From Treponema bryantii (lineage in GTDB: Bacteria; Spirochaetota; Spirochaetia; Treponematales; Treponemataceae), in assembly GCF_036492245.1 (NCBI RefSeq), contig NZ_AP025286.1, positions 3,162,001-3,226,000 of the forward strand: a stretch of DNA of 64,000 bases, given 5' to 3'. The translations under genes were made by a program, and so were the position numbers. Under the pieces are notes generated by a model. It searched no databases. It saw only the letters and a list, made by a program, of their open reading frames with translations, and had not been told where the DNA came from. Shown here piece after piece: positions 1 through 64,000 of the stretch (positions within the stretch are counted from its first letter, which is position 1; every line of letters begins with the position of its first letter).

Positions 1-2
1 AG

Positions 3-506
3 GAACTTGAAGTTCCTGAATGGGATTATTTCGTTTCTGAAATCCAGACAATTTACCGCCTTACAGATGAAGAAACAGATAAGTTTTCTAATAGCACTAC
101 AGCAAAAATTATCGCTGCTATACCTTTTGTAGCAGGATGTTACCGCCCTGAAGTTACCGCTATTGCACATCTTTCTTTGTACATGAATGAGATTAAGGGA
201 TTCCAGAAATATTATGCATGCAATCCTTTAGATGACTGCGATTTATTTGAGCGACTAGAACCTATTTCTCATTTCCGTGGCGGTGACAAGAAAATAATCG
301 AATGTGGAATGAATACTCTGGCCTATATAATGATTGAAGGGTATCATAAATCAGAAAAATTTGATGCAGCGCATGGTAATTATAACCCTTTTGTTTCAGG
401 AAACTGGAATTATAAGAGTCTTAAAAACATGCTAAGTAAAAAGGTTTTTGTTGATTTTAATCCTTTTATTATTATCTTACCATCGATTGGTGGTGGTTAC
501 TGGTAA
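3..506 (+). CDS. Unidentified protein, C-terminal part only
   Basis: The reading frame is open from the first bases of the window to the stop at 506, so this is the 3' portion (about 167 codons) of a longer gene cut by the window edge. A possible internal TTG start at 177 is not needed, because the frame has no stop upstream of it. The protein is mostly hydrophilic with a hydrophobic stretch near the C-terminus (IIILPSIGGG). I recognise no domain. It ends 5 bases before the next start, so it is probably co-transcribed with the membrane regulator downstream. The frame is certain, the function unknown. Confidence 0.75.
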   Translation, partial: ELEVPEWDYFVSEIQTIYRLTDEETDKFSNSTTAKIIAAIPFVAGCYRPEVTAIAHLSLYMNEIKGFQKYYACNPLDDCDLFERLEPISHFRGGDKKIIECGMNTLAYIMIEGYHKSEKFDAAHGNYNPFVSGNWNYKSLKNMLSKKVFVDFNPFIIILPSIGGGYW

Positions 507-511
507 TAACA

Positions 512-1318
512 ATGACAATTATATACTCGAAAAAATTCATTAAAGCCGTCTCAATTTTTTCAATCGTAGCTGCAACCCTTTTAACTGCACGAACAGGAAT
601 GCGTATTTTTGATATTATTGTTAATTATTCAGATTATACAGTTTTATCAAAACTACAGTTTTTCAAGTTTATTAGCATAATAGTAAATAATCTGATTTTT
701 ATAGGTATTTTTATTTTTTTGATTTTTAAACCTCAAAGATTTATTCTACTTGGAGTGATTGCCTTATTTATTTCTATAGATAATCTCATAAGTAATGTCC
801 AATCTCCTTATATGGGAATACCTATGTATACGCTAAGTATTGCAACATTTGCAGTACGAGGTTTCTTCTCAAAAAAAACAAAATTAAAAATCTCTTTCTT
901 TACTGCAATTTATATTATCAGCTTAATACTTCCTGTTCTTTTTGATGATGATTTTATCGAACATATGATTACAAAAATAGCCATTTCATTTGTCACTCTT
1001 ATTGCTCTTTTCTTTTTTACAGAATATGCAATGCAAAAAGGAACAAAACAGGCTACAAAAGATAAAGTCTTAAATTTAGCAGCATTTAAAGGACTCGACC
1101 GCAGCGATATGTATCTTTTGCAGCAGGTTCTTGATAACGTAAAATATAAGGAAATTGCACAGAAAATTCATGGCAGTGAGGGAGCCCTTCGCAATAAACT
1201 CAGTAAAATTTATAAAGTTCTTGAAGTGGGCGACCGCACTGGTTTTCTAACTATTTATTCCGGCTACGAATTAATTTATGAACCGGAATTAATAGACTCA
1301 CTTATAAACCAATCTTAG
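512..1318 (+). CDS. Membrane-anchored LuxR-like transcriptional regulator
   Basis: A 268-residue protein with about six hydrophobic helices in residues 10-175 and a cytoplasmic C-terminal helix-turn-helix at about 190-250. That domain contains LDRSDMYLLQQVL, YKEIAQKI and ALRNKLSKIYKVL, which resembles the LuxR/GerE recognition region. It probably senses something at or in the membrane and acts on DNA while anchored; no ligand can be named. It follows the preceding gene by 5 bases. The last 27 codons have a near-identical copy at 15926-16006 on the far side of the peptide-synthetase island, so this gene marks the left border of that island. Confidence 0.7.
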   Translation: MTIIYSKKFIKAVSIFSIVAATLLTARTGMRIFDIIVNYSDYTVLSKLQFFKFISIIVNNLIFIGIFIFLIFKPQRFILLGVIALFISIDNLISNVQSPYMGIPMYTLSIATFAVRGFFSKKTKLKISFFTAIYIISLILPVLFDDDFIEHMITKIAISFVTLIALFFFTEYAMQKGTKQATKDKVLNLAAFKGLDRSDMYLLQQVLDNVKYKEIAQKIHGSEGALRNKLSKIYKVLEVGDRTGFLTIYSGYELIYEPELIDSLINQS

Positions 1319-1320
1319 TT

Positions 1321-1397
1321 CCTGTTCCAACAAATTGTATTTTGTAAATGGCTTAAGGGCATTGAAACCTATGTAAGAATTTATTGTAATGATATCT
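1321..1397 (-). pseudogene. Remnant of pyrF (orotidine 5'-phosphate decarboxylase fragment)
   Basis: Read on the minus strand, these 77 bases translate without a stop into 25 residues that match the intact PyrF at 16485-16560 at about 18 of 25 positions (shared DIITIN, GF and PFTKY). At the base level about four in five positions agree. There is no start codon and no flanking pyrF sequence, so it is a fragment. It sits directly behind the luxR-like gene, mirroring the order luxR remnant then pyrF on the right side of the island. Confidence 0.75.
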
Positions 1398-1449
1398 TTA
1401 TCCAGGATCTATACAAAGCAAACCATAATCTTTAAAGAAACCACCTGAC

Positions 1450-1478
1450 GCTTATGAATATTATGTATATTCATAAGC
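1450..1478. terminator. 12-bp perfect hairpin at the end of the peptide island
   Basis: GCTTATGAATAT and its exact complement flank a 5-base loop. The hairpin overlaps the last six codons of the phosphopantetheinyl transferase gene. It lies where the island's minus-strand transcript ends but has no following U-run. It may slow polymerase or protect the mRNA 3' end rather than act as a classical intrinsic terminator. Confidence 0.4.
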
Positions 1479-2096
1479 ATCCAAATCAGATATTATTGAA
1501 TTAATTTCTTCCATATCGATATACACTACTTTTTCTTTTGTATTTGAAATAACAGAAAGAACAAAAGATTTATAAAACAAGGTATTCATGGAAAAATTAA
1601 AGTCAAATATATTTACATCTCTTATCTTCGCAGAAAGTCCTGTCCCTTTATATTTACAAAAACTTTCTTTAAGTGTCCATAATTTTGTAAAACCATTTGA
1701 ATCCATGCTAATTTGTTTTATTTCATCACTGCAAAAAAAACGCTCTGCTACAGATTCATCAAAATTTACATATTCCTGTACATCAACACCAATATTTGAC
1801 GTACTAATTCCACAGGCGACAGCATTCTTACAATGGGAAAAACTTATAAATAAGTTTGGAAAACCATCGAGATAAGGTTTACCATTTTCATGTTTATAAA
1901 CTTCTATTTTATTCCTTATACCAAATTCCCTGAATAATCCGACACGAAGTAATATAAAAACTATAATTGATAATTTTCTATCAATTTGAAATTTATATTT
2001 TTTTGAGTATTTTCTTCTTATTTCTGATACATACTTTTCATAGTTTATTAAATATGTATCAGAAATTTTATCCAGATCTGAAAAGAAATAGACCAT
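1461..2096 (-). CDS. Sfp-type 4'-phosphopantetheinyl transferase
   Basis: This 211-residue protein carries the Sfp-superfamily signature: NGKPYL and FISFSHC in the middle, IGVDVQ (magnesium-binding Asp) at about residues 102-107, and KLWTLKESFCKYKGTGL at about 139-155 with the WxxKE core. It would transfer 4'-phosphopantetheine from CoA to the carrier-protein serines of this cluster (two inside the synthetase, two free). It is the last gene of the island operon, 2 bases after the preceding stop. Its position next to four carrier domains supports dedicated activation of this pathway, though it could also serve the acyl carriers at 42.2-42.7 kb. Confidence 0.9.
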   Translation of the reverse strand: MVYFFSDLDKISDTYLINYEKYVSEIRRKYSKKYKFQIDRKLSIIVFILLRVGLFREFGIRNKIEVYKHENGKPYLDGFPNLFISFSHCKNAVACGISTSNIGVDVQEYVNFDESVAERFFCSDEIKQISMDSNGFTKLWTLKESFCKYKGTGLSAKIRDVNIFDFNFSMNTLFYKSFVLSVISNTKEKVVYIDMEEINSIISDLDAYEYT

Positions 2097-2098
2097 AA

Positions 2099-3109
2099 TT
2101 ATTTATTAAAAACTTCTTCTAATGTTTTATAAATTTCATCTAGTTTATTCTTTTCAACAGTAATAACATTTGTCATCTGCTCTATTATCTGATCCATTAA
2201 TTCTTGATTCTTTGTAATTGAAAAACGTATTACTCTATTACGAATAACCTGGTATTCACTAATAATATAATCATATAGTTCAATATACTGATTTAATAAA
2301 TCAGTATTACATTCTTGTGCTAATAATTCAAATCTTGCTTTCATAAGAACTTTTTGTTCATATAATCCCTGCAATGCCCGAACATCATCGTCTTTTCCAG
2401 AAGCAACATCATTTATTAAATACTTCAAAATTATATCATGAATTACGAATCCACTTTCAAATTTAGTTGGAATAAAAATTTCAAACATATCTCGCTTTAT
2501 GCTATTTTTATATTCAAAAAATTGTGTCAAAATTTCATTTTTATCTAATGCAAGATTAAGTTCTTTATTTACTGGAGTTAGTAAATGTACATTTGTGTAA
2601 TATTCTGTACCACCAATATTCGGATGATCCAAAGTATTATAACCATCTTTTATTTCTTCATATGAACAAATAAACTTTTGATATTTTCTCTGTAAATTAT
2701 CAGCACATAAAAAACTTTGTGTCTCATCGTCATATCCATATAAAAATATTTCATGGACAAAATTATAATTTTTATAGAATGGATGTTTTGGATTATAAAA
2801 GCTATTTATATACAAAAAGATATATTTTCCCTTATTCAAATACTCCTTCATTTTATCTACGAAATCACAATTGTTTTCTCCAAAAGCTTCCTGCTTTATT
2901 TCCTCATGTTTTATCAATGGACATTCATCTATAATACTTTTATACGTTTTAAAGAAAATAATATTATTGGATTTTAAGTAATTAATCTGTGTAAGATAAT
3001 TACACATCCATATTTTCATATCTCTATTCATTGGTGTTATTGCAAATATATCTCCATAAATAGGAAATACATTTATAAATGGTTTATGTAAATCTAATTC
3101 TATCTTCAT
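2099..3109 (-). CDS. BtrH/C39-like protein 3, probable Cys-less paralogue
   Basis: 336 residues. It shares with the proteins at 7070 and 9177 a core of the type (F/L/V)H-x-(I/F)-hydrophobic-x-G/D-(Y/F) followed by LC-x-D; here it reads VHEIFLYGYDDE and FLCADN. This resembles the BtrH N-terminal / C39-like papain fold, which moves an aminoacyl group from a carrier protein in butirosin synthesis. At the N-terminus, where the siblings have a candidate nucleophile cysteine (FPICSYP, DCFQSAL), this one has FPIYGDI, so the nucleophile looks replaced by Tyr. It may be a scaffold or regulator of the other two. The ATG at 3109 is preferred: AGAGGAG lies 10 bases upstream, whereas the ATG at 3118 is too close to it. 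Family assignment is by eye only. Confidence 0.6.
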   Translation of the reverse strand: MKIELDLHKPFINVFPIYGDIFAITPMNRDMKIWMCNYLTQINYLKSNNIIFFKTYKSIIDECPLIKHEEIKQEAFGENNCDFVDKMKEYLNKGKYIFLYINSFYNPKHPFYKNYNFVHEIFLYGYDDETQSFLCADNLQRKYQKFICSYEEIKDGYNTLDHPNIGGTEYYTNVHLLTPVNKELNLALDKNEILTQFFEYKNSIKRDMFEIFIPTKFESGFVIHDIILKYLINDVASGKDDDVRALQGLYEQKVLMKARFELLAQECNTDLLNQYIELYDYIISEYQVIRNRVIRFSITKNQELMDQIIEQMTNVITVEKNKLDEIYKTLEEVFNK

Positions 3110-3110
3110 T

Positions 3111-4115
3111 TTATGCATTCTCCTCTAATAAATCACATACAATATCTTTTAATTCACGATTAGTTATATTTATATCTTGAATTTCATTCATATAGTCTTC
3201 CATTAGTACTTTAATAACAGATAATAAACTTTCATTTTCAATCAAAATCTTATAATCATTATTATTTTCATCATAAGTTATACAATCATTTCCAAGCTTC
3301 TTTTTCAAAAGACTTAAAAAATTGATATCTGAATGATTCATTCTAATAGAGAAAATTTTATCTGTCCGATATTTTTCGTAGAATTCATTTAAAAATCCGT
3401 TAAATACTAAATTGCCATGCTCAATAATTATTAACTTGTTACATACTTCACTAATATCATCAAAATTATGACTAGTAATAATTATTGTTGCTCCATATTT
3501 CTTATTATATAATTTCAAGAAATCGCGAATATTATTTTGTGAAATAATATCAAGTCCAATTGTTGGTTCATCAAGAAAAACTACTTTTGGCCTATGAATT
3601 AATGAAGCTATTAATTCCATTTTCATTCGTTCACCCAACGATAATCGTCTAACTTGTATATGTAACAATTCACTTACATGTAAAGTTTCTACCATTTCAG
3701 CAAATAAAGCATCATAATCTTCATCGGAAACTTCATATATAGACTTGTTTAATTCAATTGAGTCGATTGCAGGTAAATCCCACATCAATTGACTTTTATT
3801 TCCCATAACAATTCCAATTTGTTTCAAAAATTCTGATTTCTTATCATATGGATTATAACCAAGAACAGAAACACTTCCTTTTGTTGGATTCAAAATACCA
3901 GATAAAATTTTCATTGTTGTGGTTTTACCTGCTCCATTTAATCCAACATAACCAGTTATGGAGCCTTCTTCGATATCCAAACTGATATTATTCAATGCTG
4001 TTTTATGTAATTTTTTACGTAAAAAGAAATTTTTTAAAGATCCTTTAATTCCTTTTTCTTTCTCATAATACTCATATATCATGCTTAAATTTTTTATATT
4101 TATTACATTTTTCAT
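3111..4115 (-). CDS. ABC exporter ATPase subunit
   Basis: A 334-residue nucleotide-binding subunit. Walker A is GLNGAGKT at about residues 58-65, the signature is LSLGERMKME, Walker B is VVFLDEPTIGLD, and the switch histidine lies in ITSHNFDD. A basic N-terminal stretch (KGIKGSLKNFFLRKK) precedes the fold, as in ATPases that pair with DUF990/ABC-2 permeases. It would energise export of the peptide product through the permeases at 4134-4931 and 8380-9180. It is 18 bases downstream of one permease gene and ends beside the BtrH-like gene start. Confidence 0.92.
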   Translation of the reverse strand: MKNVINIKNLSMIYEYYEKEKGIKGSLKNFFLRKKLHKTALNNISLDIEEGSITGYVGLNGAGKTTTMKILSGILNPTKGSVSVLGYNPYDKKSEFLKQIGIVMGNKSQLMWDLPAIDSIELNKSIYEVSDEDYDALFAEMVETLHVSELLHIQVRRLSLGERMKMELIASLIHRPKVVFLDEPTIGLDIISQNNIRDFLKLYNKKYGATIIITSHNFDDISEVCNKLIIIEHGNLVFNGFLNEFYEKYRTDKIFSIRMNHSDINFLSLLKKKLGNDCITYDENNNDYKILIENESLLSVIKVLMEDYMNEIQDINITNRELKDIVCDLLEENA

Positions 4116-4133
4116 ATATAACTCCTAGATTTA

Positions 4134-4931
4134 TTAACTTGACGCACTTACATATTTTCGTAATCCAAATTTAAAAATCAAGTTTGAAATTTGATAAAAT
4201 ATAACCATTATTATGAAAGATAAAACAACCTTTTTTAAGGATATTGAATTTGTAATTGCTAATACAGGAAAGTTAAATGCAACAGCCAATGGAATAATGT
4301 ATGTAAATATTTTTTGAACAATTAACGGATATACAGAAATTGGTTTATTTCCTATATTATATAACTGAAAAAATATTTTCATACCAACATCAATTTTAAT
4401 AGACCAGAATGAAATACACATGATAGAAAAGAAAATACTATAAAGAATAATAACAGCATTTACAAAAACAATTACACTATAGATAATTCCTTTAAATGTA
4501 ATGGGTATTTTATAATGGATGATACAAAATATTAGAAGAATGATTTCAATAATAAAATTCGGTAACTGTGATACAGTTGAATTTGATAATGAAATTAATA
4601 ATCTATTATTTATTGGTTTTAATATAATATGATCTAATTTTCCTTCATTTATCAGTGATGGTAGTTGATACAATCCTCCGACAAACAACAATGTTATTAC
4701 ACAATCCAATAAAGCTGAAATTAGCACTAATATGATTGATTGTTCTTTTGTCCATCCACCAATGGTTTCAACATTTTGATATATTACAAGGAAAAACAAA
4801 TAGTTACTAAGTACTATTGTTAATTCAAAAGTACCTCGCAATATAAAATCTGCTTTATACTCCATTTGTTGCATTAAGTTACTAGTAAATAATTTTACAT
4901 AGATTTTGAAAAATCTATTAATATTTTTCAT
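4134..4931 (-). CDS. ABC-2 type permease subunit A
   Basis: 265 residues with about six membrane helices and a short cytoplasmic N-terminus (NINRFFKIYVKLFTSNLMQQMEYKADF). The sequence around EGKLDHIILKPINNRLL is the coupling-helix region typical of the DUF990/ABC-2 permease family, which comes as an unequal pair with one ATPase. The second half of the pair is at 8380-9180. The gene sits 8 bases after sbnA and 18 bases before the ATPase, firmly inside the island operon. It is expected to form the membrane path for product export or self-protection. Confidence 0.85.
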   Translation of the reverse strand: MKNINRFFKIYVKLFTSNLMQQMEYKADFILRGTFELTIVLSNYLFFLVIYQNVETIGGWTKEQSIILVLISALLDCVITLLFVGGLYQLPSLINEGKLDHIILKPINNRLLISLSNSTVSQLPNFIIEIILLIFCIIHYKIPITFKGIIYSVIVFVNAVIILYSIFFSIMCISFWSIKIDVGMKIFFQLYNIGNKPISVYPLIVQKIFTYIIPLAVAFNFPVLAITNSISLKKVVLSFIIMVIFYQISNLIFKFGLRKYVSASS

Positions 4932-4939
4932 AAAACCAC

Positions 4940-5857
4940 CTAATAGATAATTCCCATATAACGATCACCCTTATCTGGGAAAACAGTAACAACATTTATT
5001 GGTTTATCAAATTCTTTTCCTGCAAAATATTTTTTGATTGCAGCATATAACGAGCCAGAAGAGCCACCTGCAAGAATTAAGTCTTCTTCAATTAATTTAT
5101 TGCAACACTCAATTGATTCCTTTTCATTTACTATTACTACTTCATCTATTTTTGCATATTTTAAGATATCAGGAACCTGACTCGAACCGATACCTGGGAT
5201 ATTTCTTTTTTTAGGTTTCTGACCAAAAATAATAGAGCCCTCAACATCTACCGCAATTATTTTAATATTTGGATTTTCATCTTTTAATCTAGTAGATATA
5301 CCAGAAATTGTTCCTCCAGAACTTACTGCAATAAAAGCATAATCAATTTTATTAAGTTCATGAACAATTTCTTCTGCAACAGTATGATAATATGCATCCT
5401 TCATGTAAACGTTAGTATATTGATTAATCCAATATGAATTTTCATGCGTTGCAACATATTCTTTTACAATTTTAATTCTTTCTAATAAATAGCCACCACA
5501 TTCATCCATTTTATCTGCTACAATTATATTCTTACATAGTTTAGATAATATCTTATAATTACATTCCGTTGTTTTAGGATCAATAACACAAACGAAATTC
5601 ATATTTTTATTTTTTAAATAACTTGCTAAAGCAATACCAAAATTTCCTGATGATGATTCAACTATTGTAGTATCTGGTTTAATTATTTTTTCTTTCAATA
5701 ATTTTTCTATAACATACGCGGCAGAACGATCCTTTATGCTTCCAGATGGATTACTTCCCTCTAGTTTTGCATAAACATTAATATTTTTATTCTGAAAACT
5801 ATTTATCCTTACTAACTGTGTATTTCCTATTCTTTCATTATATGTATTAATTAACAT
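4940..5857 (-). CDS. sbnA: SbnA-like N-(2-amino-2-carboxyethyl)-L-glutamate synthase
   Basis: 305 residues, PLP-dependent, cysteine-synthase fold. The PLP lysine lies in GSIKDRSA (about residue 43), the phosphate loop is ESSSGNFGIALA, and a distal GGTISG loop is present. CVIDPKT and GGYLLERI are features I associate with SbnA rather than CysK. SbnA condenses O-phospho-L-serine with L-glutamate to give the intermediate that SbnB cleaves to L-2,3-diaminopropionate. The sbnB homologue lies upstream with one carrier-protein gene between them. The ATG at 5857 has GGAAAGG 7 bases upstream; a TTG two codons earlier is too close to that site. Confidence 0.9.
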   Translation of the reverse strand: MLINTYNERIGNTQLVRINSFQNKNINVYAKLEGSNPSGSIKDRSAAYVIEKLLKEKIIKPDTTIVESSSGNFGIALASYLKNKNMNFVCVIDPKTTECNYKILSKLCKNIIVADKMDECGGYLLERIKIVKEYVATHENSYWINQYTNVYMKDAYYHTVAEEIVHELNKIDYAFIAVSSGGTISGISTRLKDENPNIKIIAVDVEGSIIFGQKPKKRNIPGIGSSQVPDILKYAKIDEVVIVNEKESIECCNKLIEEDLILAGGSSGSLYAAIKKYFAGKEFDKPINVVTVFPDKGDRYMGIIY

Positions 5858-5872
5858 AACCAATCCTTTCCT

Positions 5873-6115
5873 TTAAGCATTTTTTATTAATTCAATAAAA
5901 TTTTTGATCGAAACAATCGAATCAAAATCTTTAATAATGTATTCATCAATATGAATCTTAAATTCTTCTTCAATAAAAATAAGAATTTTTGTAAAACCAA
6001 ATGAATTTAAACCAAACTGGGTTAAATCCGTCTCTAGATCGACTGTCTCTAAATCGATATTCAAATCACCATTTTCTGAAATAATCTTTCTTACTTTTTC
6101 TTCTATTAAATCCAT
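5873..6115 (-). CDS. Free-standing carrier protein 2
   Basis: 80 residues, four-helix carrier-protein pattern. The phosphopantetheine serine lies in FGLNSFGF at about residue 38. The acidic N-terminal helix and IDEYIIKDFDSI match acyl/peptidyl carrier proteins of discrete NRPS systems. It lies between sbnB and sbnA, which suggests that it carries diaminopropionate or a product of it. A clear AGGAAAGGA site lies 7 bases before the ATG. The motif LNS instead of GGNS makes it more ACP-like than the carrier at 8130. Confidence 0.88.
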   Translation of the reverse strand: MDLIEEKVRKIISENGDLNIDLETVDLETDLTQFGLNSFGFTKILIFIEEEFKIHIDEYIIKDFDSIVSIKNFIELIKNA

Positions 6116-6116
6116 C

Positions 6117-7082
6117 TTATAAATCCTTTCCTATATTTTTAGCCCGTGCAGTATCATAAATGTATCTTCCAATACACATATCAAATACAGCCATTCCCAT
6201 AGGATTAAACATTATCAATTTATCTGTATCTATTTTTTCAATCTCATTTTTTAGAATATATTCATCAATACTAATAGTTTTATCTTTAGTCAGATTCTTA
6301 TATTTATAAAAGTTTTCTATATCAGTATTTTCTCTACATACTTCGTCCCAATCATCTACAATAATTGTTGCATTATCCAAATACTGATAAAAATCTACTG
6401 TGTAATCTCTTAATGAAACATTCATCAACAAAGCTCCCTTTTTAGGTTTTTTATTAATATATGGAGCATCTGATACAGTACAAGTAAAAACTATATCTGA
6501 ATTTAAGAACGCATCTTCCCACTTACTAACTAATTTTATTTTTTTATTATTTTTTATAACTTGATCTTCAGACATATCACGTAAATCAAATACACGATAT
6601 TCTGTTACACTTTCTCCTAAGATAGTTTTTAACATTTCGAAATGCGCTTTTCCGATAGGTCCCCATCCCATTATACCAATTTGTAAATTCGATAAGTTTC
6701 TATTTTTTTTATAATTTGATATGATTGAACCGGAAACAGAAGCTGTTCTTAAAATACTTAAATATGGAGAATTAATAATTGAAATTGGAACGCCTGTTTC
6801 AGTATCATTTAATACTACAACACTATTAGCTCTTCTAATATTCTTTTTAATATTATCAGGAAAACTAGCTATCCATTTAATTCCTGAAATATTAATATCA
6901 CCTCCAACATAAGAAGGCATAGCAATAATTCTATTCTTTGGATTTCCAAATCGTAAATAAGGCTTTAAAGGTTGAGCAAAATCTTTCTCATTAATAAGCT
7001 TTAAACCTTTTTCTATATAACTAATAGAATCCACAAAATTTAAATTTAATTCACTTAATTCATTATCACCTAAATATAACAT
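6117..7082 (-). CDS. sbnB: SbnB-like N-(2-amino-2-carboxyethyl)-L-glutamate dehydrogenase
   Basis: 321 residues of the ornithine cyclodeaminase / mu-crystallin fold. N-terminal blocks DFAQPLKPYLRFG, NRIIAMPSYVGG and GIKWIASFP are the recognisable SbnB features, followed by the NAD-binding GIMGWGPIGKAHFEM (about residues 138-152). SbnB oxidatively cleaves the SbnA product to L-2,3-diaminopropionate and 2-oxoglutarate. The start overlaps the end of the preceding gene by 13 bases, and the stop is 1 base before the carrier-protein start, so translation is probably coupled. Together with sbnA it fixes diaminopropionate as a building block. Confidence 0.92.
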   Translation of the reverse strand: MLYLGDNELSELNLNFVDSISYIEKGLKLINEKDFAQPLKPYLRFGNPKNRIIAMPSYVGGDINISGIKWIASFPDNIKKNIRRANSVVVLNDTETGVPISIINSPYLSILRTASVSGSIISNYKKNRNLSNLQIGIMGWGPIGKAHFEMLKTILGESVTEYRVFDLRDMSEDQVIKNNKKIKLVSKWEDAFLNSDIVFTCTVSDAPYINKKPKKGALLMNVSLRDYTVDFYQYLDNATIIVDDWDEVCRENTDIENFYKYKNLTKDKTISIDEYILKNEIEKIDTDKLIMFNPMGMAVFDMCIGRYIYDTARAKNIGKDL

Positions 7083-8113
7083 TCCATTACTTCCTTTACT
7101 TTATTCCAGTTTTTATAATTTTCTAATTCCAATTCTTGAATTTCAGTTAGTTTTTGTTTTAGTTTTTCTGTATATTTCCATTCTTTCATATAAAGGCTTT
7201 TTTCTAAAAGAAAACCAACATTTACCCACAAATCAGCCAAATTTGAAATATTATTTTTTAATTCCTCTACTTCTTCTTTGTCTGACTCTGAAAATGAAAT
7301 ATCTTGTAAGCATTTTTCCAAATATCTAATACTTGTTTTTTTCTCAAGAGAAATAGAACATAAATCTTTTATTGTGAATCCCTTTGTATCTTTTTTATTG
7401 TCCAAATAATAAAACAAATCACTAATAAAAAGATTTAATACATTCAATGTATTATTTTTTTCGTTACAAATTGTACTTAGATCATCAAAAAAAACTTTTT
7501 TGAAATCAGATTTCTCATTTTCTATTTTTACTACTTCATATGTTTTTGTATTAGAATTCATGTCCAAATGATATTTGAAACAATGTTCTAAATCAGAAAG
7601 CTTAATCTTAAAAAAAGGATTTACAGCAGCTTCGACACAGTTAAATTCTTCTTTATCAAAATCATAATCGGTTATTAAAATAGAATGAAATCCACTTTTT
7701 TTTCCATATTGTACCTTTGTTGGTGTAAACATTAAGTTATATTCACAAATTACAGGTATACCTTTATTTAATTGTTGGATAATAAAATCCTTAAAATCAT
7801 TAAAATTATTATGCTCTTTATATAGAATTTTCACCCCATATAATTTAAGTAATCTATCTGGTAAATATCCAGATAGATTATTTTCTCCAGAATTAAATAC
7901 TTCTTTATGAAATTTTTTATCGATTCCAAATGAAATATTTAATTCAGAATCTAAATTCTCAATTAAACCATTTTTTTCATAAAAAAAAGAATTATTTAAA
8001 TATAAATAATCTAATCCATCAATTTTGTTATCAGCTAGCAATACAGCCTCAAACAGTGGATACGAACAAATTGGAAAAAATGGATATATATCATTTTTAT
8101 CAATTTGAATCAT
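7070..8113 (-). CDS. BtrH/C39-like cysteine acyltransferase candidate 2
   Basis: 347 residues. Candidate catalytic residues are the N-terminal Cys in FPICSYPLFEAV (about residue 14), the His in GFHSILITDYD, and an acidic residue in FNCVEAAVNP. The second half is helical and rich in Lys and Glu. It is related in layout to the proteins at 9177 and 2099. By analogy with BtrH it may transfer an aminoacyl group from the neighbouring carrier protein to an acceptor, or release it. The chosen ATG at 8113 has a perfect AAGGAGGA 4 bases upstream; a longer in-frame form starting at 8176 would overlap the carrier gene by 47 bases and is unlikely. Confidence 0.65.
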   Translation of the reverse strand: MIQIDKNDIYPFFPICSYPLFEAVLLADNKIDGLDYLYLNNSFFYEKNGLIENLDSELNISFGIDKKFHKEVFNSGENNLSGYLPDRLLKLYGVKILYKEHNNFNDFKDFIIQQLNKGIPVICEYNLMFTPTKVQYGKKSGFHSILITDYDFDKEEFNCVEAAVNPFFKIKLSDLEHCFKYHLDMNSNTKTYEVVKIENEKSDFKKVFFDDLSTICNEKNNTLNVLNLFISDLFYYLDNKKDTKGFTIKDLCSISLEKKTSIRYLEKCLQDISFSESDKEEVEELKNNISNLADLWVNVGFLLEKSLYMKEWKYTEKLKQKLTEIQELELENYKNWNKVKEVMECYI

Positions 8114-8129
8114 ATAATCCTCCTTTGCT

Positions 8130-8390
8130 TCAACTTTTTTTATCATTAATTTTTGAAACAGTTTCTTCAACAACATGTTTCAGACTTAATTCCTCAATAA
8201 AATCTGCAACATCTAATTCAACATCAAATTGATCATCAATTGCAGAAAGTAATAAAACTAGTTTTAATGAATTCCCCCCTAAATCATAAAAATCAGTTTC
8301 AAAATCAACATTATCAAGTTCCAGGATATCAATCCAAAGTTTTTTTATACATTCTTCAATAATCTTTTCTTCCAATACACTAACCTCCAA
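8130..8390 (-). CDS. Free-standing peptidyl carrier protein 1
   Basis: 86 residues with the canonical carrier motif DFYDLGGNSLKLV, the phosphopantetheine serine being at about residue 42. The stretch is strongly acidic, as usual for carrier proteins. It overlaps the upstream permease gene by 11 bases and is followed after 16 bases by a BtrH-like gene with a perfect Shine-Dalgarno. The pairing of a discrete carrier with a discrete transferase suggests a trans-acting step in assembly. Confidence 0.92.
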   Translation of the reverse strand: MEVSVLEEKIIEECIKKLWIDILELDNVDFETDFYDLGGNSLKLVLLLSAIDDQFDVELDVADFIEELSLKHVVEETVSKINDKKS

Positions 8391-9180
8391 AAGCTGAATA
8401 CTTCGCTAAGCCCTTTTTCCACATTATTCGTGAAAAAATAAATAAAATTAAAATCCATAAAAAACCAACTAAAGACTGCATTACCATTTCCTTTTGCTCA
8501 TATCTACCCTGTAAAATTCCAACAGGATAAAAAGCAAGATATTGGAATGGAGAATACTGTAAAATCTTGAATATTGGCTTTGGTAAAATTGATAATGGAA
8601 AAACCTGCCCACTGACAATATTTTTAAGAATATCTAAGGTCATAAACAGGCTAGTTATACTATGCATAAAAAAAGCACACGTACTTAATGAAAATAAAAT
8701 AAGAAATTGAATTAAATATCCTAGTACTAATGCAATCACAAAAAAAATAACTATTGAATAATTGAATTCCAGAGTAATGCTTGATCTAAGTATAACACCC
8801 AATACAATTAAAGGTATTATGCCAACAAATATAAAGATTACATTTTCTGGTAAAGAATAAATAAATTTGTATTTCATAAAATCGTATGGACGAACTAGAA
8901 ATTGATTAATAGAACCATACTTAATACTATCTGCAACACCATGGTAGTCATAGCCTGCTTTTAGAAGATTTGAAACAATTAACATAATGAAATAATAAGT
9001 AATCATTTCATTATTCGTATAACCAAAAGCATTATATGATCTTTCTCTATACACTGTATTCCAAACTGCCATTGATGCAAGTGTTGGTATAAATGAATAA
9101 AGTAACCACATAAAACTATTCAATCTATATTCAAATCTATTTAAAACAGATACTTCAAATATTTTTAAGAATTTGCTCAT
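8380..9180 (-). CDS. ABC-2 type permease subunit B
   Basis: 266 residues, about six membrane helices, DUF990-like. The region IKYGSINQFLVRPYDFMKYK matches the coupling loop of the partner at 4134 (LDHIILKPINNRL), so the two look like the halves of one heterodimeric exporter. The gene start overlaps the end of the BtrH-like gene by 4 bases (ATGA type), and the stop lies inside the carrier-protein gene. The exporter genes are split, with biosynthetic genes inserted between them. Confidence 0.87.
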   Translation of the reverse strand: MSKFLKIFEVSVLNRFEYRLNSFMWLLYSFIPTLASMAVWNTVYRERSYNAFGYTNNEMITYYFIMLIVSNLLKAGYDYHGVADSIKYGSINQFLVRPYDFMKYKFIYSLPENVIFIFVGIIPLIVLGVILRSSITLEFNYSIVIFFVIALVLGYLIQFLILFSLSTCAFFMHSITSLFMTLDILKNIVSGQVFPLSILPKPIFKILQYSPFQYLAFYPVGILQGRYEQKEMVMQSLVGFLWILILFIFSRIMWKKGLAKYSAFGG

Positions 9181-10121
9181 ATATTACTTTCCCTCTTTAG
9201 AATTTTTAGAGTTTGTAATTCAATGATTCTTAACTCTTCAAGAATAGATATGAAAATATCGCTTTCGATTTCTTTCCCAAGCATAAGTTGCATTAAACGA
9301 ATATTTAATTCTTTCCATTTCCTATCTGCTTCATAAAGATAATCAACGGCTTCTAGTATCGATAAATTATTTTCATAATTTCTAAGTAGTAGGATTGCTA
9401 AAGAATAACGACAATTACCTATATTTTTGATTTTCAAAGTAAGTTTATTTAATTCTGGATTCAGATTTTCGGAAAGCATTTCTTTAATTCGACAAAGATC
9501 TGCAAATTCTTTTTGCAATCTTGCATAGTTGTCGTTTATCATTTCTTCACTATTATTGAACCCTTTACTTATAAAAGGAATAAAAGACTCATTCTTTTCT
9601 GTAAAGTCTTTTATTCCTTTTAATGTACAAATACTTTTTATTCCTTGTACTAAATTTTGATGAGAAAGATAAAACTCTTTTACTTCACTCTCAAAAGGAT
9701 CAAAACATAAATATTCATTTCGCTCATCAGAAAATCCACTAATTATAAATGAATGAAGTAAATGCTCCTTTTGATATGCTTTATTCCAGGAACAATAAAA
9801 TCTATCAATATTTACAATGCAATCGTTTTTTTTGTTTAACTCTTCCTTTAAGCTTTTTAAATCAGAATCAATTAATACCTTTTCTAAATATAAACCGCAA
9901 AACTCTTTGAAGAATTTATCAAAATCTTCAGATTCAATAATTTGTAAATTATCATATAAGTATTTACAATCATTCTTCAGATTAAAACCCCAATACAAAC
10001 ATGTAATTACAAATATATCTCTATTAAACGTTTTTTTACTTAAGAAATATAAAGCTGATTGAAAACAATCTAATCCTTCTTTATATTTTTCTAATATTTT
10101 TTTAACTTTATTTTGTTCCAT
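9177..10121 (-). CDS. BtrH/C39-like cysteine acyltransferase candidate 1
   Basis: 314 residues with a recognisable papain-like triad in order: Cys in DCFQSALYFL (about residue 19), His in LHSFIISGFSDE (about residue 125) and Asp in YLCFDPFE (about 142). The remaining half is helical. This is the best-preserved of the three paralogues and directly follows the synthetase gene (17 bases). With no thioesterase on the synthetase, it is the leading candidate for removing the peptide from the last carrier domain, by transfer or condensation. The fold assignment is by motif spacing, not by search. Confidence 0.65.
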   Translation of the reverse strand: MEQNKVKKILEKYKEGLDCFQSALYFLSKKTFNRDIFVITCLYWGFNLKNDCKYLYDNLQIIESEDFDKFFKEFCGLYLEKVLIDSDLKSLKEELNKKNDCIVNIDRFYCSWNKAYQKEHLLHSFIISGFSDERNEYLCFDPFESEVKEFYLSHQNLVQGIKSICTLKGIKDFTEKNESFIPFISKGFNNSEEMINDNYARLQKEFADLCRIKEMLSENLNPELNKLTLKIKNIGNCRYSLAILLLRNYENNLSILEAVDYLYEADRKWKELNIRLMQLMLGKEIESDIFISILEELRIIELQTLKILKRESNI

Positions 10122-10138
10122 TTCTATATACCGAACTT

Positions 10139-13100
10139 TTATATTTTTTCTTCTATTAATTTAGCCACTTCCTGTACAGAAGCTATTCCGCCATATAAAT
10201 CAGAAATTTCCAAATCATAATCTAATTCATCTGATATTTCTGCACAAAGCATAACAGCAGATAAAGAATGACCTCCAATAGTAAAAAAGTTATCTGAATT
10301 AGAAAAATCATCTTTTTTCAAAACAATTTCAAAGATACCTCTAATTGTTTTTTCCATTTCTGTCATTTCTGGAATATCACATTTGGTTGTAGTCTTTTGT
10401 TGACTACTACTCATATCATAAATGGCTTTCAATTCATTAAATTTTATTTTCCCGTTTCCTGTTTTCGGAATACTATCAACGCGAATAAAACTTACTGGTA
10501 ACATATAATTTGGATATTTCTTCTCGAGTATCTCTCGTAAATCCTTTGATTTATCTTCATCATGTGATGTATACAATACTGAATACTCATATGTATTGTC
10601 ATTTTCATAATACACACATGCAACAGCATCAATATTTTTACACTGCTTTAATTCGGATTCTATTTCAGCCATATTTATACGATATCCACGGCATTTAATA
10701 GTTCGATCTTTTCTACCAATAAAAGTAAATTTTCCATCACCATTAATGAAAGCTACATCTCCAGGAAAATAGCATTTTTCATTATTAAGTTTTGTAGTAA
10801 ATCTATTCCCTATATAACCATTGGATACACATTTACCAAATACTGCTACATTTCCTTCAACTCCAAATGGCTGCTCCTGAAGATTTTCATTCAATACTTT
10901 TATGCAGCATCCTTTAATTACTTTCTCTTCAGCAACAAGTCCTTCTTTATTTATTTGTTGAATTAAAATTGTAGAAGAAGTTTCTGTTGTTCCATATGTA
11001 TTATATAATGTTGCAGTAGGGAAATATTCGTAAAAAGTCTTAACCAAATCTTTGTCCAATTTATCACTACCAGAAAAAACCATTCTCAATGAATTAAGTG
11101 ATACATTTTCTCTATCAAGAGCATGTATAATTACTCTTAAAAGAGAAGGAGAAAGAGTTATATATGAAACATTATTTTGTTTCAAAGTATTGATTAATAC
11201 ACTTTCATTTAATACTTCTAATTTATCTAACATTACTGTAGTAACTTTAGTATATAAACCTACAAAGAATTCAAATAAATGAGTTACTAAGGTAAAAGGT
11301 CTTAGACTTCCAATAATATCATCATGCTTTAATGGATAATCTTCTATCTGAGCAAAAATTCTGTTATATACGCTATCTCTTCGTATTTCTACATACTTTT
11401 CTTTTCCGCTAGAACCAGATGTCAGAATAATGCAAGCTATATTTTCATTACTTTCCTTTGCTTTATTTGTTTTGTATACAAAATAATTATTATACTTTCC
11501 AATCCGTTCATATTGTTCATCAATAAGACTTTCTGTTGAAAAAATATAATTAATGCTTATATCATCAACAATTTCATTAATTGAATCTTTAGGCCTTGTT
11601 ATATCACAAGGCAAGTATGCAACCTTATTTTGATAAAACGAATAAAGAAGTATTAAATAGTCGATATCTTTTTTTCCATAAATTATGACTCTGTCTTTAC
11701 TATTTATTCCATATTTCACAAATTCTTTAGAGACATTTTTTATAGATGCATATAATTCTCCAAACGAAATAGAACTATCTAGTGTTTTATATGCTATTTT
11801 CTCTTTATTGGATTCCAAGTCATGCTCAATCCATTTTAACAGATCATTTTCGCACTGAATTTTAAAAGATTCTTCACGTCTATCCAAATCTTTGATATAA
11901 AAATAATACTTTTCATCAATAACATTTGTATCTTTTATTAAATCTTTTCCAGCATCCAAAATCTTCTTAACAATTAATTCATAACTTTTTAAATAATTAG
12001 TTATAGTTTCATCCTTGAACAAATCTGTCAAATAAGATAATTTCACAAATACCTTTCCATCTTGTTCATTACCATACATTGCCAAATCATATTTTTTATA
12101 ACCAATATCTATTTCTTCAAAATTTACCGTAATGCTTGAATCAACAGGGAAATCAATTTTTGGGAAATTAATCATATCAAACATTACCTGGAATACAGGG
12201 GTATAACTCGTATTTCGTTTTATTCCCAAATCCTCTACAATCCATGGGAAAGGATATCTAGAATTATCAATTGCTGAATTTACTATAGATTTTGTTTTAT
12301 GAATCAAATCATCAAGAGTATCAGTTCCGTTAATATTAAATCTTAACGGAAGCATATTTAGGAAATCTCCATATAAATTCTCAGTTTGTTCAGAATTTCT
12401 ACAACCATATGGAGTTCCAATCATAACTTCATCTTGATTACTATATTTTGACAATAAAACGTAATATGCTGATAGCAAGAAAACAAACAAAGTAATGTTA
12501 TTATTCTTACAGAAATCTTTTATTCTTTTTGATAAGTCTACATCAAAGGTAATTCCTTGAGATCTTCCTTTATAAGTTGGAATTTGAGGCCTTGGGAAAT
12601 CATAAGAAACATCTAATACCGGCAATTCTCCTGACAAATTCTCTTTCCAGAATTTTCCTTCTTTTTCAAGTTTAACTCTTGTTATATTTTTTCTTTGCCA
12701 CTCTGCATAATCATGAAATTGTAATACTTTCTTCTTTTCAATAGATATTAAATCTATCTGTCTATATACTTCTATAAACTCCTTTATAAACTGTCGCATT
12801 GCCCAAGCATCCATTATAATTTCATGCATTGTTATAACTACAGTTATCTGATTCTCAGAAAGTTTGAATATTTTTATTCTAATAACACTATCATTTTCAA
12901 TATCAAATGCTTGCTGTGCATCTTTATAAGCAACATCTTTCATTTCAGATTCAGCAGATTCAAAATCAAGCTTGGATAAATCAATATATTCATAATTTGA
13001 AAAACTATATGGTTCAATAAATTGTTTTACTTCATAATCGACTTCAACAAAGCGAGTTCTCAAAACATCATTATTACATATTAAATAATTAATTGTTTTA

Positions 13101-15175
13101 TTAATTTTTTCATAGTTTGCATTTCCAAATATATTCAGCAATCCTTGAAATGTATAAAATGGAACATTCTTTGATAATTTCCATAAGAACCATTGTCCAC
13201 ATTGTCCATAACTTGCAGCAAAATAATTCTCTTTATTAGAGGCTGTAATAATATTCTGATTATCTGTAGCAACACTTTTATAAACATAACTACATAATTC
13301 AATTAAATCTTTAGATGAATAGAAATCACTGAACGAAATTACAACATTCAATTCTTTTCTGATTCTAGATATTGTTTGAATTGCAGTAATTGAATTTCCT
13401 CCCAACTCAAAGAAACTGTCATTTCTGCTTATTGGAGAAACATTCAAAATATTTGACCATATTTCAGCTATTTTCTTCTCTACCTCATTACAAGGAGCTT
13501 CATAAGTTTTACATTCAACTTCACGAACAAGTTTTGGTTCTGGAAGCTTTTTTTGATCTACTTTTCCATTTGCAGAAACTGGAATTTGGGCTATACTAAC
13601 AAACTGTTCAGGAACCATATAATATGGTAATTTCGTTTTTAACCATTCTTTTAGTTTTATAAAATCAATATCATCAGATACAATATATGCTACCAGTTTT
13701 TCCTGCTGCTTTGTTTTACGATCATTCTGATCATTATGTAAATAATAAACAAAATCTGATTTAAATGTATGTTTTACGACACAACAATTATTAACTTTGT
13801 CATATCCTCTGATTACTTCTTCTATTTCTTCCAACTCAATTCTATAGCCATTTAACTTTATTTGTCTGTCTACTCGTTCCCAAAAAATATAATTTCCATT
13901 CTCATAAGAAACTAAATCACCTGTTTTGTAAACTTTTGTTGTTATGCCATGAATTTTTACTTCTTTGAAAGCATCTGCGGTCTTTTCAGGATTATTTATA
14001 TAACCATTTCCTAAACATATACCACTTACATATAACTCCCCTCTCTCTCCTTCTTCTGCAAAAATAACCTCATTATTTGAATCAATCTCCCTAACAACAT
14101 ATAAATTTGCATTTTTAATTCCTTTTCCTATAGGAACTTTCTTTTCATTATTTGAAATAGTTTTAGGAACTAAATAATGAGTAATATCATCTGAACATTC
14201 AGTCGGTCCATATGCATTTACAAGAATACCGTCATAATTCATTGAATACCAATTACAACATAAGGAAACAGGCAATGATTCTCCAGTTAGTAATATAAAA
14301 CGTAATAATGATAAATTTTCATGCAGAATTGGATTATCTTTTATTTCTTGTAATAATTCTGTAAATAATGTAGGTACAAATTCAACGATATTTATTTTAT
14401 TATTCTTTATATAATTTAATAAAAAACTTATATCTTTTGCATTATCACTTTTTATAATATGAACTTCTCCACCAACAAGCAAAACAGACAAAAATTGCCA
14501 TACAGAAATATCAAAAGATTGCGGTGCAGTTTCTAATAAAATAGTGTCTTTCGAAATATTTAATATTTCAATTTTATTTCGAAGATGATTCATCATACCA
14601 ATATGATTAACAATTGCCCCTTTAGGCTTTCCTGTTGTTCCTGATGTAAAAATTATGTACGCTTCATTTTCACAATATTGATTCAAATTAAACTTTTGTG
14701 GTTTTTGAAAGTTCTCTATACATAACTTTTTCACACAGTCAATTTCTTTAAGTTTTTCACAATATTCTTTATTTGTTATAAATATCTTTACATCAGCATC
14801 TTCAATCATTTGCAATTTTCGATCATTCGGTGCATTAGGATCGATAGGTATATAAATTCCACCAACCTTAAAAATTGCAATAATTGTAGCTAAGTACATT
14901 ACAGATCGATCCATACAAACCGCAATTTTATTATTCTCCATTTCTTTGCTTACATAATAAGCAATTGAATCAGAAATTGAATTTAGTTCTGCATACGATA
15001 CATAACTAGACTCATCTCTCGCAGCAATTTTATCTGGATACATTTGTACAATTTTTGTGAAAACATCAATAAATTTATCTTGCTCTGTAAAACCACAACT
15101 TGCCAATTCTACATCTACTTTTTTAACCATTTTAAAATAATTCCCCTTATAAGATTCTTTATTACATATATACAT
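10139..15175 (-). CDS. Non-ribosomal peptide synthetase, A-T-C-A-T
   Basis: 1678 residues. Domains: A1 about 25-550 (core TSGTTGKPKG at 177-186), T1 around Ser595 (LGGNSIT), C about 640-1075, A2 about 1115-1590 (core TSGSSGKEK from 1252), T2 around Ser1637 (IGGHSLS). No thioesterase or reductase follows. The A1 pocket read by hand is D-I-W-E-L-T-A-D-D (Asp222 is the alpha-amine anchor); its extra acidic residues would suit a diamino acid such as diaminopropionate. In A2 the anchor position is Val1297, so its substrate may lack an ordinary alpha-amino group. The C-domain HHxxxDG reads H784-E785-x3-D789-A790, so the usual catalytic second His is Glu. A second start at 15130 has AAGGGG 12 bases upstream; the start at 15175 has no clear ribosome site. 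Confidence 0.93.
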   Translation of the reverse strand: MYICNKESYKGNYFKMVKKVDVELASCGFTEQDKFIDVFTKIVQMYPDKIAARDESSYVSYAELNSISDSIAYYVSKEMENNKIAVCMDRSVMYLATIIAIFKVGGIYIPIDPNAPNDRKLQMIEDADVKIFITNKEYCEKLKEIDCVKKLCIENFQKPQKFNLNQYCENEAYIIFTSGTTGKPKGAIVNHIGMMNHLRNKIEILNISKDTILLETAPQSFDISVWQFLSVLLVGGEVHIIKSDNAKDISFLLNYIKNNKINIVEFVPTLFTELLQEIKDNPILHENLSLLRFILLTGESLPVSLCCNWYSMNYDGILVNAYGPTECSDDITHYLVPKTISNNEKKVPIGKGIKNANLYVVREIDSNNEVIFAEEGERGELYVSGICLGNGYINNPEKTADAFKEVKIHGITTKVYKTGDLVSYENGNYIFWERVDRQIKLNGYRIELEEIEEVIRGYDKVNNCCVVKHTFKSDFVYYLHNDQNDRKTKQQEKLVAYIVSDDIDFIKLKEWLKTKLPYYMVPEQFVSIAQIPVSANGKVDQKKLPEPKLVREVECKTYEAPCNEVEKKIAEIWSNILNVSPISRNDSFFELGGNSITAIQTISRIRKELNVVISFSDFYSSKDLIELCSYVYKSVATDNQNIITASNKENYFAASYGQCGQWFLWKLSKNVPFYTFQGLLNIFGNANYEKINKTINYLICNNDVLRTRFVEVDYEVKQFIEPYSFSNYEYIDLSKLDFESAESEMKDVAYKDAQQAFDIENDSVIRIKIFKLSENQITVVITMHEIIMDAWAMRQFIKEFIEVYRQIDLISIEKKKVLQFHDYAEWQRKNITRVKLEKEGKFWKENLSGELPVLDVSYDFPRPQIPTYKGRSQGITFDVDLSKRIKDFCKNNNITLFVFLLSAYYVLLSKYSNQDEVMIGTPYGCRNSEQTENLYGDFLNMLPLRFNINGTDTLDDLIHKTKSIVNSAIDNSRYPFPWIVEDLGIKRNTSYTPVFQVMFDMINFPKIDFPVDSSITVNFEEIDIGYKKYDLAMYGNEQDGKVFVKLSYLTDLFKDETITNYLKSYELIVKKILDAGKDLIKDTNVIDEKYYFYIKDLDRREESFKIQCENDLLKWIEHDLESNKEKIAYKTLDSSISFGELYASIKNVSKEFVKYGINSKDRVIIYGKKDIDYLILLYSFYQNKVAYLPCDITRPKDSINEIVDDISINYIFSTESLIDEQYERIGKYNNYFVYKTNKAKESNENIACIILTSGSSGKEKYVEIRRDSVYNRIFAQIEDYPLKHDDIIGSLRPFTLVTHLFEFFVGLYTKVTTVMLDKLEVLNESVLINTLKQNNVSYITLSPSLLRVIIHALDRENVSLNSLRMVFSGSDKLDKDLVKTFYEYFPTATLYNTYGTTETSSTILIQQINKEGLVAEEKVIKGCCIKVLNENLQEQPFGVEGNVAVFGKCVSNGYIGNRFTTKLNNEKCYFPGDVAFINGDGKFTFIGRKDRTIKCRGYRINMAEIESELKQCKNIDAVACVYYENDNTYEYSVLYTSHDEDKSKDLREILEKKYPNYMLPVSFIRVDSIPKTGNGKIKFNELKAIYDMSSSQQKTTTKCDIPEMTEMEKTIRGIFEIVLKKDDFSNSDNFFTIGGHSLSAVMLCAEISDELDYDLEISDLYGGIASVQEVAKLIEEKI

Positions 15176-15262
15176 TTAGAAGAGCTTCTTATCATAAACC
15201 TCTTCAAAATTGATGGAATGCAAAAAAAGTTTATTGATTTATTTATTGGAATAAAACATCGT

Positions 15263-15290
15263 ATTACAAGTAGTTTTCAAAGTAAGACAA
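15263..15290 (-). promoter_or_regulatory. Possible promoter of the synthetase gene
   Basis: On the minus strand TTGTCT (15285-15290) and TGTAAT (15263-15268) are separated by 16 bases, giving a leader of about 80 bases. The match is moderate in very AT-rich DNA. Read-through from the XRE gene 144 bases upstream is an equally good explanation. Confidence 0.3.
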
Positions 15291-15319
15291 CATAATATGT
15301 ATTTTAAAACATCATTTTA

Positions 15320-15622
15320 TTAACTATATTCATTAAACAAACGCAGAATTTCGTTTTTTAGCCTTGAAATATTTTTATTAAGTATTTTAACTTCTTGAAG
15401 ATTATTATATGGATTCTCTAAGAAAAGTTGATAAGGAAACAAATTTGTTGCATTACATATTTTATCTATTACTTCAACAGAAGGAAAATATTTTCCATTT
15501 TCCAATGCATTGTAATAATTTGTTGAAACATCAATTAATTCAGCAAATTGAGATTGGGTTAATTCAAGTTGATTACGGTAGTATCTAAGATTATTAATCA
15601 ATACTTTTTGTGTATGATTCAA
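15320..15622 (-). CDS. XRE-family regulator of the peptide island
   Basis: 100 residues. An N-terminal helix-turn-helix lies at about 10-65 (LRYYRNQLELTQSQFAELI, then STNYYNALENGKYFPS), and a C-terminal helix is rich in Leu, Asn and Lys. The start is TTG at 15622, with AGGAG 7 bases upstream; the same frame holds no better ATG. It lies on the same strand 144 bases before the synthetase and is as AT-rich, so it belongs to the island and probably controls it. Its own promoter region carries three palindromes described separately. Confidence 0.85.
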   Translation of the reverse strand: MNHTQKVLINNLRYYRNQLELTQSQFAELIDVSTNYYNALENGKYFPSVEVIDKICNATNLFPYQLFLENPYNNLQEVKILNKNISRLKNEILRLFNEYS

Positions 15623-15687
15623 TTAACAACTCCTATTATTAATCTTACTTAAATAACTCCTCTCTTTATTGATAAAAAATCTTTTTA

Positions 15688-15716
15688 TTTATATTTATAT
15701 ATAGATTAAACATCAA
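15688..15716 (-). promoter_or_regulatory. Promoter of the XRE gene
   Basis: On the minus strand TTGATG (15711-15716), a 17-base spacer and TATAAA (15688-15693). The start site would be near 15681, giving a leader of about 58 bases. The three palindromes at 15735-15810 would then be centred near -60, -92 and -122. Confidence 0.5.
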
Positions 15717-15734
15717 TTAGTAAAACGTTTTCTT

Positions 15735-15810
15735 ATGACACATGTCATATCTTTTTTCAAAATTTTATGACAAATATCATAATATATATACTAATTATGA
15801 CTAAAGTCAC
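15735..15810. promoter_or_regulatory. Array of three RTGAC-N4-GTCAY palindromes
   Basis: ATGACACATGTCAT at 15735-15748, ATGACAAATATCAT at 15767-15780 and ATGACTAAAGTCAC at 15797-15810. Start-to-start distances are 32 and 30 bases, close to three helical turns, so all face the same side of the DNA. All three are preceded by TT and two of them are followed by AA. The TGA-N6-TCA spacing is that of CRP/FNR-family sites. Confidence 0.7.
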
Positions 15811-15842
15811 AACCTATTTTTTTATACATGTATATAGCAAAA

Positions 15843-15875
15843 AAAAGTCTGCCCATAACTAATGGACAGACTTTT
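15843..15875 (-). terminator. Intrinsic terminator downstream of pyrF
   Basis: AAAAGTCTG pairs with CAGACTTTT, extended by CCAT/ATGG after one mismatch, around the loop AACTA. On the minus strand it is followed by eight T. It lies about 120 bases past the pyrF stop and would end that transcript before the island. Confidence 0.75.
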
Positions 15876-15925
15876 GATTAGCGAATTAAAAGAAACAATA
15901 ATAACTTGCTGAATATAAAGAACTC

Positions 15926-16006
15926 GACCGCACTGGATTTCTGTCTATTTATTCCGGCTACGAATTAATTTATGAGCCGGAATTGATAGACACACCTACA
16001 AACTAG
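15926..16006 (+). pseudogene. 3' remnant of the luxR-like membrane regulator
   Basis: 26 codons and a stop that match the last codons of the gene at 512-1318 (shared DRTGF, IYSGYELIYEPELID), with about nine of ten bases identical over most of the length. The sequence upstream of it does not continue the gene, so it is a fragment. It overlaps the pyrF 3' end convergently by 11 bases. It is the right-hand counterpart of the intact gene on the left of the island. Confidence 0.85.
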
Positions 16007-16934
16007 CCTTAGCCCCAAGCAGATCATTTTTACTGAAGAGACTTGCTCGAGCGGCAGCCGCGGCGATGTCTTCCAGTTTTAGAGTTCCGCTGTCGCGTGC
16101 GCCAGCAAGCTCGGAGTCTTTTTTCCAGGCACAGAGGATTCCGCGGCTTGAATTAACAGCACCGCCGGCATTGTCCAGAAGTGTAGCTGCGATTCTTGCA
16201 GCACCGCCCTGTGCACCGTAACCAGGAATTAAAAAGAAAGTTTCTTTATATTTATCGCGAAGCCAGCGGGCATCTGCTTCCTGAGTAGCACCTACAACAG
16301 CTCCAAAAATTCCACAGGTCTGATTATTATAATCTGCACATGAATAACGCCATTCTTCGCCGATACGTGCAATTTCATCACCTACACGCTCAAGTAAAAG
16401 TCCACCCTCTTCAAGTTTCTGATGTTCAATATCTGTCATTCCAGGGTTACTTGTACAAAGCAGGACAAAAGCTCCCTTACCCCCCTGTTCTGGCAGACTA
16501 TATTTTGTAAATGGCTGAAGGGTATCAAATCCCATATAAGGATTTATTGTAATGATATCTGTTTCAAAATCACCGGTAAAATGAGCACGAGCATAAGCAT
16601 CTGAAGTTGCTCCTATATCGCCGCGCTTAATGTCAGAGATTGCGATAAGTCCGCTTTTACGAACATATTTCAAGGTTTCTGAATAAACCTTCATACCCTC
16701 AAGTCCCATTGCCTCATAATAAGCAATCTGAACCTTAAAACAGCAGGCAGATTTATCAGCAACTACGCGGTCAATAATAGCCTTGTTGTAGGCAAGAACT
16801 GCTGCAGGGGCACTCTCATACTGAGCACGAATATTTTCTGGAATATAAGAAGGATCTGTATCCAGACCAACGCAAAGCGGTCCATTTTTCAAAGAAAGCT
16901 CCTGGAGGAGCTGCATGTTATGTTTGTTACTCAT
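15996..16934 (-). CDS. pyrF: Orotidine 5'-phosphate decarboxylase, type 2
   Basis: 312 residues. It decarboxylates OMP to UMP in the last step of de novo pyrimidine synthesis. Motifs: CVGLDTDP near the N-terminus, KVQIAYYE with the catalytic Lys, and SDIKRGDIGATSDAYA, the type 2 active-site block; GAVVGAT and FFLIPGYGAQGG complete the barrel. The ATG at 16934 is chosen because TTGAAA-17-TATATT lies just upstream, ending 6 bases before it, and the family starts there. The longer in-frame form starting at 17006 would add 24 unlike residues. A fragment of a diverged pyrF copy lies at 1321-1397. The mRNA would be leaderless or nearly so. Confidence 0.92.
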   Translation of the reverse strand: MSNKHNMQLLQELSLKNGPLCVGLDTDPSYIPENIRAQYESAPAAVLAYNKAIIDRVVADKSACCFKVQIAYYEAMGLEGMKVYSETLKYVRKSGLIAISDIKRGDIGATSDAYARAHFTGDFETDIITINPYMGFDTLQPFTKYSLPEQGGKGAFVLLCTSNPGMTDIEHQKLEEGGLLLERVGDEIARIGEEWRYSCADYNNQTCGIFGAVVGATQEADARWLRDKYKETFFLIPGYGAQGGAARIAATLLDNAGGAVNSSRGILCAWKKDSELAGARDSGTLKLEDIAAAAARASLFSKNDLLGAKASL

Positions 16935-16940
16935 GTGGAA

Positions 16941-16969
16941 AATATACCCCGAAAACGCCCTAATTTCAA
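16941..16969 (-). promoter_or_regulatory. pyrF promoter, leaderless type
   Basis: On the minus strand TTGAAA (16964-16969), a 17-base spacer, TATATT (16941-16946), then 6 bases to the ATG. The start site would fall at or within a base or two of the start codon; no ribosome binding site is present. Confidence 0.65.
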
Positions 16970-16970
16970 T

Positions 16971-16984
16971 GTGACATTTGTCAT
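16971..16984. promoter_or_regulatory. Fourth RTGAC-N4-GTCAY palindrome, at pyrF
   Basis: GTGACATTTGTCAT, one base upstream of the pyrF -35 box. Its centre is about 42-44 bases before the inferred start site, the position used by class II CRP/FNR activators. It has the same core as the three sites in front of the XRE gene. Confidence 0.6.
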
Positions 16985-17065
16985 AATTTTTTATATTTTC
17001 ATTCAACCAAAAATGTATTTTTTTCGACTATTATTATATAATTATAGAAAAATAGGAGAAAAAAT

Positions 17066-18208
17066 ATGAAAAAATTATTACACGTAACCTTTACCAGCCT
17101 TGCTTTACTTACTATAGTTACTGCATTTACCTTGTTTACGTCCTGTTCAAAAAAATCTGAACTATCTCCTGTAAACATTAATCCTGTCGTATATCAAAAC
17201 GATAATGTTACAATCAAAGTAGATCCCAAACTGGAACTGCTTATGATAGCCCTTCGACTTGCAGAAATTGAACCTTTTTCATTCAACTATTACGGTCAGG
17301 ACTATTCTCAATTTGTAGATGGAGTAGACAATTTATTTGCAAAACAGAAAGAACATCCTTTTGTAAAAGATCTGAAAAGCAGATATAAAAATTATAAAGA
17401 CAGCTACCGTGATATTGTTGCAATCACACAGTATATATCTGATGACATGACGCAAATGACAATCAAGCAGAAAGAAATGCCAAAAGAACTAAAAACATTC
17501 TGGAAAGGCGTTAATTTTAAAACTTTTATAGCCCAGTTCAATGATTTTGCTAATGTTTCAAACTTTGCCAGAATCTGGATTTTATATGAGCCACACCTTA
17601 AACGGCAGGCAATTGCCGAACAAGAGTTTATGACTTATAACAAATCAATTACAGACTGGATTTCTGAATACTTCTTTGCTCCAGATTCTAAACCTGAATA
17701 CGAAATATTCAGTACAACTCTAACTGCTTCGTATAATTTTTCTTTAGCCCCAACAAGTAAAGATGGTAAAACAAAAATTAAAGAAATTCGCGGCGCATAT
17801 TGGACAAAAGACATAGAATGGAATAATTTCCAGATTGCTTTGCATATTAGTGGAGGTTATATTTATTCCTTACTAGAAAAACATTGGGATATTCTTTCAG
17901 AAGATATTATCAGAATCACCAAAAAAATTTATGAAGATAATCAGATTACAGAAAAAGTAACTGACTATATTTCTTTAAGTACTGCCGTAAATCTTTTAGC
18001 AATAGTATTTTCTTTAGATTATGATATAGCAAAAAATAACGAAGAAATAAGTACCGCATTTAGAAATGGTATAACTACAAATTTCCTTTTTACAGATGTT
18101 GATAAACTTCTTTCAATTTCAGAAGCTTACAAATCAAACCGAAAAGCTTATCCTGATTTCGAAACTTTTGTTGTCGAATATCTTCCTGGAGCACTCAAAG
18201 AACTGTAA
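17066..18208 (+). CDS. Hypothetical lipoprotein, DUF4932-like in style
   Basis: 380 residues. The N-terminus is a lipoprotein signal: a basic start (MKKLLH), a hydrophobic core and a cysteine in LFTSCSK (about residue 27). The mature part is mixed alpha/beta without cysteines or an obvious catalytic motif. AGGAG lies 7 bases before the ATG. It is followed after 17 bases by a membrane-anchored S41-like protease gene, so the two are probably one operon for an envelope function. A resemblance to DUF4932 proteins is only an impression, and no HExH motif is present where one might expect it (ALHISGGYIYS). Confidence 0.7.
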   Translation: MKKLLHVTFTSLALLTIVTAFTLFTSCSKKSELSPVNINPVVYQNDNVTIKVDPKLELLMIALRLAEIEPFSFNYYGQDYSQFVDGVDNLFAKQKEHPFVKDLKSRYKNYKDSYRDIVAITQYISDDMTQMTIKQKEMPKELKTFWKGVNFKTFIAQFNDFANVSNFARIWILYEPHLKRQAIAEQEFMTYNKSITDWISEYFFAPDSKPEYEIFSTTLTASYNFSLAPTSKDGKTKIKEIRGAYWTKDIEWNNFQIALHISGGYIYSLLEKHWDILSEDIIRITKKIYEDNQITEKVTDYISLSTAVNLLAIVFSLDYDIAKNNEEISTAFRNGITTNFLFTDVDKLLSISEAYKSNRKAYPDFETFVVEYLPGALKEL

Positions 18209-18225
18209 TAAAAGGAAATAGCAAC

Positions 18226-19866
18226 ATGAAAAAACGACACTTATTCTGGATTATTCCCTGCGGAATTATTCTACTCGCTTTTCTGGTAGCTTTAATTGGA
18301 CATATTGCAAGCCCAGTACCATCAAAAAAGTATGTAGCAAAATATAAAGAACGAAAAACTATAACAGAAAAAGAACTAGAAGAAGACCTTGAATATCTAA
18401 AGTATTATTTCACCTACTCTTACTGCGGTTATGCAGAACTAGTAGAAGCAGGTTTTGATATTGATGCTTTAATTGCTGATATTAAAAAAGACTGCGATAA
18501 AAATAAGCACGGTTCTACCTATGATGCAAGTGATGTCCGGGCAAATATTGCAAAACGCGTTCTTCAGCATCATTGTATTGATGATAATCATTTTGCTGTA
18601 TGCGGTGAATCAAAGCTTCCAAACTCGCTGTATTTTACAGATATTTACGTTAAGCCGCTTGATACCGGAGATGAGAAAAAATATATTGTTGTCAAAAATG
18701 AGCGTGACCCGTTCCCGGAAAAGGTTCTGAAAAGAATGAATAAATATGTTCCAGCTGATATTCAACCCGGACAGTTCTACACAGGACCTGAATCTATGCT
18801 CTATGAATGGTTTGATGGAAAAGAAAAGATTTATAGAGTTGGTACTCTCTCTCGTCAGAATGTAAATAACATTCAGATTATGATAGACAGAAAACGTGTC
18901 ACTGCACCTGTAGTTTCAAATAACAGCCTGGAACGAGCCGGTAAAATGCAGGGTATGAGAGAGACAAATGATACTCTGTATATTTCTCTTGTGGACTTTA
19001 TGTTCGGGCAAAGTTCAAAAGTAATAAATGAAAAAGAATTTGATATTCTCTGTGAAAATACACGTATAAAGAGTCGAGGTAAAAAGCAGATTATAATTGA
19101 CCTGCGAAGTAATCCCGGTGGATACGGTTACAGAGCTGCAATGCTTTATTCATATCTTTTTTATAATCAGCATGAAGAGATTCCTCATAATTTGATTGAA
19201 TATATTTGCCAGATTACAGAAGATGGTGAATATATTTCTATGTGTCCAACTTATGGAAAAGGTTTTATTTATTCGAAAGTAAAAGCTTTACTAGGCAAAA
19301 TTAAGGCTCTTAAATTTCAGAAAAAATCGAAGCTCACCAAAACCTACTTTGAACGCTATAATGAAAAGATTGAAAAAAGATTCCAACATCAGTTTTTAAA
19401 GGCCTCTGTTAAAGAATTATTTATTCCATACAGCAAAGCAATAAAACTTGATATGCCAGATCCTGTAATAACAGAATTACCCGCTCCAGATTTCTCTGGT
19501 GATATTTATGTTCTGACTGATAAATATTCAGCATCATGCTCTGAATATTCAATTGCTACATTACGCAATCTTGCAGCAAATTCAAAAGTTACAATTCATC
19601 ATATTGGAGAAAATACGAGAGGTGCAGTATTTTTTATTGATGTAAACTCTTTTATTATGCCAAATTCAGGCGCATGGATATCTCTTCCAACAGGCCGCGT
19701 TTATTCCGATGCCTTTGACCATCCAACCTTCCACGGCGAAGGCTACGGCTGGTTCCCGGAATACTGGGTAACTCATTACAATCTGCTGAATACACTTTGT
19801 AATCTGATTGATGACCCGGAACTTGAAACCGCACTCCAGGGTCTGGAAAAGTGGCAATTACAATAA
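18226..19866 (+). CDS. Membrane-anchored S41-family peptidase-like protein
   Basis: 546 residues with one N-terminal membrane helix (about 7-28). The C-terminal half carries the S41 (tail-specific protease) pattern: IIIDLRSNPGGYGYRA, then DIYVLTDKYSASCSEYSI, where the Ser in SASCSE is in the nucleophile region, and ENTRGAV. No PDZ domain is obvious between. The active site would face the periplasm. It follows the lipoprotein gene by 17 bases and ends at a bidirectional terminator. The catalytic Lys cannot be placed with confidence, so an inactive relative is possible. Confidence 0.75.
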   Translation: MKKRHLFWIIPCGIILLAFLVALIGHIASPVPSKKYVAKYKERKTITEKELEEDLEYLKYYFTYSYCGYAELVEAGFDIDALIADIKKDCDKNKHGSTYDASDVRANIAKRVLQHHCIDDNHFAVCGESKLPNSLYFTDIYVKPLDTGDEKKYIVVKNERDPFPEKVLKRMNKYVPADIQPGQFYTGPESMLYEWFDGKEKIYRVGTLSRQNVNNIQIMIDRKRVTAPVVSNNSLERAGKMQGMRETNDTLYISLVDFMFGQSSKVINEKEFDILCENTRIKSRGKKQIIIDLRSNPGGYGYRAAMLYSYLFYNQHEEIPHNLIEYICQITEDGEYISMCPTYGKGFIYSKVKALLGKIKALKFQKKSKLTKTYFERYNEKIEKRFQHQFLKASVKELFIPYSKAIKLDMPDPVITELPAPDFSGDIYVLTDKYSASCSEYSIATLRNLAANSKVTIHHIGENTRGAVFFIDVNSFIMPNSGAWISLPTGRVYSDAFDHPTFHGEGYGWFPEYWVTHYNLLNTLCNLIDDPELETALQGLEKWQLQ

Positions 19867-19868
19867 AA

Positions 19869-19898
19869 AAAAAGCTGCTCTTACGAGCAGCCTTTTTT
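19869..19898. terminator. Bidirectional intrinsic terminator
   Basis: GCTGCTC (19874-19880), loop TTAC, GAGCAGC (19885-19891), with an A-run before and a T-run after. It serves the S41-like gene on the plus strand and ppdK on the minus strand. Confidence 0.9.
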
Positions 19899-19914
19899 AG
19901 TTTTGTATCAAAAC

Positions 19915-22605
19915 TTATTTCTTAGCCTTGATAACAGCCTGAGCACCAGCAAGACGAGCGAGTGGTACGCGGAATGGTGAACAAGATACATAGTTCAAAC
20001 CAAGCTTGTAGCAGAGTGCAATAGAAGCTGGGTCTCCACCATGCTCACCACAGATACCAAGGTGGAGGTTCTTCTTAACTGAACGTCCCTTAGCTTCTGC
20101 GATTTCCATAAGAGCACCTGGACCATCTGGATCAAGTGTAGCAAATGGATCGTCTTCGAGGATTCTCTGATCGAGGTAAGATTCGATGAACTTACCATAG
20201 TCATCACGGCTGAAACCGAATGTTGTCTGAGAAAGGTCGTTTGTACCGAATGAGAAGAAGTCAGCGAACTGAGCAACCTTGTCAGCGATAAGAGCAGTTC
20301 TTGGGAACTCAACCATAGAACCGATAGCAAACTTGAGGTTTGTACCACATTCTTTGTTTACGTTAGCAATTACAGCTTCTGCCTGACCGCGGATCTGTTC
20401 AACTTCACGGTAAGAAACAACGTTAGGAATCATGATCTGTACTTCGTGAGCAACGCCTTCTTTGTCGAGCTTAGCTGTAGCGCGAGCGATTGCTTCAACC
20501 TGCATTTCATAGATTTCTGGATATGTAATAGCAAGACGACATCCGCGGTGTCCGAGCATTGGGTTGTGTTCGTCGAGAGCAGCAACTTTTGCAGCAAGAA
20601 CAGCTGGCTTAATGTCGAGTTTTTCAGCGAGAGCCTTGAGCTGATCCTTAGATTCAGCCTGGATGAACTCGTTGAGAGGTGGGTCAAGGAGACGAATTGT
20701 TACTGGGTAACCCTTCATAGCCTTGATGATTTCGTAGAAGTCTTTCTGCTGATATGGAAGGATCTTAGCAAGGTTAGCCTTGCGAGCTTCTGTATCTTCA
20801 GAAACGATCATCTTCTGGAATGCAGTAAGTTTTGGTTCGTCGAAGAACATGTGTTCTGTACGGCAGAGACCAATACCCTTTGCTCCGAAGCGGAATGCAT
20901 CTTCAGCATTCTTTGGTGTATCACCGTTAGCGAATACATCGAATCCCTTAACCTTCTGTCCAGAAGCAGTTGTGCGTGAAGACTTAGCGCGAACTTCGTC
21001 TGCCCAACCAAGGAATGTTTCGAGGTCGCCAGAGATAGTAGCAGGTTTTACAGCAACCTGTCCTTCATATACTTTACCTGTAGCACCGTCGATTGTGAGG
21101 AAGTCACCCTTCTTGTATGACTTGCCCTTTACAACGATTGTATTTGCATCTTTGAATGTAACGTCTGCACAACCACAAACACAAGGAGTTCCCATACCAC
21201 GAGCAACTACGGCAGCGTGTGATGTACGTCCACCAGTTGATGTAAGGATACCCTGTGCAACAGCCATACCGGCGATATCATCAGGAGATGTTTCTTTACG
21301 TACGAGAAGTACTTTCTTTCCTTCTTTTGCCCAAGCTTCTGCTTCGTCAGCTGTGAATACAATCTGACCACATCCAGCTCCAGGTGATGCGTTAAGACCA
21401 GCAGCGATTTCTGTAGCCTTCTTTACAGCTTCCTTGTCCAACTGTGGGAGGAGGAGCTGGTTGAGCTGCTCTGGTTCTACGCGGAGGAGAGCCTGCTCTT
21501 TTGTGATGAGCTTTTCAGCTACCATGTCTACAGCCATCTTTACAGCAGCTGCACCAGTTCTCTTACCATTGCGGCACTGGAGCATATAGAGTTTACCTTC
21601 TTCAACTGTGAACTCCATATCCTGCATATCGTGATAGTGCTTTTCGAGACGAGCACGGATCTTGCAGAGCTGGTCATAAACTTTTGGATTTTCTTTTTCG
21701 AGCTGTGAAAGCTTCTGTGGAGTACGGATACCTGCAACAACGTCTTCACCCTGAGCGTTCATAAGGTATTCACCCATGAATACGTTCTCACCAGTTGAAG
21801 GGTCGCGAGAGAAACATACACCAGTTCCAGAAGTGTTACCCTTGTTACCGAATACCATTGCCATTACAGAAACGGCTGTACCCTTAAGAGCACCTTCCTT
21901 AATGTTGTTGAGCTTGCGGTACTTAATAGCACGTGGGTTCATCCAAGAACCGAATACAGCTCCGATAGCTCCCCACATCTGTACTTTAGCATCCTGAGGG
22001 AAGTCTTCTCCCTTTTCCTTTTTGTACATTTTCTTGTACTTTTCAACAATCAATTTGAGTTCATCAACGTTCAACTCTGGGTCATCTTTAATACCACGGA
22101 TAGCTTTTACTTCGTCAATGATAGCTTCGAATTTATCATGATCTACGCCCATAGCAACGTCACCGTACATCTGAATAAAGCGGCGGTAAGCGTCCCAAGC
22201 GAATCTTTCGTTTCCTGTTTTTGCAGCAAGACCAAGAACAGCCTTGTCGTTAAGACCGAGGTTAAGGATTGTATCCATCATACCTGGCATAGAAATAGCA
22301 GCACCTGAACGTACTGATACGAGAAGAGGATCCTTCTCATCACCAAGCTTTTTGCCCATAGCAGCTTCAAGCTTTGCAAGATAAACATCAACTTCTTTTG
22401 CCAATCCAGCTGGGTACTTGCGACCGAGCTTGTAGAATTCCTGACAAACATCTGTTGTGATTGTGAATCCAGGTGGAACTGGAAGACTTAAAGGTTTCTT
22501 TGCCATCTGAGCAAGGTTTGCACCTTTACCACCGAGTTCAGCGCGCATTGACTCATCGCCGTCAGCGTCGCCGTTACCAAAAAAGTAAACATACTTTGTT
22601 GCCAT
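19915..22605 (-). CDS. ppdK: Pyruvate, phosphate dikinase
   Basis: 896 residues, full length. It interconverts pyruvate, ATP and phosphate with PEP, AMP and diphosphate; in fermentative bacteria it often runs toward ATP. Visible parts: N-terminal ATP-grasp domain starting VYFFGNGDADGDES and GGKGANLAQMA, the phospho-histidine loop GGRTSHAAVVARGMGTPC (about 450), and the C-terminal PEP/pyruvate barrel ending in LGICGEHGGDPASI with the catalytic Cys. GGAG lies 8 bases before the ATG. The strong codon bias (few rare codons, abundant GTAAAG-type choices) fits high expression. Confidence 0.98.
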   Translation of the reverse strand: MATKYVYFFGNGDADGDESMRAELGGKGANLAQMAKKPLSLPVPPGFTITTDVCQEFYKLGRKYPAGLAKEVDVYLAKLEAAMGKKLGDEKDPLLVSVRSGAAISMPGMMDTILNLGLNDKAVLGLAAKTGNERFAWDAYRRFIQMYGDVAMGVDHDKFEAIIDEVKAIRGIKDDPELNVDELKLIVEKYKKMYKKEKGEDFPQDAKVQMWGAIGAVFGSWMNPRAIKYRKLNNIKEGALKGTAVSVMAMVFGNKGNTSGTGVCFSRDPSTGENVFMGEYLMNAQGEDVVAGIRTPQKLSQLEKENPKVYDQLCKIRARLEKHYHDMQDMEFTVEEGKLYMLQCRNGKRTGAAAVKMAVDMVAEKLITKEQALLRVEPEQLNQLLLPQLDKEAVKKATEIAAGLNASPGAGCGQIVFTADEAEAWAKEGKKVLLVRKETSPDDIAGMAVAQGILTSTGGRTSHAAVVARGMGTPCVCGCADVTFKDANTIVVKGKSYKKGDFLTIDGATGKVYEGQVAVKPATISGDLETFLGWADEVRAKSSRTTASGQKVKGFDVFANGDTPKNAEDAFRFGAKGIGLCRTEHMFFDEPKLTAFQKMIVSEDTEARKANLAKILPYQQKDFYEIIKAMKGYPVTIRLLDPPLNEFIQAESKDQLKALAEKLDIKPAVLAAKVAALDEHNPMLGHRGCRLAITYPEIYEMQVEAIARATAKLDKEGVAHEVQIMIPNVVSYREVEQIRGQAEAVIANVNKECGTNLKFAIGSMVEFPRTALIADKVAQFADFFSFGTNDLSQTTFGFSRDDYGKFIESYLDQRILEDDPFATLDPDGPGALMEIAEAKGRSVKKNLHLGICGEHGGDPASIALCYKLGLNYVSCSPFRVPLARLAGAQAVIKAKK

Positions 22606-22652
22606 TGATTTTACTCCATATCAATAAAAAGATTTTCAATGTTAATGTAAAC

Positions 22653-22681
22653 ATTTTATAGATAAAAATGATTACAGTCAA
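22653..22681 (-). promoter_or_regulatory. ppdK promoter
   Basis: On the minus strand TTGACT (22676-22681), a 17-base spacer and TAAAAT (22653-22658). The leader would be about 40 bases and includes the Shine-Dalgarno site. Confidence 0.65.
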
Positions 22682-22720
22682 TGATGTAGACTACTATGTC
22701 AAGAGGTTTAACGAAAAAAA

Positions 22721-22743
22721 TCCCGTACTAAGTTCAGTATGAC
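22721..22743. repeat. REP-like hairpin element, copy 1
   Basis: On the minus strand GTCATACTGAACTTAGTA, a hairpin with stem TACTGA/TTAGTA-type pairing. It matches the pattern of the two elements behind htpG (GTCAyscYGAACTTGTTT). It lies in the gap between the BMP gene and the ppdK promoter. Confidence 0.5.
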
Positions 22744-22768
22744 AATGGTTTCAATACGATACTTCGAA

Positions 22769-23971
22769 TCACTCAACCACCGTAATAACATCTTTCAAAA
22801 TATAGTTGAATGATGGAGCAGACTGCATTGCATTTTCTATATAAGGAATATTGAGATTGTAAGTATCTGATTCATCAAAAGGATTTATTCCGACATAATC
22901 TCCCTGAAAAACTAAAATTCCTTTTGTCTTAAACTGTTTGATTTTTGCATCGATTTCTTCTTTTGTTCCGTCTGCTGCAATCAACTTGTTCAAGCCAATC
23001 ATTTCGCACCAGTCGTTTTCAAATCCTGCTGCAGCATCATTTCCAAAGACATCAGCCTTTACCATCGATTCAATTTTCTTTCCTTTAATTACAGCTTCTG
23101 TTGCAGAAATAAAATAAGGAGTCCAGTTAATTCTTGTAGAAATAAGAGAAGTAGTTGGGGCAACATCTGTCATTGTCTGATTATATCCTACATGATAAAC
23201 AAGTTTTCCATCACGGGTACTTGCCGTCTCACAAGCTATAGCCGGTCCTGTAGTATCAGAATGCTGAGCAATAATTACACAGCCTTCATTTATCAGCCTT
23301 TCAGCTAACTTCCGTTCGGTAGTTGTATTTCCCCAGGTATTTGTATAACTCACAGACATTACAGCTTCCTTCACAACGCTGCGAACACCAAGGAAAAATG
23401 CCGTATAACCAGAAATTACTTCGGCAAAAGGAAAGGCTGCAACATAACCGATTTTCACCTGATCAGGAGTAATTCTTCCCTGCTCAATCAAGTCCTTTAA
23501 TTTCATTCCTGTTACAATTCCAGAGATATATCGTCCCTGATATATTGTCCCCATAAAGTTATGATAATTCTGAAGCACAGGTTCTTCATTTGCATTTGAG
23601 CAGGTTGCCTGACAGAACTGTACCTTTGGGAATTCTCCGGCAAGTTTTTTCATTACATCGCCATAACCATAACTTGTTCCAAAAATTAAATCACAACCAT
23701 TTGAAATAAGATCGCGGATAGCCGGCTCACAATTTTCTTCTGGAATATTATATTTTGAAATTGTTGTAATGTTTTGAGGGAACGCTTTTTCGAGCTCAAG
23801 CTGAGAACGCACAAAATTATTTGTGTAAGGAGTACTACTGTCTCCAATATAAACAAAACCAACCTTTATATTTTTCTGTGTGTAATCTGTGTACAGAAAA
23901 CGCATTCCTATTCTAAGAATACATACAGTAATAACAGCAGTAATTGCAGTAATCAGATATTTCTTTTTCAT
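22769..23971 (-). CDS. BMP-family substrate-binding protein (PnrA/TmpC-like)
   Basis: 400 residues with an uncleaved-looking N-terminal hydrophobic segment and no lipobox cysteine near it. The fold blocks are those of the BMP/PnrA family: KVGFVYIGD with an early aromatic, CDLIFGTSYGYGD, FMGTIYQGRYISGIVTG, KIGYVAAFPFAEV and IIAQHSDTTGP. Family members bind purine nucleosides or act as Med-like sensors. The ATG at 23971 directly follows the HD-GYP stop, with GGCGGAGGA inside that gene's last codons as ribosome site. There is no ABC nucleoside transporter beside it, so a signalling partnership with the upstream sensor is more likely than uptake. Confidence 0.85.
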   Translation of the reverse strand: MKKKYLITAITAVITVCILRIGMRFLYTDYTQKNIKVGFVYIGDSSTPYTNNFVRSQLELEKAFPQNITTISKYNIPEENCEPAIRDLISNGCDLIFGTSYGYGDVMKKLAGEFPKVQFCQATCSNANEEPVLQNYHNFMGTIYQGRYISGIVTGMKLKDLIEQGRITPDQVKIGYVAAFPFAEVISGYTAFFLGVRSVVKEAVMSVSYTNTWGNTTTERKLAERLINEGCVIIAQHSDTTGPAIACETASTRDGKLVYHVGYNQTMTDVAPTTSLISTRINWTPYFISATEAVIKGKKIESMVKADVFGNDAAAGFENDWCEMIGLNKLIAADGTKEEIDAKIKQFKTKGILVFQGDYVGINPFDESDTYNLNIPYIENAMQSAPSFNYILKDVITVVE

Positions 23972-23972
23972 A

Positions 23973-26900
23973 CTAATCCTCCGCCTCAACACTCAACTGA
24001 TTGATTCCAGAAACGTCTATACGACCTGCAGCAATCAGTTCAAGAAGAATATCTACAAGATGAGGATCAAACTGTGTTCCTTTTCCATTTTTTAATTCTT
24101 CAATAACAAGGTCCATTGGCATTGCATTTCTGTACACACGATGCGAAGTCATTGCATCAAAAGCATCTGCAAGTCCAATAATACGGGCAGTAAGCGGAAT
24201 CTCTTCTCCCTTCATACCACTGTTATAACCGGTTCCATCATATCGTTCATGATGATATTTAGCTCCGTCGGCCACATTTTTGATATGAGTAAAGTCCTTA
24301 AGAATTTCACCGCCGATATCAACATGTGTTTTCATTGTGTTATATTCATCTGCCGTTAGTTTTGCAGGCTTGTTAAGAATAGAATCCGGTACACCAATTT
24401 TTCCGATATCATGAAGCAGACCTATCTGACGGATATTTTCAAGTTCTTCTCCATCAAAACCAAGCTCTGCTGCAATAAGCATTGAATAAACAGCAACTCT
24501 AAGAGAATGTCGGCCAGTTCTCTTATCGCGGGCTTCTACTGCATTCGCAATAGAAAGAATTGTTTCATTACTCATACGGATCTGTTCACGTACATGAGCA
24601 AGTTCTTTTTCCTGCTTTTCATAACGAAGATTCTGAATAGTTGCCGTTACGTACCAGGTTAACCAGGCAATTGCCATTATCAGAACAAAGAATGCATAAA
24701 ACTTAAACCACCAGTTATCATAAATATGGAAAGGTTTTTCAATTTCATAAACAATCTCCTCTACAACATTAAGGCCCTTACTGTCGAGAAGAGAAATATG
24801 GAAGTTATATTTACCTGCCGAAATGTTTGAATAAATCACACTTGCAAGTTCATTCTGCGTCATCACATTCGGCTGCTCATCTATTCCTTCCATGTAGAGG
24901 CTGATATACGGATTATTTATAGAATAATTCAGGATTTCTGGAATTACTTCTATGCTGTCACTGTCACCAGGAATTACAAACGGGATATCCTTCTGCACCA
25001 TGTAGCGTTTTCCATTTACGAGAACTGATTTGAGCTGCATTCTGTAAGAGCAATCATTTTTGTCGTAGGCATCCAGATTCAGACAGCTCGCACCTGTATC
25101 ACACGAAAGATAAAGATTTCCTTCGTCATCTATATAATTCCATGAGTTTGCAGTAAGTGAGCCTATAAGTCCACGCTTTAAATCCAGAAGGATATAATCA
25201 ACCTTGTTTCCAGAAAGCAGAGCCTCTCTTGTTACAACAAAGATTCCTGCACTTCCGAGCACAAAAATATTTCCGTCGTCGCGGACTATCATGTCGTAGT
25301 TATTTGAATATGGGAAATTTGAAAGAACTCTGATATTAAAATCCTTATCAATATAACAAAGTCCATTACTTGTGATTGCATAAAAGGCACCGGTCTGCAC
25401 TGTACCTTCATGATCATTTACGGTTCGCAGTATTACATTAGAACTAAGGCCGTCCTGACGGCGCAGCAGTTTTTCAATTTTCTGATTTTTAATAATTGCA
25501 ATTCCGCCGCCATCGGTGCCGGCTATGAGAGTTCCGTCTGGGAGCTCTGAGAGTGTGAGGACTACCTGGTTTTCAAAGCCGTCTGCTTTTGTGAGACGTT
25601 TTGTTACTGTGCCGTCTTTTAAGAAAGTAATTCCTTTTTTACCGGCGGCGGCTATTGTACCGTCGGAGAGTTCCAGGAGAACTCGGAACTGCTGCGCTGT
25701 ATCGGTTTCATAAGCTTCGATTCTGCCGTTCTTATCTAAACAGTATAGTCCTTTAGTGTAAGTACAAACCCACATGCGATCCTTACTGTCCTGCATCAGA
25801 CAACGTATGCGCAGTCCTTCCATCATTTTTGTAAGCTGATTTTCACACGGCTTTCCTTCTTCTGCATCAATCATAGAAAGCCCATCATCTGTTCCAAAAT
25901 AAATCTTACCATTAAACTTTGTAACTGAATTGACTACTGCCTCATCAAAACCTGCTGAAAGATAGATTTCTGCAAAGGCTGTTTCACACATTTTAAGAAG
26001 TCCAAGACGCGAAGAAGAAAACCACAGGTTGCCTTGATAATCTTCAATCATATTATCAATTGAATTATTGAAGATTCCGGTTTCTACCATATGAAAACTG
26101 TTATCTTTTTTGTAATCAATATAACCTACACCAGCATCTGAACATAGGAACAGAACATTCTCTTTAAAGACCAGAGAATTGATATGATTCATTGAACCAC
26201 AGTTAATGCGTTCAAGCAGTTTTAGACTGTCCTTATGAACAGCACCGGTTATAGACTCTTCAAGCTCAAACACAAAAAGCTGATTTCCTTCTGTGGCTGT
26301 ATAAAGTCTGCCGTCCTCCGCAAAAGCCGCCGAAATAAATTTCTCATTAACCGCAGCGGTCATCATCACCTTCATATCCTGAAGTACGAAAAGCTTACCG
26401 CCAGCAGTGACTGCCGCTACATGCCCGCGCCCGTCCGCAGTTACACGAAGAGCCGAGTGGACCTCAGGTACAATTGACTTAATACGAATACCGTCATTTA
26501 TCTCTACAACCGCAAGCTCTGCCGAAGTTCCGACATAATACATTCCATCCGCAGCTGATGTAATGCAGCGAACAGAATCTGCAGGAAGTCCGTTTTTTTC
26601 AGTAAGCACGTTTGTAATTTCTTCATTGATGATAATTGAAAGTCCGTTATCATTTGTACCGACAAACATTCTTCCCTCATCATCAACAAAAAGACAGCGG
26701 ACTGTTTTTATTGAATCATACTCATTCATAAGACGGAACTCTTTTCCGTTATGACGGTAAAGTCCGGCATAAGTTCCTATCCACAAAATTCCATCTGAAG
26801 TACTGGCAATATCATTTGCTTCTCCACCGGGAAGTCCGTTTGTGTTGTTGTAAACCGTCCGGATATAGGAGTCAAACTTTTTCGAAGAAGCATAAGAACG

Positions 26901-27515
26901 GAACGGTACAAACACTCCCAATAAAAACACAAATAACAGAGCGGCCAGAGGCTTTACTGGTTTATCCACTTTTACTTTTAAATATCTGTAGATTTTTATT
27001 CCAAAATAAAGCGCGCCAAGAGTGATAACCTTATCAACAAAATCAACATAAAATTCACCCAGTACAATCTGAATTGGCCGTGCAACGCCCCAATGCTGAA
27101 GCATGGCAATTATTCCATCGCCCCAGTAATTACCTGTCATTCCATCATAAAAAATTACATTCAAAATACAGGAAATAACAACGCAGACTCCGGTTACCAT
27201 TACGCTGAGTGACATTGTTCTAAAAAGATTTTTCATCCAGCCATACTTAGCAAAATAACCTACAACAAGAGCGATACAAATGCTGGTAATAGAATAAGCA
27301 TAGGAAACAGGATTTATAAAACCATAAAGAATATTTCCTGCGGCTCCTACAATTGCTCCACAGAACGGACCGAGTACATAAGCCATAAGAAAGGTACCAA
27401 AGGCATCGAGCCATAACGGGAGCTGAATTTTTTCAGCAATCACCTTTCCGATAAAATTTAACAGTATGCAAAAGATTGTTAGTATGATTATCTGAGAATT
27501 TCTATACTTTTTCAT
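23973..27515 (-). CDS. Multidomain sensor: membrane domain, beta-propeller, HD-GYP
   Basis: 1180 residues. About 1-185: five or six membrane helices resembling an ECF-type S component. About 205-800: two-component-regulator propeller repeats (GLPGGEANDIA, DGILWIGTYAGL, GLPADSVRCI, KDRMWVCTYTKGLY). About 800-905: Y_Y_Y-like domain, followed by a membrane helix (about 915-940) and a short coiled linker. About 965-1175: HD-GYP domain with LLHDIGKIGVPD and HHERYDGTGY. The HD-GYP Pro is Asn here (GTGYN). It would hydrolyse c-di-GMP in response to an external ligand. AGGGA lies 6 bases before the ATG, and a good promoter precedes it. It is translationally linked to the BMP gene. Confidence 0.9.
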   Translation of the reverse strand: MKKYRNSQIIILTIFCILLNFIGKVIAEKIQLPLWLDAFGTFLMAYVLGPFCGAIVGAAGNILYGFINPVSYAYSITSICIALVVGYFAKYGWMKNLFRTMSLSVMVTGVCVVISCILNVIFYDGMTGNYWGDGIIAMLQHWGVARPIQIVLGEFYVDFVDKVITLGALYFGIKIYRYLKVKVDKPVKPLAALLFVFLLGVFVPFRSYASSKKFDSYIRTVYNNTNGLPGGEANDIASTSDGILWIGTYAGLYRHNGKEFRLMNEYDSIKTVRCLFVDDEGRMFVGTNDNGLSIIINEEITNVLTEKNGLPADSVRCITSAADGMYYVGTSAELAVVEINDGIRIKSIVPEVHSALRVTADGRGHVAAVTAGGKLFVLQDMKVMMTAAVNEKFISAAFAEDGRLYTATEGNQLFVFELEESITGAVHKDSLKLLERINCGSMNHINSLVFKENVLFLCSDAGVGYIDYKKDNSFHMVETGIFNNSIDNMIEDYQGNLWFSSSRLGLLKMCETAFAEIYLSAGFDEAVVNSVTKFNGKIYFGTDDGLSMIDAEEGKPCENQLTKMMEGLRIRCLMQDSKDRMWVCTYTKGLYCLDKNGRIEAYETDTAQQFRVLLELSDGTIAAAGKKGITFLKDGTVTKRLTKADGFENQVVLTLSELPDGTLIAGTDGGGIAIIKNQKIEKLLRRQDGLSSNVILRTVNDHEGTVQTGAFYAITSNGLCYIDKDFNIRVLSNFPYSNNYDMIVRDDGNIFVLGSAGIFVVTREALLSGNKVDYILLDLKRGLIGSLTANSWNYIDDEGNLYLSCDTGASCLNLDAYDKNDCSYRMQLKSVLVNGKRYMVQKDIPFVIPGDSDSIEVIPEILNYSINNPYISLYMEGIDEQPNVMTQNELASVIYSNISAGKYNFHISLLDSKGLNVVEEIVYEIEKPFHIYDNWWFKFYAFFVLIMAIAWLTWYVTATIQNLRYEKQEKELAHVREQIRMSNETILSIANAVEARDKRTGRHSLRVAVYSMLIAAELGFDGEELENIRQIGLLHDIGKIGVPDSILNKPAKLTADEYNTMKTHVDIGGEILKDFTHIKNVADGAKYHHERYDGTGYNSGMKGEEIPLTARIIGLADAFDAMTSHRVYRNAMPMDLVIEELKNGKGTQFDPHLVDILLELIAAGRIDVSGINQLSVEAED

Positions 27516-27534
27516 TCACGGTCCCTAAATTTTG

Positions 27535-27563
27535 ATTATATAACAGTTTTTTTGAATTCTCAA
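27535..27563 (-). promoter_or_regulatory. Promoter of the HD-GYP/BMP operon
   Basis: On the minus strand TTGAGA (27558-27563), a 17-base spacer and TATAAT (27535-27540). The leader would be about 13 bases with AGGGA as ribosome site. Confidence 0.7.
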
Positions 27564-27610
27564 AATATTTCCCTATGTTTTTCACTTGCATTACGTGTAT
27601 AATAGAAAAC

Positions 27611-29101
27611 ATGAACAAGGTTTTATTAACTCCGGCAACCTGTGCCCTCGACATGGGAGACGGCAGCGAACGCGGTCTTTATGTAAATCAGGATTATATT
27701 CTTCAGAAGCTCAAAAAGGTTCATCGTGGAATCAGTTTAATGTATACCTATTATCCAAATGATAAGGAATGGCCTACACGTGCCTGTGAAATTGATACTG
27801 GTCGTGAATCTACCGGTGCATGGGATTCTCCATATGAAAACTATTTCCCGTATCGAGGTGGACGCGAAGGCTTAAGAGATAACGAGCCTTTTAATTTTAT
27901 GAAAGAAATCCGCCGTCATGGAATGGATGTTGTTTTAACACTTACTATTGATCCCCACATAAAAGAAGAAGATATCATTCCAATTGCTAAGGATCTCCGC
28001 CCTTATGGCCGCGTGCTCTTACGCGTTAATCATGAATGTACTGGTGACTGGTTCTGCTATACAAAACGGGCAACTTACCAGGAAATTGCAGACTTTTTTG
28101 TAATGACCTGCAAGGTAATGCATAAATATGCTCCAAACGTAAAGATGATTTTGTGTGCCGGAATGTATATGTCTGACGGAAAACTTGAAATGGAAGACAT
28201 TTTCCTTGAAGCTCATAAGGCTGCAGATATCTGGTCTGGCGACAATTACCTTTCTCTTCACTGGGGCTGGCCAAATGATATTGTAAGTAAAGATACAATA
28301 AATTATGCCCGCTACAGCGTAAAAGAAGTATATGAAAAGTGTAAGCTCACTTACAAGCGTCTCAAAAAAATCACAGGACAGGATAAGCCTATGGTTCTTT
28401 CTGAGCTTAATGCTGATGGCGATGTTGCAGGTCCATTTGCTCAGTCAAATATGATGAAAGAATTTATGGAACTGCTACAGGCAGATAAAGAAAAATGGCT
28501 GAGTGCCTTTACTTTCTATCAGTTCCGTGATGACGGCCGACTTGGTCTTGAAATTACCGATCCGAATAACAGCGAAATTGGAATTGAACAGCCGATTATG
28601 GCAATGTATCGAGAACAGCTGCACAGACCTTTCTTTAGTCAGAAGATTAAAAAAAGCGAAGATACCGGAGAGTTCCCTGTAAAGCTCCGCTGGGGTGGCG
28701 CAGAAGATGCAGAAGGAATTGAAGTTCCTGTTAAACTTTCAAAAACTCCTGTTCAGTTTGAACTTCATTTTAATGACAAGCTGATTCCTCTCAACATGAT
28801 GATTGAATTTAACGGCTGGTGGTTCTACAAAGCTCCAGGTACAAAATATGTTGATTTAATGCCTTACTTCTTTGAAAGCAAGAATGCAGTTAAAAAGCCG
28901 GGCACTTTCAAACTGCACTATTTCCTGCCTCCTGCAGACGGAATGAACTGTCCTCAAAAAGGCTGCAAACCTGCAGGCGACCCATATGAAGTAAAGGACG
29001 GTGACTGGCTGTACAATTACTATGCTGAATTACCAGAACTTCCTGAAATCTCGCTTCTGGAAAAAGCCGTGTGCATTAAGACTACTAAGTGTATTAAATA
29101 G
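27611..29101 (+). CDS. GH26-like glycoside hydrolase, probably mannan-active
   Basis: 496 residues without a signal peptide. In a TIM-barrel context, RVNHECTGDWFCY (acid/base candidate Glu142) resembles the GH26 pattern R-x2-HE-x2-G-x-WF-x-W, and VLSELNADGD supplies a nucleophile candidate, Glu265. The distance of about 120 residues is right for clan GH-A. A beta-rich C-terminal domain (about 360-490) follows. It is 8 bases upstream of a CE2-type esterase gene, so the pair probably deacetylates and cleaves imported acetylated oligosaccharides in the cytoplasm. TATAAT ends 7 bases before this ATG. An upstream in-frame ATG at 27575 adds 12 unlike residues. Confidence 0.7.
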   Translation: MNKVLLTPATCALDMGDGSERGLYVNQDYILQKLKKVHRGISLMYTYYPNDKEWPTRACEIDTGRESTGAWDSPYENYFPYRGGREGLRDNEPFNFMKEIRRHGMDVVLTLTIDPHIKEEDIIPIAKDLRPYGRVLLRVNHECTGDWFCYTKRATYQEIADFFVMTCKVMHKYAPNVKMILCAGMYMSDGKLEMEDIFLEAHKAADIWSGDNYLSLHWGWPNDIVSKDTINYARYSVKEVYEKCKLTYKRLKKITGQDKPMVLSELNADGDVAGPFAQSNMMKEFMELLQADKEKWLSAFTFYQFRDDGRLGLEITDPNNSEIGIEQPIMAMYREQLHRPFFSQKIKKSEDTGEFPVKLRWGGAEDAEGIEVPVKLSKTPVQFELHFNDKLIPLNMMIEFNGWWFYKAPGTKYVDLMPYFFESKNAVKKPGTFKLHYFLPPADGMNCPQKGCKPAGDPYEVKDGDWLYNYYAELPELPEISLLEKAVCIKTTKCIK

Positions 29102-29109
29102 AGGACCCT

Positions 29110-30192
29110 ATGAAACTTTCTTTTGACAATCTTATCTGGAGCGGTCGCTATCTCGACAACGAAGGTATCCGTTATTTTGATTATTCTGCCAGTGGCTTTT
29201 GCTTTGTGATGAAAGGTAAAAATGCACAGGCAACATTTGTAAGCGATCCGGATGGTTGGTCAGAAGAAAATAAGGCTGTACTAGGTGTTTTTATAACTGA
29301 AGGAACTGATACAAGTATTGGCGCAATTCCTGAGGAACCTGATTTCCGTTTAACCTTACGCGAGGCTGAGACTCGCTGCACACTGTTTGAATCTGATGTA
29401 GAGAAGACTGTAACCGTTCGTGTTATGAAATTCAGTGAAGCAGCTTTCGGGTATGCAGGGCTGAAGAATATTGAGATTGACGGAAAATTGCAGACTTCTA
29501 CACTGATTTCAACCGAACAGCCATTAAAGCTTGAGTTCATCGGCGACAGCATTACCTGTGGTTATGGCGTTGAAGGAATCTGGGAAAAAGATACCTTTAC
29601 AACACAACAGGAACGCCCGGACAAAGCTTATGCTTTTCTTACAGCTAAAGCACTTGGTGCAGAGATTCAACTCTGCAGCTGGAGTGGAATCGGACTCACC
29701 TCAAATTATGTAGATCCAGAAACTGTAAACCTTCCTGAAACTCAATGGCTGATGCAGGCTACCTGGCCGTACACAGACAAGTCGCTTTCACTCAGACTGG
29801 AACTTGAACCAGAAGTGTGGAAACCTGAAGGCCGCTTTGAACCGGACATTGTTGTAATCAACTTGGGAACAAATGATATAAGCTGGGTGCGCGGAATTGA
29901 AGACCGTCGTCTTAATTATGTAGCACAGCTTCGCCATCTTATGGAAGCTGTTCATCGCCGCAGCCCGCGTGCAAAAATTGTATGCTGTCTTGGAATAATG
30001 GGAGAAGCCCTAAATGCCTCTGTAGCAGAAGCAGTTGCTCTTTTCAAAAAAGATTTTCCAAAGGTAACGGCTGAGTTCCTGTCTTTTACTGAACAAAAAA
30101 CAGAAGACGGAATTGGCGCCGACTGGCATCCGTCTCCTGTAACTCATAAAAAAGCAGCAGAACTGCTTACCGCTTTAATCGGTAAACTTTAG
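29110..30192 (+). CDS. CE2-type SGNH carbohydrate esterase
   Basis: 360 residues. An N-terminal beta-sandwich (about 1-135) is followed by an SGNH hydrolase domain: FIGDSITCGYG with nucleophile Ser147, the block IVVINLGTNDISW, and the C-terminal DWHPSPVTH containing the Asp-His pair. This two-domain layout is that of CE2 acetyl-xylan/mannan esterases. No signal peptide is seen, so it acts in the cytoplasm with the GH26-like enzyme, to which it is linked by 8 bases. Its 3' end overlaps the convergent argA by 26 bases. Confidence 0.85.
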   Translation: MKLSFDNLIWSGRYLDNEGIRYFDYSASGFCFVMKGKNAQATFVSDPDGWSEENKAVLGVFITEGTDTSIGAIPEEPDFRLTLREAETRCTLFESDVEKTVTVRVMKFSEAAFGYAGLKNIEIDGKLQTSTLISTEQPLKLEFIGDSITCGYGVEGIWEKDTFTTQQERPDKAYAFLTAKALGAEIQLCSWSGIGLTSNYVDPETVNLPETQWLMQATWPYTDKSLSLRLELEPEVWKPEGRFEPDIVVINLGTNDISWVRGIEDRRLNYVAQLRHLMEAVHRRSPRAKIVCCLGIMGEALNASVAEAVALFKKDFPKVTAEFLSFTEQKTEDGIGADWHPSPVTHKKAAELLTALIGKL

Positions 30193-31480
30193 AATTTCGC
30201 TGAGGAGTCCAGAGCTTCTGTCTCTCCTCTGGCAGTGAATCAATAGTATCTTCTACAAAACCAAGCTGTTCAAACCAGTCTGCTGTTTGAGTTGTCATGA
30301 TAAAGATTGATGTTGAATCAGCCTGTGTTGCCTGTTCAATCAGATTGTCCATAAGCTTTGGACCAATTCCCATATGAGCATAATTTTCATCAACAGCAAC
30401 AGCGGCAATTTCTGCCTGTCCATCCTGATAAAAATGAAGTGCTGCACAGGCATGCACACCGCCATCTAATTCAAAAACAATATAATCTGCCAGATCTGCA
30501 GAAAGCTGAGCTTCTGTTCTTGGCAGGAGTTTTCCGGCATCCATAAACGGCCGCATGATAGAAAGTACAGAAGGAATATCTGTCTGAACCATAGGACGAA
30601 CCTTTCCATAGCCGCCGGTATAAATCATTGTACCGGAACCAAGTCCACTGAAGATTTCACATGGAAGAACTCCGTCCTTATTTCCATTCAGAATATGTAC
30701 ACGAGTTACACCTGCACGGCAAGCTTCCTGAGAAGCTTTCATAAGATTTCTGATTTCTCCACTTATTGAAGGGTTCGCATCAAGAAATCTGTCTACTTCT
30801 TCCAAATCCATTGCAGGTATATTTCCAGTTTCTGAAAGTGCCAGACCTTCTGGAATTGCATAATTCTGAGCTTTAATTTCCTCATTGAACATCATAAAGA
30901 AAAGCTTATCTGCCTTGAGGTTCATTGCAACCTGCTTTGCAAGCAGCATTGAAGAAATATTATAAGGATGCCCTGCAGCATTCCAGCCGATACATGGGAA
31001 AATCGGAATAAAACCGTCATTCAAAACAGTGCAGATTGCATCTGTTTCGAGTTTATCAATTTCTCCGGCAGTTCCATAATCAAAACCGTTGAGCACACCT
31101 TTTCCACGTGCGCGTACCCAGTTTCCGATTACGGCTGTAATATTATTTGCAGCAAGACTTGTCATTACTGTATTTGAAACATCAAAGGCTGCCATTTTAA
31201 TCAAAGGCATTGCATCTGGAGTTGTAACGCGCATATTCTCGTTATAAGTCCATTTGATTTTTGCATTGTCCAGAACTTCATCAATACGACGTCGTGCTCC
31301 AGGAATCAGAACAACCTTTAAACCGGCCTGATGGAGCATAGCTATATCTCTTATATGAGAAGAAAAAAGTGGTGAACTGATTGTTTTATCATCAAGATAA
31401 ATAACCAGAAGTGCATTCTTAAATTTCTGAAGATAGCGGATTACGTCGCGTACATTTTCTGCAGTTTTTGATGTTGTCAT
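30167..31480 (-). CDS. argA: Amino-acid N-acetyltransferase (N-acetylglutamate synthase)
   Basis: 437 residues: amino-acid-kinase-like domain (about 1-290; VVLIPGARRRIDE, DYGTAGEIDKLE) fused to a C-terminal GNAT domain (about 295-435; AAVAVDENYAHMGIGPKLMD, the acetyl-CoA loop). This is the classical ArgA architecture for the first step of arginine synthesis, acetylation of glutamate. It overlaps queH by 4 bases and is the last gene of the flavoprotein-esterase-queH-argA operon. An arginase gene lies at 48.1 kb on the other strand. Confidence 0.95.
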   Translation of the reverse strand: MTTSKTAENVRDVIRYLQKFKNALLVIYLDDKTISSPLFSSHIRDIAMLHQAGLKVVLIPGARRRIDEVLDNAKIKWTYNENMRVTTPDAMPLIKMAAFDVSNTVMTSLAANNITAVIGNWVRARGKGVLNGFDYGTAGEIDKLETDAICTVLNDGFIPIFPCIGWNAAGHPYNISSMLLAKQVAMNLKADKLFFMMFNEEIKAQNYAIPEGLALSETGNIPAMDLEEVDRFLDANPSISGEIRNLMKASQEACRAGVTRVHILNGNKDGVLPCEIFSGLGSGTMIYTGGYGKVRPMVQTDIPSVLSIMRPFMDAGKLLPRTEAQLSADLADYIVFELDGGVHACAALHFYQDGQAEIAAVAVDENYAHMGIGPKLMDNLIEQATQADSTSIFIMTTQTADWFEQLGFVEDTIDSLPEERQKLWTPQRNSKVYRLKR

Positions 31481-32145
31481 GATTCTATTATAACAGAATT
31501 CTTATTGTTTTTGGAATAAACACAGCCACAATAATCCTGGCGGTACATTCCATATTCTTCGCTGATTTCAAGGCTTCTCTTAAAGCCGCCTTTTTTCTTG
31601 AAATCTGATGGAAGCCAGTGCGGTCCGCCTTCCTTTTCCAGTTGCTCACCAATCACATTTAATTTTTCTGCATCCTTAAACGGACTGATTGAAAGGGTTG
31701 TACAGAAATAGTCGAAGTTGCCGGCGCAGGCATATTCATAGGCTCGACGCAGACGGAACTCGTAGCAGCGGCGGCAGCGTTCTCCTTTTTCAGGTTCTTT
31801 TGCGAGTTCAGGATTTTCCTGGGTTCCTACTGCTTCATAAAATTCCTCTGGATCATAGTTCTGTTCAACAACTTTCACCTTCCCTTCCAGAGCCGGCGGA
31901 AAACTTTCATAGAGTTTCTTGAGCTCTGAAAAACGGCGTTCATATTCTTCCTGAGGATATATATTCGGATTATAATACAACACTGTTATATCAAAATACT
32001 TATATAAATACTCAAGGACATATGAGGAACAAGGACCACAGCAGGCATGAAGCAGCAAAGATGGCTTTGATAAACTATCGCCAGTTACCAAATCCATCTT
32101 TTCAAGAATCTTATCCAGCTGTTTCTGATAATTTACCTTCTGCAT
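31477..32145 (-). CDS. queH: Epoxyqueuosine reductase QueH
   Basis: 222 residues. All QueH cysteine motifs are present: HACCGPCSS near residue 33, ERCRRCYEFRL, and YCGCVYS near the C-terminus, which ligate the iron-sulfur cluster and neighbouring iron. The enzyme makes the last step of queuosine in tRNA wobble positions. It starts 1 base after the esterase stop and overlaps argA by 4 bases, so it is translationally coupled in the operon. The operon partners have no obvious link to tRNA modification. Confidence 0.95.
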   Translation of the reverse strand: MQKVNYQKQLDKILEKMDLVTGDSLSKPSLLLHACCGPCSSYVLEYLYKYFDITVLYYNPNIYPQEEYERRFSELKKLYESFPPALEGKVKVVEQNYDPEEFYEAVGTQENPELAKEPEKGERCRRCYEFRLRRAYEYACAGNFDYFCTTLSISPFKDAEKLNVIGEQLEKEGGPHWLPSDFKKKGGFKRSLEISEEYGMYRQDYCGCVYSKNNKNSVIIES

Positions 32146-32146
32146 A

Positions 32147-33787
32147 TTACTGTCTGGTAAACTGGCTCATGAACTGCCATGCGTGTTCACAGGTATGTTC
32201 GCGACAGTCATGTCCCTGTCCGCTGATACTTGCAAACACACTGAGAATACGGCCATCTGTACTACGGAACTTCTGCATTGTGAGGGTAGCATCCCGACTT
32301 TCGTCATAAGACTGTTCTACCTCATCACCATTGATTCCCCAGATTTTGTTTTCCCAGGTATCTTTATTTTCCAGTGTTACTTCCTGCTCATAACGTTCAG
32401 CAAGCTCTGCATTATTTAACAGTAAAACATATGCCATTCTGTCCAGACATTTCTGTTCCTGGAACGGAAGTTCTGGAAGAGGAGTTACTTCACCACCGGC
32501 ATAAAAAACCGGAACTGGAACTGTTGTATTTATTCCTTTTTCAACTTTGTTTCCGTAAACGTTACAGCCAACATCAAAAGTTGCATCCATTGGAGCTGCT
32601 GCAGCAAGTACTTCCGGATATTCCTGAATCATATCCCAGGTTTTGCAGCCACCCATTGAGAAGCCTGTTGCATAAATACGAGTTGTATCAATGCTGTATT
32701 TTTTCTTTAAGATTTCCAGCAGTTCAATCATTTCTGTCGCTGTACTGTTGAGATGATTTTCAATTGTAACCAGAAGGAAATTATGACGATGAGCAATCTT
32801 TGCCCAACCTGCCATTGTAGAAAAGAAGAAACAGCTGTCCCCACCACCATGGAAGCCAAGCACAAGAGGAACGGGCTTTGCATCAGGGCTATCAAAAAGT
32901 CCCTTGTTGTAAAAAGCAAAGTATCCGATTTTATGATTTTTTGTTCCCTTGTCATCTCCACAGTTATCCGATGAAGTTTTTACTTCTGCAATTCCAGGTT
33001 CAATTACAAGTCCATCTTTTTCAAGATCCGGGTCAATCTGAAGCGGTCCATTCATTCGGCGGAACTGTTTAGCAAAACTGTAATAATCGGAAATAAATTC
33101 TTCTGGTGAAGGCTCACGAGCACGTTTGATAAAATGTTTACAGCGTGATTCGAACAGAGCATTTGCATCATCGCTGTTTCCATAAGAAATGACCGGAATA
33201 TCATCTGCTCCAACTTCAGGAGCTACTGTAAGTCCATTTAAAATACAGGTTGCAGGAGCGAGGTCTGAGCGGCCCCAAAGTCCATCACCTTCAAAATGAT
33301 GAAGACAGTTTTCTGCAATGTAATCGGCACCTTCTCCATAACCAATCAGAACTGCACGGAAAATTGCACCACGAATATAATAACCGTCTATTGAATGACG
33401 GAAGAAATTATTAGCAATTACAACTCCATCTTTATGATACTGATGAATGCGTGAGTTAGAAATGATTTCAGAAAGAATATCTGGCTCAGCATTTTTCCAT
33501 TCGCAGATTTTTCCATCTGCAACAGGTGAAATAAATACGACACTTGAATCAAAAGCAGCGGCGAGCTTTTCAAGGCCTTTAGCACGCGCGAACGAAATTG
33601 CTTCGTTCTGCTGGAGAGGCTTATCCGCGAACACAAGAAGATATGGTGCTATAAAACCGTAATTCAAAATATCGCCCGGCAGTTCAGTTTTAGGAACATA
33701 AACCTGTGCTTCAAATTTTTCGTATGTGTTTTTCCAGAAGACTCCGTTTTCTGTTTTTGTTACTTCCGGCATTGTTTCCATTTTCAT
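32147..33787 (-). CDS. Alpha/beta-hydrolase esterase, PHB-depolymerase/CE1-like
   Basis: 546 residues without a signal peptide. The C-terminal half is the hydrolase: LVLGFHGGGDS (oxyanion region), IYATGFSMGGCKTW with the nucleophile Ser in G-x-S-x-G, and a late GQGHDCREH with the probable catalytic His. The N-terminal half (about 1-260) is a separate alpha/beta domain (FIAPYLLVF, FRAVLIGYGEG) that may be a decayed or substrate-binding hydrolase copy. It is 15 bases after the flavodiiron gene and 1 base before queH. A role with the nearby carbohydrate esterase is possible but unproved. Confidence 0.75.
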   Translation of the reverse strand: MKMETMPEVTKTENGVFWKNTYEKFEAQVYVPKTELPGDILNYGFIAPYLLVFADKPLQQNEAISFARAKGLEKLAAAFDSSVVFISPVADGKICEWKNAEPDILSEIISNSRIHQYHKDGVVIANNFFRHSIDGYYIRGAIFRAVLIGYGEGADYIAENCLHHFEGDGLWGRSDLAPATCILNGLTVAPEVGADDIPVISYGNSDDANALFESRCKHFIKRAREPSPEEFISDYYSFAKQFRRMNGPLQIDPDLEKDGLVIEPGIAEVKTSSDNCGDDKGTKNHKIGYFAFYNKGLFDSPDAKPVPLVLGFHGGGDSCFFFSTMAGWAKIAHRHNFLLVTIENHLNSTATEMIELLEILKKKYSIDTTRIYATGFSMGGCKTWDMIQEYPEVLAAAAPMDATFDVGCNVYGNKVEKGINTTVPVPVFYAGGEVTPLPELPFQEQKCLDRMAYVLLLNNAELAERYEQEVTLENKDTWENKIWGINGDEVEQSYDESRDATLTMQKFRSTDGRILSVFASISGQGHDCREHTCEHAWQFMSQFTRQ

Positions 33788-33802
33788 TTTTTTACACCAC
33801 TT

Positions 33803-34984
33803 TTATTTCAACATTTCATCTGCAAGCTTTTCGAGCTCGGCTTCATTTTCTTCTGTCATTGTGATTTTGATTGTTACTTTATTTTCTGCAAAAGTAATAT
33901 CCTTACTTCCTTCAAACATTGCAACAATTCCCTTTGCAGCAGAAGGTACCCATGAACCATTTTCTATCAGTCCGATTTTCCTATTCTGATAATTACGCTC
34001 TGTAAGATATTCAATAAATTCCCGCATCTTTGGGAATACGCCGCCACAATAAGTTGTTGTAGCAAGAATCATTTTTCCATAGCGGAAGGCATCTTCTACG
34101 CATTCATAAATATCTTCACGGGCAAGGTCATTCAAGGCAACCTTAGGACAGCCCTTTGCCTTAAGAATTTCTGCAATCTTCTCTGCAGCTTTTTTTGTAC
34201 TTCCATAAACTGAAGTATAATTTACCACAATACCTTCGCTTTCTACACCATAGCTCGACCAGGTATTATAAGTATCAAGATAATACTTGATGTTGTCACT
34301 TAGAACAGGGCCATGAAGTGAACAGATTGTTTTAATCTCTAATCCTTCTGCCTTCTTCAAAACTGCCTGAACCTGTGGACCGAACTTTCCGACAATTCCA
34401 AAATAATAGCGGCGTGCTTCACAAGCCCAGCCTTCAGGATCATCGTAATCATTTGCACCAAACTTTCCAAAAGCATCTGCAGCAAACAAAACCTTTTCTT
34501 TTACATCATAAGTCATGATTACTTCAGGCCAGTGAACATTTGGAGCTGCAATAAACTTCAAAGTATGATCTCCAGCAGCTGCACCAAGTTCAAGTTCTGT
34601 ACCCTCGCCTGCAACTATCTGACGATCTGCGAAATCGGTTCCAAACATGCTTTTCATCATGTTAAAAGACATCTTAGAACCAACTATTTTTGCTTCAGGA
34701 TATTTATCTGTAAAGGCTTTTATATTTGCCGAATGGTCCATTTCCATGTGCTGAACAACAAGATAATCAGGCTTGCGTCCACCAGCGGCTTCAAGCACAT
34801 CGGCAATATTCGAGAGCCACTCTTCACCAAAGTGGGCATCAACCGAATCCATTACGGCAATCTTGTCATCTAAAATTACATAGGAATTGTAGGCCATTCC
34901 ATTTGGAACTTCGAACTGGCCTTCAAACAAATCTATTTCATGGTCATCGACACCGACATATTTAATTGAATCACAAATTTTCAT
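33803..34984 (-). CDS. Flavodiiron protein (FprA-type A flavoprotein)
   Basis: 393 residues: N-terminal metallo-beta-lactamase-like diiron domain (about 1-250) with QHMEMDHSAN (H-x-E-x-D-H ligands), PNVHWPE, AADAFG and SLHGPV, followed by a flavodoxin domain (about 255-393; VYGSTKKAAEKIA binds FMN phosphate). It reduces oxygen to water or nitric oxide to N2O and protects anaerobes. It is the first gene of the minus-strand operon with esterase, queH and argA. An 11-base inverted repeat lies just upstream. Confidence 0.96.
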   Translation of the reverse strand: MKICDSIKYVGVDDHEIDLFEGQFEVPNGMAYNSYVILDDKIAVMDSVDAHFGEEWLSNIADVLEAAGGRKPDYLVVQHMEMDHSANIKAFTDKYPEAKIVGSKMSFNMMKSMFGTDFADRQIVAGEGTELELGAAAGDHTLKFIAAPNVHWPEVIMTYDVKEKVLFAADAFGKFGANDYDDPEGWACEARRYYFGIVGKFGPQVQAVLKKAEGLEIKTICSLHGPVLSDNIKYYLDTYNTWSSYGVESEGIVVNYTSVYGSTKKAAEKIAEILKAKGCPKVALNDLAREDIYECVEDAFRYGKMILATTTYCGGVFPKMREFIEYLTERNYQNRKIGLIENGSWVPSAAKGIVAMFEGSKDITFAENKVTIKITMTEENEAELEKLADEMLK

Positions 34985-34993
34985 TTTTTGCCT

Positions 34994-35035
34994 CTTTTCT
35001 GTTTTTTATAAAGTATATCATAACAAACAGAAAAG
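34994..35035. promoter_or_regulatory. Inverted repeat upstream of the flavodiiron gene
   Basis: CTTTTCTGTTT (34994-35004) and AAACAGAAAAG (35025-35035) are exact complements separated by 20 bases. TATACT on the minus strand lies in the spacer, so the arms could flank the promoter as operator half-sites. Alternatively the pair forms a weak terminator for the MMPL operon just upstream. Confidence 0.45.
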
Positions 35036-35047
35036 GGCATTCAATTT

Positions 35048-37453
35048 TTATTCCTGTCGGCCGTAAAAGAACGAACTGATATAGGCTGTGGCAAGCCCTA
35101 TAAAAATAGAAAGTCCGATTAGATGAACAGGCTTAAAGGAACTCAGGGCAAGAGCACCAAAAGATATGATAGTTGTAACAAAAGAAACCATTGTTGCAAA
35201 AGGTTCGAGAATAGAATTAGATTTCTTTTCGTTTTCCATCATATAAATGATATAGTCCAGTCCAAGTCCAAATACAAGAATCAAACCTGTTACTGAGAAA
35301 AATTCCATGTTGATATTAAATGCTGCAAAACAGGCTACCACCACAAGAATAATCAGGAATGGAACGGAAATAATCTTAAAGGCCTGTTTCCAGGAATAGA
35401 AGAAACGCAGCATTATAAACATAAGTATGTATGCTGCAATAAAGAACTTAAGAATCATTACCGTAAGGCTGTCGAGGTCAGCACTGATATCCTGTGACTT
35501 ACTTATAAAATAAACATTATCATCTGCATCAGCCAGAGAACGATATGCAGCGTAATCAGTTACTTTAGTCGGTAATAGTACTGTAAAATATTTTCCATCG
35601 ACATTTCCAAGCCAGGCAGAAGAAATAGCCGATTCAACAAATGCAGGAACATTTCCGTTTTCAAAAGATACATAACTATTCTTTGTTAATTCATAATCGG
35701 CTGCCAGAGACATATAAGCATCAAAGTTTTCAACCTCATCAAAGCCAAGTGCCTGAAGATGTTCCGGTGCGGACTTCATGAGCTTCTTATAAGCCTCACG
35801 GGATTTTTTCTGTGTCTCTTTTGATGGAATAAAACTCGAAGTACTTATATATCCAACGCTTCCATCTGTAAGTGTTTCAAATTCCTTTCGCAGCTTTTCT
35901 TCATTTTTCAGGGCTTCATCTTCTGTTTCACCGCTGACAATATACCAGCCGCCTGGAGTATACTGAATTACCTGAGAGGCTGTTATCTCATCCTGTAAAA
36001 GACGTCCCTTCATATCATAAAGAGTAAGCAGATTGTTTTTGATTTTTACGTTTTTATGGAAAACTGCTATCGAAAGAATTGATAAAACAAATAGTGAAAT
36101 TATAACTGTTCGTCCTACCCATTTACGCTCAAGGTTTGAAGCAAGTTTTGCAAAGCCGTTTGTAAAACGTACATTGCCCCGCTGTTCCGGAAGTTTGATA
36201 TAAGGATATACTGCAACTGTTGTAAGGAACGAACTTATAAGACCAGCAAGACAGAAGAATGACATCTGCTTCAAAATCATAAATGGAGCAAACAGTAATA
36301 TAGTAAAACAGATTCCTGTAGAAATTATTGCCATGAGTAAGCCGGAAAAAATATGATTTCGAATTTCTATACTGGATTTTAATTCCTTATTTGCTGACCA
36401 GTGTGTAAAGAAATGAAGACTATAATCTATACACGAACCAATCAATGATGTTCCAAATACAAGGGTAATAACGTGCATTCTATGGAAAACTGCAAGTGTC
36501 GCAAGTACTGCAATTCCAAGGGAAACCAAAATTGAACCAACAGAAAAAATCAGTGGTCGCACAGAACGGAAAATAAAAATCAAAAGGACTATTACTACAA
36601 GCATTGAAACTGTAGCAATAATTGCAATCTCCCTGCTTGCTGAATTAGAACTTTCATGACTGTGAAAAGGAGTTCCCGAATATACAAAGTTTGTTCCACT
36701 TTCAGCATTTCCAGCTTTTTCACAAACTCTATAGATTTCCGTAATCGCATTATCCTTAGAGGCAAGCTTAGAACCCCTGCGGCTCAGCACACCCCTAATC
36801 ATAACATACCACCTGCCATCGAAGCTCGAAGCAAGCACACCATCCTTTACACTCATGGCAGTTCCGGAGTTCTGAAGAGCATTCAGATAATTCTGTAAAT
36901 TGTATTCAGTCAGCAAAAATGGATCAGAATCAAGATTATCCAGCGGCAGCATTGTAAAACCACCATAAGCCTTAGATAAAGCTTCGATGGCAAAATCCTG
37001 AGCTCCCTCATCACTTGCAAGAATTGAATCGGCTGTTTTCTCATCAATCAGGAAACTACGATACTGATATAAAAAGTCCGTAATCTCGCCCATTGCACTT
37101 ACATCGTTATAAAGAGAAATGCTTTCAAAATTCTTGCTGTCCTTTAGCTGTGAATAAACAGTTTCTGCGACCTTCTTTGCTTCTGAAAAATCTTCATTTG
37201 CAACAAGCACAAAAATATTCTGTGAAGTTACAGACATCATTTTATCATCTGCTTTTTTTACAGAAGCCATTGAAATGTTTTTTGGAACAAGATTAAAGAG
37301 GTCTGAATCTATACCAATTCGACCACGAAATACGATAAGTGATACAAGAAAAAAAACAACGATGAGAGCGTGATAAAAAATCCAGCCACCCAAAAGTTTT
37401 TTCTGTGAAATATTCTGAAAATAATTATTCAATAACAAAGATCTGTTTTTCAT
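35048..37453 (-). CDS. MMPL/RND-family lipid exporter
   Basis: 801 residues, about twelve membrane helices in two repeats, each with a large extracytoplasmic loop (about 45-245 and 440-625). GTSLIGSCIDYSLHFF and GLILVFGLGLDYIIYMM are the paired Asp-bearing helices typical of MMPL proteins. In aryl-polyene-type clusters such a protein moves the finished lipid across the inner membrane. The ATG at 37453 is preferred, with AGGAG 10 bases upstream inside the LolA-like gene. It is the last gene of the lipid operon. Confidence 0.88.
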   Translation of the reverse strand: MKNRSLLLNNYFQNISQKKLLGGWIFYHALIVVFFLVSLIVFRGRIGIDSDLFNLVPKNISMASVKKADDKMMSVTSQNIFVLVANEDFSEAKKVAETVYSQLKDSKNFESISLYNDVSAMGEITDFLYQYRSFLIDEKTADSILASDEGAQDFAIEALSKAYGGFTMLPLDNLDSDPFLLTEYNLQNYLNALQNSGTAMSVKDGVLASSFDGRWYVMIRGVLSRRGSKLASKDNAITEIYRVCEKAGNAESGTNFVYSGTPFHSHESSNSASREIAIIATVSMLVVIVLLIFIFRSVRPLIFSVGSILVSLGIAVLATLAVFHRMHVITLVFGTSLIGSCIDYSLHFFTHWSANKELKSSIEIRNHIFSGLLMAIISTGICFTILLFAPFMILKQMSFFCLAGLISSFLTTVAVYPYIKLPEQRGNVRFTNGFAKLASNLERKWVGRTVIISLFVLSILSIAVFHKNVKIKNNLLTLYDMKGRLLQDEITASQVIQYTPGGWYIVSGETEDEALKNEEKLRKEFETLTDGSVGYISTSSFIPSKETQKKSREAYKKLMKSAPEHLQALGFDEVENFDAYMSLAADYELTKNSYVSFENGNVPAFVESAISSAWLGNVDGKYFTVLLPTKVTDYAAYRSLADADDNVYFISKSQDISADLDSLTVMILKFFIAAYILMFIMLRFFYSWKQAFKIISVPFLIILVVVACFAAFNINMEFFSVTGLILVFGLGLDYIIYMMENEKKSNSILEPFATMVSFVTTIISFGALALSSFKPVHLIGLSIFIGLATAYISSFFYGRQE

Positions 37454-38051
37454 CTTCAGAAAGCTCCTTTGGATATTTCTGATTTGTAAACTCATAACTG
37501 ATTGTATTACCAGAAGCTTCTGACATCACAAGCGAATCCAGAACTGCAAATTCTGAATAAGTTCCAGACAATACAAGTGTTTTCATGACAGACGCAATAG
37601 TAGAATCTTTTGGTTCAAGACTGATTGTCCATTTACCGCTTTGATCTATTTCAAAATCACAATTAAAATTCTTTTTAAGCTCAGTTACATTTCCAGATAA
37701 AACTGAAGTTAGAGTTCCAGAAATATTTTTGAAAATCTGATTATCTTTTCCACTTAAAACAGTTTTCTTTCCATTTGCTGCTGTTTGCACAACGGCTGTG
37801 TTTGTAAGTATCAGAGAAGAAAAAACTGGTTTTTCTGTACTCCATAAAATTCCATCAGGGCTGATAATAAATTTACCGGTAGACTTTAACTTACGACCGT
37901 TCGTTTGTATTGTTTTAATCTGTGTAAAATCTCCAGTTGTATTCGGATGAGAAGCAAGGCTTTCACAAACTGAATCAAGAGAGTGAATATTCTGAGCGAA
38001 AAGAACTGTGGTAATAAAAATCAAACTTAATAAACAAAGGGTTTTCTTCAT
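37425..38051 (-). CDS. LolA-like periplasmic lipid carrier
   Basis: 208 residues with a cleavable signal peptide (MKKTLCLLSLIFITTVLFAQ, cleavage after about residue 19). The mature protein has the LolA/outer-membrane carrier pattern: an early FTQIKTIQTNGR, KSTGKFIISPDGILWSTEKP and LLS/VLSG strands forming an open barrel. It would ferry the lipid product between membranes with the MMPL protein. It lies 6 bases after the acyltransferase gene and overlaps the MMPL gene. Confidence 0.88.
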   Translation of the reverse strand: MKKTLCLLSLIFITTVLFAQNIHSLDSVCESLASHPNTTGDFTQIKTIQTNGRKLKSTGKFIISPDGILWSTEKPVFSSLILTNTAVVQTAANGKKTVLSGKDNQIFKNISGTLTSVLSGNVTELKKNFNCDFEIDQSGKWTISLEPKDSTIASVMKTLVLSGTYSEFAVLDSLVMSEASGNTISYEFTNQKYPKELSEDEKQIFVIE

Positions 38052-38057
38052 AACACA

Positions 38058-39029
38058 TTAACTCCAGAAGTTAAAAAAATTATACCACTGATAAGGATAC
38101 AAAACACAGAACTTTTCCAGTTTTTCTACAAACTCCCCGCAGCATTTTTCAATAAAAGCTCCACGTTCTGAACGACTGCAATAAGCAAAATCAACTTTGG
38201 ATTTTTCAATATAGATATTATATTTAGGATTAAAAATTGAAAGCTTTTCACGCATTCCAAACATAAAATACACAGGAAGTTTTACAAGTGCTGGAATTAA
38301 GAAAACTCCGTATGGGAATTTTGCCTCACGTCCAAGGAAGCTTTTTGTAATTACCTTATCCCGATTATGAATACTTGTTCTGTCACCTGCAGCAACAATC
38401 AGAGCTCCTTTTTCAACCTGTTCCTGAATCAGAATCATAGACTCCGGCCCAAAAGTTGAGGCATCAATTACATTTGTAGAATACTCAGGATTTATTTCTT
38501 TAAGGGTCTGCGTAAAGTTCTCACTCATCTGCATGTCCATGATGATGACAACCGGAACTTTTCTTCCACAGAGCTTTGTTACATAATCCTGCATACTTCT
38601 CATAAGCTCCATATTCCCGGAATGTGAAGCCATAAGAATTGCGCTTTCACCCTTTTTCAAATGCTCAACGAGATCTTTTATATCATCATCCTGCATAGAA
38701 ATACGGTCAAAACTCACTTTACCAAGCCAGCCTTCCATTTTCTCAATAAGACAAAGTGCAAAACTCAAAATCTGCTTGAACGCGCTGATTCTGTGAGGAA
38801 CTTTTCCATTTGTAAATTCCCTGAGTTGTTTCTGATATGCGCGCGCAAATTTTCTTGCATGAGAAGCGAATATTAAATAGAAAAAAGCTATAGGATAGCA
38901 AATTGTATGTACAAGTGCAGATGGCAGACTCTTCAGAAGGAATAAAATAATTTTCAAAGGCTTATTTGTTTTTATGGCCTCTTTTTCTTCTGACCAGTGA
39001 GTCTTGTCATCAAAAGATGAATCTTTCAT
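38058..39029 (-). CDS. LpxL/HtrB-like acyltransferase
   Basis: 323 residues, one or two N-terminal hydrophobic helices (about 30-50). The acyltransferase motif is MASHSGNMELM (H-x4-E type), and AAGDRTSI and PVYFMFGMRE are further LpxL family blocks. It would add an acyl chain to the lipid head group. The ATG at 39029 overlaps the glycosyltransferase stop in an ATGA junction, so translation is coupled; a longer form from 39083 would overlap by 58 bases. The GT2-LpxL order is typical of ape-type clusters. Confidence 0.88.
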   Translation of the reverse strand: MKDSSFDDKTHWSEEKEAIKTNKPLKIILFLLKSLPSALVHTICYPIAFFYLIFASHARKFARAYQKQLREFTNGKVPHRISAFKQILSFALCLIEKMEGWLGKVSFDRISMQDDDIKDLVEHLKKGESAILMASHSGNMELMRSMQDYVTKLCGRKVPVVIIMDMQMSENFTQTLKEINPEYSTNVIDASTFGPESMILIQEQVEKGALIVAAGDRTSIHNRDKVITKSFLGREAKFPYGVFLIPALVKLPVYFMFGMREKLSIFNPKYNIYIEKSKVDFAYCSRSERGAFIEKCCGEFVEKLEKFCVLYPYQWYNFFNFWS

Positions 39030-39787
39030 CCAAAAATCTTCCTCTTCAATAAAATAGGAATTCGTAAAACCATTCCAATACAAAGTCGTGCATAAGTAAA
39101 TGAGATGTGAAGAGTATCTCTTACTGCACGGAAATTAGAAACTCCGCCTTCTGGATAATGGACTTTTACTGCTTCTGAAATAACAGGAACATTGAGCCAT
39201 AATAAATGAACCAGAATATCGATATCATAGCCCATATGAGTATCAATGATTGAGTGACGACGTAAAACTTTACAGTATGGTGCAACAGGATAGATTCTAA
39301 AACCAATCAAAGCATCGCGTACCTGATCTGAAGTTGTAAATGAAACTATATGAATCCAGGCATTAGAAATCTTTCTTGCAACTACACGATGATGCGGTGC
39401 CGATTCATCATAAACCGGATAACCGCAGATAATTGCCTTTGGATTCTGTTTTGAAAGCTCAAGAAACTGAGGAATTCTTCCTGCATCATGCTGCCCGTCT
39501 GAATCAATCTGAAGAATGTGTGTGAGCCCCATTTCTTCTGCTTTACGCACACCAGTCTTCATTGCTTCACCCTTACCCTTATTTTTTGGGTGCACAAGCA
39601 AAGTTATGAGAGAATAGCGTTCTGCAATATCATTTATAAAAGCCTTGTTCTTTTCATCATTTCCATCATCTACAACAATGATTGGATAATTATACTGAAC
39701 CAGATTTTTAACAACTGATTCAAGAACAGCACCATGATTATAAACAGGAATTACAAAACCAAATTTCTGTTCTGTTTGATCTGACAT
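39026..39787 (-). CDS. Family 2 glycosyltransferase
   Basis: 253 residues. GT-A fold with FVIPVYNHGAVL at the N-terminus, VVDDGN, and the metal-binding LQIDSDGQHD (about 95-104). The C-terminal part has FRIYPVAPY and an amphipathic or membrane-associated helix. It is of the dolichol-phosphate-mannose-synthase/polyprenyl-glycosyltransferase style that decorates lipids at the membrane. It shares 1 base with the dehydratase gene and 4 with the acyltransferase gene. Confidence 0.92.
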   Translation of the reverse strand: MSDQTEQKFGFVIPVYNHGAVLESVVKNLVQYNYPIIVVDDGNDEKNKAFINDIAERYSLITLLVHPKNKGKGEAMKTGVRKAEEMGLTHILQIDSDGQHDAGRIPQFLELSKQNPKAIICGYPVYDESAPHHRVVARKISNAWIHIVSFTTSDQVRDALIGFRIYPVAPYCKVLRRHSIIDTHMGYDIDILVHLLWLNVPVISEAVKVHYPEGGVSNFRAVRDTLHISFTYARLCIGMVLRIPILLKRKIFG

Positions 39788-40164
39788 TATGCAGAAATCT
39801 CCGAAAGCGCAGCAAAAGATCCTGAGGAATAAACCTTTCCTTCAACATTTGCATCTGCCATATTGAAAGTTACTGTTCCTTTGTCCTTTTTATAAGTCAG
39901 TTCAAGGTGGATCTTTGTATCAGGTTTAATAGGCGCAGAAAATTTCATTCTTTTGATATTTGGAACATATCTCTGTGTGCCAAAATATTTTCTTGAAAAA
40001 CGTGTGATTACTTCAAACTGTGCAACTGCAGGCAGAAGTTTGTACTGTGGAAAGTGTCCATCAAAAAAATCACTTGAAGCTGGAATTACAAATTCCAGTG
40101 CTACTGAGTTTTCTTCTTTTGAAACTACAACTTCATCTTTAATATCATGATCGTTAAAATTCAT
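39787..40164 (-). CDS. ApeI-like hotdog 3-hydroxyacyl-ACP dehydratase
   Basis: 125 residues, single hotdog fold. FFDGHFPQYKLLPAVAQFEV contains the FabZ-type active-site His and the helix that follows; the usual Gly-Val after LP is replaced by Ala-Val. Related ApeI proteins dehydrate hydroxyacyl-ACP during polyene or fatty chain synthesis. The gene is fully embedded in the lipid operon (14 bases after the ligase stop). Confidence 0.85.
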   Translation of the reverse strand: MNFNDHDIKDEVVVSKEENSVALEFVIPASSDFFDGHFPQYKLLPAVAQFEVITRFSRKYFGTQRYVPNIKRMKFSAPIKPDTKIHLELTYKKDKGTVTFNMADANVEGKVYSSGSFAALSEISA

Positions 40165-40178
40165 ACTTTACCTCTTAT

Positions 40179-42191
40179 TTACTCAAACAATGCCATTACT
40201 TCCAGTTTGTGAATTTTTCCCTGAACATCTGACGGCAGCTTTTCTACAAAACGCCATTTTTTAGGAATTACTACGTTCTCAAAATATTTCATCAAAAAGT
40301 CATGGAACCAGCGGTTCATTTCAAACTTTTCGCTATGTGCAAATTTTTCGCGTCCCTGTGCATTCAGAACAACAGCAGCTGCGAGATACTGACGTACCTC
40401 GTTACTCAAAGCCACAACCTTTACTTCGCTAACAAAACCTGTTTCAAGAAGACGATTTTCAACTTCGGTCATAGAAATACGTTTCTCTTCGATTTTTACA
40501 ATGGAATCTGCGCGCCCCTTAAGAAGGAAACGGCCGTCATCATAAAGTTCAACAAGGTCTGCAGTAGCAACCCCTGACGGATCTTTGATAAATGGCGATT
40601 TTACATTCAAGCAGCCGTCTTCTCCAACCCAAAGCTTAACACAGTCATAAGGTGTCCATACAAGACCGTCTCTGCTCTGCTGGCGGTATGCAATTCCGGA
40701 TGTTTCTGTAGAACCATAACCTTCCATAGGACAGAAGCCAAAAAGTTTTTCTGTACTAACGGCAAGCTCTTCAGAAACTGCTCCACCACTTACAGAAATA
40801 AATACATCCTTCATATCAAGTTTATCTAAAACTTCTACAGTACGCTTAAGGAAGGCCGGTGTAGAAACCAGAACGTAAGAAGTATCTGTAAGCTTTTCAA
40901 ATTCAGAAGGAAACTCTATGCGCTTGCGGCGGAAAGGAAGCCCAAGTGTAAAAGGAAGACAAATACACCAGTAAAATCCATACACGTGATGCTGACTTAC
41001 AGTTGTAATCTGCTTACGCTTAAAGTATTCTTCGCCCCAAAGTGAAATTACAACACTATTGTCAGTTTCAATTTCTTTCATTGTATGACGAACAGCCTTA
41101 GGCTTTCCTGTACTTCCGGAAGTATAAAGATAGATTTCTGTTTCTTCATCATTAATTTCTGGAGTTGTACGAATATCTGTTTCAGAAGGCATTGTGGCTT
41201 TTTCAATCAAATCTGGAATGAAAAAGCTTGTATCATCAAGCGGAACATTCTGATCTGTAATAAAAGAAACTCCAGGCGTCTTCACTTCTGCCATAAAGCT
41301 TTCTGTAATATTCTGAGTTATATAAACTGTTTTTTTGCACTGCAGAATTGCAACGAATGTACAAAGGAAATACCAGTAATCTTCACAATGAAGAATATAT
41401 TCTTTTGCTGAATGCGAATCAAAAAAAGCTCTCATTTTCGCAGTATCAGTTAGAAAATCTTTCCAGGTTTTATAATCCTTTTTTGACCATACATCATCAT
41501 AACAAACAATGTAATCATCTTTTCTGGAATCTGCCTTAAATTTTGTGATAGGGAATAACTTCATCATTTTCTTATCCACCAGTTTTCTGATAATAAATTC
41601 TATTGTAAACAGCATTCCCATAAGAACATAGGAAATACCACCATTATATATTGCCCAGACCTTTCGAGCCGTTTCAGGTGAAAGACCGAATATCTTTTCT
41701 GAGAAGGTTGTAAGCGTTGCTGCCGTTCCATTCAAAATAAAGAAACAACACCAGACTATTGTAACCTTCTCGCAGTACTTATATACCTTATGTTCAAAAG
41801 AAGAGCCCTTTATGGATTTGTCTGACAAAGTTGCAAAGCGAAAAATAATGTTTGGCGGCATAAAGAGTGTGCTTCCAAAAACAAAAAGCATTGTCGCACT
41901 AATTACAACGGAATAGATTTTAAGAAAAAACTCTTTTCCCGTTATAAAACAAAAAAGACCGGCAGAAAGAAAAAGCACTGAACTAAGAAAAGGTTTCCAG
42001 TCCAAAGATGTTTTTTCATTTGCATCGGTCTTTTTGCTCCCTGTAGCACTCAAGAAGAATGCAGCCGCCAGCGCAATAATGCTCAAAGAAAGAATCTTTG
42101 TATCCACCTTGAAAATTACAAGCATTGTAAAAACAAGAATTGGATAAACGGCAGCAATCACATAAAAAAGTGCCTTAAGGAATTTTTTCAT
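40179..42191 (-). CDS. COG4648-like membrane domain fused to acyl-AMP ligase
   Basis: 670 residues. The first about 215 residues form roughly six membrane helices, like the separate COG4648 protein of aryl-polyene clusters. The rest is an AMP-forming ligase: YLYTSGSTGKPKAVRH (about 350-365), the block GYGSTETSGIA, and FLLKGRADSIVKIEEKRI. It would activate a starter or chain acid and load it on one of the two ACPs encoded just upstream. In the clusters I know these are two genes; here they are one. The ACP gene is 15 bases upstream. Confidence 0.88.
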   Translation of the reverse strand: MKKFLKALFYVIAAVYPILVFTMLVIFKVDTKILSLSIIALAAAFFLSATGSKKTDANEKTSLDWKPFLSSVLFLSAGLFCFITGKEFFLKIYSVVISATMLFVFGSTLFMPPNIIFRFATLSDKSIKGSSFEHKVYKYCEKVTIVWCCFFILNGTAATLTTFSEKIFGLSPETARKVWAIYNGGISYVLMGMLFTIEFIIRKLVDKKMMKLFPITKFKADSRKDDYIVCYDDVWSKKDYKTWKDFLTDTAKMRAFFDSHSAKEYILHCEDYWYFLCTFVAILQCKKTVYITQNITESFMAEVKTPGVSFITDQNVPLDDTSFFIPDLIEKATMPSETDIRTTPEINDEETEIYLYTSGSTGKPKAVRHTMKEIETDNSVVISLWGEEYFKRKQITTVSQHHVYGFYWCICLPFTLGLPFRRKRIEFPSEFEKLTDTSYVLVSTPAFLKRTVEVLDKLDMKDVFISVSGGAVSEELAVSTEKLFGFCPMEGYGSTETSGIAYRQQSRDGLVWTPYDCVKLWVGEDGCLNVKSPFIKDPSGVATADLVELYDDGRFLLKGRADSIVKIEEKRISMTEVENRLLETGFVSEVKVVALSNEVRQYLAAAVVLNAQGREKFAHSEKFEMNRWFHDFLMKYFENVVIPKKWRFVEKLPSDVQGKIHKLEVMALFE

Positions 42192-42206
42192 CAGTCTTCA
42201 ACAACC

Positions 42207-42458
42207 TTATGCCATATATGGTACAAGAGCGTCTACAACATCCTGAACAGTCTTTACTGTCTTAAAAATAGATGGGTCAACATTTCCCTTATCTGCAGGC
42301 ATGAATTCCTTCATCTTAACGATAAGGTCGATTGAGTCGATTGAATCCAGATCCAAATCATCTCCGAGAAGAGCATCAGGAGTTACATCTCCTTCATCAA
42401 GTTCAAATTCTGAAACAAGGATTCCCTTAAGTTTTTCAAAGATTTCGTCTTTAGACAT
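42207..42458 (-). CDS. Acyl carrier protein 2 of the lipid operon
   Basis: 83 residues. The phosphopantetheine serine is in DDLDLDSIDSIDL (about residue 39), a typical ACP helix II start. Strongly acidic. It lies between the other ACP and the membrane/ligase fusion. Two tandem ACPs are the hallmark of aryl-polyene-type and related clusters. Confidence 0.93.
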   Translation of the reverse strand: MSKDEIFEKLKGILVSEFELDEGDVTPDALLGDDLDLDSIDSIDLIVKMKEFMPADKGNVDPSIFKTVKTVQDVVDALVPYMA

Positions 42459-42473
42459 AATAAAACCCCTAAA

Positions 42474-42731
42474 TTATTTTTTTTGCGCTGAAATATATTC
42501 AGCCAGCGCATTTACTGAAGCAAAGTATTTTTTGTTATCATCACCATCTGATGAATATTTCAATCCAAATTTCTTTTTAAGCGCAACACCAAGTTCAAGT
42601 GCATCAATTGAATCAAGTCCCAAACCTTCTTCAAAAAGTGGTTCAGAATCAACAATATCATCAGGGGTTATATCTTCCAACTGAAGAGCAGAAATGATCG
42701 TTTCTTTGATTTCTGTTTTAAGTTCTTCCAT
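42474..42731 (-). CDS. Acyl carrier protein 1 of the lipid operon
   Basis: 85 residues with EEGLGLDSIDALEL, the serine being at about residue 40. First gene of the minus-strand lipid operon, 15 bases before the second ACP. It is divergent from the ketosynthase-like gene at 42850, with a shared 118-base promoter region. The two ACPs differ enough (LGLDSIDALEL versus LDLDSIDSIDL) to suggest different loads. Confidence 0.93.
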   Translation of the reverse strand: MEELKTEIKETIISALQLEDITPDDIVDSEPLFEEGLGLDSIDALELGVALKKKFGLKYSSDGDDNKKYFASVNALAEYISAQKK

Positions 42732-42849
42732 AATCCATAACCTCTAAAATACAGCCAATTTTTTGGATTATAGACTATCAGTTAAAAAAATACAAGATAT
42801 CGCCAAAATGTGCTTTTTTACATTAAAATAATAGTATAAAATGGGCTTT

Positions 42850-43512
42850 ATGCGAAATATTTATTTATCAGACATTACAATGTGGGCTCCTGGACTTGGC
42901 TCTGATCCTGAATTATGGAAAAACTGGGCAGAAAATAAAGAATCCATTGCTCTTTCAAACGAAAGCCCAAAACTTGAATATACAAATCCTCTGTTTCGAA
43001 GAAGACTTTCGCAGATTACTAAAATGACTGTTGAAGTTGTTCATGCGTTGCTGGAAAAAAGTCATATCAATAAAGACACTAAGCTTGAATTCATTTCTTT
43101 ACGCGGTGAAATTGCAAGAACATTTTCTGTAACAAAAGGAATTATTGAAGACGGAATTATTCTGCCGGCTGGCTTTTCTCTTTCTGTATTCAATACTCCA
43201 ATTTCTTCTGCTACCCTTGCCTTTGGTTTGAAAGGCGGATATTCTGTTTTGTATCCTTCTAAGAATGATTTTTCTGAATCCTTTAAGGCTGCAGTTGCTC
43301 CTATACTTGCAGGAACAGAAAAGGAAGTTATTCTTGTTTACGCAGATGAATTTGTACCAGAGGCTTACGGAGATAAAAGACCTGCCGAAAATATACCGGT
43401 AGCATTTTCTTGTGTTATAAGTGTTGAAAAGAAGGATGAGTGTATTGTATTTGAAGACTTTTCAAATGTTGGAAAATCTCCAGTTGAATTTCTGAGGTTT
43501 CTTTTAAAGTAG
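42850..43512 (+). CDS. Chain-length-factor-like beta-ketoacyl synthase protein
   Basis: 220 residues, Ketoacyl-synt_2 (PF13723) type as far as I can judge. The N-terminus IYLSDITMWAPGL and NPLFRRRLSQITKMTVEV match the short 'chain length factor' proteins of aryl-polyene clusters. There is no catalytic Cys-His-His set, so it is not itself a ketosynthase. The second ATG at 42850 is used because the family begins there and TATAAA ends 9 bases before it; an earlier in-frame ATG lies at 42841. The next gene, PlsC-like, follows by 21 bases. Confidence 0.8.
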   Translation: MRNIYLSDITMWAPGLGSDPELWKNWAENKESIALSNESPKLEYTNPLFRRRLSQITKMTVEVVHALLEKSHINKDTKLEFISLRGEIARTFSVTKGIIEDGIILPAGFSLSVFNTPISSATLAFGLKGGYSVLYPSKNDFSESFKAAVAPILAGTEKEVILVYADEFVPEAYGDKRPAENIPVAFSCVISVEKKDECIVFEDFSNVGKSPVEFLRFLLK

Positions 43513-43533
43513 TATTATGTTAGGATAAGATTT

Positions 43534-44382
43534 ATGAGCAAGCAGAAAGTGAGCTATAAAAGCAAACAACCAAAAATTAAGAATATTTTTAAATATATTT
43601 ATTTTTGTGTTTCAAAAATTGTTGCTATTCTCTGTTTCGGCCTTGGCGCTGTTATTTTAGCCATTTTTGTATTCCCATTTATAAGAATTTTCACTCTTCA
43701 CAAAAAAGATTTTGGTATTATTGCCCGCGCATATGTTTCTCATACATTCAGGGTATTTCTTAGAAATCTTGATGTCTGTAAAACTTCTCATCTTAAGGTT
43801 GAAGACAGACAGGCCTTCCGTGATATCCACAGCAAAATTATTGTAGCAAATCATCCTTCACTTCTTGATTTTGTTTACATTATGTCGCTTGTACCTAATT
43901 CTACATGTATTGTTCGTGGCAGTCTTACTCATACTCCACTTCGCGGCGTTATTAAGCAGGCTTATATTACCAACACAACTGATTTTGATGATGTACTTGT
44001 TGAATGTAAAAAGCTCACTGATAAGGGCTGTAATGTAATTATTTTCCCGGAAGGAACCCGAAGCCCTCGAATTGGTCAAAATAATTATAAAAAAGGTGCT
44101 GCCCGAATTGCACTTTACTGCGGTTGTGATGTTCAGCCTATGTTTATTGGCGGAAGCGATAAATACGGTCTTGGTAAACATGACCCGCTATGGTCTTACA
44201 ATCACGTGGAAACTTATCTGTATGATATAAAGATGCTGCCGGTAATTCCTATCAGCAAGTTTAAAGATCTTTCTGAGCCGATTGCCGCAAAACATCTTAC
44301 AGAAGAGATGGAGAAAGTTATACGCAGTGCAGGCGATGAATATGCAAAAACATACACTGGTCTTACACTGAATAATTATTAA
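43534..44382 (+). CDS. PlsC-like lysophospholipid acyltransferase
   Basis: 282 residues with an N-terminal membrane helix (about 28-55). Acyltransferase motifs in order: VANHPSLLDFVY (H-x4-D), CIVRGSL, and IIFPEGTRSPRIG, then PVIPISK. It would acylate a lysolipid or the head group of the cluster's lipid. It is paired with the chain-length-factor-like gene on the plus strand, divergent from the main lipid operon. It ends at a strong terminator. Confidence 0.93.
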   Translation: MSKQKVSYKSKQPKIKNIFKYIYFCVSKIVAILCFGLGAVILAIFVFPFIRIFTLHKKDFGIIARAYVSHTFRVFLRNLDVCKTSHLKVEDRQAFRDIHSKIIVANHPSLLDFVYIMSLVPNSTCIVRGSLTHTPLRGVIKQAYITNTTDFDDVLVECKKLTDKGCNVIIFPEGTRSPRIGQNNYKKGAARIALYCGCDVQPMFIGGSDKYGLGKHDPLWSYNHVETYLYDIKMLPVIPISKFKDLSEPIAAKHLTEEMEKVIRSAGDEYAKTYTGLTLNNY

Positions 44383-44385
44383 GAA

Positions 44386-44416
44386 ATTGCCGGGTCTGGC
44401 CCGGCAATCTTTTTTT
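44386..44416 (+). terminator. Intrinsic terminator
   Basis: ATTGCCGGG, loop TCTGG, CCCGGCAAT, then CTTTTTTT. Nine-base perfect stem directly after the PlsC-like stop. Confidence 0.93.
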
Positions 44417-44424
44417 AAATTATG

Positions 44425-44451
44425 TAACACTTTTTCACTTCTCGAGTGTTA
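44425..44451. promoter_or_regulatory. Inverted repeat upstream of the ECF sigma gene
   Basis: TAACACT (44425-44431) and AGTGTTA (44445-44451) are exact complements 13 bases apart. They sit 27 bases before the sigma-factor start codon, in the only promoter-sized gap, so they probably take part in control of that operon. Confidence 0.5.
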
Positions 44452-44477
44452 AACTTAATGACAGGACAATTTGTACA

Positions 44478-44978
44478 ATGAAAACTTTGTCAATGGATGA
44501 CTTTGAAAATCTTTACCGCCAGTACGGCCCTATGGTTCTCAGACGCTGCCGCTTCATTCTTAAGAATGAGGAAAAGGCTCTTGATGCCATGCAGGATGTA
44601 TTTGTTCGCCTTATTGAAAGAAAGGAGAAAATCAGCAATGTCTGCTCCAGCCTTCTTTACACTATGGCCACAAATATCTGTCTTAATAAAATAAGATCAG
44701 ACAAACTGCGAAATGGTCCGGAATTTGATGTAATTGCAGAAATAGTTGAAGATAGTGCAAGCGCAGAAGGAACAGAAAAAATCGAAACTTCTATTCTTCT
44801 TGATTGTATCTTTTCTGAACGTGACAACAAGGACAGACAGATTGCAATTTTACATTATGTAGACGGCTATACTCTTGAAGAAACATCCCAGAAAATGAAA
44901 ATGTCTGTTTCCGGAATCAGAAAACGTCTGGAAAAACTTAAAGAATATGCAGGAGGAAGATATGGCAATTCCAACTAG
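44478..44978 (+). CDS. ECF-type RNA polymerase sigma factor
   Basis: 166 residues. Region 2 is FENLYRQYGPMVLRRCRFIL and AMQDVFVRLIER (about 8-50); region 4 is DRQIAILHYVDGYTLEETSQKMKMSVSGIRKRLEKLKEYA (about 115-158). Regions 1 and 3 are absent, as in ECF factors. It is the first gene of an operon with a DUF4384-like membrane protein and a caspase-like protein, and overlaps the next gene by 17 bases. The membrane protein probably acts as its anti-sigma or output partner. Confidence 0.92.
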   Translation: MKTLSMDDFENLYRQYGPMVLRRCRFILKNEEKALDAMQDVFVRLIERKEKISNVCSSLLYTMATNICLNKIRSDKLRNGPEFDVIAEIVEDSASAEGTEKIETSILLDCIFSERDNKDRQIAILHYVDGYTLEETSQKMKMSVSGIRKRLEKLKEYAGGRYGNSN

Positions 44979-45747
44979 AATTTTAGAGGAAATCAAAAAC
45001 TCTGAAGTCGATGCTAAAAGCTTCTACTCAACTTACGGAAAAGAAAATATCGAAGCCGCTATTAACGACCTCAAAAAATCTGATGAAGAGATACTAAATA
45101 CCTATTCTGTACAGGCTATGAAGGCTGCAGTTGCCGGTAAACTCAATGAGGGAAAGATAAATAATTCAAACAGTACAATTCTAAAATTCCCTGCTTATAA
45201 AATTGTAAGCTATGCCGCTGCTGCCGTACTGCTTGCTGCAATTCTTATTCCTGCCGGACTTAAGAATTCAAGAATCCCTGCAGGTCAAACCCCAACAGAA
45301 CGTGTAAAGGGAAATGCTGCAGCTCATTCAGTAACTGAGCCACAGATTAAACTTTACCGCCAGAAAGGACTTGAAATTCAGGCTTTGAATGATGGTGATT
45401 TTGCACGCTCTGGAGATGTAATTCAGATTACTTATAATGCTGGCTCTGATGAATATGGAGTTATCTTTAGTGTTGATGGCAACGGTAATATTACACGCCA
45501 TTTCCCTGAAAATACCTGGCAGGCAGCTCATCTGGAACGCCGCGCCGATGAAACTCCACTCGATTTCTCATACGAGCTGGATAACGCACCGGACTTTGAA
45601 TGCTTCATCATGGTAACTTCAAAGAAACAGTTCTCACTTGATGGCATTGAAAATCAGATTAAAAACAAAACTGATATAGATTATCTTACAAAACTTTCTT
45701 ATCTGCCTAAAAAAACAGAAGGCATAACCTTTACTCTGGAAAAGTAA
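44962..45747 (+). CDS. Membrane protein with DUF4384-like domain
   Basis: 261 residues. The N-terminal cytoplasmic part (about 1-70) could hold the sigma factor. One membrane helix follows at about 74-97 (SYAAAAVLLAAILIP), then an extracytoplasmic beta-rich domain (about 130-255; FARSGDVIQITYNAG, YGVIFSVDGNGNITRHFPEN) of the DUF4384 style often found with caspase-fold proteins. The ATG at 44962 has AGGAGG 5 bases upstream inside the sigma gene. I read it as a candidate anti-sigma factor by position and topology; no zinc-binding ASD motif is present. Confidence 0.75.
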   Translation: MAIPTRILEEIKNSEVDAKSFYSTYGKENIEAAINDLKKSDEEILNTYSVQAMKAAVAGKLNEGKINNSNSTILKFPAYKIVSYAAAAVLLAAILIPAGLKNSRIPAGQTPTERVKGNAAAHSVTEPQIKLYRQKGLEIQALNDGDFARSGDVIQITYNAGSDEYGVIFSVDGNGNITRHFPENTWQAAHLERRADETPLDFSYELDNAPDFECFIMVTSKKQFSLDGIENQIKNKTDIDYLTKLSYLPKKTEGITFTLEK

Positions 45748-45782
45748 AGCAGTTTCACGAATAGTTGAAAAGGAAGGAAAAG

Positions 45783-48002
45783 ATGAAAAAACTTATTTTA
45801 ATGACTATTGCGCTGCTTTCCCTTACTCAGGCCTTTGCAGCAGCAACAGAAGAAAATACAAGCGGAGTAGACAGATATGCTGTTTACATCGGTTCAAATA
45901 AGGGTGGAAAAGGCCGTGAGCAGCTTTTATATGCAGGAAGCGATGCTCAGAATTTCCAGAAAGCAATGGCTGAAATCGGTGGTGTAAGTGATGCAAACAG
46001 CTATATTCTTATTGACCCGACTAAAGAAGCTATTGATGATACATTAAACAAAATATCTCTTAAAATCACAAACAGTCAGAGTCATGCTAAACGTTCTGAA
46101 TTTATCTTCTATTATTCAGGACATTCTGATGAAAACGCTCTTTTGCTTGGTGATATTCCTTATGATTATTCAGCATTAAAAGCTGCAATTACTGAGGTTC
46201 CAAGTGATATTCACGTTGTAATTCTTGATTCCTGCTACTCTGGAAACTTCATCCGTACAAAGGGTGGTCAGAAGCGTAAACCATTTTTGATTGATGATTC
46301 TTCTGTAGTAACCGGACATGCATATCTTTCATCAAGTTCTACTAATGAATATTCTCAGGAATCAGATGAAATTGAATCCTCTTACTTCACAAATGCAATG
46401 ATTACAGGTCTTCGTGGAGCTGCAGATGCTTCTGGTGATAACAAGGTAACTTTGAATGAACTGTATTCTTATGCCTTCAACGATACTCTTTCAAAAACAG
46501 AATCAAGTAAGGCAGGACCTCAGCATCCAAATTACAACATCACTCTTGTAGGTTCAGGAGACCTGATTCTTTCTGATATCTCAAGTGGTGAAGCAATGCT
46601 TTCTCTTTCAAAGGATGCAAAGGGTAAGTTCATCATCCGTAATGCAGAAGGTAAACTGATTTCAGAAATCAATAAGGTTGCCGGTCAGCCAATTTTTATG
46701 GCTCTTCCAGCTGCTCAGTATTCTGCGATTATTATTGATGAATACTCAACAAAACAGGGTTACTTCATTCTTGAAAAAGATCAGATTTATGTGCTTGATC
46801 AGAATTCTCTTACAAGCATTAAGAGAAAATCTAATCGTGTGCGCGGAAATACATCAGACGACGCAGATGATGACATTCTTCCAATTGATGATCTTGATGA
46901 ACGAAAACCAGCCAGAAGAGGCTCAAGACGCCGTTATGATACAGAAGAAGAAATTTCTGTAATCTCTATAGAACCTTCTGAATCTTCTGAAGAAAAATCA
47001 GAAAGCAAAAAAGAAGATCAGTTTATTTCCTTCTTTGAAACCTTTAATTCCCGCAATATGACTTATTTCCATATGTCTGCAGTACCAGGAATTTCAATTA
47101 CAGGTGGAGAAAAAGAGTATTCCCTCTTCTCTATGGGTCTTATTGGTGCTCTTGATACAAATGTCTGTGCCTTACAATGGTCAAATATTATGAGTATCAC
47201 AACTCATAATATGATTGGTGGGCAGATGTCCGGTATTTTTAATACTGCAGGCCAGGTATATGGTGTTCAGGCAGCTGGACTTTTCAATACTTCTGGAAAT
47301 GTAAACGGAGGCCAGTTCTCAGGTCTTTTCAATGTTGGTAAAAAGGTGAACGGTATTCAAACTGCGGGCCTTTTCAATGTTGCAAATGAGATAAATGGTG
47401 TACAGACTGCCGGATTATTCAACTATGCAAAAGAAGTTTCTGGTGTTCAGATTGGTTTAATCAACTATGCTGAAAAAAGCAACGGTATTGCAATCGGTTT
47501 AATCAATATCATTAAAGACGGTATGCATCATGTTGGTTTCAACTGGGATTCAAACGGTATGTTTGATGTATTCCTCCAGAGCGGAACAAAGAATCTGTTT
47601 ATCACTTTCGGTGCTGCAATGGACAGACGGGATATATTCGAAAAGTATAATGAAAATCGTACTGTGATTCTTTACAGTGGTCTTGGTACAGAATTGAGAT
47701 TTGGCTTCTCTAGTCTTGATTTTGAAGTTCTTTTCAAGAGCGTTTACAATCAGGATTATATGCCTACTACATATCAGGAATTCAAAGAGTTCAATTTTGC
47801 GTCTATCATGATTCCTTCGTTCAGATTTACATTTAATATTCTGAGCATGAACCATCTTGATCTTGGACTGGGCTTAAGCCTTGATATTCAGAACAAAGGA
47901 ACTAACGACAGAGCCTTTGATTATACTTACCACCGATGGGGTTCAGATAATAATGAAACAAATCTTTACCCGGCTGTATTCCTCGGCTTTAAGATTAAAT
48001 AA
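45783..48002 (+). CDS. Exported caspase-like (C14) protein with surface repeats
   Basis: 739 residues. Signal peptide at about 1-20. Caspase-fold domain at about 28-270: FYYSGHSDENALL supplies His114 and ILDSCYSGNF supplies Cys151, the catalytic pair. A charged, flexible linker (about 345-420; Asp, Arg, Ser, Glu rich) leads to about seven 15-residue repeats of the LA_2272 type (about 478-577; consensus V-Q-x-A-G-L-F-N-x3-x-V-N-G) and a beta-rich, porin-like C-terminus. It is probably tethered to the outer membrane. GGAAGG lies 5 bases before the ATG at 45783; the first in-frame ATG (45765) lacks a ribosome site. Confidence 0.87.
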   Translation: MKKLILMTIALLSLTQAFAAATEENTSGVDRYAVYIGSNKGGKGREQLLYAGSDAQNFQKAMAEIGGVSDANSYILIDPTKEAIDDTLNKISLKITNSQSHAKRSEFIFYYSGHSDENALLLGDIPYDYSALKAAITEVPSDIHVVILDSCYSGNFIRTKGGQKRKPFLIDDSSVVTGHAYLSSSSTNEYSQESDEIESSYFTNAMITGLRGAADASGDNKVTLNELYSYAFNDTLSKTESSKAGPQHPNYNITLVGSGDLILSDISSGEAMLSLSKDAKGKFIIRNAEGKLISEINKVAGQPIFMALPAAQYSAIIIDEYSTKQGYFILEKDQIYVLDQNSLTSIKRKSNRVRGNTSDDADDDILPIDDLDERKPARRGSRRRYDTEEEISVISIEPSESSEEKSESKKEDQFISFFETFNSRNMTYFHMSAVPGISITGGEKEYSLFSMGLIGALDTNVCALQWSNIMSITTHNMIGGQMSGIFNTAGQVYGVQAAGLFNTSGNVNGGQFSGLFNVGKKVNGIQTAGLFNVANEINGVQTAGLFNYAKEVSGVQIGLINYAEKSNGIAIGLINIIKDGMHHVGFNWDSNGMFDVFLQSGTKNLFITFGAAMDRRDIFEKYNENRTVILYSGLGTELRFGFSSLDFEVLFKSVYNQDYMPTTYQEFKEFNFASIMIPSFRFTFNILSMNHLDLGLGLSLDIQNKGTNDRAFDYTYHRWGSDNNETNLYPAVFLGFKIK
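47214..47513 (+). repeat. LA_2272-type 45-base tandem coding repeats
   Basis: About seven in-frame units of 15 codons: GxQxxGLFN followed by a variable hexamer. The DNA units have diverged (no long identical stretch), so the array is old and unlikely to be slipping. Confidence 0.8.
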
Positions 48003-48026
48003 GGTTAGAATCAAAAACCTTCAAAA

Positions 48027-48062
48027 AGATTATCGGACTTGACCCGATAATCTTTTTTTTTT
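48027..48062 (+). terminator. Intrinsic terminator of the sigma/caspase operon
   Basis: AGATTATCGG, loop ACTTGAC, CCGATAATCT with a run of T. The loop and right arm also contain the -35 box of the arginase promoter. Confidence 0.9.
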
Positions 48063-48067
48063 AGAAT
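48039..48067 (+). promoter_or_regulatory. Arginase promoter, leaderless type
   Basis: TTGACC (48039-48044), a 17-base spacer and TAGAAT (48062-48067), then 7 bases to the ATG at 48075. No Shine-Dalgarno site is present. The promoter overlaps the terminator of the preceding operon. Confidence 0.65.
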
Positions 48068-48074
48068 TCTTAGT

Positions 48075-48980
48075 ATGAATGTACATATTTTGGAAATGCC
48101 ACTGGACTTTGGTGCCAGCAGACACGGTTCAGACATGGGACCTTCTGCAATCAGACTTGCAGGAATAAAAGAGAAACTTGAATCAATCGGACACACAACT
48201 TACGTTCACACAGATATTTTTAAAGCTACTGCACAGGAATATGAAAAACCTGGAAATCCAAATGCAAAATACTTAAAACCAATTGTAAGAGCCTGCAACA
48301 AACTTGCCTCTTCTGTTGAAATCATAACTTCCGAAGGAGATTTCCCGCTTGTTCTTGGTGGTGATCACTCTGTAGTTCTTGGTTCTCTTGCCGGACTTGC
48401 AGCTACTGCAAAAAAAACTGGCCAGAAAATTGGTGTACTTTATGTAGATGCCCATGGCGATTTTAATACAAATGAGACAACACCAACAGGAAATATTCAC
48501 GGTGAATGTCTTGCGGCTTCTGCAGGCCTTGGACTTCCTGAACTCACAAATCTATATTTTGATGGTCAGAAGGTTGATCCAAAGAATATCTGTTTTGTAG
48601 GTTCACGCGATCTTGACCCGGGCGAGAAAAAGCTGATGAAGGAAGCCGGCGTTACAGTTTTCACAATGAGCGATATTGACCGCCAGGGTTTTGATACTGT
48701 TGTAGAAAAGGTAAAAACCTTCTTCAAAAAGGTTGATATTATTCACGTAAGTTTTGACATGGACTGTCTGGATCCTATGTTTGCACCGGGAACTGGTATT
48801 CCGCTCCCAGGTGGACTTACAAACCGCGAAGCACTTCTTCTTATGGAAGAAATTGCTACAACCGGCAAAGTAAAATCAGCTGAAATCGTAGAAGTAAACC
48901 CTATTCTGGATGTACGAAATCAGACTGCAATACTTGCTGTAAATCTTGCAGCACGTTTGCTTGGCGAAACTCTTTATTAA
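48075..48980 (+). CDS. rocF: Arginase
   Basis: 301 residues, ureohydrolase fold. All manganese-binding blocks are visible: VLGGDHSVVLG, YVDAHGDFNT, and VSFDMDCLDP, with GLTNREALLLME behind. It hydrolyses arginine to ornithine and urea. SRHGSDMGPSAIR and the EVNPILD near the end fit arginase rather than agmatinase. It stands alone after a terminator and converges on the yitT gene. The mRNA looks leaderless. Confidence 0.95.
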   Translation: MNVHILEMPLDFGASRHGSDMGPSAIRLAGIKEKLESIGHTTYVHTDIFKATAQEYEKPGNPNAKYLKPIVRACNKLASSVEIITSEGDFPLVLGGDHSVVLGSLAGLAATAKKTGQKIGVLYVDAHGDFNTNETTPTGNIHGECLAASAGLGLPELTNLYFDGQKVDPKNICFVGSRDLDPGEKKLMKEAGVTVFTMSDIDRQGFDTVVEKVKTFFKKVDIIHVSFDMDCLDPMFAPGTGIPLPGGLTNREALLLMEEIATTGKVKSAEIVEVNPILDVRNQTAILAVNLAARLLGETLY

Positions 48981-49001
48981 ATTTTCGGGGCGGCTGGCCG
49001 G

Positions 49002-49859
49002 CTAATCCTGCTTTTTCATAATGAAATTACCCTTGAGCATTTTTGTCTGCAGAATGTTGACGAATGCGCAAGGGTCTGTTTTTTTTATGGAACGAAGCAG
49101 TTTGTCTTCTTCATCTGAAGAAATTACAGTGTAAAGCATTTTACGCTCGGTTCCCTGATAGCAGCCGTTTCCAGTAAAAAGTGTTGCGTCATGACCTGTT
49201 ATTTCGCGAATCACCTGTATAATCTGAGCAGGATAATCAGTAATAATCAAAAGTGTAGATTTCTGGTATCTCTTGTAAAGGAAGTTCAGAATCTGAGTGC
49301 TTACAAACTGAAATACAATTGAATACAGCGCGCGGCTCCAGCCAAATAAGAGACCGAAAATTCCAAGAATAATCACATTAAAAACAAGGATATGATTCCA
49401 GATACTGTGACCTGTTTTTTCAGAAACATAAATCGAAATAAAATCTGTACCGCCACTGGTTGCGCCAGCTAAAAGACAAAGACTGATTGCAAAACCATTT
49501 ACAATTCCACCAAAGATGGAGCAGAGCATAATATCATCTGTCATCTGAAAGCCCGGGAACAGATCTGTAAAAAGACCGGATGCAATAATTGCCCAGATGG
49601 AAAGCAGTGTGAATCTTTTTCCAACGAAGCGGAAACAGATAAGAGCCGGTACAATATTAAGCCCCCAGTAAAAAACAGTAAAAGGAACATGAATCTTAAA
49701 GAATTTGGAAAAGACTTCCTGAAGTAAAAGTGAAATACCAGTGAAGCCGCCCGGGAGTAAGCCTGCGGTAGATACAAAGGTATTAAGGTTCAGTGCCATA
49801 ACAGCGGCACCTGCAGTTACGAGTAAAAATCTCAGAAAAAGTCTAACATTGTCTCTCAT
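49002..49859 (-). CDS. YitT/DUF2179-family membrane protein
   Basis: 285 residues with about five membrane helices in residues 8-205, containing GLLPGGFTGISLLLQ and GATSGGTDFISIYVSEKTG, the duplicated motif of the YitT family. The cytoplasmic C-terminal DUF2179 domain is at about 215-280 (LLIITDYPAQIIQVIRE, TLFTGNGCYQGTERKMLYTV). Its role is unknown, possibly small-molecule transport or sensing. It is convergent with arginase across a 21-base gap. Confidence 0.9.
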   Translation of the reverse strand: MRDNVRLFLRFLLVTAGAAVMALNLNTFVSTAGLLPGGFTGISLLLQEVFSKFFKIHVPFTVFYWGLNIVPALICFRFVGKRFTLLSIWAIIASGLFTDLFPGFQMTDDIMLCSIFGGIVNGFAISLCLLAGATSGGTDFISIYVSEKTGHSIWNHILVFNVIILGIFGLLFGWSRALYSIVFQFVSTQILNFLYKRYQKSTLLIITDYPAQIIQVIREITGHDATLFTGNGCYQGTERKMLYTVISSDEEDKLLRSIKKTDPCAFVNILQTKMLKGNFIMKKQD

Positions 49860-49963
49860 ATTTATAGTTTAAGCGATAAATGTGATTCGGTGAAGAAAAA
49901 AAATTTGCCTTTTTAAATAAAAATTTATTATTTTTAAAGATGATTCTAAAATCAGAGGTAATC

Positions 49964-51943
49964 ATGGCAAAATATGAATTTCAGACAGAAGTAAATCAGC
50001 TTCTTAAACTTATCATTCATTCACTTTATTCAAATAAGGATATTTTCCTCCGGGAAATCGTTTCAAATGCATCAGATGCTCTTGATAAATTAAAGTATCT
50101 TACAGTTTCTGATGAAGCTTTTAAGGCAATTAAGTTTGAGCCAAGAATCGACATCACTTTTGATGAAAAGGACAGCACACTTACTGTTCAGGATTCTGGT
50201 ATTGGTATGACAGACGAGGACCTCACAAACAACCTCGGTACAATTGCCCGCTCCGGTACAAAGGCATTTATGGAGCAGCTTACAGCTGAGGCAAGCAAGG
50301 ATTCTGCTCTTATCGGTCAGTTCGGTGTAGGTTTCTACTCTGCATTCATGGCTGCAAATAAGATTGATGTTTATACACGCAAGGCAGCAGGTGACGGAAA
50401 AATCTGGCACTGGTCTTCTGACGGTACAAACTCTTACGAAATTGAAGAAGTAGCCGTAGATAGTGCTGCTGCTAAGAAATATGGTTTTGATAAACCTGAA
50501 TTGAGCGGATCTGCAATCGAAATGCACTTGAACGACGACAGCAAGGAATTCGCTTCACGCTGGAAGATTGAAGAGCTTATCAAAAAGTATTCAGACCACA
50601 TTGCATTCCCTATCTTCCTTCACTACGAACAGAAAAAATATGATGATAAGGGAAAAGAAACTGGCAGCGAGAGCAAAATTGACCAGGTAAACAGCGCTTC
50701 TGCACTTTGGAAGAGAAGCAAGAGCGAACTTAAGGACGAAGATTACAACGAGTTCTACAAGACATTCGGCCACGACGGACAGGATCCACTCCACTACGTT
50801 CACACACATGCAGAAGGAACTCAAGAATATACAACATTGTTCTTTGTTCCACAGACAGCTCCTTTTGATATGTACCAGGCTGATTACAAGAGCGGACTTA
50901 AGCTCTATGTAAAGCGTGTATTCATCACTGATGATGACCGAGAATTGTTGCCATCTTACCTCCGCTTTGTACGTGGTATTATCGACAGCGAAGACTTGCC
51001 ATTAAACGTAAGCCGTGAAATCCTTCAGCAGAACCGCATCCTCGACAATATTAAATCTGCATCTGTAAAGAAATTGCTCAGCGAGTTCAAGAAGATGGGC
51101 GAAGCCGCAGACAAGGCAAAGAAAGTTGCAGAAGCAGACCGCACAGACGACGACAAGAAAGCAATTGAAAAGTGGAGCAAGTTCGTAAAGAACTTCAACC
51201 GTCCTATGAAGGAAGGTCTCTACAGCGACTACGCAAACCGCGACGAAATTGCAGAAATCGTTCGCTTTAAGTCTACAGATGCAAGTGGAACTGGTGATGA
51301 CAACTACACAAGCTTTGCAGACTATGTTCAGCGCATGAAGACAGACCAGAAGTCAATCTTCTACATCAGCGGAAGCGACGAAAAGAACCTTCGTGCAAAT
51401 CCACTCGTAAAAGCATACACAGATAAGGGCTTTGAAGTTCTTATTATGGATGATGATATTGATGACATCGTAATTCCAGGATTCGGAAAATATAAGAACG
51501 AGTTCGAGCTTAAGGCTGTAAACCGCGCTGGTTCAGACGAAGACCTCGGCGGCGACAAAGAAGAAGCTAAGAAGAAGGAAGAAGCATTCAAGCCTGTAGT
51601 TGAAAAGATTAAGAAGGCTCTCGGTGACAAGGTTAAGGAAGTTAAGCTTTCTAAGACCTTGAGCGGTGAAAACCCATCTTGTATCGTTGTAGATGAAAAT
51701 GATCCAAGCTATCAGATGATTCAGATGATGCGCGCTATGGGTCAGGCTGGTCCTGATTTGAAGCCAATCCTCGAAGTAAATGGTGACCACCCAATTCTCG
51801 CAAAGATTAAGGAAAGCGACGACGAAGCTCTGATTGCAGACGTTTCAGAAGTTCTCTTCACTCAGGCATTGATGATTGCCGGTATGGAAGTTAAGGAACC
51901 TGCGGAGTTCGTAAAGCATCTTAATAATCTGTTGAGTAAATAA
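49964..51943 (+). CDS. htpG: Chaperone HtpG (Hsp90)
   Basis: 659 residues, full length. N-terminal ATPase: SNASDALDKLKYL, DSGIGMT, GTIARSGTKAF and GQFGVGFYSAFM. Middle domain: LYVKRVFI, LPSYLRFVRGIIDSEDLPLNVSRE and LQQNRIL. The C-terminal dimer domain ends FVKHLNNLLSK without an MEEVD tail, as in bacteria. The ATG at 49964 has AGAGG 5 bases upstream; an earlier ATG at 49940 lacks a ribosome site. Codon use is strongly biased. No CIRCE element is visible upstream. Confidence 0.98.
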   Translation: MAKYEFQTEVNQLLKLIIHSLYSNKDIFLREIVSNASDALDKLKYLTVSDEAFKAIKFEPRIDITFDEKDSTLTVQDSGIGMTDEDLTNNLGTIARSGTKAFMEQLTAEASKDSALIGQFGVGFYSAFMAANKIDVYTRKAAGDGKIWHWSSDGTNSYEIEEVAVDSAAAKKYGFDKPELSGSAIEMHLNDDSKEFASRWKIEELIKKYSDHIAFPIFLHYEQKKYDDKGKETGSESKIDQVNSASALWKRSKSELKDEDYNEFYKTFGHDGQDPLHYVHTHAEGTQEYTTLFFVPQTAPFDMYQADYKSGLKLYVKRVFITDDDRELLPSYLRFVRGIIDSEDLPLNVSREILQQNRILDNIKSASVKKLLSEFKKMGEAADKAKKVAEADRTDDDKKAIEKWSKFVKNFNRPMKEGLYSDYANRDEIAEIVRFKSTDASGTGDDNYTSFADYVQRMKTDQKSIFYISGSDEKNLRANPLVKAYTDKGFEVLIMDDDIDDIVIPGFGKYKNEFELKAVNRAGSDEDLGGDKEEAKKKEEAFKPVVEKIKKALGDKVKEVKLSKTLSGENPSCIVVDENDPSYQMIQMMRAMGQAGPDLKPILEVNGDHPILAKIKESDDEALIADVSEVLFTQALMIAGMEVKEPAEFVKHLNNLLSK

Positions 51944-51948
51944 AAAAA

Positions 51949-51973
51949 GACCCCGAAACAAGTTCGGGGTGAC
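51949..51973. repeat. REP-like hairpin element, copy 2
   Basis: GACCCCGAAACAAGTTCGGG and following bases, just after the htpG stop. The stem is CCCCGAA/TTCGGGG. Read on the minus strand it starts GTCACCCCGAACTTG, the same pattern as copy 3 in the opposite direction. Confidence 0.7.
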
Positions 51974-52012
51974 AGTCATCTTGATTAAAGGACGACATCT
52001 TGATAAACAAAC

Positions 52013-52037
52013 GTCATCCTGAACTTGTTTCAGGATC
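52013..52037. repeat. REP-like hairpin element, copy 3
   Basis: GTCATCCTGAACTTGTTTCA and following GGATC; stem ATCCTGA/TCAGGAT. Compared with copy 2 the stem bases differ on both arms so that pairing is kept. Together the two copies form an inverted pair 39 bases apart. Confidence 0.7.
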
Positions 52038-52040
52038 TAT

Positions 52041-52080
52041 AAAAAAAGCACGCTGATTTATAACCAGCGTGTTTTTTTTA
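52041..52080. terminator. Bidirectional intrinsic terminator
   Basis: CACGCTG (52049-52055) and CAGCGTG (52065-52071) around the loop ATTTATAAC, with seven A before and eight T after. It ends htpG and the convergent ligase gene. Confidence 0.92.
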
Positions 52081-52098
52081 CGTTCGTTTGATTTTAGG

Positions 52099-54027
52099 CT
52101 ACTCAGTGAACATCGATTCAATCTTATCTTTATACAAATCGTTGATGCGGAAGCGCATGATTTCCTGTTTTGCTGAAAGTTCTACGCCAACTTCGAATGG
52201 CTTTGTGATGAGGGAGAACTTTGAAATACGTTCGAACATCTTGAAGCCGTTCTTTGCACTGATAAGGTTTGCGATTTCTGTTTCGTAAAGCTTCTGAATT
52301 GCTTCTGATTCAAGAAGATTTTCGTAAGTATCATACTGCAAACCATTGTAAGCAGCGTAGTTTTTAATTTCATCTTCATCAACAAGAATTAAAGCTGCAA
52401 GGTAGCGCTGGTCCTGACCAACAACTACAGCCTGCTTAATATAGCGTGATTCAGAAAGCTTTGTTTCAATAGGAAGAGGTTCAAGGTTTTCACCACCGCG
52501 AAGAACGATTGTATCCTTAATACGGCCCTTAATACAAAGTTCGTTATGAATTGTCATAATTGCAAGGTCACCAGTATCAAGCCAGCCGTCTTCATTGATT
52601 ACCTTTGCAGTAAGGTCTGGGCGTTTGTAGTAACCTTTCATTACTGTTGGTCCCTTAATCTGAAGAACACCTTCTTTACAGCGGCCAAGAACAAAACCGT
52701 CCTGTGGGTCAACAATGCGTGCTTCAACACCACGGATTGGAGAACCGATAGTTCTGAAAATTGGATCAGCCATAGGGCGAACTGCAACGATTGGAGCAGT
52801 TTCTGTAAGTCCATAACCTTCTACAATCTGAACTCCGATTGCCCAGAAGAATTCATCAATAAACTTAGGGAAGGCACCACCACCAGCAACACCGGCACGG
52901 AAGTTTGTACCAAGCATAGATTTGATTTTTCTGAATACAAGAAGATTTCCAAGACCATACAGTGGCCACAAAAGAGTCCAAGGAATCAGACAAACAATCC
53001 ACCAGAATACAGGATAGTAGCGTGTATAGCAGGCATTTTTGTTGAACATGCGTCGAGACATTGCCTTCTGAATCTTTGCAACGCGAACAAAGAAGTTAAA
53101 CATTGCAAGAACAATACCACCTGTTTTACGCATCTTCTTTGTAATTCCATCATAAACTGCTTCGAATACACGAGGAACAGCTGGAAGAAGATGTGGATTA
53201 AGTGTCTTAAAGTCTGCCAGAAGAATTGAACCAACCGGCTTAGAATAACAAAGACATGCACCCTGAATCAAAATTACGTATTCAACTTCGCGTTCAAAAA
53301 CATGCCATACTGGAAGCACGCTTAATGCTCTGTCACCAGGGTTCAGGAAGATACGCTCTGGAATTTCATCAAGCTGAGCAAGGAAATTGTGATGAGTAAG
53401 CATTACTCCCTTTGGTGTACCTGTAGTTCCAGAAGTAAAGATGATTGTAGCAAGTTCATCACCCTTACCCTTTTCAAGTTCTTCTTCTACTTTACCCTTA
53501 TTTTCAATACGCCATTTCTGGCCAATCTTCATCAGATCTTCATAAAGAAGAATTGTTACTCCTGCAGCCTTTGCAGTTTCCTGATTATCTGCTTTTACAT
53601 CACTTTCAATAGATATGATTGTTTTAAGTGCAGGAAGCTTATCTTTTAAAGAAAGAAGTTTTGTAACCTGTGAGTTATTTTCAACTACACAATACTTAGC
53701 TTCTGTAATAGAAAGGATTTTTTCAAGGTCGATTGGAGTTGCATCACAGCCTCGTGGAACATCAACAGCTCCAATATTCATAATACCGAGGTCTACATAT
53801 AACCATTCTGCACGGTTATCAGAAATAAGACCAATTGGATCGCCACGCTGAATTCCAAGGCTGAGTAAAGCTGCACCAAAATCAAGACCAAGCTGGTATA
53901 CTTCACGATAAAGCACAGGTTCAAACTGACCATTCTTTATGCGCTTCATCTGTGCATTTACTTCAGAAAACTGCTCAGCAGAATTCTTTATCATTTTTGG
54001 AACAGTGTAATTCTCATCAAAAATCAT
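52099..54027 (-). CDS. Long-chain fatty acyl-CoA ligase (AMP-forming)
   Basis: 642 residues. ATIIFTSGTTGTPKGVMLTHHN (the AMP-binding P-loop) is near residue 190, VEGYGLTETAPI near 425, and the hinge block DTGDLAI and CIKGRIKDTIVLRGGENLEP follows. This is the FadD/AAE15-like group with a hydrophobic mid-section. It activates fatty acids to acyl-CoA or acyl-ACP for lipid synthesis. GGAG lies 9 bases before the ATG, and an 11-base inverted repeat precedes it. Confidence 0.93.
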   Translation of the reverse strand: MIFDENYTVPKMIKNSAEQFSEVNAQMKRIKNGQFEPVLYREVYQLGLDFGAALLSLGIQRGDPIGLISDNRAEWLYVDLGIMNIGAVDVPRGCDATPIDLEKILSITEAKYCVVENNSQVTKLLSLKDKLPALKTIISIESDVKADNQETAKAAGVTILLYEDLMKIGQKWRIENKGKVEEELEKGKGDELATIIFTSGTTGTPKGVMLTHHNFLAQLDEIPERIFLNPGDRALSVLPVWHVFEREVEYVILIQGACLCYSKPVGSILLADFKTLNPHLLPAVPRVFEAVYDGITKKMRKTGGIVLAMFNFFVRVAKIQKAMSRRMFNKNACYTRYYPVFWWIVCLIPWTLLWPLYGLGNLLVFRKIKSMLGTNFRAGVAGGGAFPKFIDEFFWAIGVQIVEGYGLTETAPIVAVRPMADPIFRTIGSPIRGVEARIVDPQDGFVLGRCKEGVLQIKGPTVMKGYYKRPDLTAKVINEDGWLDTGDLAIMTIHNELCIKGRIKDTIVLRGGENLEPLPIETKLSESRYIKQAVVVGQDQRYLAALILVDEDEIKNYAAYNGLQYDTYENLLESEAIQKLYETEIANLISAKNGFKMFERISKFSLITKPFEVGVELSAKQEIMRFRINDLYKDKIESMFTE

Positions 54028-54042
54028 AATTTTTTACTCCAA

Positions 54043-54078
54043 AATGAATGACATTTTTGATGCTTTTTGTCATTCATT
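54043..54078. promoter_or_regulatory. Inverted repeat upstream of the acyl-CoA ligase gene
   Basis: AATGAATGACA (54043-54053) and TGTCATTCATT (54068-54078) are exact complements 14 bases apart. The half-site TGAATGA is that of the Bacillus TetR-type FadR operator, although there the halves are only 4 bases apart. It lies 15-50 bases before the start codon. Confidence 0.55.
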
Positions 54079-54113
54079 CTTGAAGTATATAGTGAGTTTA
54101 AAAAGATTTCAAG

Positions 54114-56222
54114 TTAAACTTTGAACAAATCAATCTCTGAACCAATCTTCTTAATATTGTCGGCAACAGTGCCGGTGATTACAGAAAGGGCTGCACCAGT
54201 TGCATTCATTCGCTCAACACCAATCTGCATTTCATCAATACTACCCTTCATTGAGTCAGTTGAAATCTGAAGTTTCTCAATTTCCTTGAGAATGTGTTTA
54301 TTTCCTTCTGTCATTTCATCAGATGCAGAACGTACTTCAGAAGTTGAATTATTCATAGCATGCAAAGCATCTATAATCTGCTTAGAACCAATCTGCTGCT
54401 CTTCCATTGCACCCTTAATCTGCTCAATAATCTGACTGGTTTCTGCAATACTGTTAGTAATTGCTGTAAAGGCTGTGTTTGTTTCGCTTGAAACGCTTAC
54501 AACATCCTGGATAGTCTCAGAAATCTTCTGAAGCTCATTTCCAATTGTCTTAGACTGATCAGTTGAAGTTTCTGAAAGCTTACGGATTTCATCGGCAACG
54601 ACAGCGAATCCTTTACCTGCTTCACCAGCATGTGCCGCTTCGATTGCCGCATTCATAGCAAGAAGGTTTGTCTGTTCTGCAATATTGGCAATAGCGATAT
54701 TTGCTTCCTGAAGCATCTTAGACTGTTCCTCAATACGCATGATTTTTTCATTTGCATTATTCTGTGTAGTGAAACCAGCTGAAGAGTGCTCCTGTAATGT
54801 ATGGAAGGATTCAATCATCTTTCCTACAGAATTATTAACAGCATTGATATTTCCAATCATCTGTTCTACAGAGGCAGAAGCCTCAGTTACACTTGCAGCC
54901 TGAGATTCAATCATACGCTCAAGAGAACTGATATTTGAACTGATCTGATTTACCGCGCCGGCAGTTTCCTGTACAGAATCAGCCTGACTAAGAATCTGTT
55001 TATTTACGCTTTCGATATTTGCAATAATTTCTGTAATTGATGCAGAAGCATCCTGTGTTGTTTCCTGAAGTCCGCTATCAACACTAATAAGATTTGATTT
55101 AGATATCTGGAGATTTGTTACAATTCCCTGAAGTTTTTCAACGAAGGTATTAAAGCCCCGAACTACATCACCAATTTCATCATTTGAAGCTGCTGGAATA
55201 CGCTGTGTAAGATCTGCATTTCCACTGGCAATTGTTTCAATAGATTTCTTTACAACAGTAAGAGGCTTAATAAGAAGTCTTACAAGAATAACAATTATGA
55301 CAGCAGAAATTAAAAGTGTTATCATATTTACATATGTAAGAGAGCGATTCATTGAACTCAGTGTACCAAAGTAATAATCATATGAAGCTACACCAAACAG
55401 TGTCCAGGTTGTACCAGGGATTTTTTTGTATGAAGCAATAAGATGTACATGAATATTAGGATCTTCAAAGGCATCGATACCTTCTTTTCCCTGGAAGATA
55501 TTTGCAAGAATAAGACCAAGTCCTTGTGTTTCATCAAGCTGCTGATCTCCATTTGCATTTTCATCAGTTCCTTCATTTGCATTTGCAACAGTTGTACTTG
55601 TAGCCCAGTTGATAACCGATGGATGCAGTCCACCACCCATATCGATCTTTGAAATTGTATCAAGGATTGTATTTCCCTGGATAACCATTACGATTGCACC
55701 AATTGGTTTATGATTTTCGTTATATACCGGTACTCCATAATGCTGAAGAATACTATTAGTAACAGCACTTAATGCAGGATCCGAAACAAAATCTTTTCCA
55801 GAAAAAGATTCTTTGAAATAAGGACGGGCTGCAAAATTCATAAGACGGCCATCATCTGTAATTGCATTTCCCTGTGCATCATAAAAGGCCATATTCTGAA
55901 TATTTGAGCCAATTGAAGCAGCAACTTTTTTCAGCTGATTCTGTTTATCTGCCAGAGAAACTGTTTCATCCTTCATAATAGCAAGTTCTGCAATTGAATG
56001 AAGAGTCTGAAAGTGCTTATCGTTTATAGCCTGAATCTGGTGAACAACATCCCAGGAAAGAGAATCTATCTGACTATAAACACTTCTAGTCATTCCAACA
56101 GAAGCTTCTCTATATGCAACTTCTCCAAAGATAATGTTTGCGACAAAAAGAACTGCCAGAAACATTACCAACAACTTGACTGCTAAAGAAATACGAAGTT
56201 TACCAATTCTTGTTTTAGCCAT
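54114..56222 (-). CDS. Methyl-accepting chemotaxis protein with Cache-like sensor
   Basis: 702 residues. A first membrane helix at about 14-34, a periplasmic double-Cache-like domain at about 35-300 ([44 protein letters not shown]), a second helix at about 305-328, HAMP at about 330-380, and the signalling domain with the hairpin tip [39 protein letters not shown]-type block around 520-550. An Asn/Asp/Glu-rich insertion (about 218-236) lies in the sensor. The ligand is unknown. It stands alone in its operon. Confidence 0.95.
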
Positions 56223-56364
56223 TTATCCCTTCCATTAATAAACAATCAAATATAGAATTGTTTTTTTCTATAATTTTGTTTATGTTAATAAAAATAGTAT
56301 ATCACACTTTTTGTTAATTGCTAATTTTTTCTAATATATAGTAAATTTCTGTTATATTTGAACT

Positions 56365-57129
56365 ATGGAACAGGTTGATACATTACGCAACGGCTTTAAG
56401 ATTATTCAGGACACAGAACGCTTTCAGTTTGGAATAGATGCGGTTTTACTGGCTGATTTTGCTGTTTCAGGAGGTTTACGCTCTGCAAGTGGAGTACAGG
56501 CTGGTGAAAAAGTAATCGATCTGGGAACAGGAACCGGAATTATTCCACTTTTAATGGCTGGAAGCCAGGCTTTAAGCTCAAATAATCTGAAATCTTCAAT
56601 AACATTTACCGGACTGGAAGTTCAGGATGCTTCTGCAGAAATGGCAAAGCGCAGTATAGCCCTGAATCAGCTTGAAAATCAGATAAATATAGTAAAAGGT
56701 AATTTATGTGAGGTTGATAAACTTTTTGATAAACACAGTTTCAATGTTGTAACCTGTAATCCGCCTTATATGGCTGACATTCATGGAAAAGGTAATAATC
56801 TGGATGCAAAAACAATAGCACGACATGAAGTTTTATGTACACTTGAAGATGTTGTAGCAGCTGCAGATTATCTTCTGGCTACACACGGGCGTTTTTTCAT
56901 GATTCACAGGCCTTACCGACTTCCAGAAATTTTCGAATCACTTGCAACTCATAAGCTGGAAGCAAAAAAAATGCGGCTTATTTACCCTTTTGCTGACAAA
57001 GAACCGAATATGGTAATGATAGAAGCCCGTAAAAATGCAAAGAGACGGCTCATAATTGAACCGCCTCTTGTAGTACGTAATGATGATGGTGAATATACCG
57101 ATGAAATTCATCGGATATACGGTGATTAA
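56365..57129 (+). CDS. TrmN6-like tRNA adenine-N6 methyltransferase
   Basis: 254 residues, class I SAM methyltransferase. FQFGIDAVLLADF and VIDLGTGTGIIPLLMA (SAM site, about 50-65), then VVTCNPPYM, the NPPY motif of amino-methyltransferases. This set matches the YfiC/TrmN6 family, which makes m6A37 in tRNA-Val. There is no Shine-Dalgarno before the ATG. The 3' end overlaps the convergent tetR by 4 bases. Confidence 0.88.
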   Translation: MEQVDTLRNGFKIIQDTERFQFGIDAVLLADFAVSGGLRSASGVQAGEKVIDLGTGTGIIPLLMAGSQALSSNNLKSSITFTGLEVQDASAEMAKRSIALNQLENQINIVKGNLCEVDKLFDKHSFNVVTCNPPYMADIHGKGNNLDAKTIARHEVLCTLEDVVAAADYLLATHGRFFMIHRPYRLPEIFESLATHKLEAKKMRLIYPFADKEPNMVMIEARKNAKRRLIIEPPLVVRNDDGEYTDEIHRIYGD

Positions 57130-57788
57130 AGAGATTTCAATACAGCATCTACCAGTTTGAGAGTTCGGCTAAGGGCAGCCTCATCTGTTGGAAGTGCAAA
57201 AAGTCCACCAGCCTTACTGTCTGGATTCTGTCGTACAATCTCTTTTCTTGCTGCAATATAGTAATCTCTATGCTGAATAATGATTGCAGAGAGCTGTGCA
57301 GCAATATCTTTAAGTTCCTTATCTGTTTTCTTTGCAATTTTCTTTGCAGCAGCAAAAGCAGTAAGAATATCCTTTATTGCATCACAAATTCTGTTGTTTT
57401 CCCCTTCAACAATTTTGAATGCATCAAGATTAAAATACTGTTCGCTGTGAACGAAAACATAAATCTGGAACAAAGGTTCGTTTTCAAAAAGCTCTGTATA
57501 GCGTGTTATGAGCTTCTTAAACACTGCAGAAGGAGCTGTTTTTCCACCCTTAATTCCTTCAAGAGTCTTCTCCTGCGTAAAACCTACAGCTTCTATTTCT
57601 TTAGCACAATAAGAAAGTGTTGCAGTATACATAGCATCGCGGCTCTCAAAGTGGTTATAGAGAGAAGCCTTTTTAATCTCCAGAATATCTGCTACATCAG
57701 CCAGAGAACTGGCGCCGGCACTCTTATCAAAAGCGCTGGCCATAAAAGCCTGAATAATTTTTTCCTGTGAAATATTTTTCTTACTCAT
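57126..57788 (-). CDS. TetR-family transcriptional regulator
   Basis: 220 residues. The N-terminal helix-turn-helix (about 8-55) reads IIQAFMASAFDKS, SLADVADILEIKKASLYNHFESRDAMYTA. The C-terminal helical ligand domain resembles AcrR-type proteins. It is divergent from a small membrane protein gene at 57916, with candidate operators between, and most likely represses itself and that gene. Confidence 0.92.
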   Translation of the reverse strand: MSKKNISQEKIIQAFMASAFDKSAGASSLADVADILEIKKASLYNHFESRDAMYTATLSYCAKEIEAVGFTQEKTLEGIKGGKTAPSAVFKKLITRYTELFENEPLFQIYVFVHSEQYFNLDAFKIVEGENNRICDAIKDILTAFAAAKKIAKKTDKELKDIAAQLSAIIIQHRDYYIAARKEIVRQNPDSKAGGLFALPTDEAALSRTLKLVDAVLKSL

Positions 57789-57803
57789 ACTATAAATATC
57801 GGT

Positions 57804-57838
57804 AACTAACGTTAATTAGTTTAAGAAAAAATGAACGG
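57804..57838. promoter_or_regulatory. Candidate TetR operators
   Basis: AACTAA-N6-TTAGTT (57804-57821), followed by GAACGGTCGTTA (centre near 57838), a second imperfect palindrome of AACG/CGTT. Both lie in the divergent gap just upstream of the tetR start, the usual place for autoregulation. Confidence 0.45.
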
Positions 57839-57915
57839 TCGTTAGCCAAAAAAACATTGCAAAATACCCAATTCGTTATAAAATAGAGATAAAGACAAAT
57901 CAGGAGGTCATTTTA

Positions 57916-58143
57916 ATGGCAAAAAAAGGTAAAGATTATTTTGGACTGCCATGGCTTATCAGCCTTATTCTGGCAATTATTCCGGTAACTTCATGGTTAT
58001 TTGGAGCTGTAACCCGCTTCCAGGAAGGAAAACCTGTTGCAGGTATTATCCGCCTGCTGCTTCTCGGCTGGAACGTAATCTGGATTATCGATATTCTTTG
58101 TGTTCTTTTCACAAAAAAGATTCTTAGAATTCTGAATATGTAA
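57916..58143 (+). CDS. Small membrane protein
   Basis: 75 residues with two hydrophobic helices (about 11-32 and 42-66) separated by a short basic turn (RFQEGKP), and Lys-rich ends. AGGAGG lies 8 bases before the ATG. It looks like the small YqaE- or DUF-type inner-membrane proteins that respond to envelope stress, but I cannot name the family. Its position opposite tetR suggests that it is the regulated target. A terminator follows directly. Confidence 0.8.
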   Translation: MAKKGKDYFGLPWLISLILAIIPVTSWLFGAVTRFQEGKPVAGIIRLLLLGWNVIWIIDILCVLFTKKILRILNM

Positions 58144-58146
58144 AAT

Positions 58147-58180
58147 AAATTCCCGTGTTTTTGCACGGGAATTTCAATTT
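58147..58180 (+). terminator. Intrinsic terminator
   Basis: AAATTCCCGTG, loop TTTTTG, CACGGGAATTT, then CAATTTT. It directly follows the small membrane protein gene. Confidence 0.85.
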
Positions 58181-58216
58181 TACAATTAAAAAATTGTTAT
58201 TTAAAAAGGAAAATTT

Positions 58217-59047
58217 ATGAATTTCAATGCTAAAAAAGTATTGGCTGCTGAACAGCTAAAGCCTTATTCTAAAACACCGCGTCTTGCGTTACTAATCAGT
58301 TTAATTGTTTCTTATACTCTGGCAATCATATTTACAGTATTTATTCCAATCCGGTTTTCCCCGTTTTCAAAAATTCTTCCTAAGATCTATAGTACAAACT
58401 TATTTACTAATTTCAAATTTTCCACCACATTTCAACCTTTTCAATTTCTTGATATTTTAATTACCGGTTTAATAACTCCTGTTTTCAGCATGGCATATTT
58501 TGCGTTAATTGTTCAGATTGCAAAACAAAAAAAGACCGACCAGTATTATAATTTTACACTTAAAGATTATTTTGCTAATTTCAAGCTTGCTGGGAAAGGT
58601 ATTGGTAATTACTGGTGGACTATTCTATGGGTATCCATATGGGGACTCCTTTTCCTTATTCCACTTATTTGCATTGAAGGTTTTGTATTTTACATTTTTA
58701 TAGAAAAAAAACTTATAGATCCAAAAATAGCAAGCAAAATTATCAATATATCTGGCTTAATTTGTTTTTATTCTGTTTATATTTTCAAATGGATTGCCTA
58801 TTGTCTGAATACCTACGCTATTGCAGATAATCATGCTTTGAAAATCCGGGAAGCAATGAATGTAAGTAAATCAATTACAAAAGGACATCGCCTCGAACTT
58901 TTTCAATTTTATCTGAGCTTTATCGGCCAGTATTTCCTGATTATTGTTACACTCGGAATCGCTTCTATCTGGCTTCAGCCGCACATTAATATGTCGGTTT
59001 ATAACTTATATAAAGAACTGCTGGAAAATTATAAACCTGCTGAATAA
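58217..59047 (+). CDS. DUF975-like integral membrane protein
   Basis: 276 residues, about five or six membrane helices. The segment NTYAIADNHALKIREAMNVSKSITKGHRLELF is characteristic of the DUF975 family (an ordered cytosolic loop before the last helices). Function unknown. AAAGGA lies 7 bases before the ATG. It lies between two terminators, so it is monocistronic. Confidence 0.75.
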   Translation: MNFNAKKVLAAEQLKPYSKTPRLALLISLIVSYTLAIIFTVFIPIRFSPFSKILPKIYSTNLFTNFKFSTTFQPFQFLDILITGLITPVFSMAYFALIVQIAKQKKTDQYYNFTLKDYFANFKLAGKGIGNYWWTILWVSIWGLLFLIPLICIEGFVFYIFIEKKLIDPKIASKIINISGLICFYSVYIFKWIAYCLNTYAIADNHALKIREAMNVSKSITKGHRLELFQFYLSFIGQYFLIIVTLGIASIWLQPHINMSVYNLYKELLENYKPAE

Positions 59048-59050
59048 ATA

Positions 59051-59082
59051 AAAAAGGCTGCCCGTTTGGACAGCCTTTTTTA
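59051..59082. terminator. Bidirectional intrinsic terminator
   Basis: AAAAAGGCTG and CAGCCTTTTT around CCCGTTTGGA, where CC and GG can extend the stem. It serves the DUF975-like gene and the convergent aspS. Confidence 0.88.
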
Positions 59083-60921
59083 TTAGTCGTCTTTTTCTAC
59101 GTCGTAGCAGGTAATGTGAAGGTCTTTCAACTGCTGTTCATCAACAGGAGAAGGACAACTGTCCATAGGGCTTGCTGCAAGGTTATTCTTAGGGAAGGCG
59201 ATTACCTCGTGGATTGACTCTTCGTGGCACATAAGCATTACGAGACGGTCGAGACCAGGTGCAATTCCTCCGTGTGGTGGAGCACCGAACTTAAATGCCT
59301 GTACGAGGAAGCCGAAAGCCTTCTCTGCGCGTTCGCGGCTGTAACCAACGATTTCAAAAATGCGTTCCTGAAGAGCAGGATCATTAATACGCATAGAACC
59401 TGAAGCAAGTTCGTATCCGTTGAGTACGAGGTCGTAAAGGTCTCCCTTTACTGCGCCCGGATCCTGTTCCAGTGTATCCCAGTACTGCTTCTGTGGAAGT
59501 GTGAACATGTGATGTTCTGTTTCCCAGTGGTTCTCTTCTTCGTTCCATGCAAAGTATGGGAAGTCGATAATCCATGCAAAGTGAAATTCATCATTTGGAT
59601 TATAGAGGTTGAGATCTTTACCAAGCTGCTTACGAACGGCACCGAGTGCTGTACAAGCAAGCTGCCAGTTTTCGTCGCTTACGAACAAAATCAAGTCGTT
59701 CTTTTCTGCACCGAGTTTTGCACAGATTTCAGTTTCTTTTCCGGCGTAGAACTTTGAAATTCCACCTTCGAAAACGCCTTCTGCATTTACTTTCATCCAT
59801 GCGAGGCCCTTAGCTTTGTATGTCTTAGCAACTTCTTCGAGTGCTTCAATATTCTTGCGGCTGTATTTGTCTGCAACATTCTTTACAACGAGAGCCTTGA
59901 GACCGCTTCTCTTATGGCGCTGAACGTCACGGCCAGAATTAGCAGCACCTGCCTTGAATGCGTTGAAATCAGCGAGGTCAGCCATGAAAGCTGCATCCTG
60001 CATCTTCATGTCAAAACGAAGGTCTGGCTTATCGCTTCCGTACCAGTCAAAAGCATCTTCCCAGGCAATGCGGTCGAACTTTGCCGGCAGATCATAATTC
60101 AAAGTCTTTTTGAAGATGTACTGCATCATTCCTTCTGTTGTTGAAAGAACTTCTTCACGGTTTGTGAAAGACATCTCCATATCAATCTGAGTAAACTCAG
60201 GCTGGCGGTCTCCACGAGCATCTTCATCACGGTAGCAGCGTGCAATCTGGAAATACTTATCGAATCCAGAAACCATCAGAAGCTGCTTGTAAAGCTGTGG
60301 GCTCTGTGGGAGAGAATAGAATTTTCCAGGGTGAACGCGTGACGGAACGAGATAGTCACGTGCTCCTTCCGGAGTTGATTTAATGAATGTAGGAGTTTCA
60401 ATCTCAAGGAAGCCTTTACCAGTAAGGTACTCGCGTGTAGCAAAAGCAACCTGGCTTCTGAGGATGATATTGTGCTGCATTGGCTCGCGGCGGAGGTCAA
60501 GGTAGCGGTACTTCAAACGAAGATCTTCGTTTGCAACTACGAGAGTTCCGTCCTTCTGGCGAACTTCTTCGATAGAGAAAGGAAGTTCCTGAGAAGTTGT
60601 GAAAATCTGAATATCAGATGCTTCAACTTCAATTTCGCCTGTTGCCATATCAGCATTAATATCTTTATCTGAGCGTGCATTTACAACGCCTTCAACTGCG
60701 ATACAATATTCACTCTTAAGGCTGGCAGCAATCTTCTTAACATCATCACTAGCACTATCGCCAACCATTACCTGTGTGATTCCATAGCGGTCACGCAGAC
60801 GGATAAACAAAAGGCCGCCCAAGTCACGGGTACGGCTTACCCAACCGTTCAAAACAACTTTCTTACCAACATCACTCTTGCGGAGCTCGCCACAAGTCAC
60901 TGTACGCTTAGTATTTTCCAT
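59083..60921 (-). CDS. aspS: Aspartyl-tRNA synthetase
   Basis: 612 residues, bacterial type. N-terminal OB-fold anticodon domain (GWVSRTRDLGGLLFIRLRDR), class II motif 2 (FDKYFQIARCYRDEDARGDRQPEFTQ), the bacterial GAD insertion (about 290-420), and motif 3 (GGIAPGLDRLVML). Full length. There is no ribosome binding site. TTGTAA-17-TAAAAT ends 8 bases before the ATG, which points to a leaderless mRNA. Whether it is discriminating or also charges Asn depends on the presence of GatCAB elsewhere. Confidence 0.98.
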   Translation of the reverse strand: MENTKRTVTCGELRKSDVGKKVVLNGWVSRTRDLGGLLFIRLRDRYGITQVMVGDSASDDVKKIAASLKSEYCIAVEGVVNARSDKDINADMATGEIEVEASDIQIFTTSQELPFSIEEVRQKDGTLVVANEDLRLKYRYLDLRREPMQHNIILRSQVAFATREYLTGKGFLEIETPTFIKSTPEGARDYLVPSRVHPGKFYSLPQSPQLYKQLLMVSGFDKYFQIARCYRDEDARGDRQPEFTQIDMEMSFTNREEVLSTTEGMMQYIFKKTLNYDLPAKFDRIAWEDAFDWYGSDKPDLRFDMKMQDAAFMADLADFNAFKAGAANSGRDVQRHKRSGLKALVVKNVADKYSRKNIEALEEVAKTYKAKGLAWMKVNAEGVFEGGISKFYAGKETEICAKLGAEKNDLILFVSDENWQLACTALGAVRKQLGKDLNLYNPNDEFHFAWIIDFPYFAWNEEENHWETEHHMFTLPQKQYWDTLEQDPGAVKGDLYDLVLNGYELASGSMRINDPALQERIFEIVGYSRERAEKAFGFLVQAFKFGAPPHGGIAPGLDRLVMLMCHEESIHEVIAFPKNNLAASPMDSCPSPVDEQQLKDLHITCYDVEKDD

Positions 60922-60929
60922 AACACAGT

Positions 60930-60958
60930 ATTTTAGCGTTATGATAGAAGTTTTACAA
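60930..60958 (-). promoter_or_regulatory. aspS promoter, leaderless type
   Basis: On the minus strand TTGTAA (60953-60958), 17 bases, TAAAAT (60930-60935), then 8 bases to the ATG at 60921. Confidence 0.65.
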
Positions 60959-61040
60959 TTAGATATAAAAAAATCATTTTTTTTCTCCTAAAAACTTCCT
61001 AAAATAGTAAAGTCTATACCATATTAAGTATGAGGTTTTT

Positions 61041-62288
61041 GTGATAAATAATAATACAAGTAATTATGACATTCTCATCAGCGACTTTGATGAACACTAC
61101 TTCAAAGTAGATTTTCCAGGACAGTTTGATAAGAAGATGCTGGACGCCGTGCGAGCTGTACCCGGGCGAATCTGGAATTCTGAATTGAAAATCTGGATGC
61201 TGCCGCTTGAGTTTGTAGAAAATGGAAAAAGTTCCACTACTGCACTTCTGGAAAATCTGTATGCGACGGGACTTTATAATTTTTCAAAAGATGAATCTGG
61301 AAATACGAAAAAAGTCTTGCCACATGTCCCATATCAAAAATCAATTTCAAAAATGAAAGACATGCTGCAGGTAAGACATTACAGCAAGCGGACAATTGAA
61401 TGCTATTTGCGATGGGTAAAAGAGTTTTTGGAAAAATATGGTCGTAATGGAACTGATGGGCTTGGTCAAAAACAAATCAATGAGTTCCTGACGACACTTG
61501 CTGTGAAATACAAAGTAAGCCCTTCTACACAAAATCAGGCACTGGCAGGACTGTTATTTTATTTCAGATTTGTAAAAGGCAAAAACCCGATAGAACTTGA
61601 ATCAGTTATAAGGGCAAAGAAAAAGCCACGGATTCCTGTTGTATTCAGCCGTGCAGAAGTTCGCAGGGTGATTGAATATATGCCCGTTGAGAAAAGACTC
61701 TGCGCAGAAATGATTTACGGAACCGGCATGCGCTTAAATGAACTGATTGAACTTCGGATTCTGGACGTTGATTTTGACCGGAGTGAAATCATCATAAGGC
61801 ATGGAAAAGGTGATAAAGACAGACGCGTGATGCTGCCGCAAAGCCTCATCCCAAAAATCAAATCTCAGATAGAAAATGTGAAAAAACTACATGAAAAAGA
61901 TTTAGCTGATGGATGGGGGGCTGTTCCACTGCCAGGTGCACTTGCCGGAAAATACCCCGGCGCAGAAAAAGACTTGAAATGGCAATGGCTCTTCCCGCAG
62001 AAAAACCGCTGGAAAAATCCGAACACAGGTGAAGAAGGAAGGTGGCATATGGACGGCACTCTATTACAAAGAGCCGTCAAAAGCGCTGTGCTAAAAGCGG
62101 GCATAAACAAAAACTCGAGCTGCCATACCTTCAGACATAGTTTCGCTACACACTTGTTGGAAAACGGATACGACATAAGAACTGTACAGGAGCTGCTGGG
62201 ACACAATGATGTGAAAACTACGCAAATTTACACGCATGTACTTAACCGAGGACCGAGTGGAGTTATCAGTCCGCTGGATAATATGTAA
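61041..62288 (+). CDS. intI: Integron integrase with extra N-terminal domain
   Basis: 415 residues, tyrosine recombinase; the GTG start has GAGG 5 bases upstream. Catalytic residues: Arg231 (GTGMRLNE), His362 and Arg365 (CHTFRHSFATH), His388 (LLGHNDV) and Tyr397 (TQIYTHV). The integron-specific insert is present at about 285-320 (LHEKDLADGWGAVPLPGALAGKYPGAEKDLKWQWLFP-type; split here: HEKDLADGWG, GALAGKYPGA, WQWLFP). The core-binding domain starts near residue 105. The first about 95 residues exceed usual IntI length and include VRAVPGRIWNSELKIWMLPLE, reminiscent of HARP-like modules. The gene points toward the cassettes, as in T. denticola. Confidence 0.95.
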   Translation: MINNNTSNYDILISDFDEHYFKVDFPGQFDKKMLDAVRAVPGRIWNSELKIWMLPLEFVENGKSSTTALLENLYATGLYNFSKDESGNTKKVLPHVPYQKSISKMKDMLQVRHYSKRTIECYLRWVKEFLEKYGRNGTDGLGQKQINEFLTTLAVKYKVSPSTQNQALAGLLFYFRFVKGKNPIELESVIRAKKKPRIPVVFSRAEVRRVIEYMPVEKRLCAEMIYGTGMRLNELIELRILDVDFDRSEIIIRHGKGDKDRRVMLPQSLIPKIKSQIENVKKLHEKDLADGWGAVPLPGALAGKYPGAEKDLKWQWLFPQKNRWKNPNTGEEGRWHMDGTLLQRAVKSAVLKAGINKNSSCHTFRHSFATHLLENGYDIRTVQELLGHNDVKTTQIYTHVLNRGPSGVISPLDNM

Positions 62289-62324
62289 TTTTATGAGTCA
62301 AATTATTTGACAGGTGTAACAGAT

Positions 62325-62504
62325 ATGTGGTACAGTAAAACGTCAACAATAGATAAAGACTCTTGTCTGATTTATAGAGGTCCTTGTTTCATAATAGAAT
62401 GGTTCTATGATGAAAACGGATACAGTCAGCCGTATGAATATTTTCTAAAATCTTCTACTGGCCAAAAACGAAAATTCCTGCTCAAGAAAAAGCACTGGCA
62501 ATAA
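62325..62504 (+). pseudogene. Truncated HigB/Gp49-like toxin fragment
   Basis: 59 codons. CFIIEWFYDENGYSQPYEYFL resembles the N-terminus of HigB/Gp49-type toxins (F-x-V-E-F-Y-x-DENG-x-SPVxEFL; written in parts: IIEWFYDENG and PYEYFLKSS). The usual protein is about 110 residues; this one ends in a Lys-rich tail (RKFLLKKKHWQ), consistent with a frameshift. The next reading frame stays open for about 30 more codons. It precedes a HigA-like gene in the normal toxin-antitoxin order. Confidence 0.45.
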
Positions 62505-62508
62505 ATAA

Positions 62509-62534
62509 TATGGCAAATTATTATCTGTGCCATA
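62509..62534. promoter_or_regulatory. Inverted repeat before the HigA-like gene
   Basis: TATGGCA (62509-62515) and TGCCATA (62528-62534), exact complements 12 bases apart and 23 bases before the start codon. A likely operator for the encoded repressor. Confidence 0.5.
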
Positions 62535-62556
62535 AAGATAGCATGGAGGAATAATT

Positions 62557-62829
62557 ATGGAATCAACCTTTGATAAATTCATCACAAATAATCCCAAAGA
62601 AAAAGCAAAATTCGAGAAAGAATATAATGATTTTCTCCTTTCAGAATTTATTTTGGAAAGAATGGAAAAGGAAAATCTGTCTGTACGTGCTCTTGCAAAA
62701 AAAGCCGACGTCTCCCCTACTATTATTCAAAAACTAAGAAAAAGTGAAACCGCTGAAAAAATTAATTACGGGACTTTCATGGCAGTAATAAACTCTTTGG
62801 GATATAAATTGAAGCTTGTTCGTTTATAA
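62557..62829 (+). CDS. HigA-like XRE-family antitoxin/repressor
   Basis: 90 residues. A helical N-terminal part (about 1-35) is followed by a helix-turn-helix at about 38-85: MEKENLSVRALAKKADVSPTIIQKLRKS, then TFMAVINSLGYKLKLVRL. GGAGG lies 8 bases before the ATG. It matches antitoxins of HigBA-type modules; the toxin-like frame upstream looks broken, so it may persist as an orphan. It lies between intI and the first recombination site, not inside a recognisable cassette. Confidence 0.85.
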   Translation: MESTFDKFITNNPKEKAKFEKEYNDFLLSEFILERMEKENLSVRALAKKADVSPTIIQKLRKSETAEKINYGTFMAVINSLGYKLKLVRL

Positions 62830-62939
62830 AATATATTTCCTAAGATTAATGATGTCTCAATAACAAAATAAAGAACTTATGCATATCCGTATAAAATCCT
62901 TTAAAAGTCACATAAGTTGTTGTAGAATAAAGACAAGTC

Positions 62940-63009
62940 AGTTACTTATTAAAGACAATATTTGAATTCACAAAAAAACTTAATGGGAACTGTCGAAGAA
63001 ATGTTATGC
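62940..63009 (+). other. Candidate attI recombination site
   Basis: The core GTTATGC at 63003-63009 equals the R' box of the downstream attC, and what follows is the common cassette-start hairpin. No GCATAAC partner lies in the 120 bases upstream, so this is an attI-type (or worn) site rather than a folded attC. The left limit is arbitrary. Confidence 0.6.
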
Positions 63010-63012
63010 TGA

Positions 63013-63028
63013 CACCCGCACTGGGGTG
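63013..63028 (+). other. Cassette-start hairpin, copy 1
   Basis: CACCC-GCACTG-GGGTG, four bases after the R' core. It is identical in layout to the hairpin at 63960-63975. Confidence 0.75.
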
Positions 63029-63042
63029 CCTAAGAAAAAAAT

Positions 63043-63885
63043 ATGGAAAAATTTGTAGGAAATACTTTTTTTAATAAAATTAAGTATCCGTTTATTATTT
63101 TAAGTCTCATATCTTTATTGTTGTTAGCAATACTTTATGATTTTTCATATACATTTTCTAATACATTTTTAATTTTGTTAATAATTTATTTTATTGCTAA
63201 ATCTAGAAAAGTTAGAAATGCTTATAAAATTGAAAATAATTCTTTTACGATAAAATCATTTGGAAAAATTAAGGAATTCAATATAAAAGAATTAACTGAT
63301 TTTTATGAAAAAAAAGAGGGAAAGAACTTAATTTACATTTTTCAATTCGGAAATAAAAAAATTCATATATATTATGACGAAAATATGAAAGAAATAATTG
63401 ATTCCTTTTATGCAAACCATTTTGAATTCTTTTACCAAAAAAAGAAACAAGAATATGATTCTGGAAAAGAACGTTGTCCGGAAAGCAAAAGAAATGAGCT
63501 TATAATCCATATTATCTATGGAAGCGTTTTATTATGTTGGACAGTTTTATGTGTTATTTTGTTTCTTAAAGATAGTAATGAGTATTTAAAATTTGTTATC
63601 TTATTTATTATGTTTTGGCAACATTGGTTCATAGAATTACATCGTATAAGAAATATGAAAAAGTATTTTAACAATGAAGGTTTTCATGAAAAGAAATATA
63701 TTATTCCATATTCAGAAATAAAAAGTATCATAAAAACAAAGAAGAAACTTCTAACTGTACGTTGGCCGACAACAGTAGACTATTTAACAATTACTACTGA
63801 TGTTGAAAAAATAGATATTGAAGATAATATATCATGTAATGTATCATTTTACAGATATATTCAAGAGAAATTAAAACTGAATTAA
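63043..63885 (+). CDS. Cassette-encoded membrane protein
   Basis: 280 residues. Two hydrophobic hairpins: about 14-50 (two helices) and about 158-195 (two helices). Each is followed by a soluble stretch of similar style, with strand-rich runs (FTIKSFGKIKEFNIKELTDFYEKK; IIPYSEIKSIIKTKKK). The layout suggests an internal duplication of a two-helix plus PH-like unit. No known family is recognised. The gene is the only one of its cassette and starts 15 bases after the hairpin; the ribosome site is weak. Function unknown. Confidence 0.8.
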   Translation: MEKFVGNTFFNKIKYPFIILSLISLLLLAILYDFSYTFSNTFLILLIIYFIAKSRKVRNAYKIENNSFTIKSFGKIKEFNIKELTDFYEKKEGKNLIYIFQFGNKKIHIYYDENMKEIIDSFYANHFEFFYQKKKQEYDSGKERCPESKRNELIIHIIYGSVLLCWTVLCVILFLKDSNEYLKFVILFIMFWQHWFIELHRIRNMKKYFNNEGFHEKKYIIPYSEIKSIIKTKKKLLTVRWPTTVDYLTITTDVEKIDIEDNISCNVSFYRYIQEKLKLN

Positions 63886-63893
63886 AGATATTA

Positions 63894-63956
63894 GCATAAC
63901 AAAGGTTCGTAGCCGACAGCGGGTCAGGCCCGCTGCGGTACAACCAGTTGTTATGT
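63894..63956 (+). other. attC site (63 bases)
   Basis: R'' GCATAAC (63894-63900) pairs with R' GTTATGT (63950-63956) with one G-T wobble. L'' GTAGCCG (63909-63915) pairs with L' CGGTAC (63936-63941), leaving one base unpaired, the extrahelical base typical of attC. Between them AGCGGG-TCAGG-CCCGCT forms the terminal stem (63918-63934). The spacers AAAGGTTC and AACCAGTT do not pair. All parts of a folded attC are present. Confidence 0.92.
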
Positions 63957-63959
63957 GGA

Positions 63960-63975
63960 CGCCCGCACTGGGGCG
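63960..63975 (+). other. Cassette-start hairpin, copy 2
   Basis: CGCCC-GCACTG-GGGCG. Compared with copy 1, both stem arms changed (A to G, T to C), so pairing is kept. Confidence 0.75.
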
Positions 63976-63991
63976 CTGATATGAGGGAAAA

Positions 63992-64000
63992 ATGAAACAA
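63992..64000 (+). CDS. Start of the cassette 2 gene (partial)
   Basis: An ATG at 63992 with GAGGG 4 bases upstream, opening Met-Lys-Gln before the window ends. It is placed as expected after the cassette-start hairpin. Confidence 0.4.

Follow-up and report, generated by a model that had tools for sequence, protein, structure and literature searches.

A low-G+C island of Treponema bryantii encoding a candidate thiotemplate pathway for an exported diaminopropionate amide

The window analyzed here, a 64-kb stretch of Treponema bryantii DNA, carries 13 open reading frames between 1461 and 15622, all on the minus strand: 12 close-packed biosynthetic genes and, 144 nt upstream of this run, the gene of an XRE regulator (15320 to 15622; HTH_3). 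The run begins with a nonribosomal peptide synthetase (NRPS) of 1,678 aa (10139 to 15175), whose order A1-T1-C-A2-T2 was established by Pfam (two AMP-binding, two PP-binding, and one Condensation domain), pocket codes, and motif positions, and in which Pfam detected no C-terminal thioesterase. It continues with BtrH1 (9177 to 10121), ABC-2 permease 1 (8380 to 9180; PF06182), the free PCP-like carrier protein CP1 (8130 to 8390; GGNSL, PP-binding 49 bits), BtrH2 (7070 to 8176), an SbnB homologue (ACEGA dehydrogenase; 6117 to 7082), the free ACP-like carrier protein CP2 (5873 to 6115; GLNSF, PP-binding 30 bits, PRK07081), and an SbnA homologue (ACEGA synthase; 4940 to 5863). ABC-2 permease 2 (4134 to 4931; PF06182, 167 bits), a DrrA-like ABC ATPase (3111 to 4115; family profile match), BtrH3 (2099 to 3118), and an Sfp-type phosphopantetheinyl transferase (PPTase; 1461 to 2096; ACPS 1.3e-11) complete the set. 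From the NRPS to the PPTase, intergenic distances range from -47 to +18 nt, and no Rfam element was found within window positions 1 to 17100. The initial annotation had described such a one-strand set with overlaps or short gaps, including an A-T-C-A-T synthetase without thioesterase, two free carrier proteins, a split ABC-2 exporter, and an Sfp-type transferase, and all 13 genes are indeed present with the families then named, according to Pfam and TIGR profiles.

Members of the SbnA and SbnB families are established to produce L-2,3-diaminopropionate (Dap) from O-phosphoserine and glutamate. The SbnA homologue, 43 to 53% identical to six homologues, exceeds the cut-off of the equivalog TIGR03945 (364 bits versus 349.95). 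The SbnB homologue, 45 to 51% identical to seven SbnB homologues of other organisms, stays under that of the equivalog TIGR03944 (292 bits versus 326.9), which is nevertheless by far its best model and the one matched by all 8 SbnB tested. On its sequence, it is best described as a divergent SbnB, assigned through its pairing with SbnA and not via the cut-off. These values argue for the supply of Dap by the pair, as previously proposed. The best plasmid-borne SbnB relative, in a Paenibacillus cellulosilyticus plasmid locus (L010), proved to belong to a different cluster, and our literature search found no described treponemal Dap product.

Alignment to a GrsA fragment gave the pocket codes. 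A1 displays the code DIWELTADDK, for which the literature gave no match, and the corresponding domain of L014, the locus with the best SbnB match, displays DIWEVTADDK. Of the 27 SbnB loci whose A domains could be read, 17 show the Dap-type pattern D[IV]W[EQ]x[TN]xDD, compared with 0 of 18 control loci, which comprised further NRPSs of this genome and loci linked to BtrH but retrieved without SbnB (Fisher p 8e-6, a guide only because related loci are not independent events). Through this genomic association with sbnB loci, as distinct from enzyme data, the code is tied to Dap, which A1 very likely activates.

Both T-domain serines of the synthetase are intact (GGNS at 592 and GGHS at 1634), and the condensation domain is full length (297 bits) and retains the motif Asp, but its motif at residue 784 reads HEIIMDA, with Glu in place of the second His of the canonical HHxxxDG. 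This second His is catalytic, and its loss normally kills the domain. Among 66 aligned condensation domains, including that of the window itself, HH is found in 61, with HR, PH, SH, or a gap in a few others. Hence, the cis condensation domain is likely inactive, judging from its motif, although it may function despite HE. In A2, Val occupies the position of Asp235, which binds the alpha-amino group, while the remaining core motifs look intact by eye; A2 would therefore probably activate an acid that has no normal amino group at the alpha position. The "short diaminopropionate peptide" previously suggested as the product is thus retained for its Dap moiety, but "peptide" is too specific given a condensation domain that is probably dead and an A2 that is probably not for an alpha-amino acid; "diaminopropionate amide" is the safer term. 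Elsewhere in the same genome, a separate large NRPS locus (L252, G000:C1:3004001-3022000) carries the codes DLTKIGEVGK, which we take to be of the Asn type, and DAFFLALIWK, each twice.

The three proteins annotated as BtrH/C39-like each score singly between 15 and 24 bits, below the Pfam cut-offs of both BtrH_N (PF14399) and C39_2 (PF13529). Their relatives do pass: the L014 homologue of BtrH1 matches PF13529 (35.4 versus 24 bits), and a BtrH2-type relative in locus L222 matches PF14399 (33.2 versus 29.7 bits). With the invariant triad of BtrH1, this supports the family assignment, which is weak on the single scores. Searching 391 genomes of Clostridia, the class of L014, with a BtrH1 pair alignment gave matches in 16. 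In the alignment of 14 class I BtrH sequences, which are only 14 to 20% identical to BtrH1, the sole invariant columns are M1, C19, W112, H123, and D141, and since invariance of C19, H123, and D141 is what a Cys-His-Asp triad would produce, we propose Cys19-His123-Asp141 as the catalytic residues of BtrH1. The profile built from these 14 sequences gives a weak match (weak E value) to the ComA C39 peptidase, in which the Cys, His, and Asp positions coincide, and also lists AziU3. The secondary structure of BtrH1 places C19 at a helix start and H123 within a strand, as in papain-like enzymes. BtrH1 is likely a carrier-dependent amide synthase on this sequence pattern.

BtrH2 is probably active as well, with a candidate triad Cys37-His164-Glu182 that was assigned by eye, the His being invariant and the Cys column ambiguous in the multiple alignment. 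Its true start is probably Met22 (about 8113), beyond the end of CP1. It resembles both the L222 protein that passes PF14399 and C-terminal domains of NRPS/PKS synthetases in two loci, L126 and L166, which bear SCFYN and His...Glu. In L126 (3899 to 8701), the Cys-bearing BtrH-like domain is fused immediately behind the last T domain, and in L166 (3738 to 10328) it is fused at the synthetase C terminus, in both cases at the thioesterase position. No BtrH2 relative was found in other genomes among 393 of the same phylum-level group or in the plasmids and phages searched, and in viral contigs, single-protein pattern scans for BtrH and SbnA and an SbnB pair alignment gave no match. BtrH3 has no Cys at the catalytic site and keeps His122, and the aligned BtrH3-like members likewise have no Cys at this site; this group is large, matches being present in 29 of the 397 genomes sampled from the family to which L014 belongs. 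BtrH3 is therefore probably not a catalyst but a carrier-protein-binding or scaffold partner. The trio, listed under one label in the initial annotation, appears to combine a catalytic BtrH1, a probably catalytic BtrH2, and a BtrH3 without the nucleophile.

AlphaFold models of BtrH1 and BtrH2 made from six-sequence alignments were poor (pLDDT 51 and 44), and Foldseek with both models gave no E value below 0.07. The top of the list, all weak matches, contained GtgE, phytochelatin synthase, AziU2-U3, and CcbD for BtrH1 and AvrRpt2, phytochelatin synthase, GtgE, CtaG, and CcbD for BtrH2; this ranking, with papain-like enzymes first, is taken as a lead. In PDB sequence searches, no window protein had a significant match to CcbD or CtaG. 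Layout and triad type are common to these systems, but without significant sequence match, the BtrH-like proteins are not placed in the CcbD or CtaG families.

Aligning the SbnB pair against species genomes retrieved 80 loci, the best match (50% identical) lying in L014, from a metagenome-assembled genome of Lachnoclostridium sp. UBA1308 (Lachnospiraceae). This uncharacterized locus shares with the island BtrH1, BtrH3, SbnA, SbnB, a PPTase, and the Dap-type code, here on a single A-T protein, and differs by fused ABC transporters in place of the ABC-2 type. Within the 13.6 kb covered, which ends at the right with the contig, no condensation domain, A2, BtrH2, or free carrier protein was found. 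In the DNA covered, then, a locus without a condensation domain repeats the combination of Dap supply, one loading module, and a BtrH pair. Together with the BtrH1 triad and the synthetases of other loci that carry a BtrH-like domain behind their last T domain, this gene set supports the earlier idea of assembly or release in trans. The second related locus, L222, likewise uncharacterized, comes from a genome of the host's family (G206) and resembles the island by its XRE regulator (101 bits), PPTase, BtrH3-like and BtrH2-like proteins, DrrA-like ATPase (247 bits), two permeases, and a carrier protein recognized by eye without a Pfam match. In the 20 kb covered, neither NRPS nor SbnAB was found, and it has instead a tRNA-synthetase-like protein, radical SAM proteins, and HMGL-type enzymes. 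Because L222 keeps the carrier protein, PPTase, BtrH pair, and exporter without NRPS and SbnAB, the comparison suggests that such clusters have their assembly and export genes in common and can swap those for supply.

Smaller associations were also observed. A cassette of carrier protein, Cys-less BtrH-like protein, and PPTase occurs in 10 loci (L128, L131, L132, L135, L137, L139, L141, L142, L143, and L144); in the two read gene by gene, L139 and L141, it stands amid housekeeping genes of Lachnospiraceae genomes. Another Lachnospiraceae locus (L151, 5905 to 17247) combines a carrier protein, a Cys-less BtrH-like protein, and an ABC-2 exporter with myo-inositol-1-phosphate synthase, a SAM-synthetase-like gene (by eye), and APH and NTP_transf_5 proteins, and looks like an aminocyclitol-type cluster.

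Comparison with another genome of the same species, G286, delimits the island. A block of about 35.7 kb (C1:3142240-3177924) replaces about 1.9 kb in G286, where only XRE, d1, and d2, then pyrF, are found, and neither of the two clusters of the island. The part lying in the window (1319 to 15924) has a G+C content of 26% versus 39% in the remainder of the window, and the island extends about 20 kb leftward beyond it. The flanking genes d1 and d2 lie at 177 to 1318, d2 encoding a membrane protein with an HTH-like tail. On the plus strand at 15925 to 16003, a second copy of the 3' end of d2 (79 bp, 90% identical to window 1231 to 1309) marks the right junction, beside pyrF. As the flanks nearest the island are 92 to 99% identical to G286, d1, d2, and XRE copies just 79 to 84%, and the d2 remnant stands beside pyrF, the block was probably gained or exchanged as a whole. 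No integrase or transposase was recognized among the island genes read, so recombination in the flanks would be the simplest route of exchange.

A second low-G+C cluster of the same island lies left of the window (L177, G000:C1:3144001-3163500, 16 to 17636). It contains a carrier protein, an AMP-ligase, an APH/nucleotidyltransferase (NTP_transf_5), an ABC ATPase with two permeases (ABC-2 exporter), a beta-lactamase-like protein, an amidohydrolase, a phosphorylase, a PPDK-like protein, a kinase, radical SAM proteins, a methyltransferase, and a 524-aa protein without Pfam match that resembles the fused BtrH-like proteins.

The XRE regulator is present as annotated, but it is not specific to the island, since a copy 78% identical occurs in the island-free genome of the same species. 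Upstream of its gene, three palindromes ATGACWnnWGTCAT with at most one mismatch (two with one) lie at 15735 to 15810, and four stand upstream of XRE in G286 (L176, 11149 to 11266). These counts, taken over whole sequences, were reached in 0 of 100 and 0 of 200 shuffles, and the arrays are likely operators. XRE as a marker of such clusters was rejected, XRE relatives being present in 160 of 274 family genomes, and around the closest of them the cluster-protein search found no carrier or BtrH neighbor.

We propose, with a probability of roughly 0.6, that this horizontally exchanged island encodes a thiotemplate pathway, with papain-fold amide synthases that act in the manner of lincosamide CcbD or closthioamide CtaG and make and/or release a Dap amide for secretion by the ABC-2 exporter. 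From the genes, motifs, code, conservation, and island observed, we infer the following reactions and product: (i) SbnA and SbnB would supply Dap from O-phosphoserine and glutamate; (ii) A1 would adenylate Dap and load it on T1 and perhaps on a free carrier protein; (iii) A2 would put a different carboxylate, without a normal alpha-amino group, on T2; and (iv) amide bond formation and release would have moved from the degenerate cis condensation domain to papain-fold enzymes. BtrH1 would pass a carrier-bound aminoacyl group to Cys19 and then to an amine activated by His123/Asp141, in a ping-pong manner like CcbD, and BtrH2 would probably perform a second such transfer or the release. The Cys-less BtrH3 may assist as a carrier-protein-binding partner, the PPTase would prime the carriers, and the ABC-2 exporter would secrete the Dap amide. 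A bolder version, which we advance tentatively and rate somewhat below even odds, would have all peptide or amide bonds made by a relay of trans papain-fold synthases between integrated and free carriers with the NRPS condensation domain dead, the island then belonging to a broad, so far undescribed class of exchangeable spirochaete and clostridial clusters, alike in carrier, BtrH pair, PPTase, and exporter but with swapped loading enzymes.

The same genes could also encode an ordinary dipeptide NRPS, with the condensation domain working despite HE, A1 and A2 loading two residues, and the BtrH-like proteins just releasing the chain as trans-thioesterases or by transfer to a small amine or sugar. 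The full-length domain with its Asp and both T serines would fit, as does the activity of BtrH itself, an ACP:aminoglycoside acyltransferase (PMC10318531). We nevertheless consider this unlikely, as the catalytic His, kept in 61 comparators, is lost, A2 does not have the Asp that holds the alpha-amino group, and L014 shows no condensation domain within 13.6 kb.

SbnA and SbnB are siderophore genes in Staphylococcus aureus, and in two retrieved loci, L011 and L012, sbnAB adjoin IucA/IucC synthetases, so a Dap siderophore for iron capture, like staphyloferrin B and other SbnAB products, was weighed. It is improbable: none of the 13 genes encodes IucA/IucC, a siderophore receptor, or iron uptake, the exporter is of the DrrA plus PF06182 type, and the nearest SbnB relatives mostly stand by NRPS genes and not by IucA/IucC-type queries (IucA/IucC itself being outside that search). 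Least probable of all is that the BtrH-like proteins form no bond and act as peptidases or as maturation or immunity factors; their fold family does include many peptidases (PMC10318531), and the BtrH1 profile aligns to one of them, ComA, but none of the open reading frames stood out as a precursor peptide gene, and relatives stand repeatedly beside free carriers and adenylating enzymes or are fused to synthetases.

Our preferred reading, a Dap amide made and/or released by papain-fold synthases, predicts that a spirochaete island yields a new metabolite for export, none such being described as far as we found, and would offer a compact case of bond formation shifted from a condensation domain to protease-like enzymes. 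Beyond this island, the Dap adenylation code may aid product prediction in many other clusters, and, judging from the related loci, anaerobes may hold a large group of thiotemplate clusters that are overlooked in annotation because the key enzymes score under Pfam cut-offs.

As early as 2010, papain-fold transacylases of the BtrH family had been noted in operons alongside carrier proteins (PMC2922099), and several known systems resemble parts of the island. Butirosin biosynthesis (BtrH/BtrI) also uses a free carrier protein and a BtrH-family acyltransferase; BtrH, however, acts on an aminoglycoside, and the three window proteins remain below the PF14399 cut-off. The closthioamide cta system (CtaG, CtaE, CtaH) differs by its building blocks, beta-alanine and hydroxybenzoate instead of Dap, by its description as NRPS independent, and by its AANH thioamide gene, which has no counterpart among the 13 genes. 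Yet it is likewise a thiotemplate pathway of an anaerobe with two free PCPs, in which the papain-like CtaG is described as the peptidyl transferase between two free carrier proteins (PMC6772006), and CtaG (9qvk) is in the Foldseek list of BtrH2. In lincosamide biosynthesis, CcbD and LmbD transfer an amino acid from its carrier to an amine through ping-pong catalysis involving Cys, His, and Glu (PMC12945683). They show no significant sequence similarity to the window proteins, BtrH1 would use Asp where CcbD has Glu, and the island has Dap supply and an NRPS but no sugar pathway. The use of free carrier domains and of a papain-like enzyme that forms an amide in a carrier-dependent way, described there (PMC12945683), is also what is proposed here, and CcbD (7yn1) appears in the Foldseek lists of both the BtrH1 and BtrH2 models.
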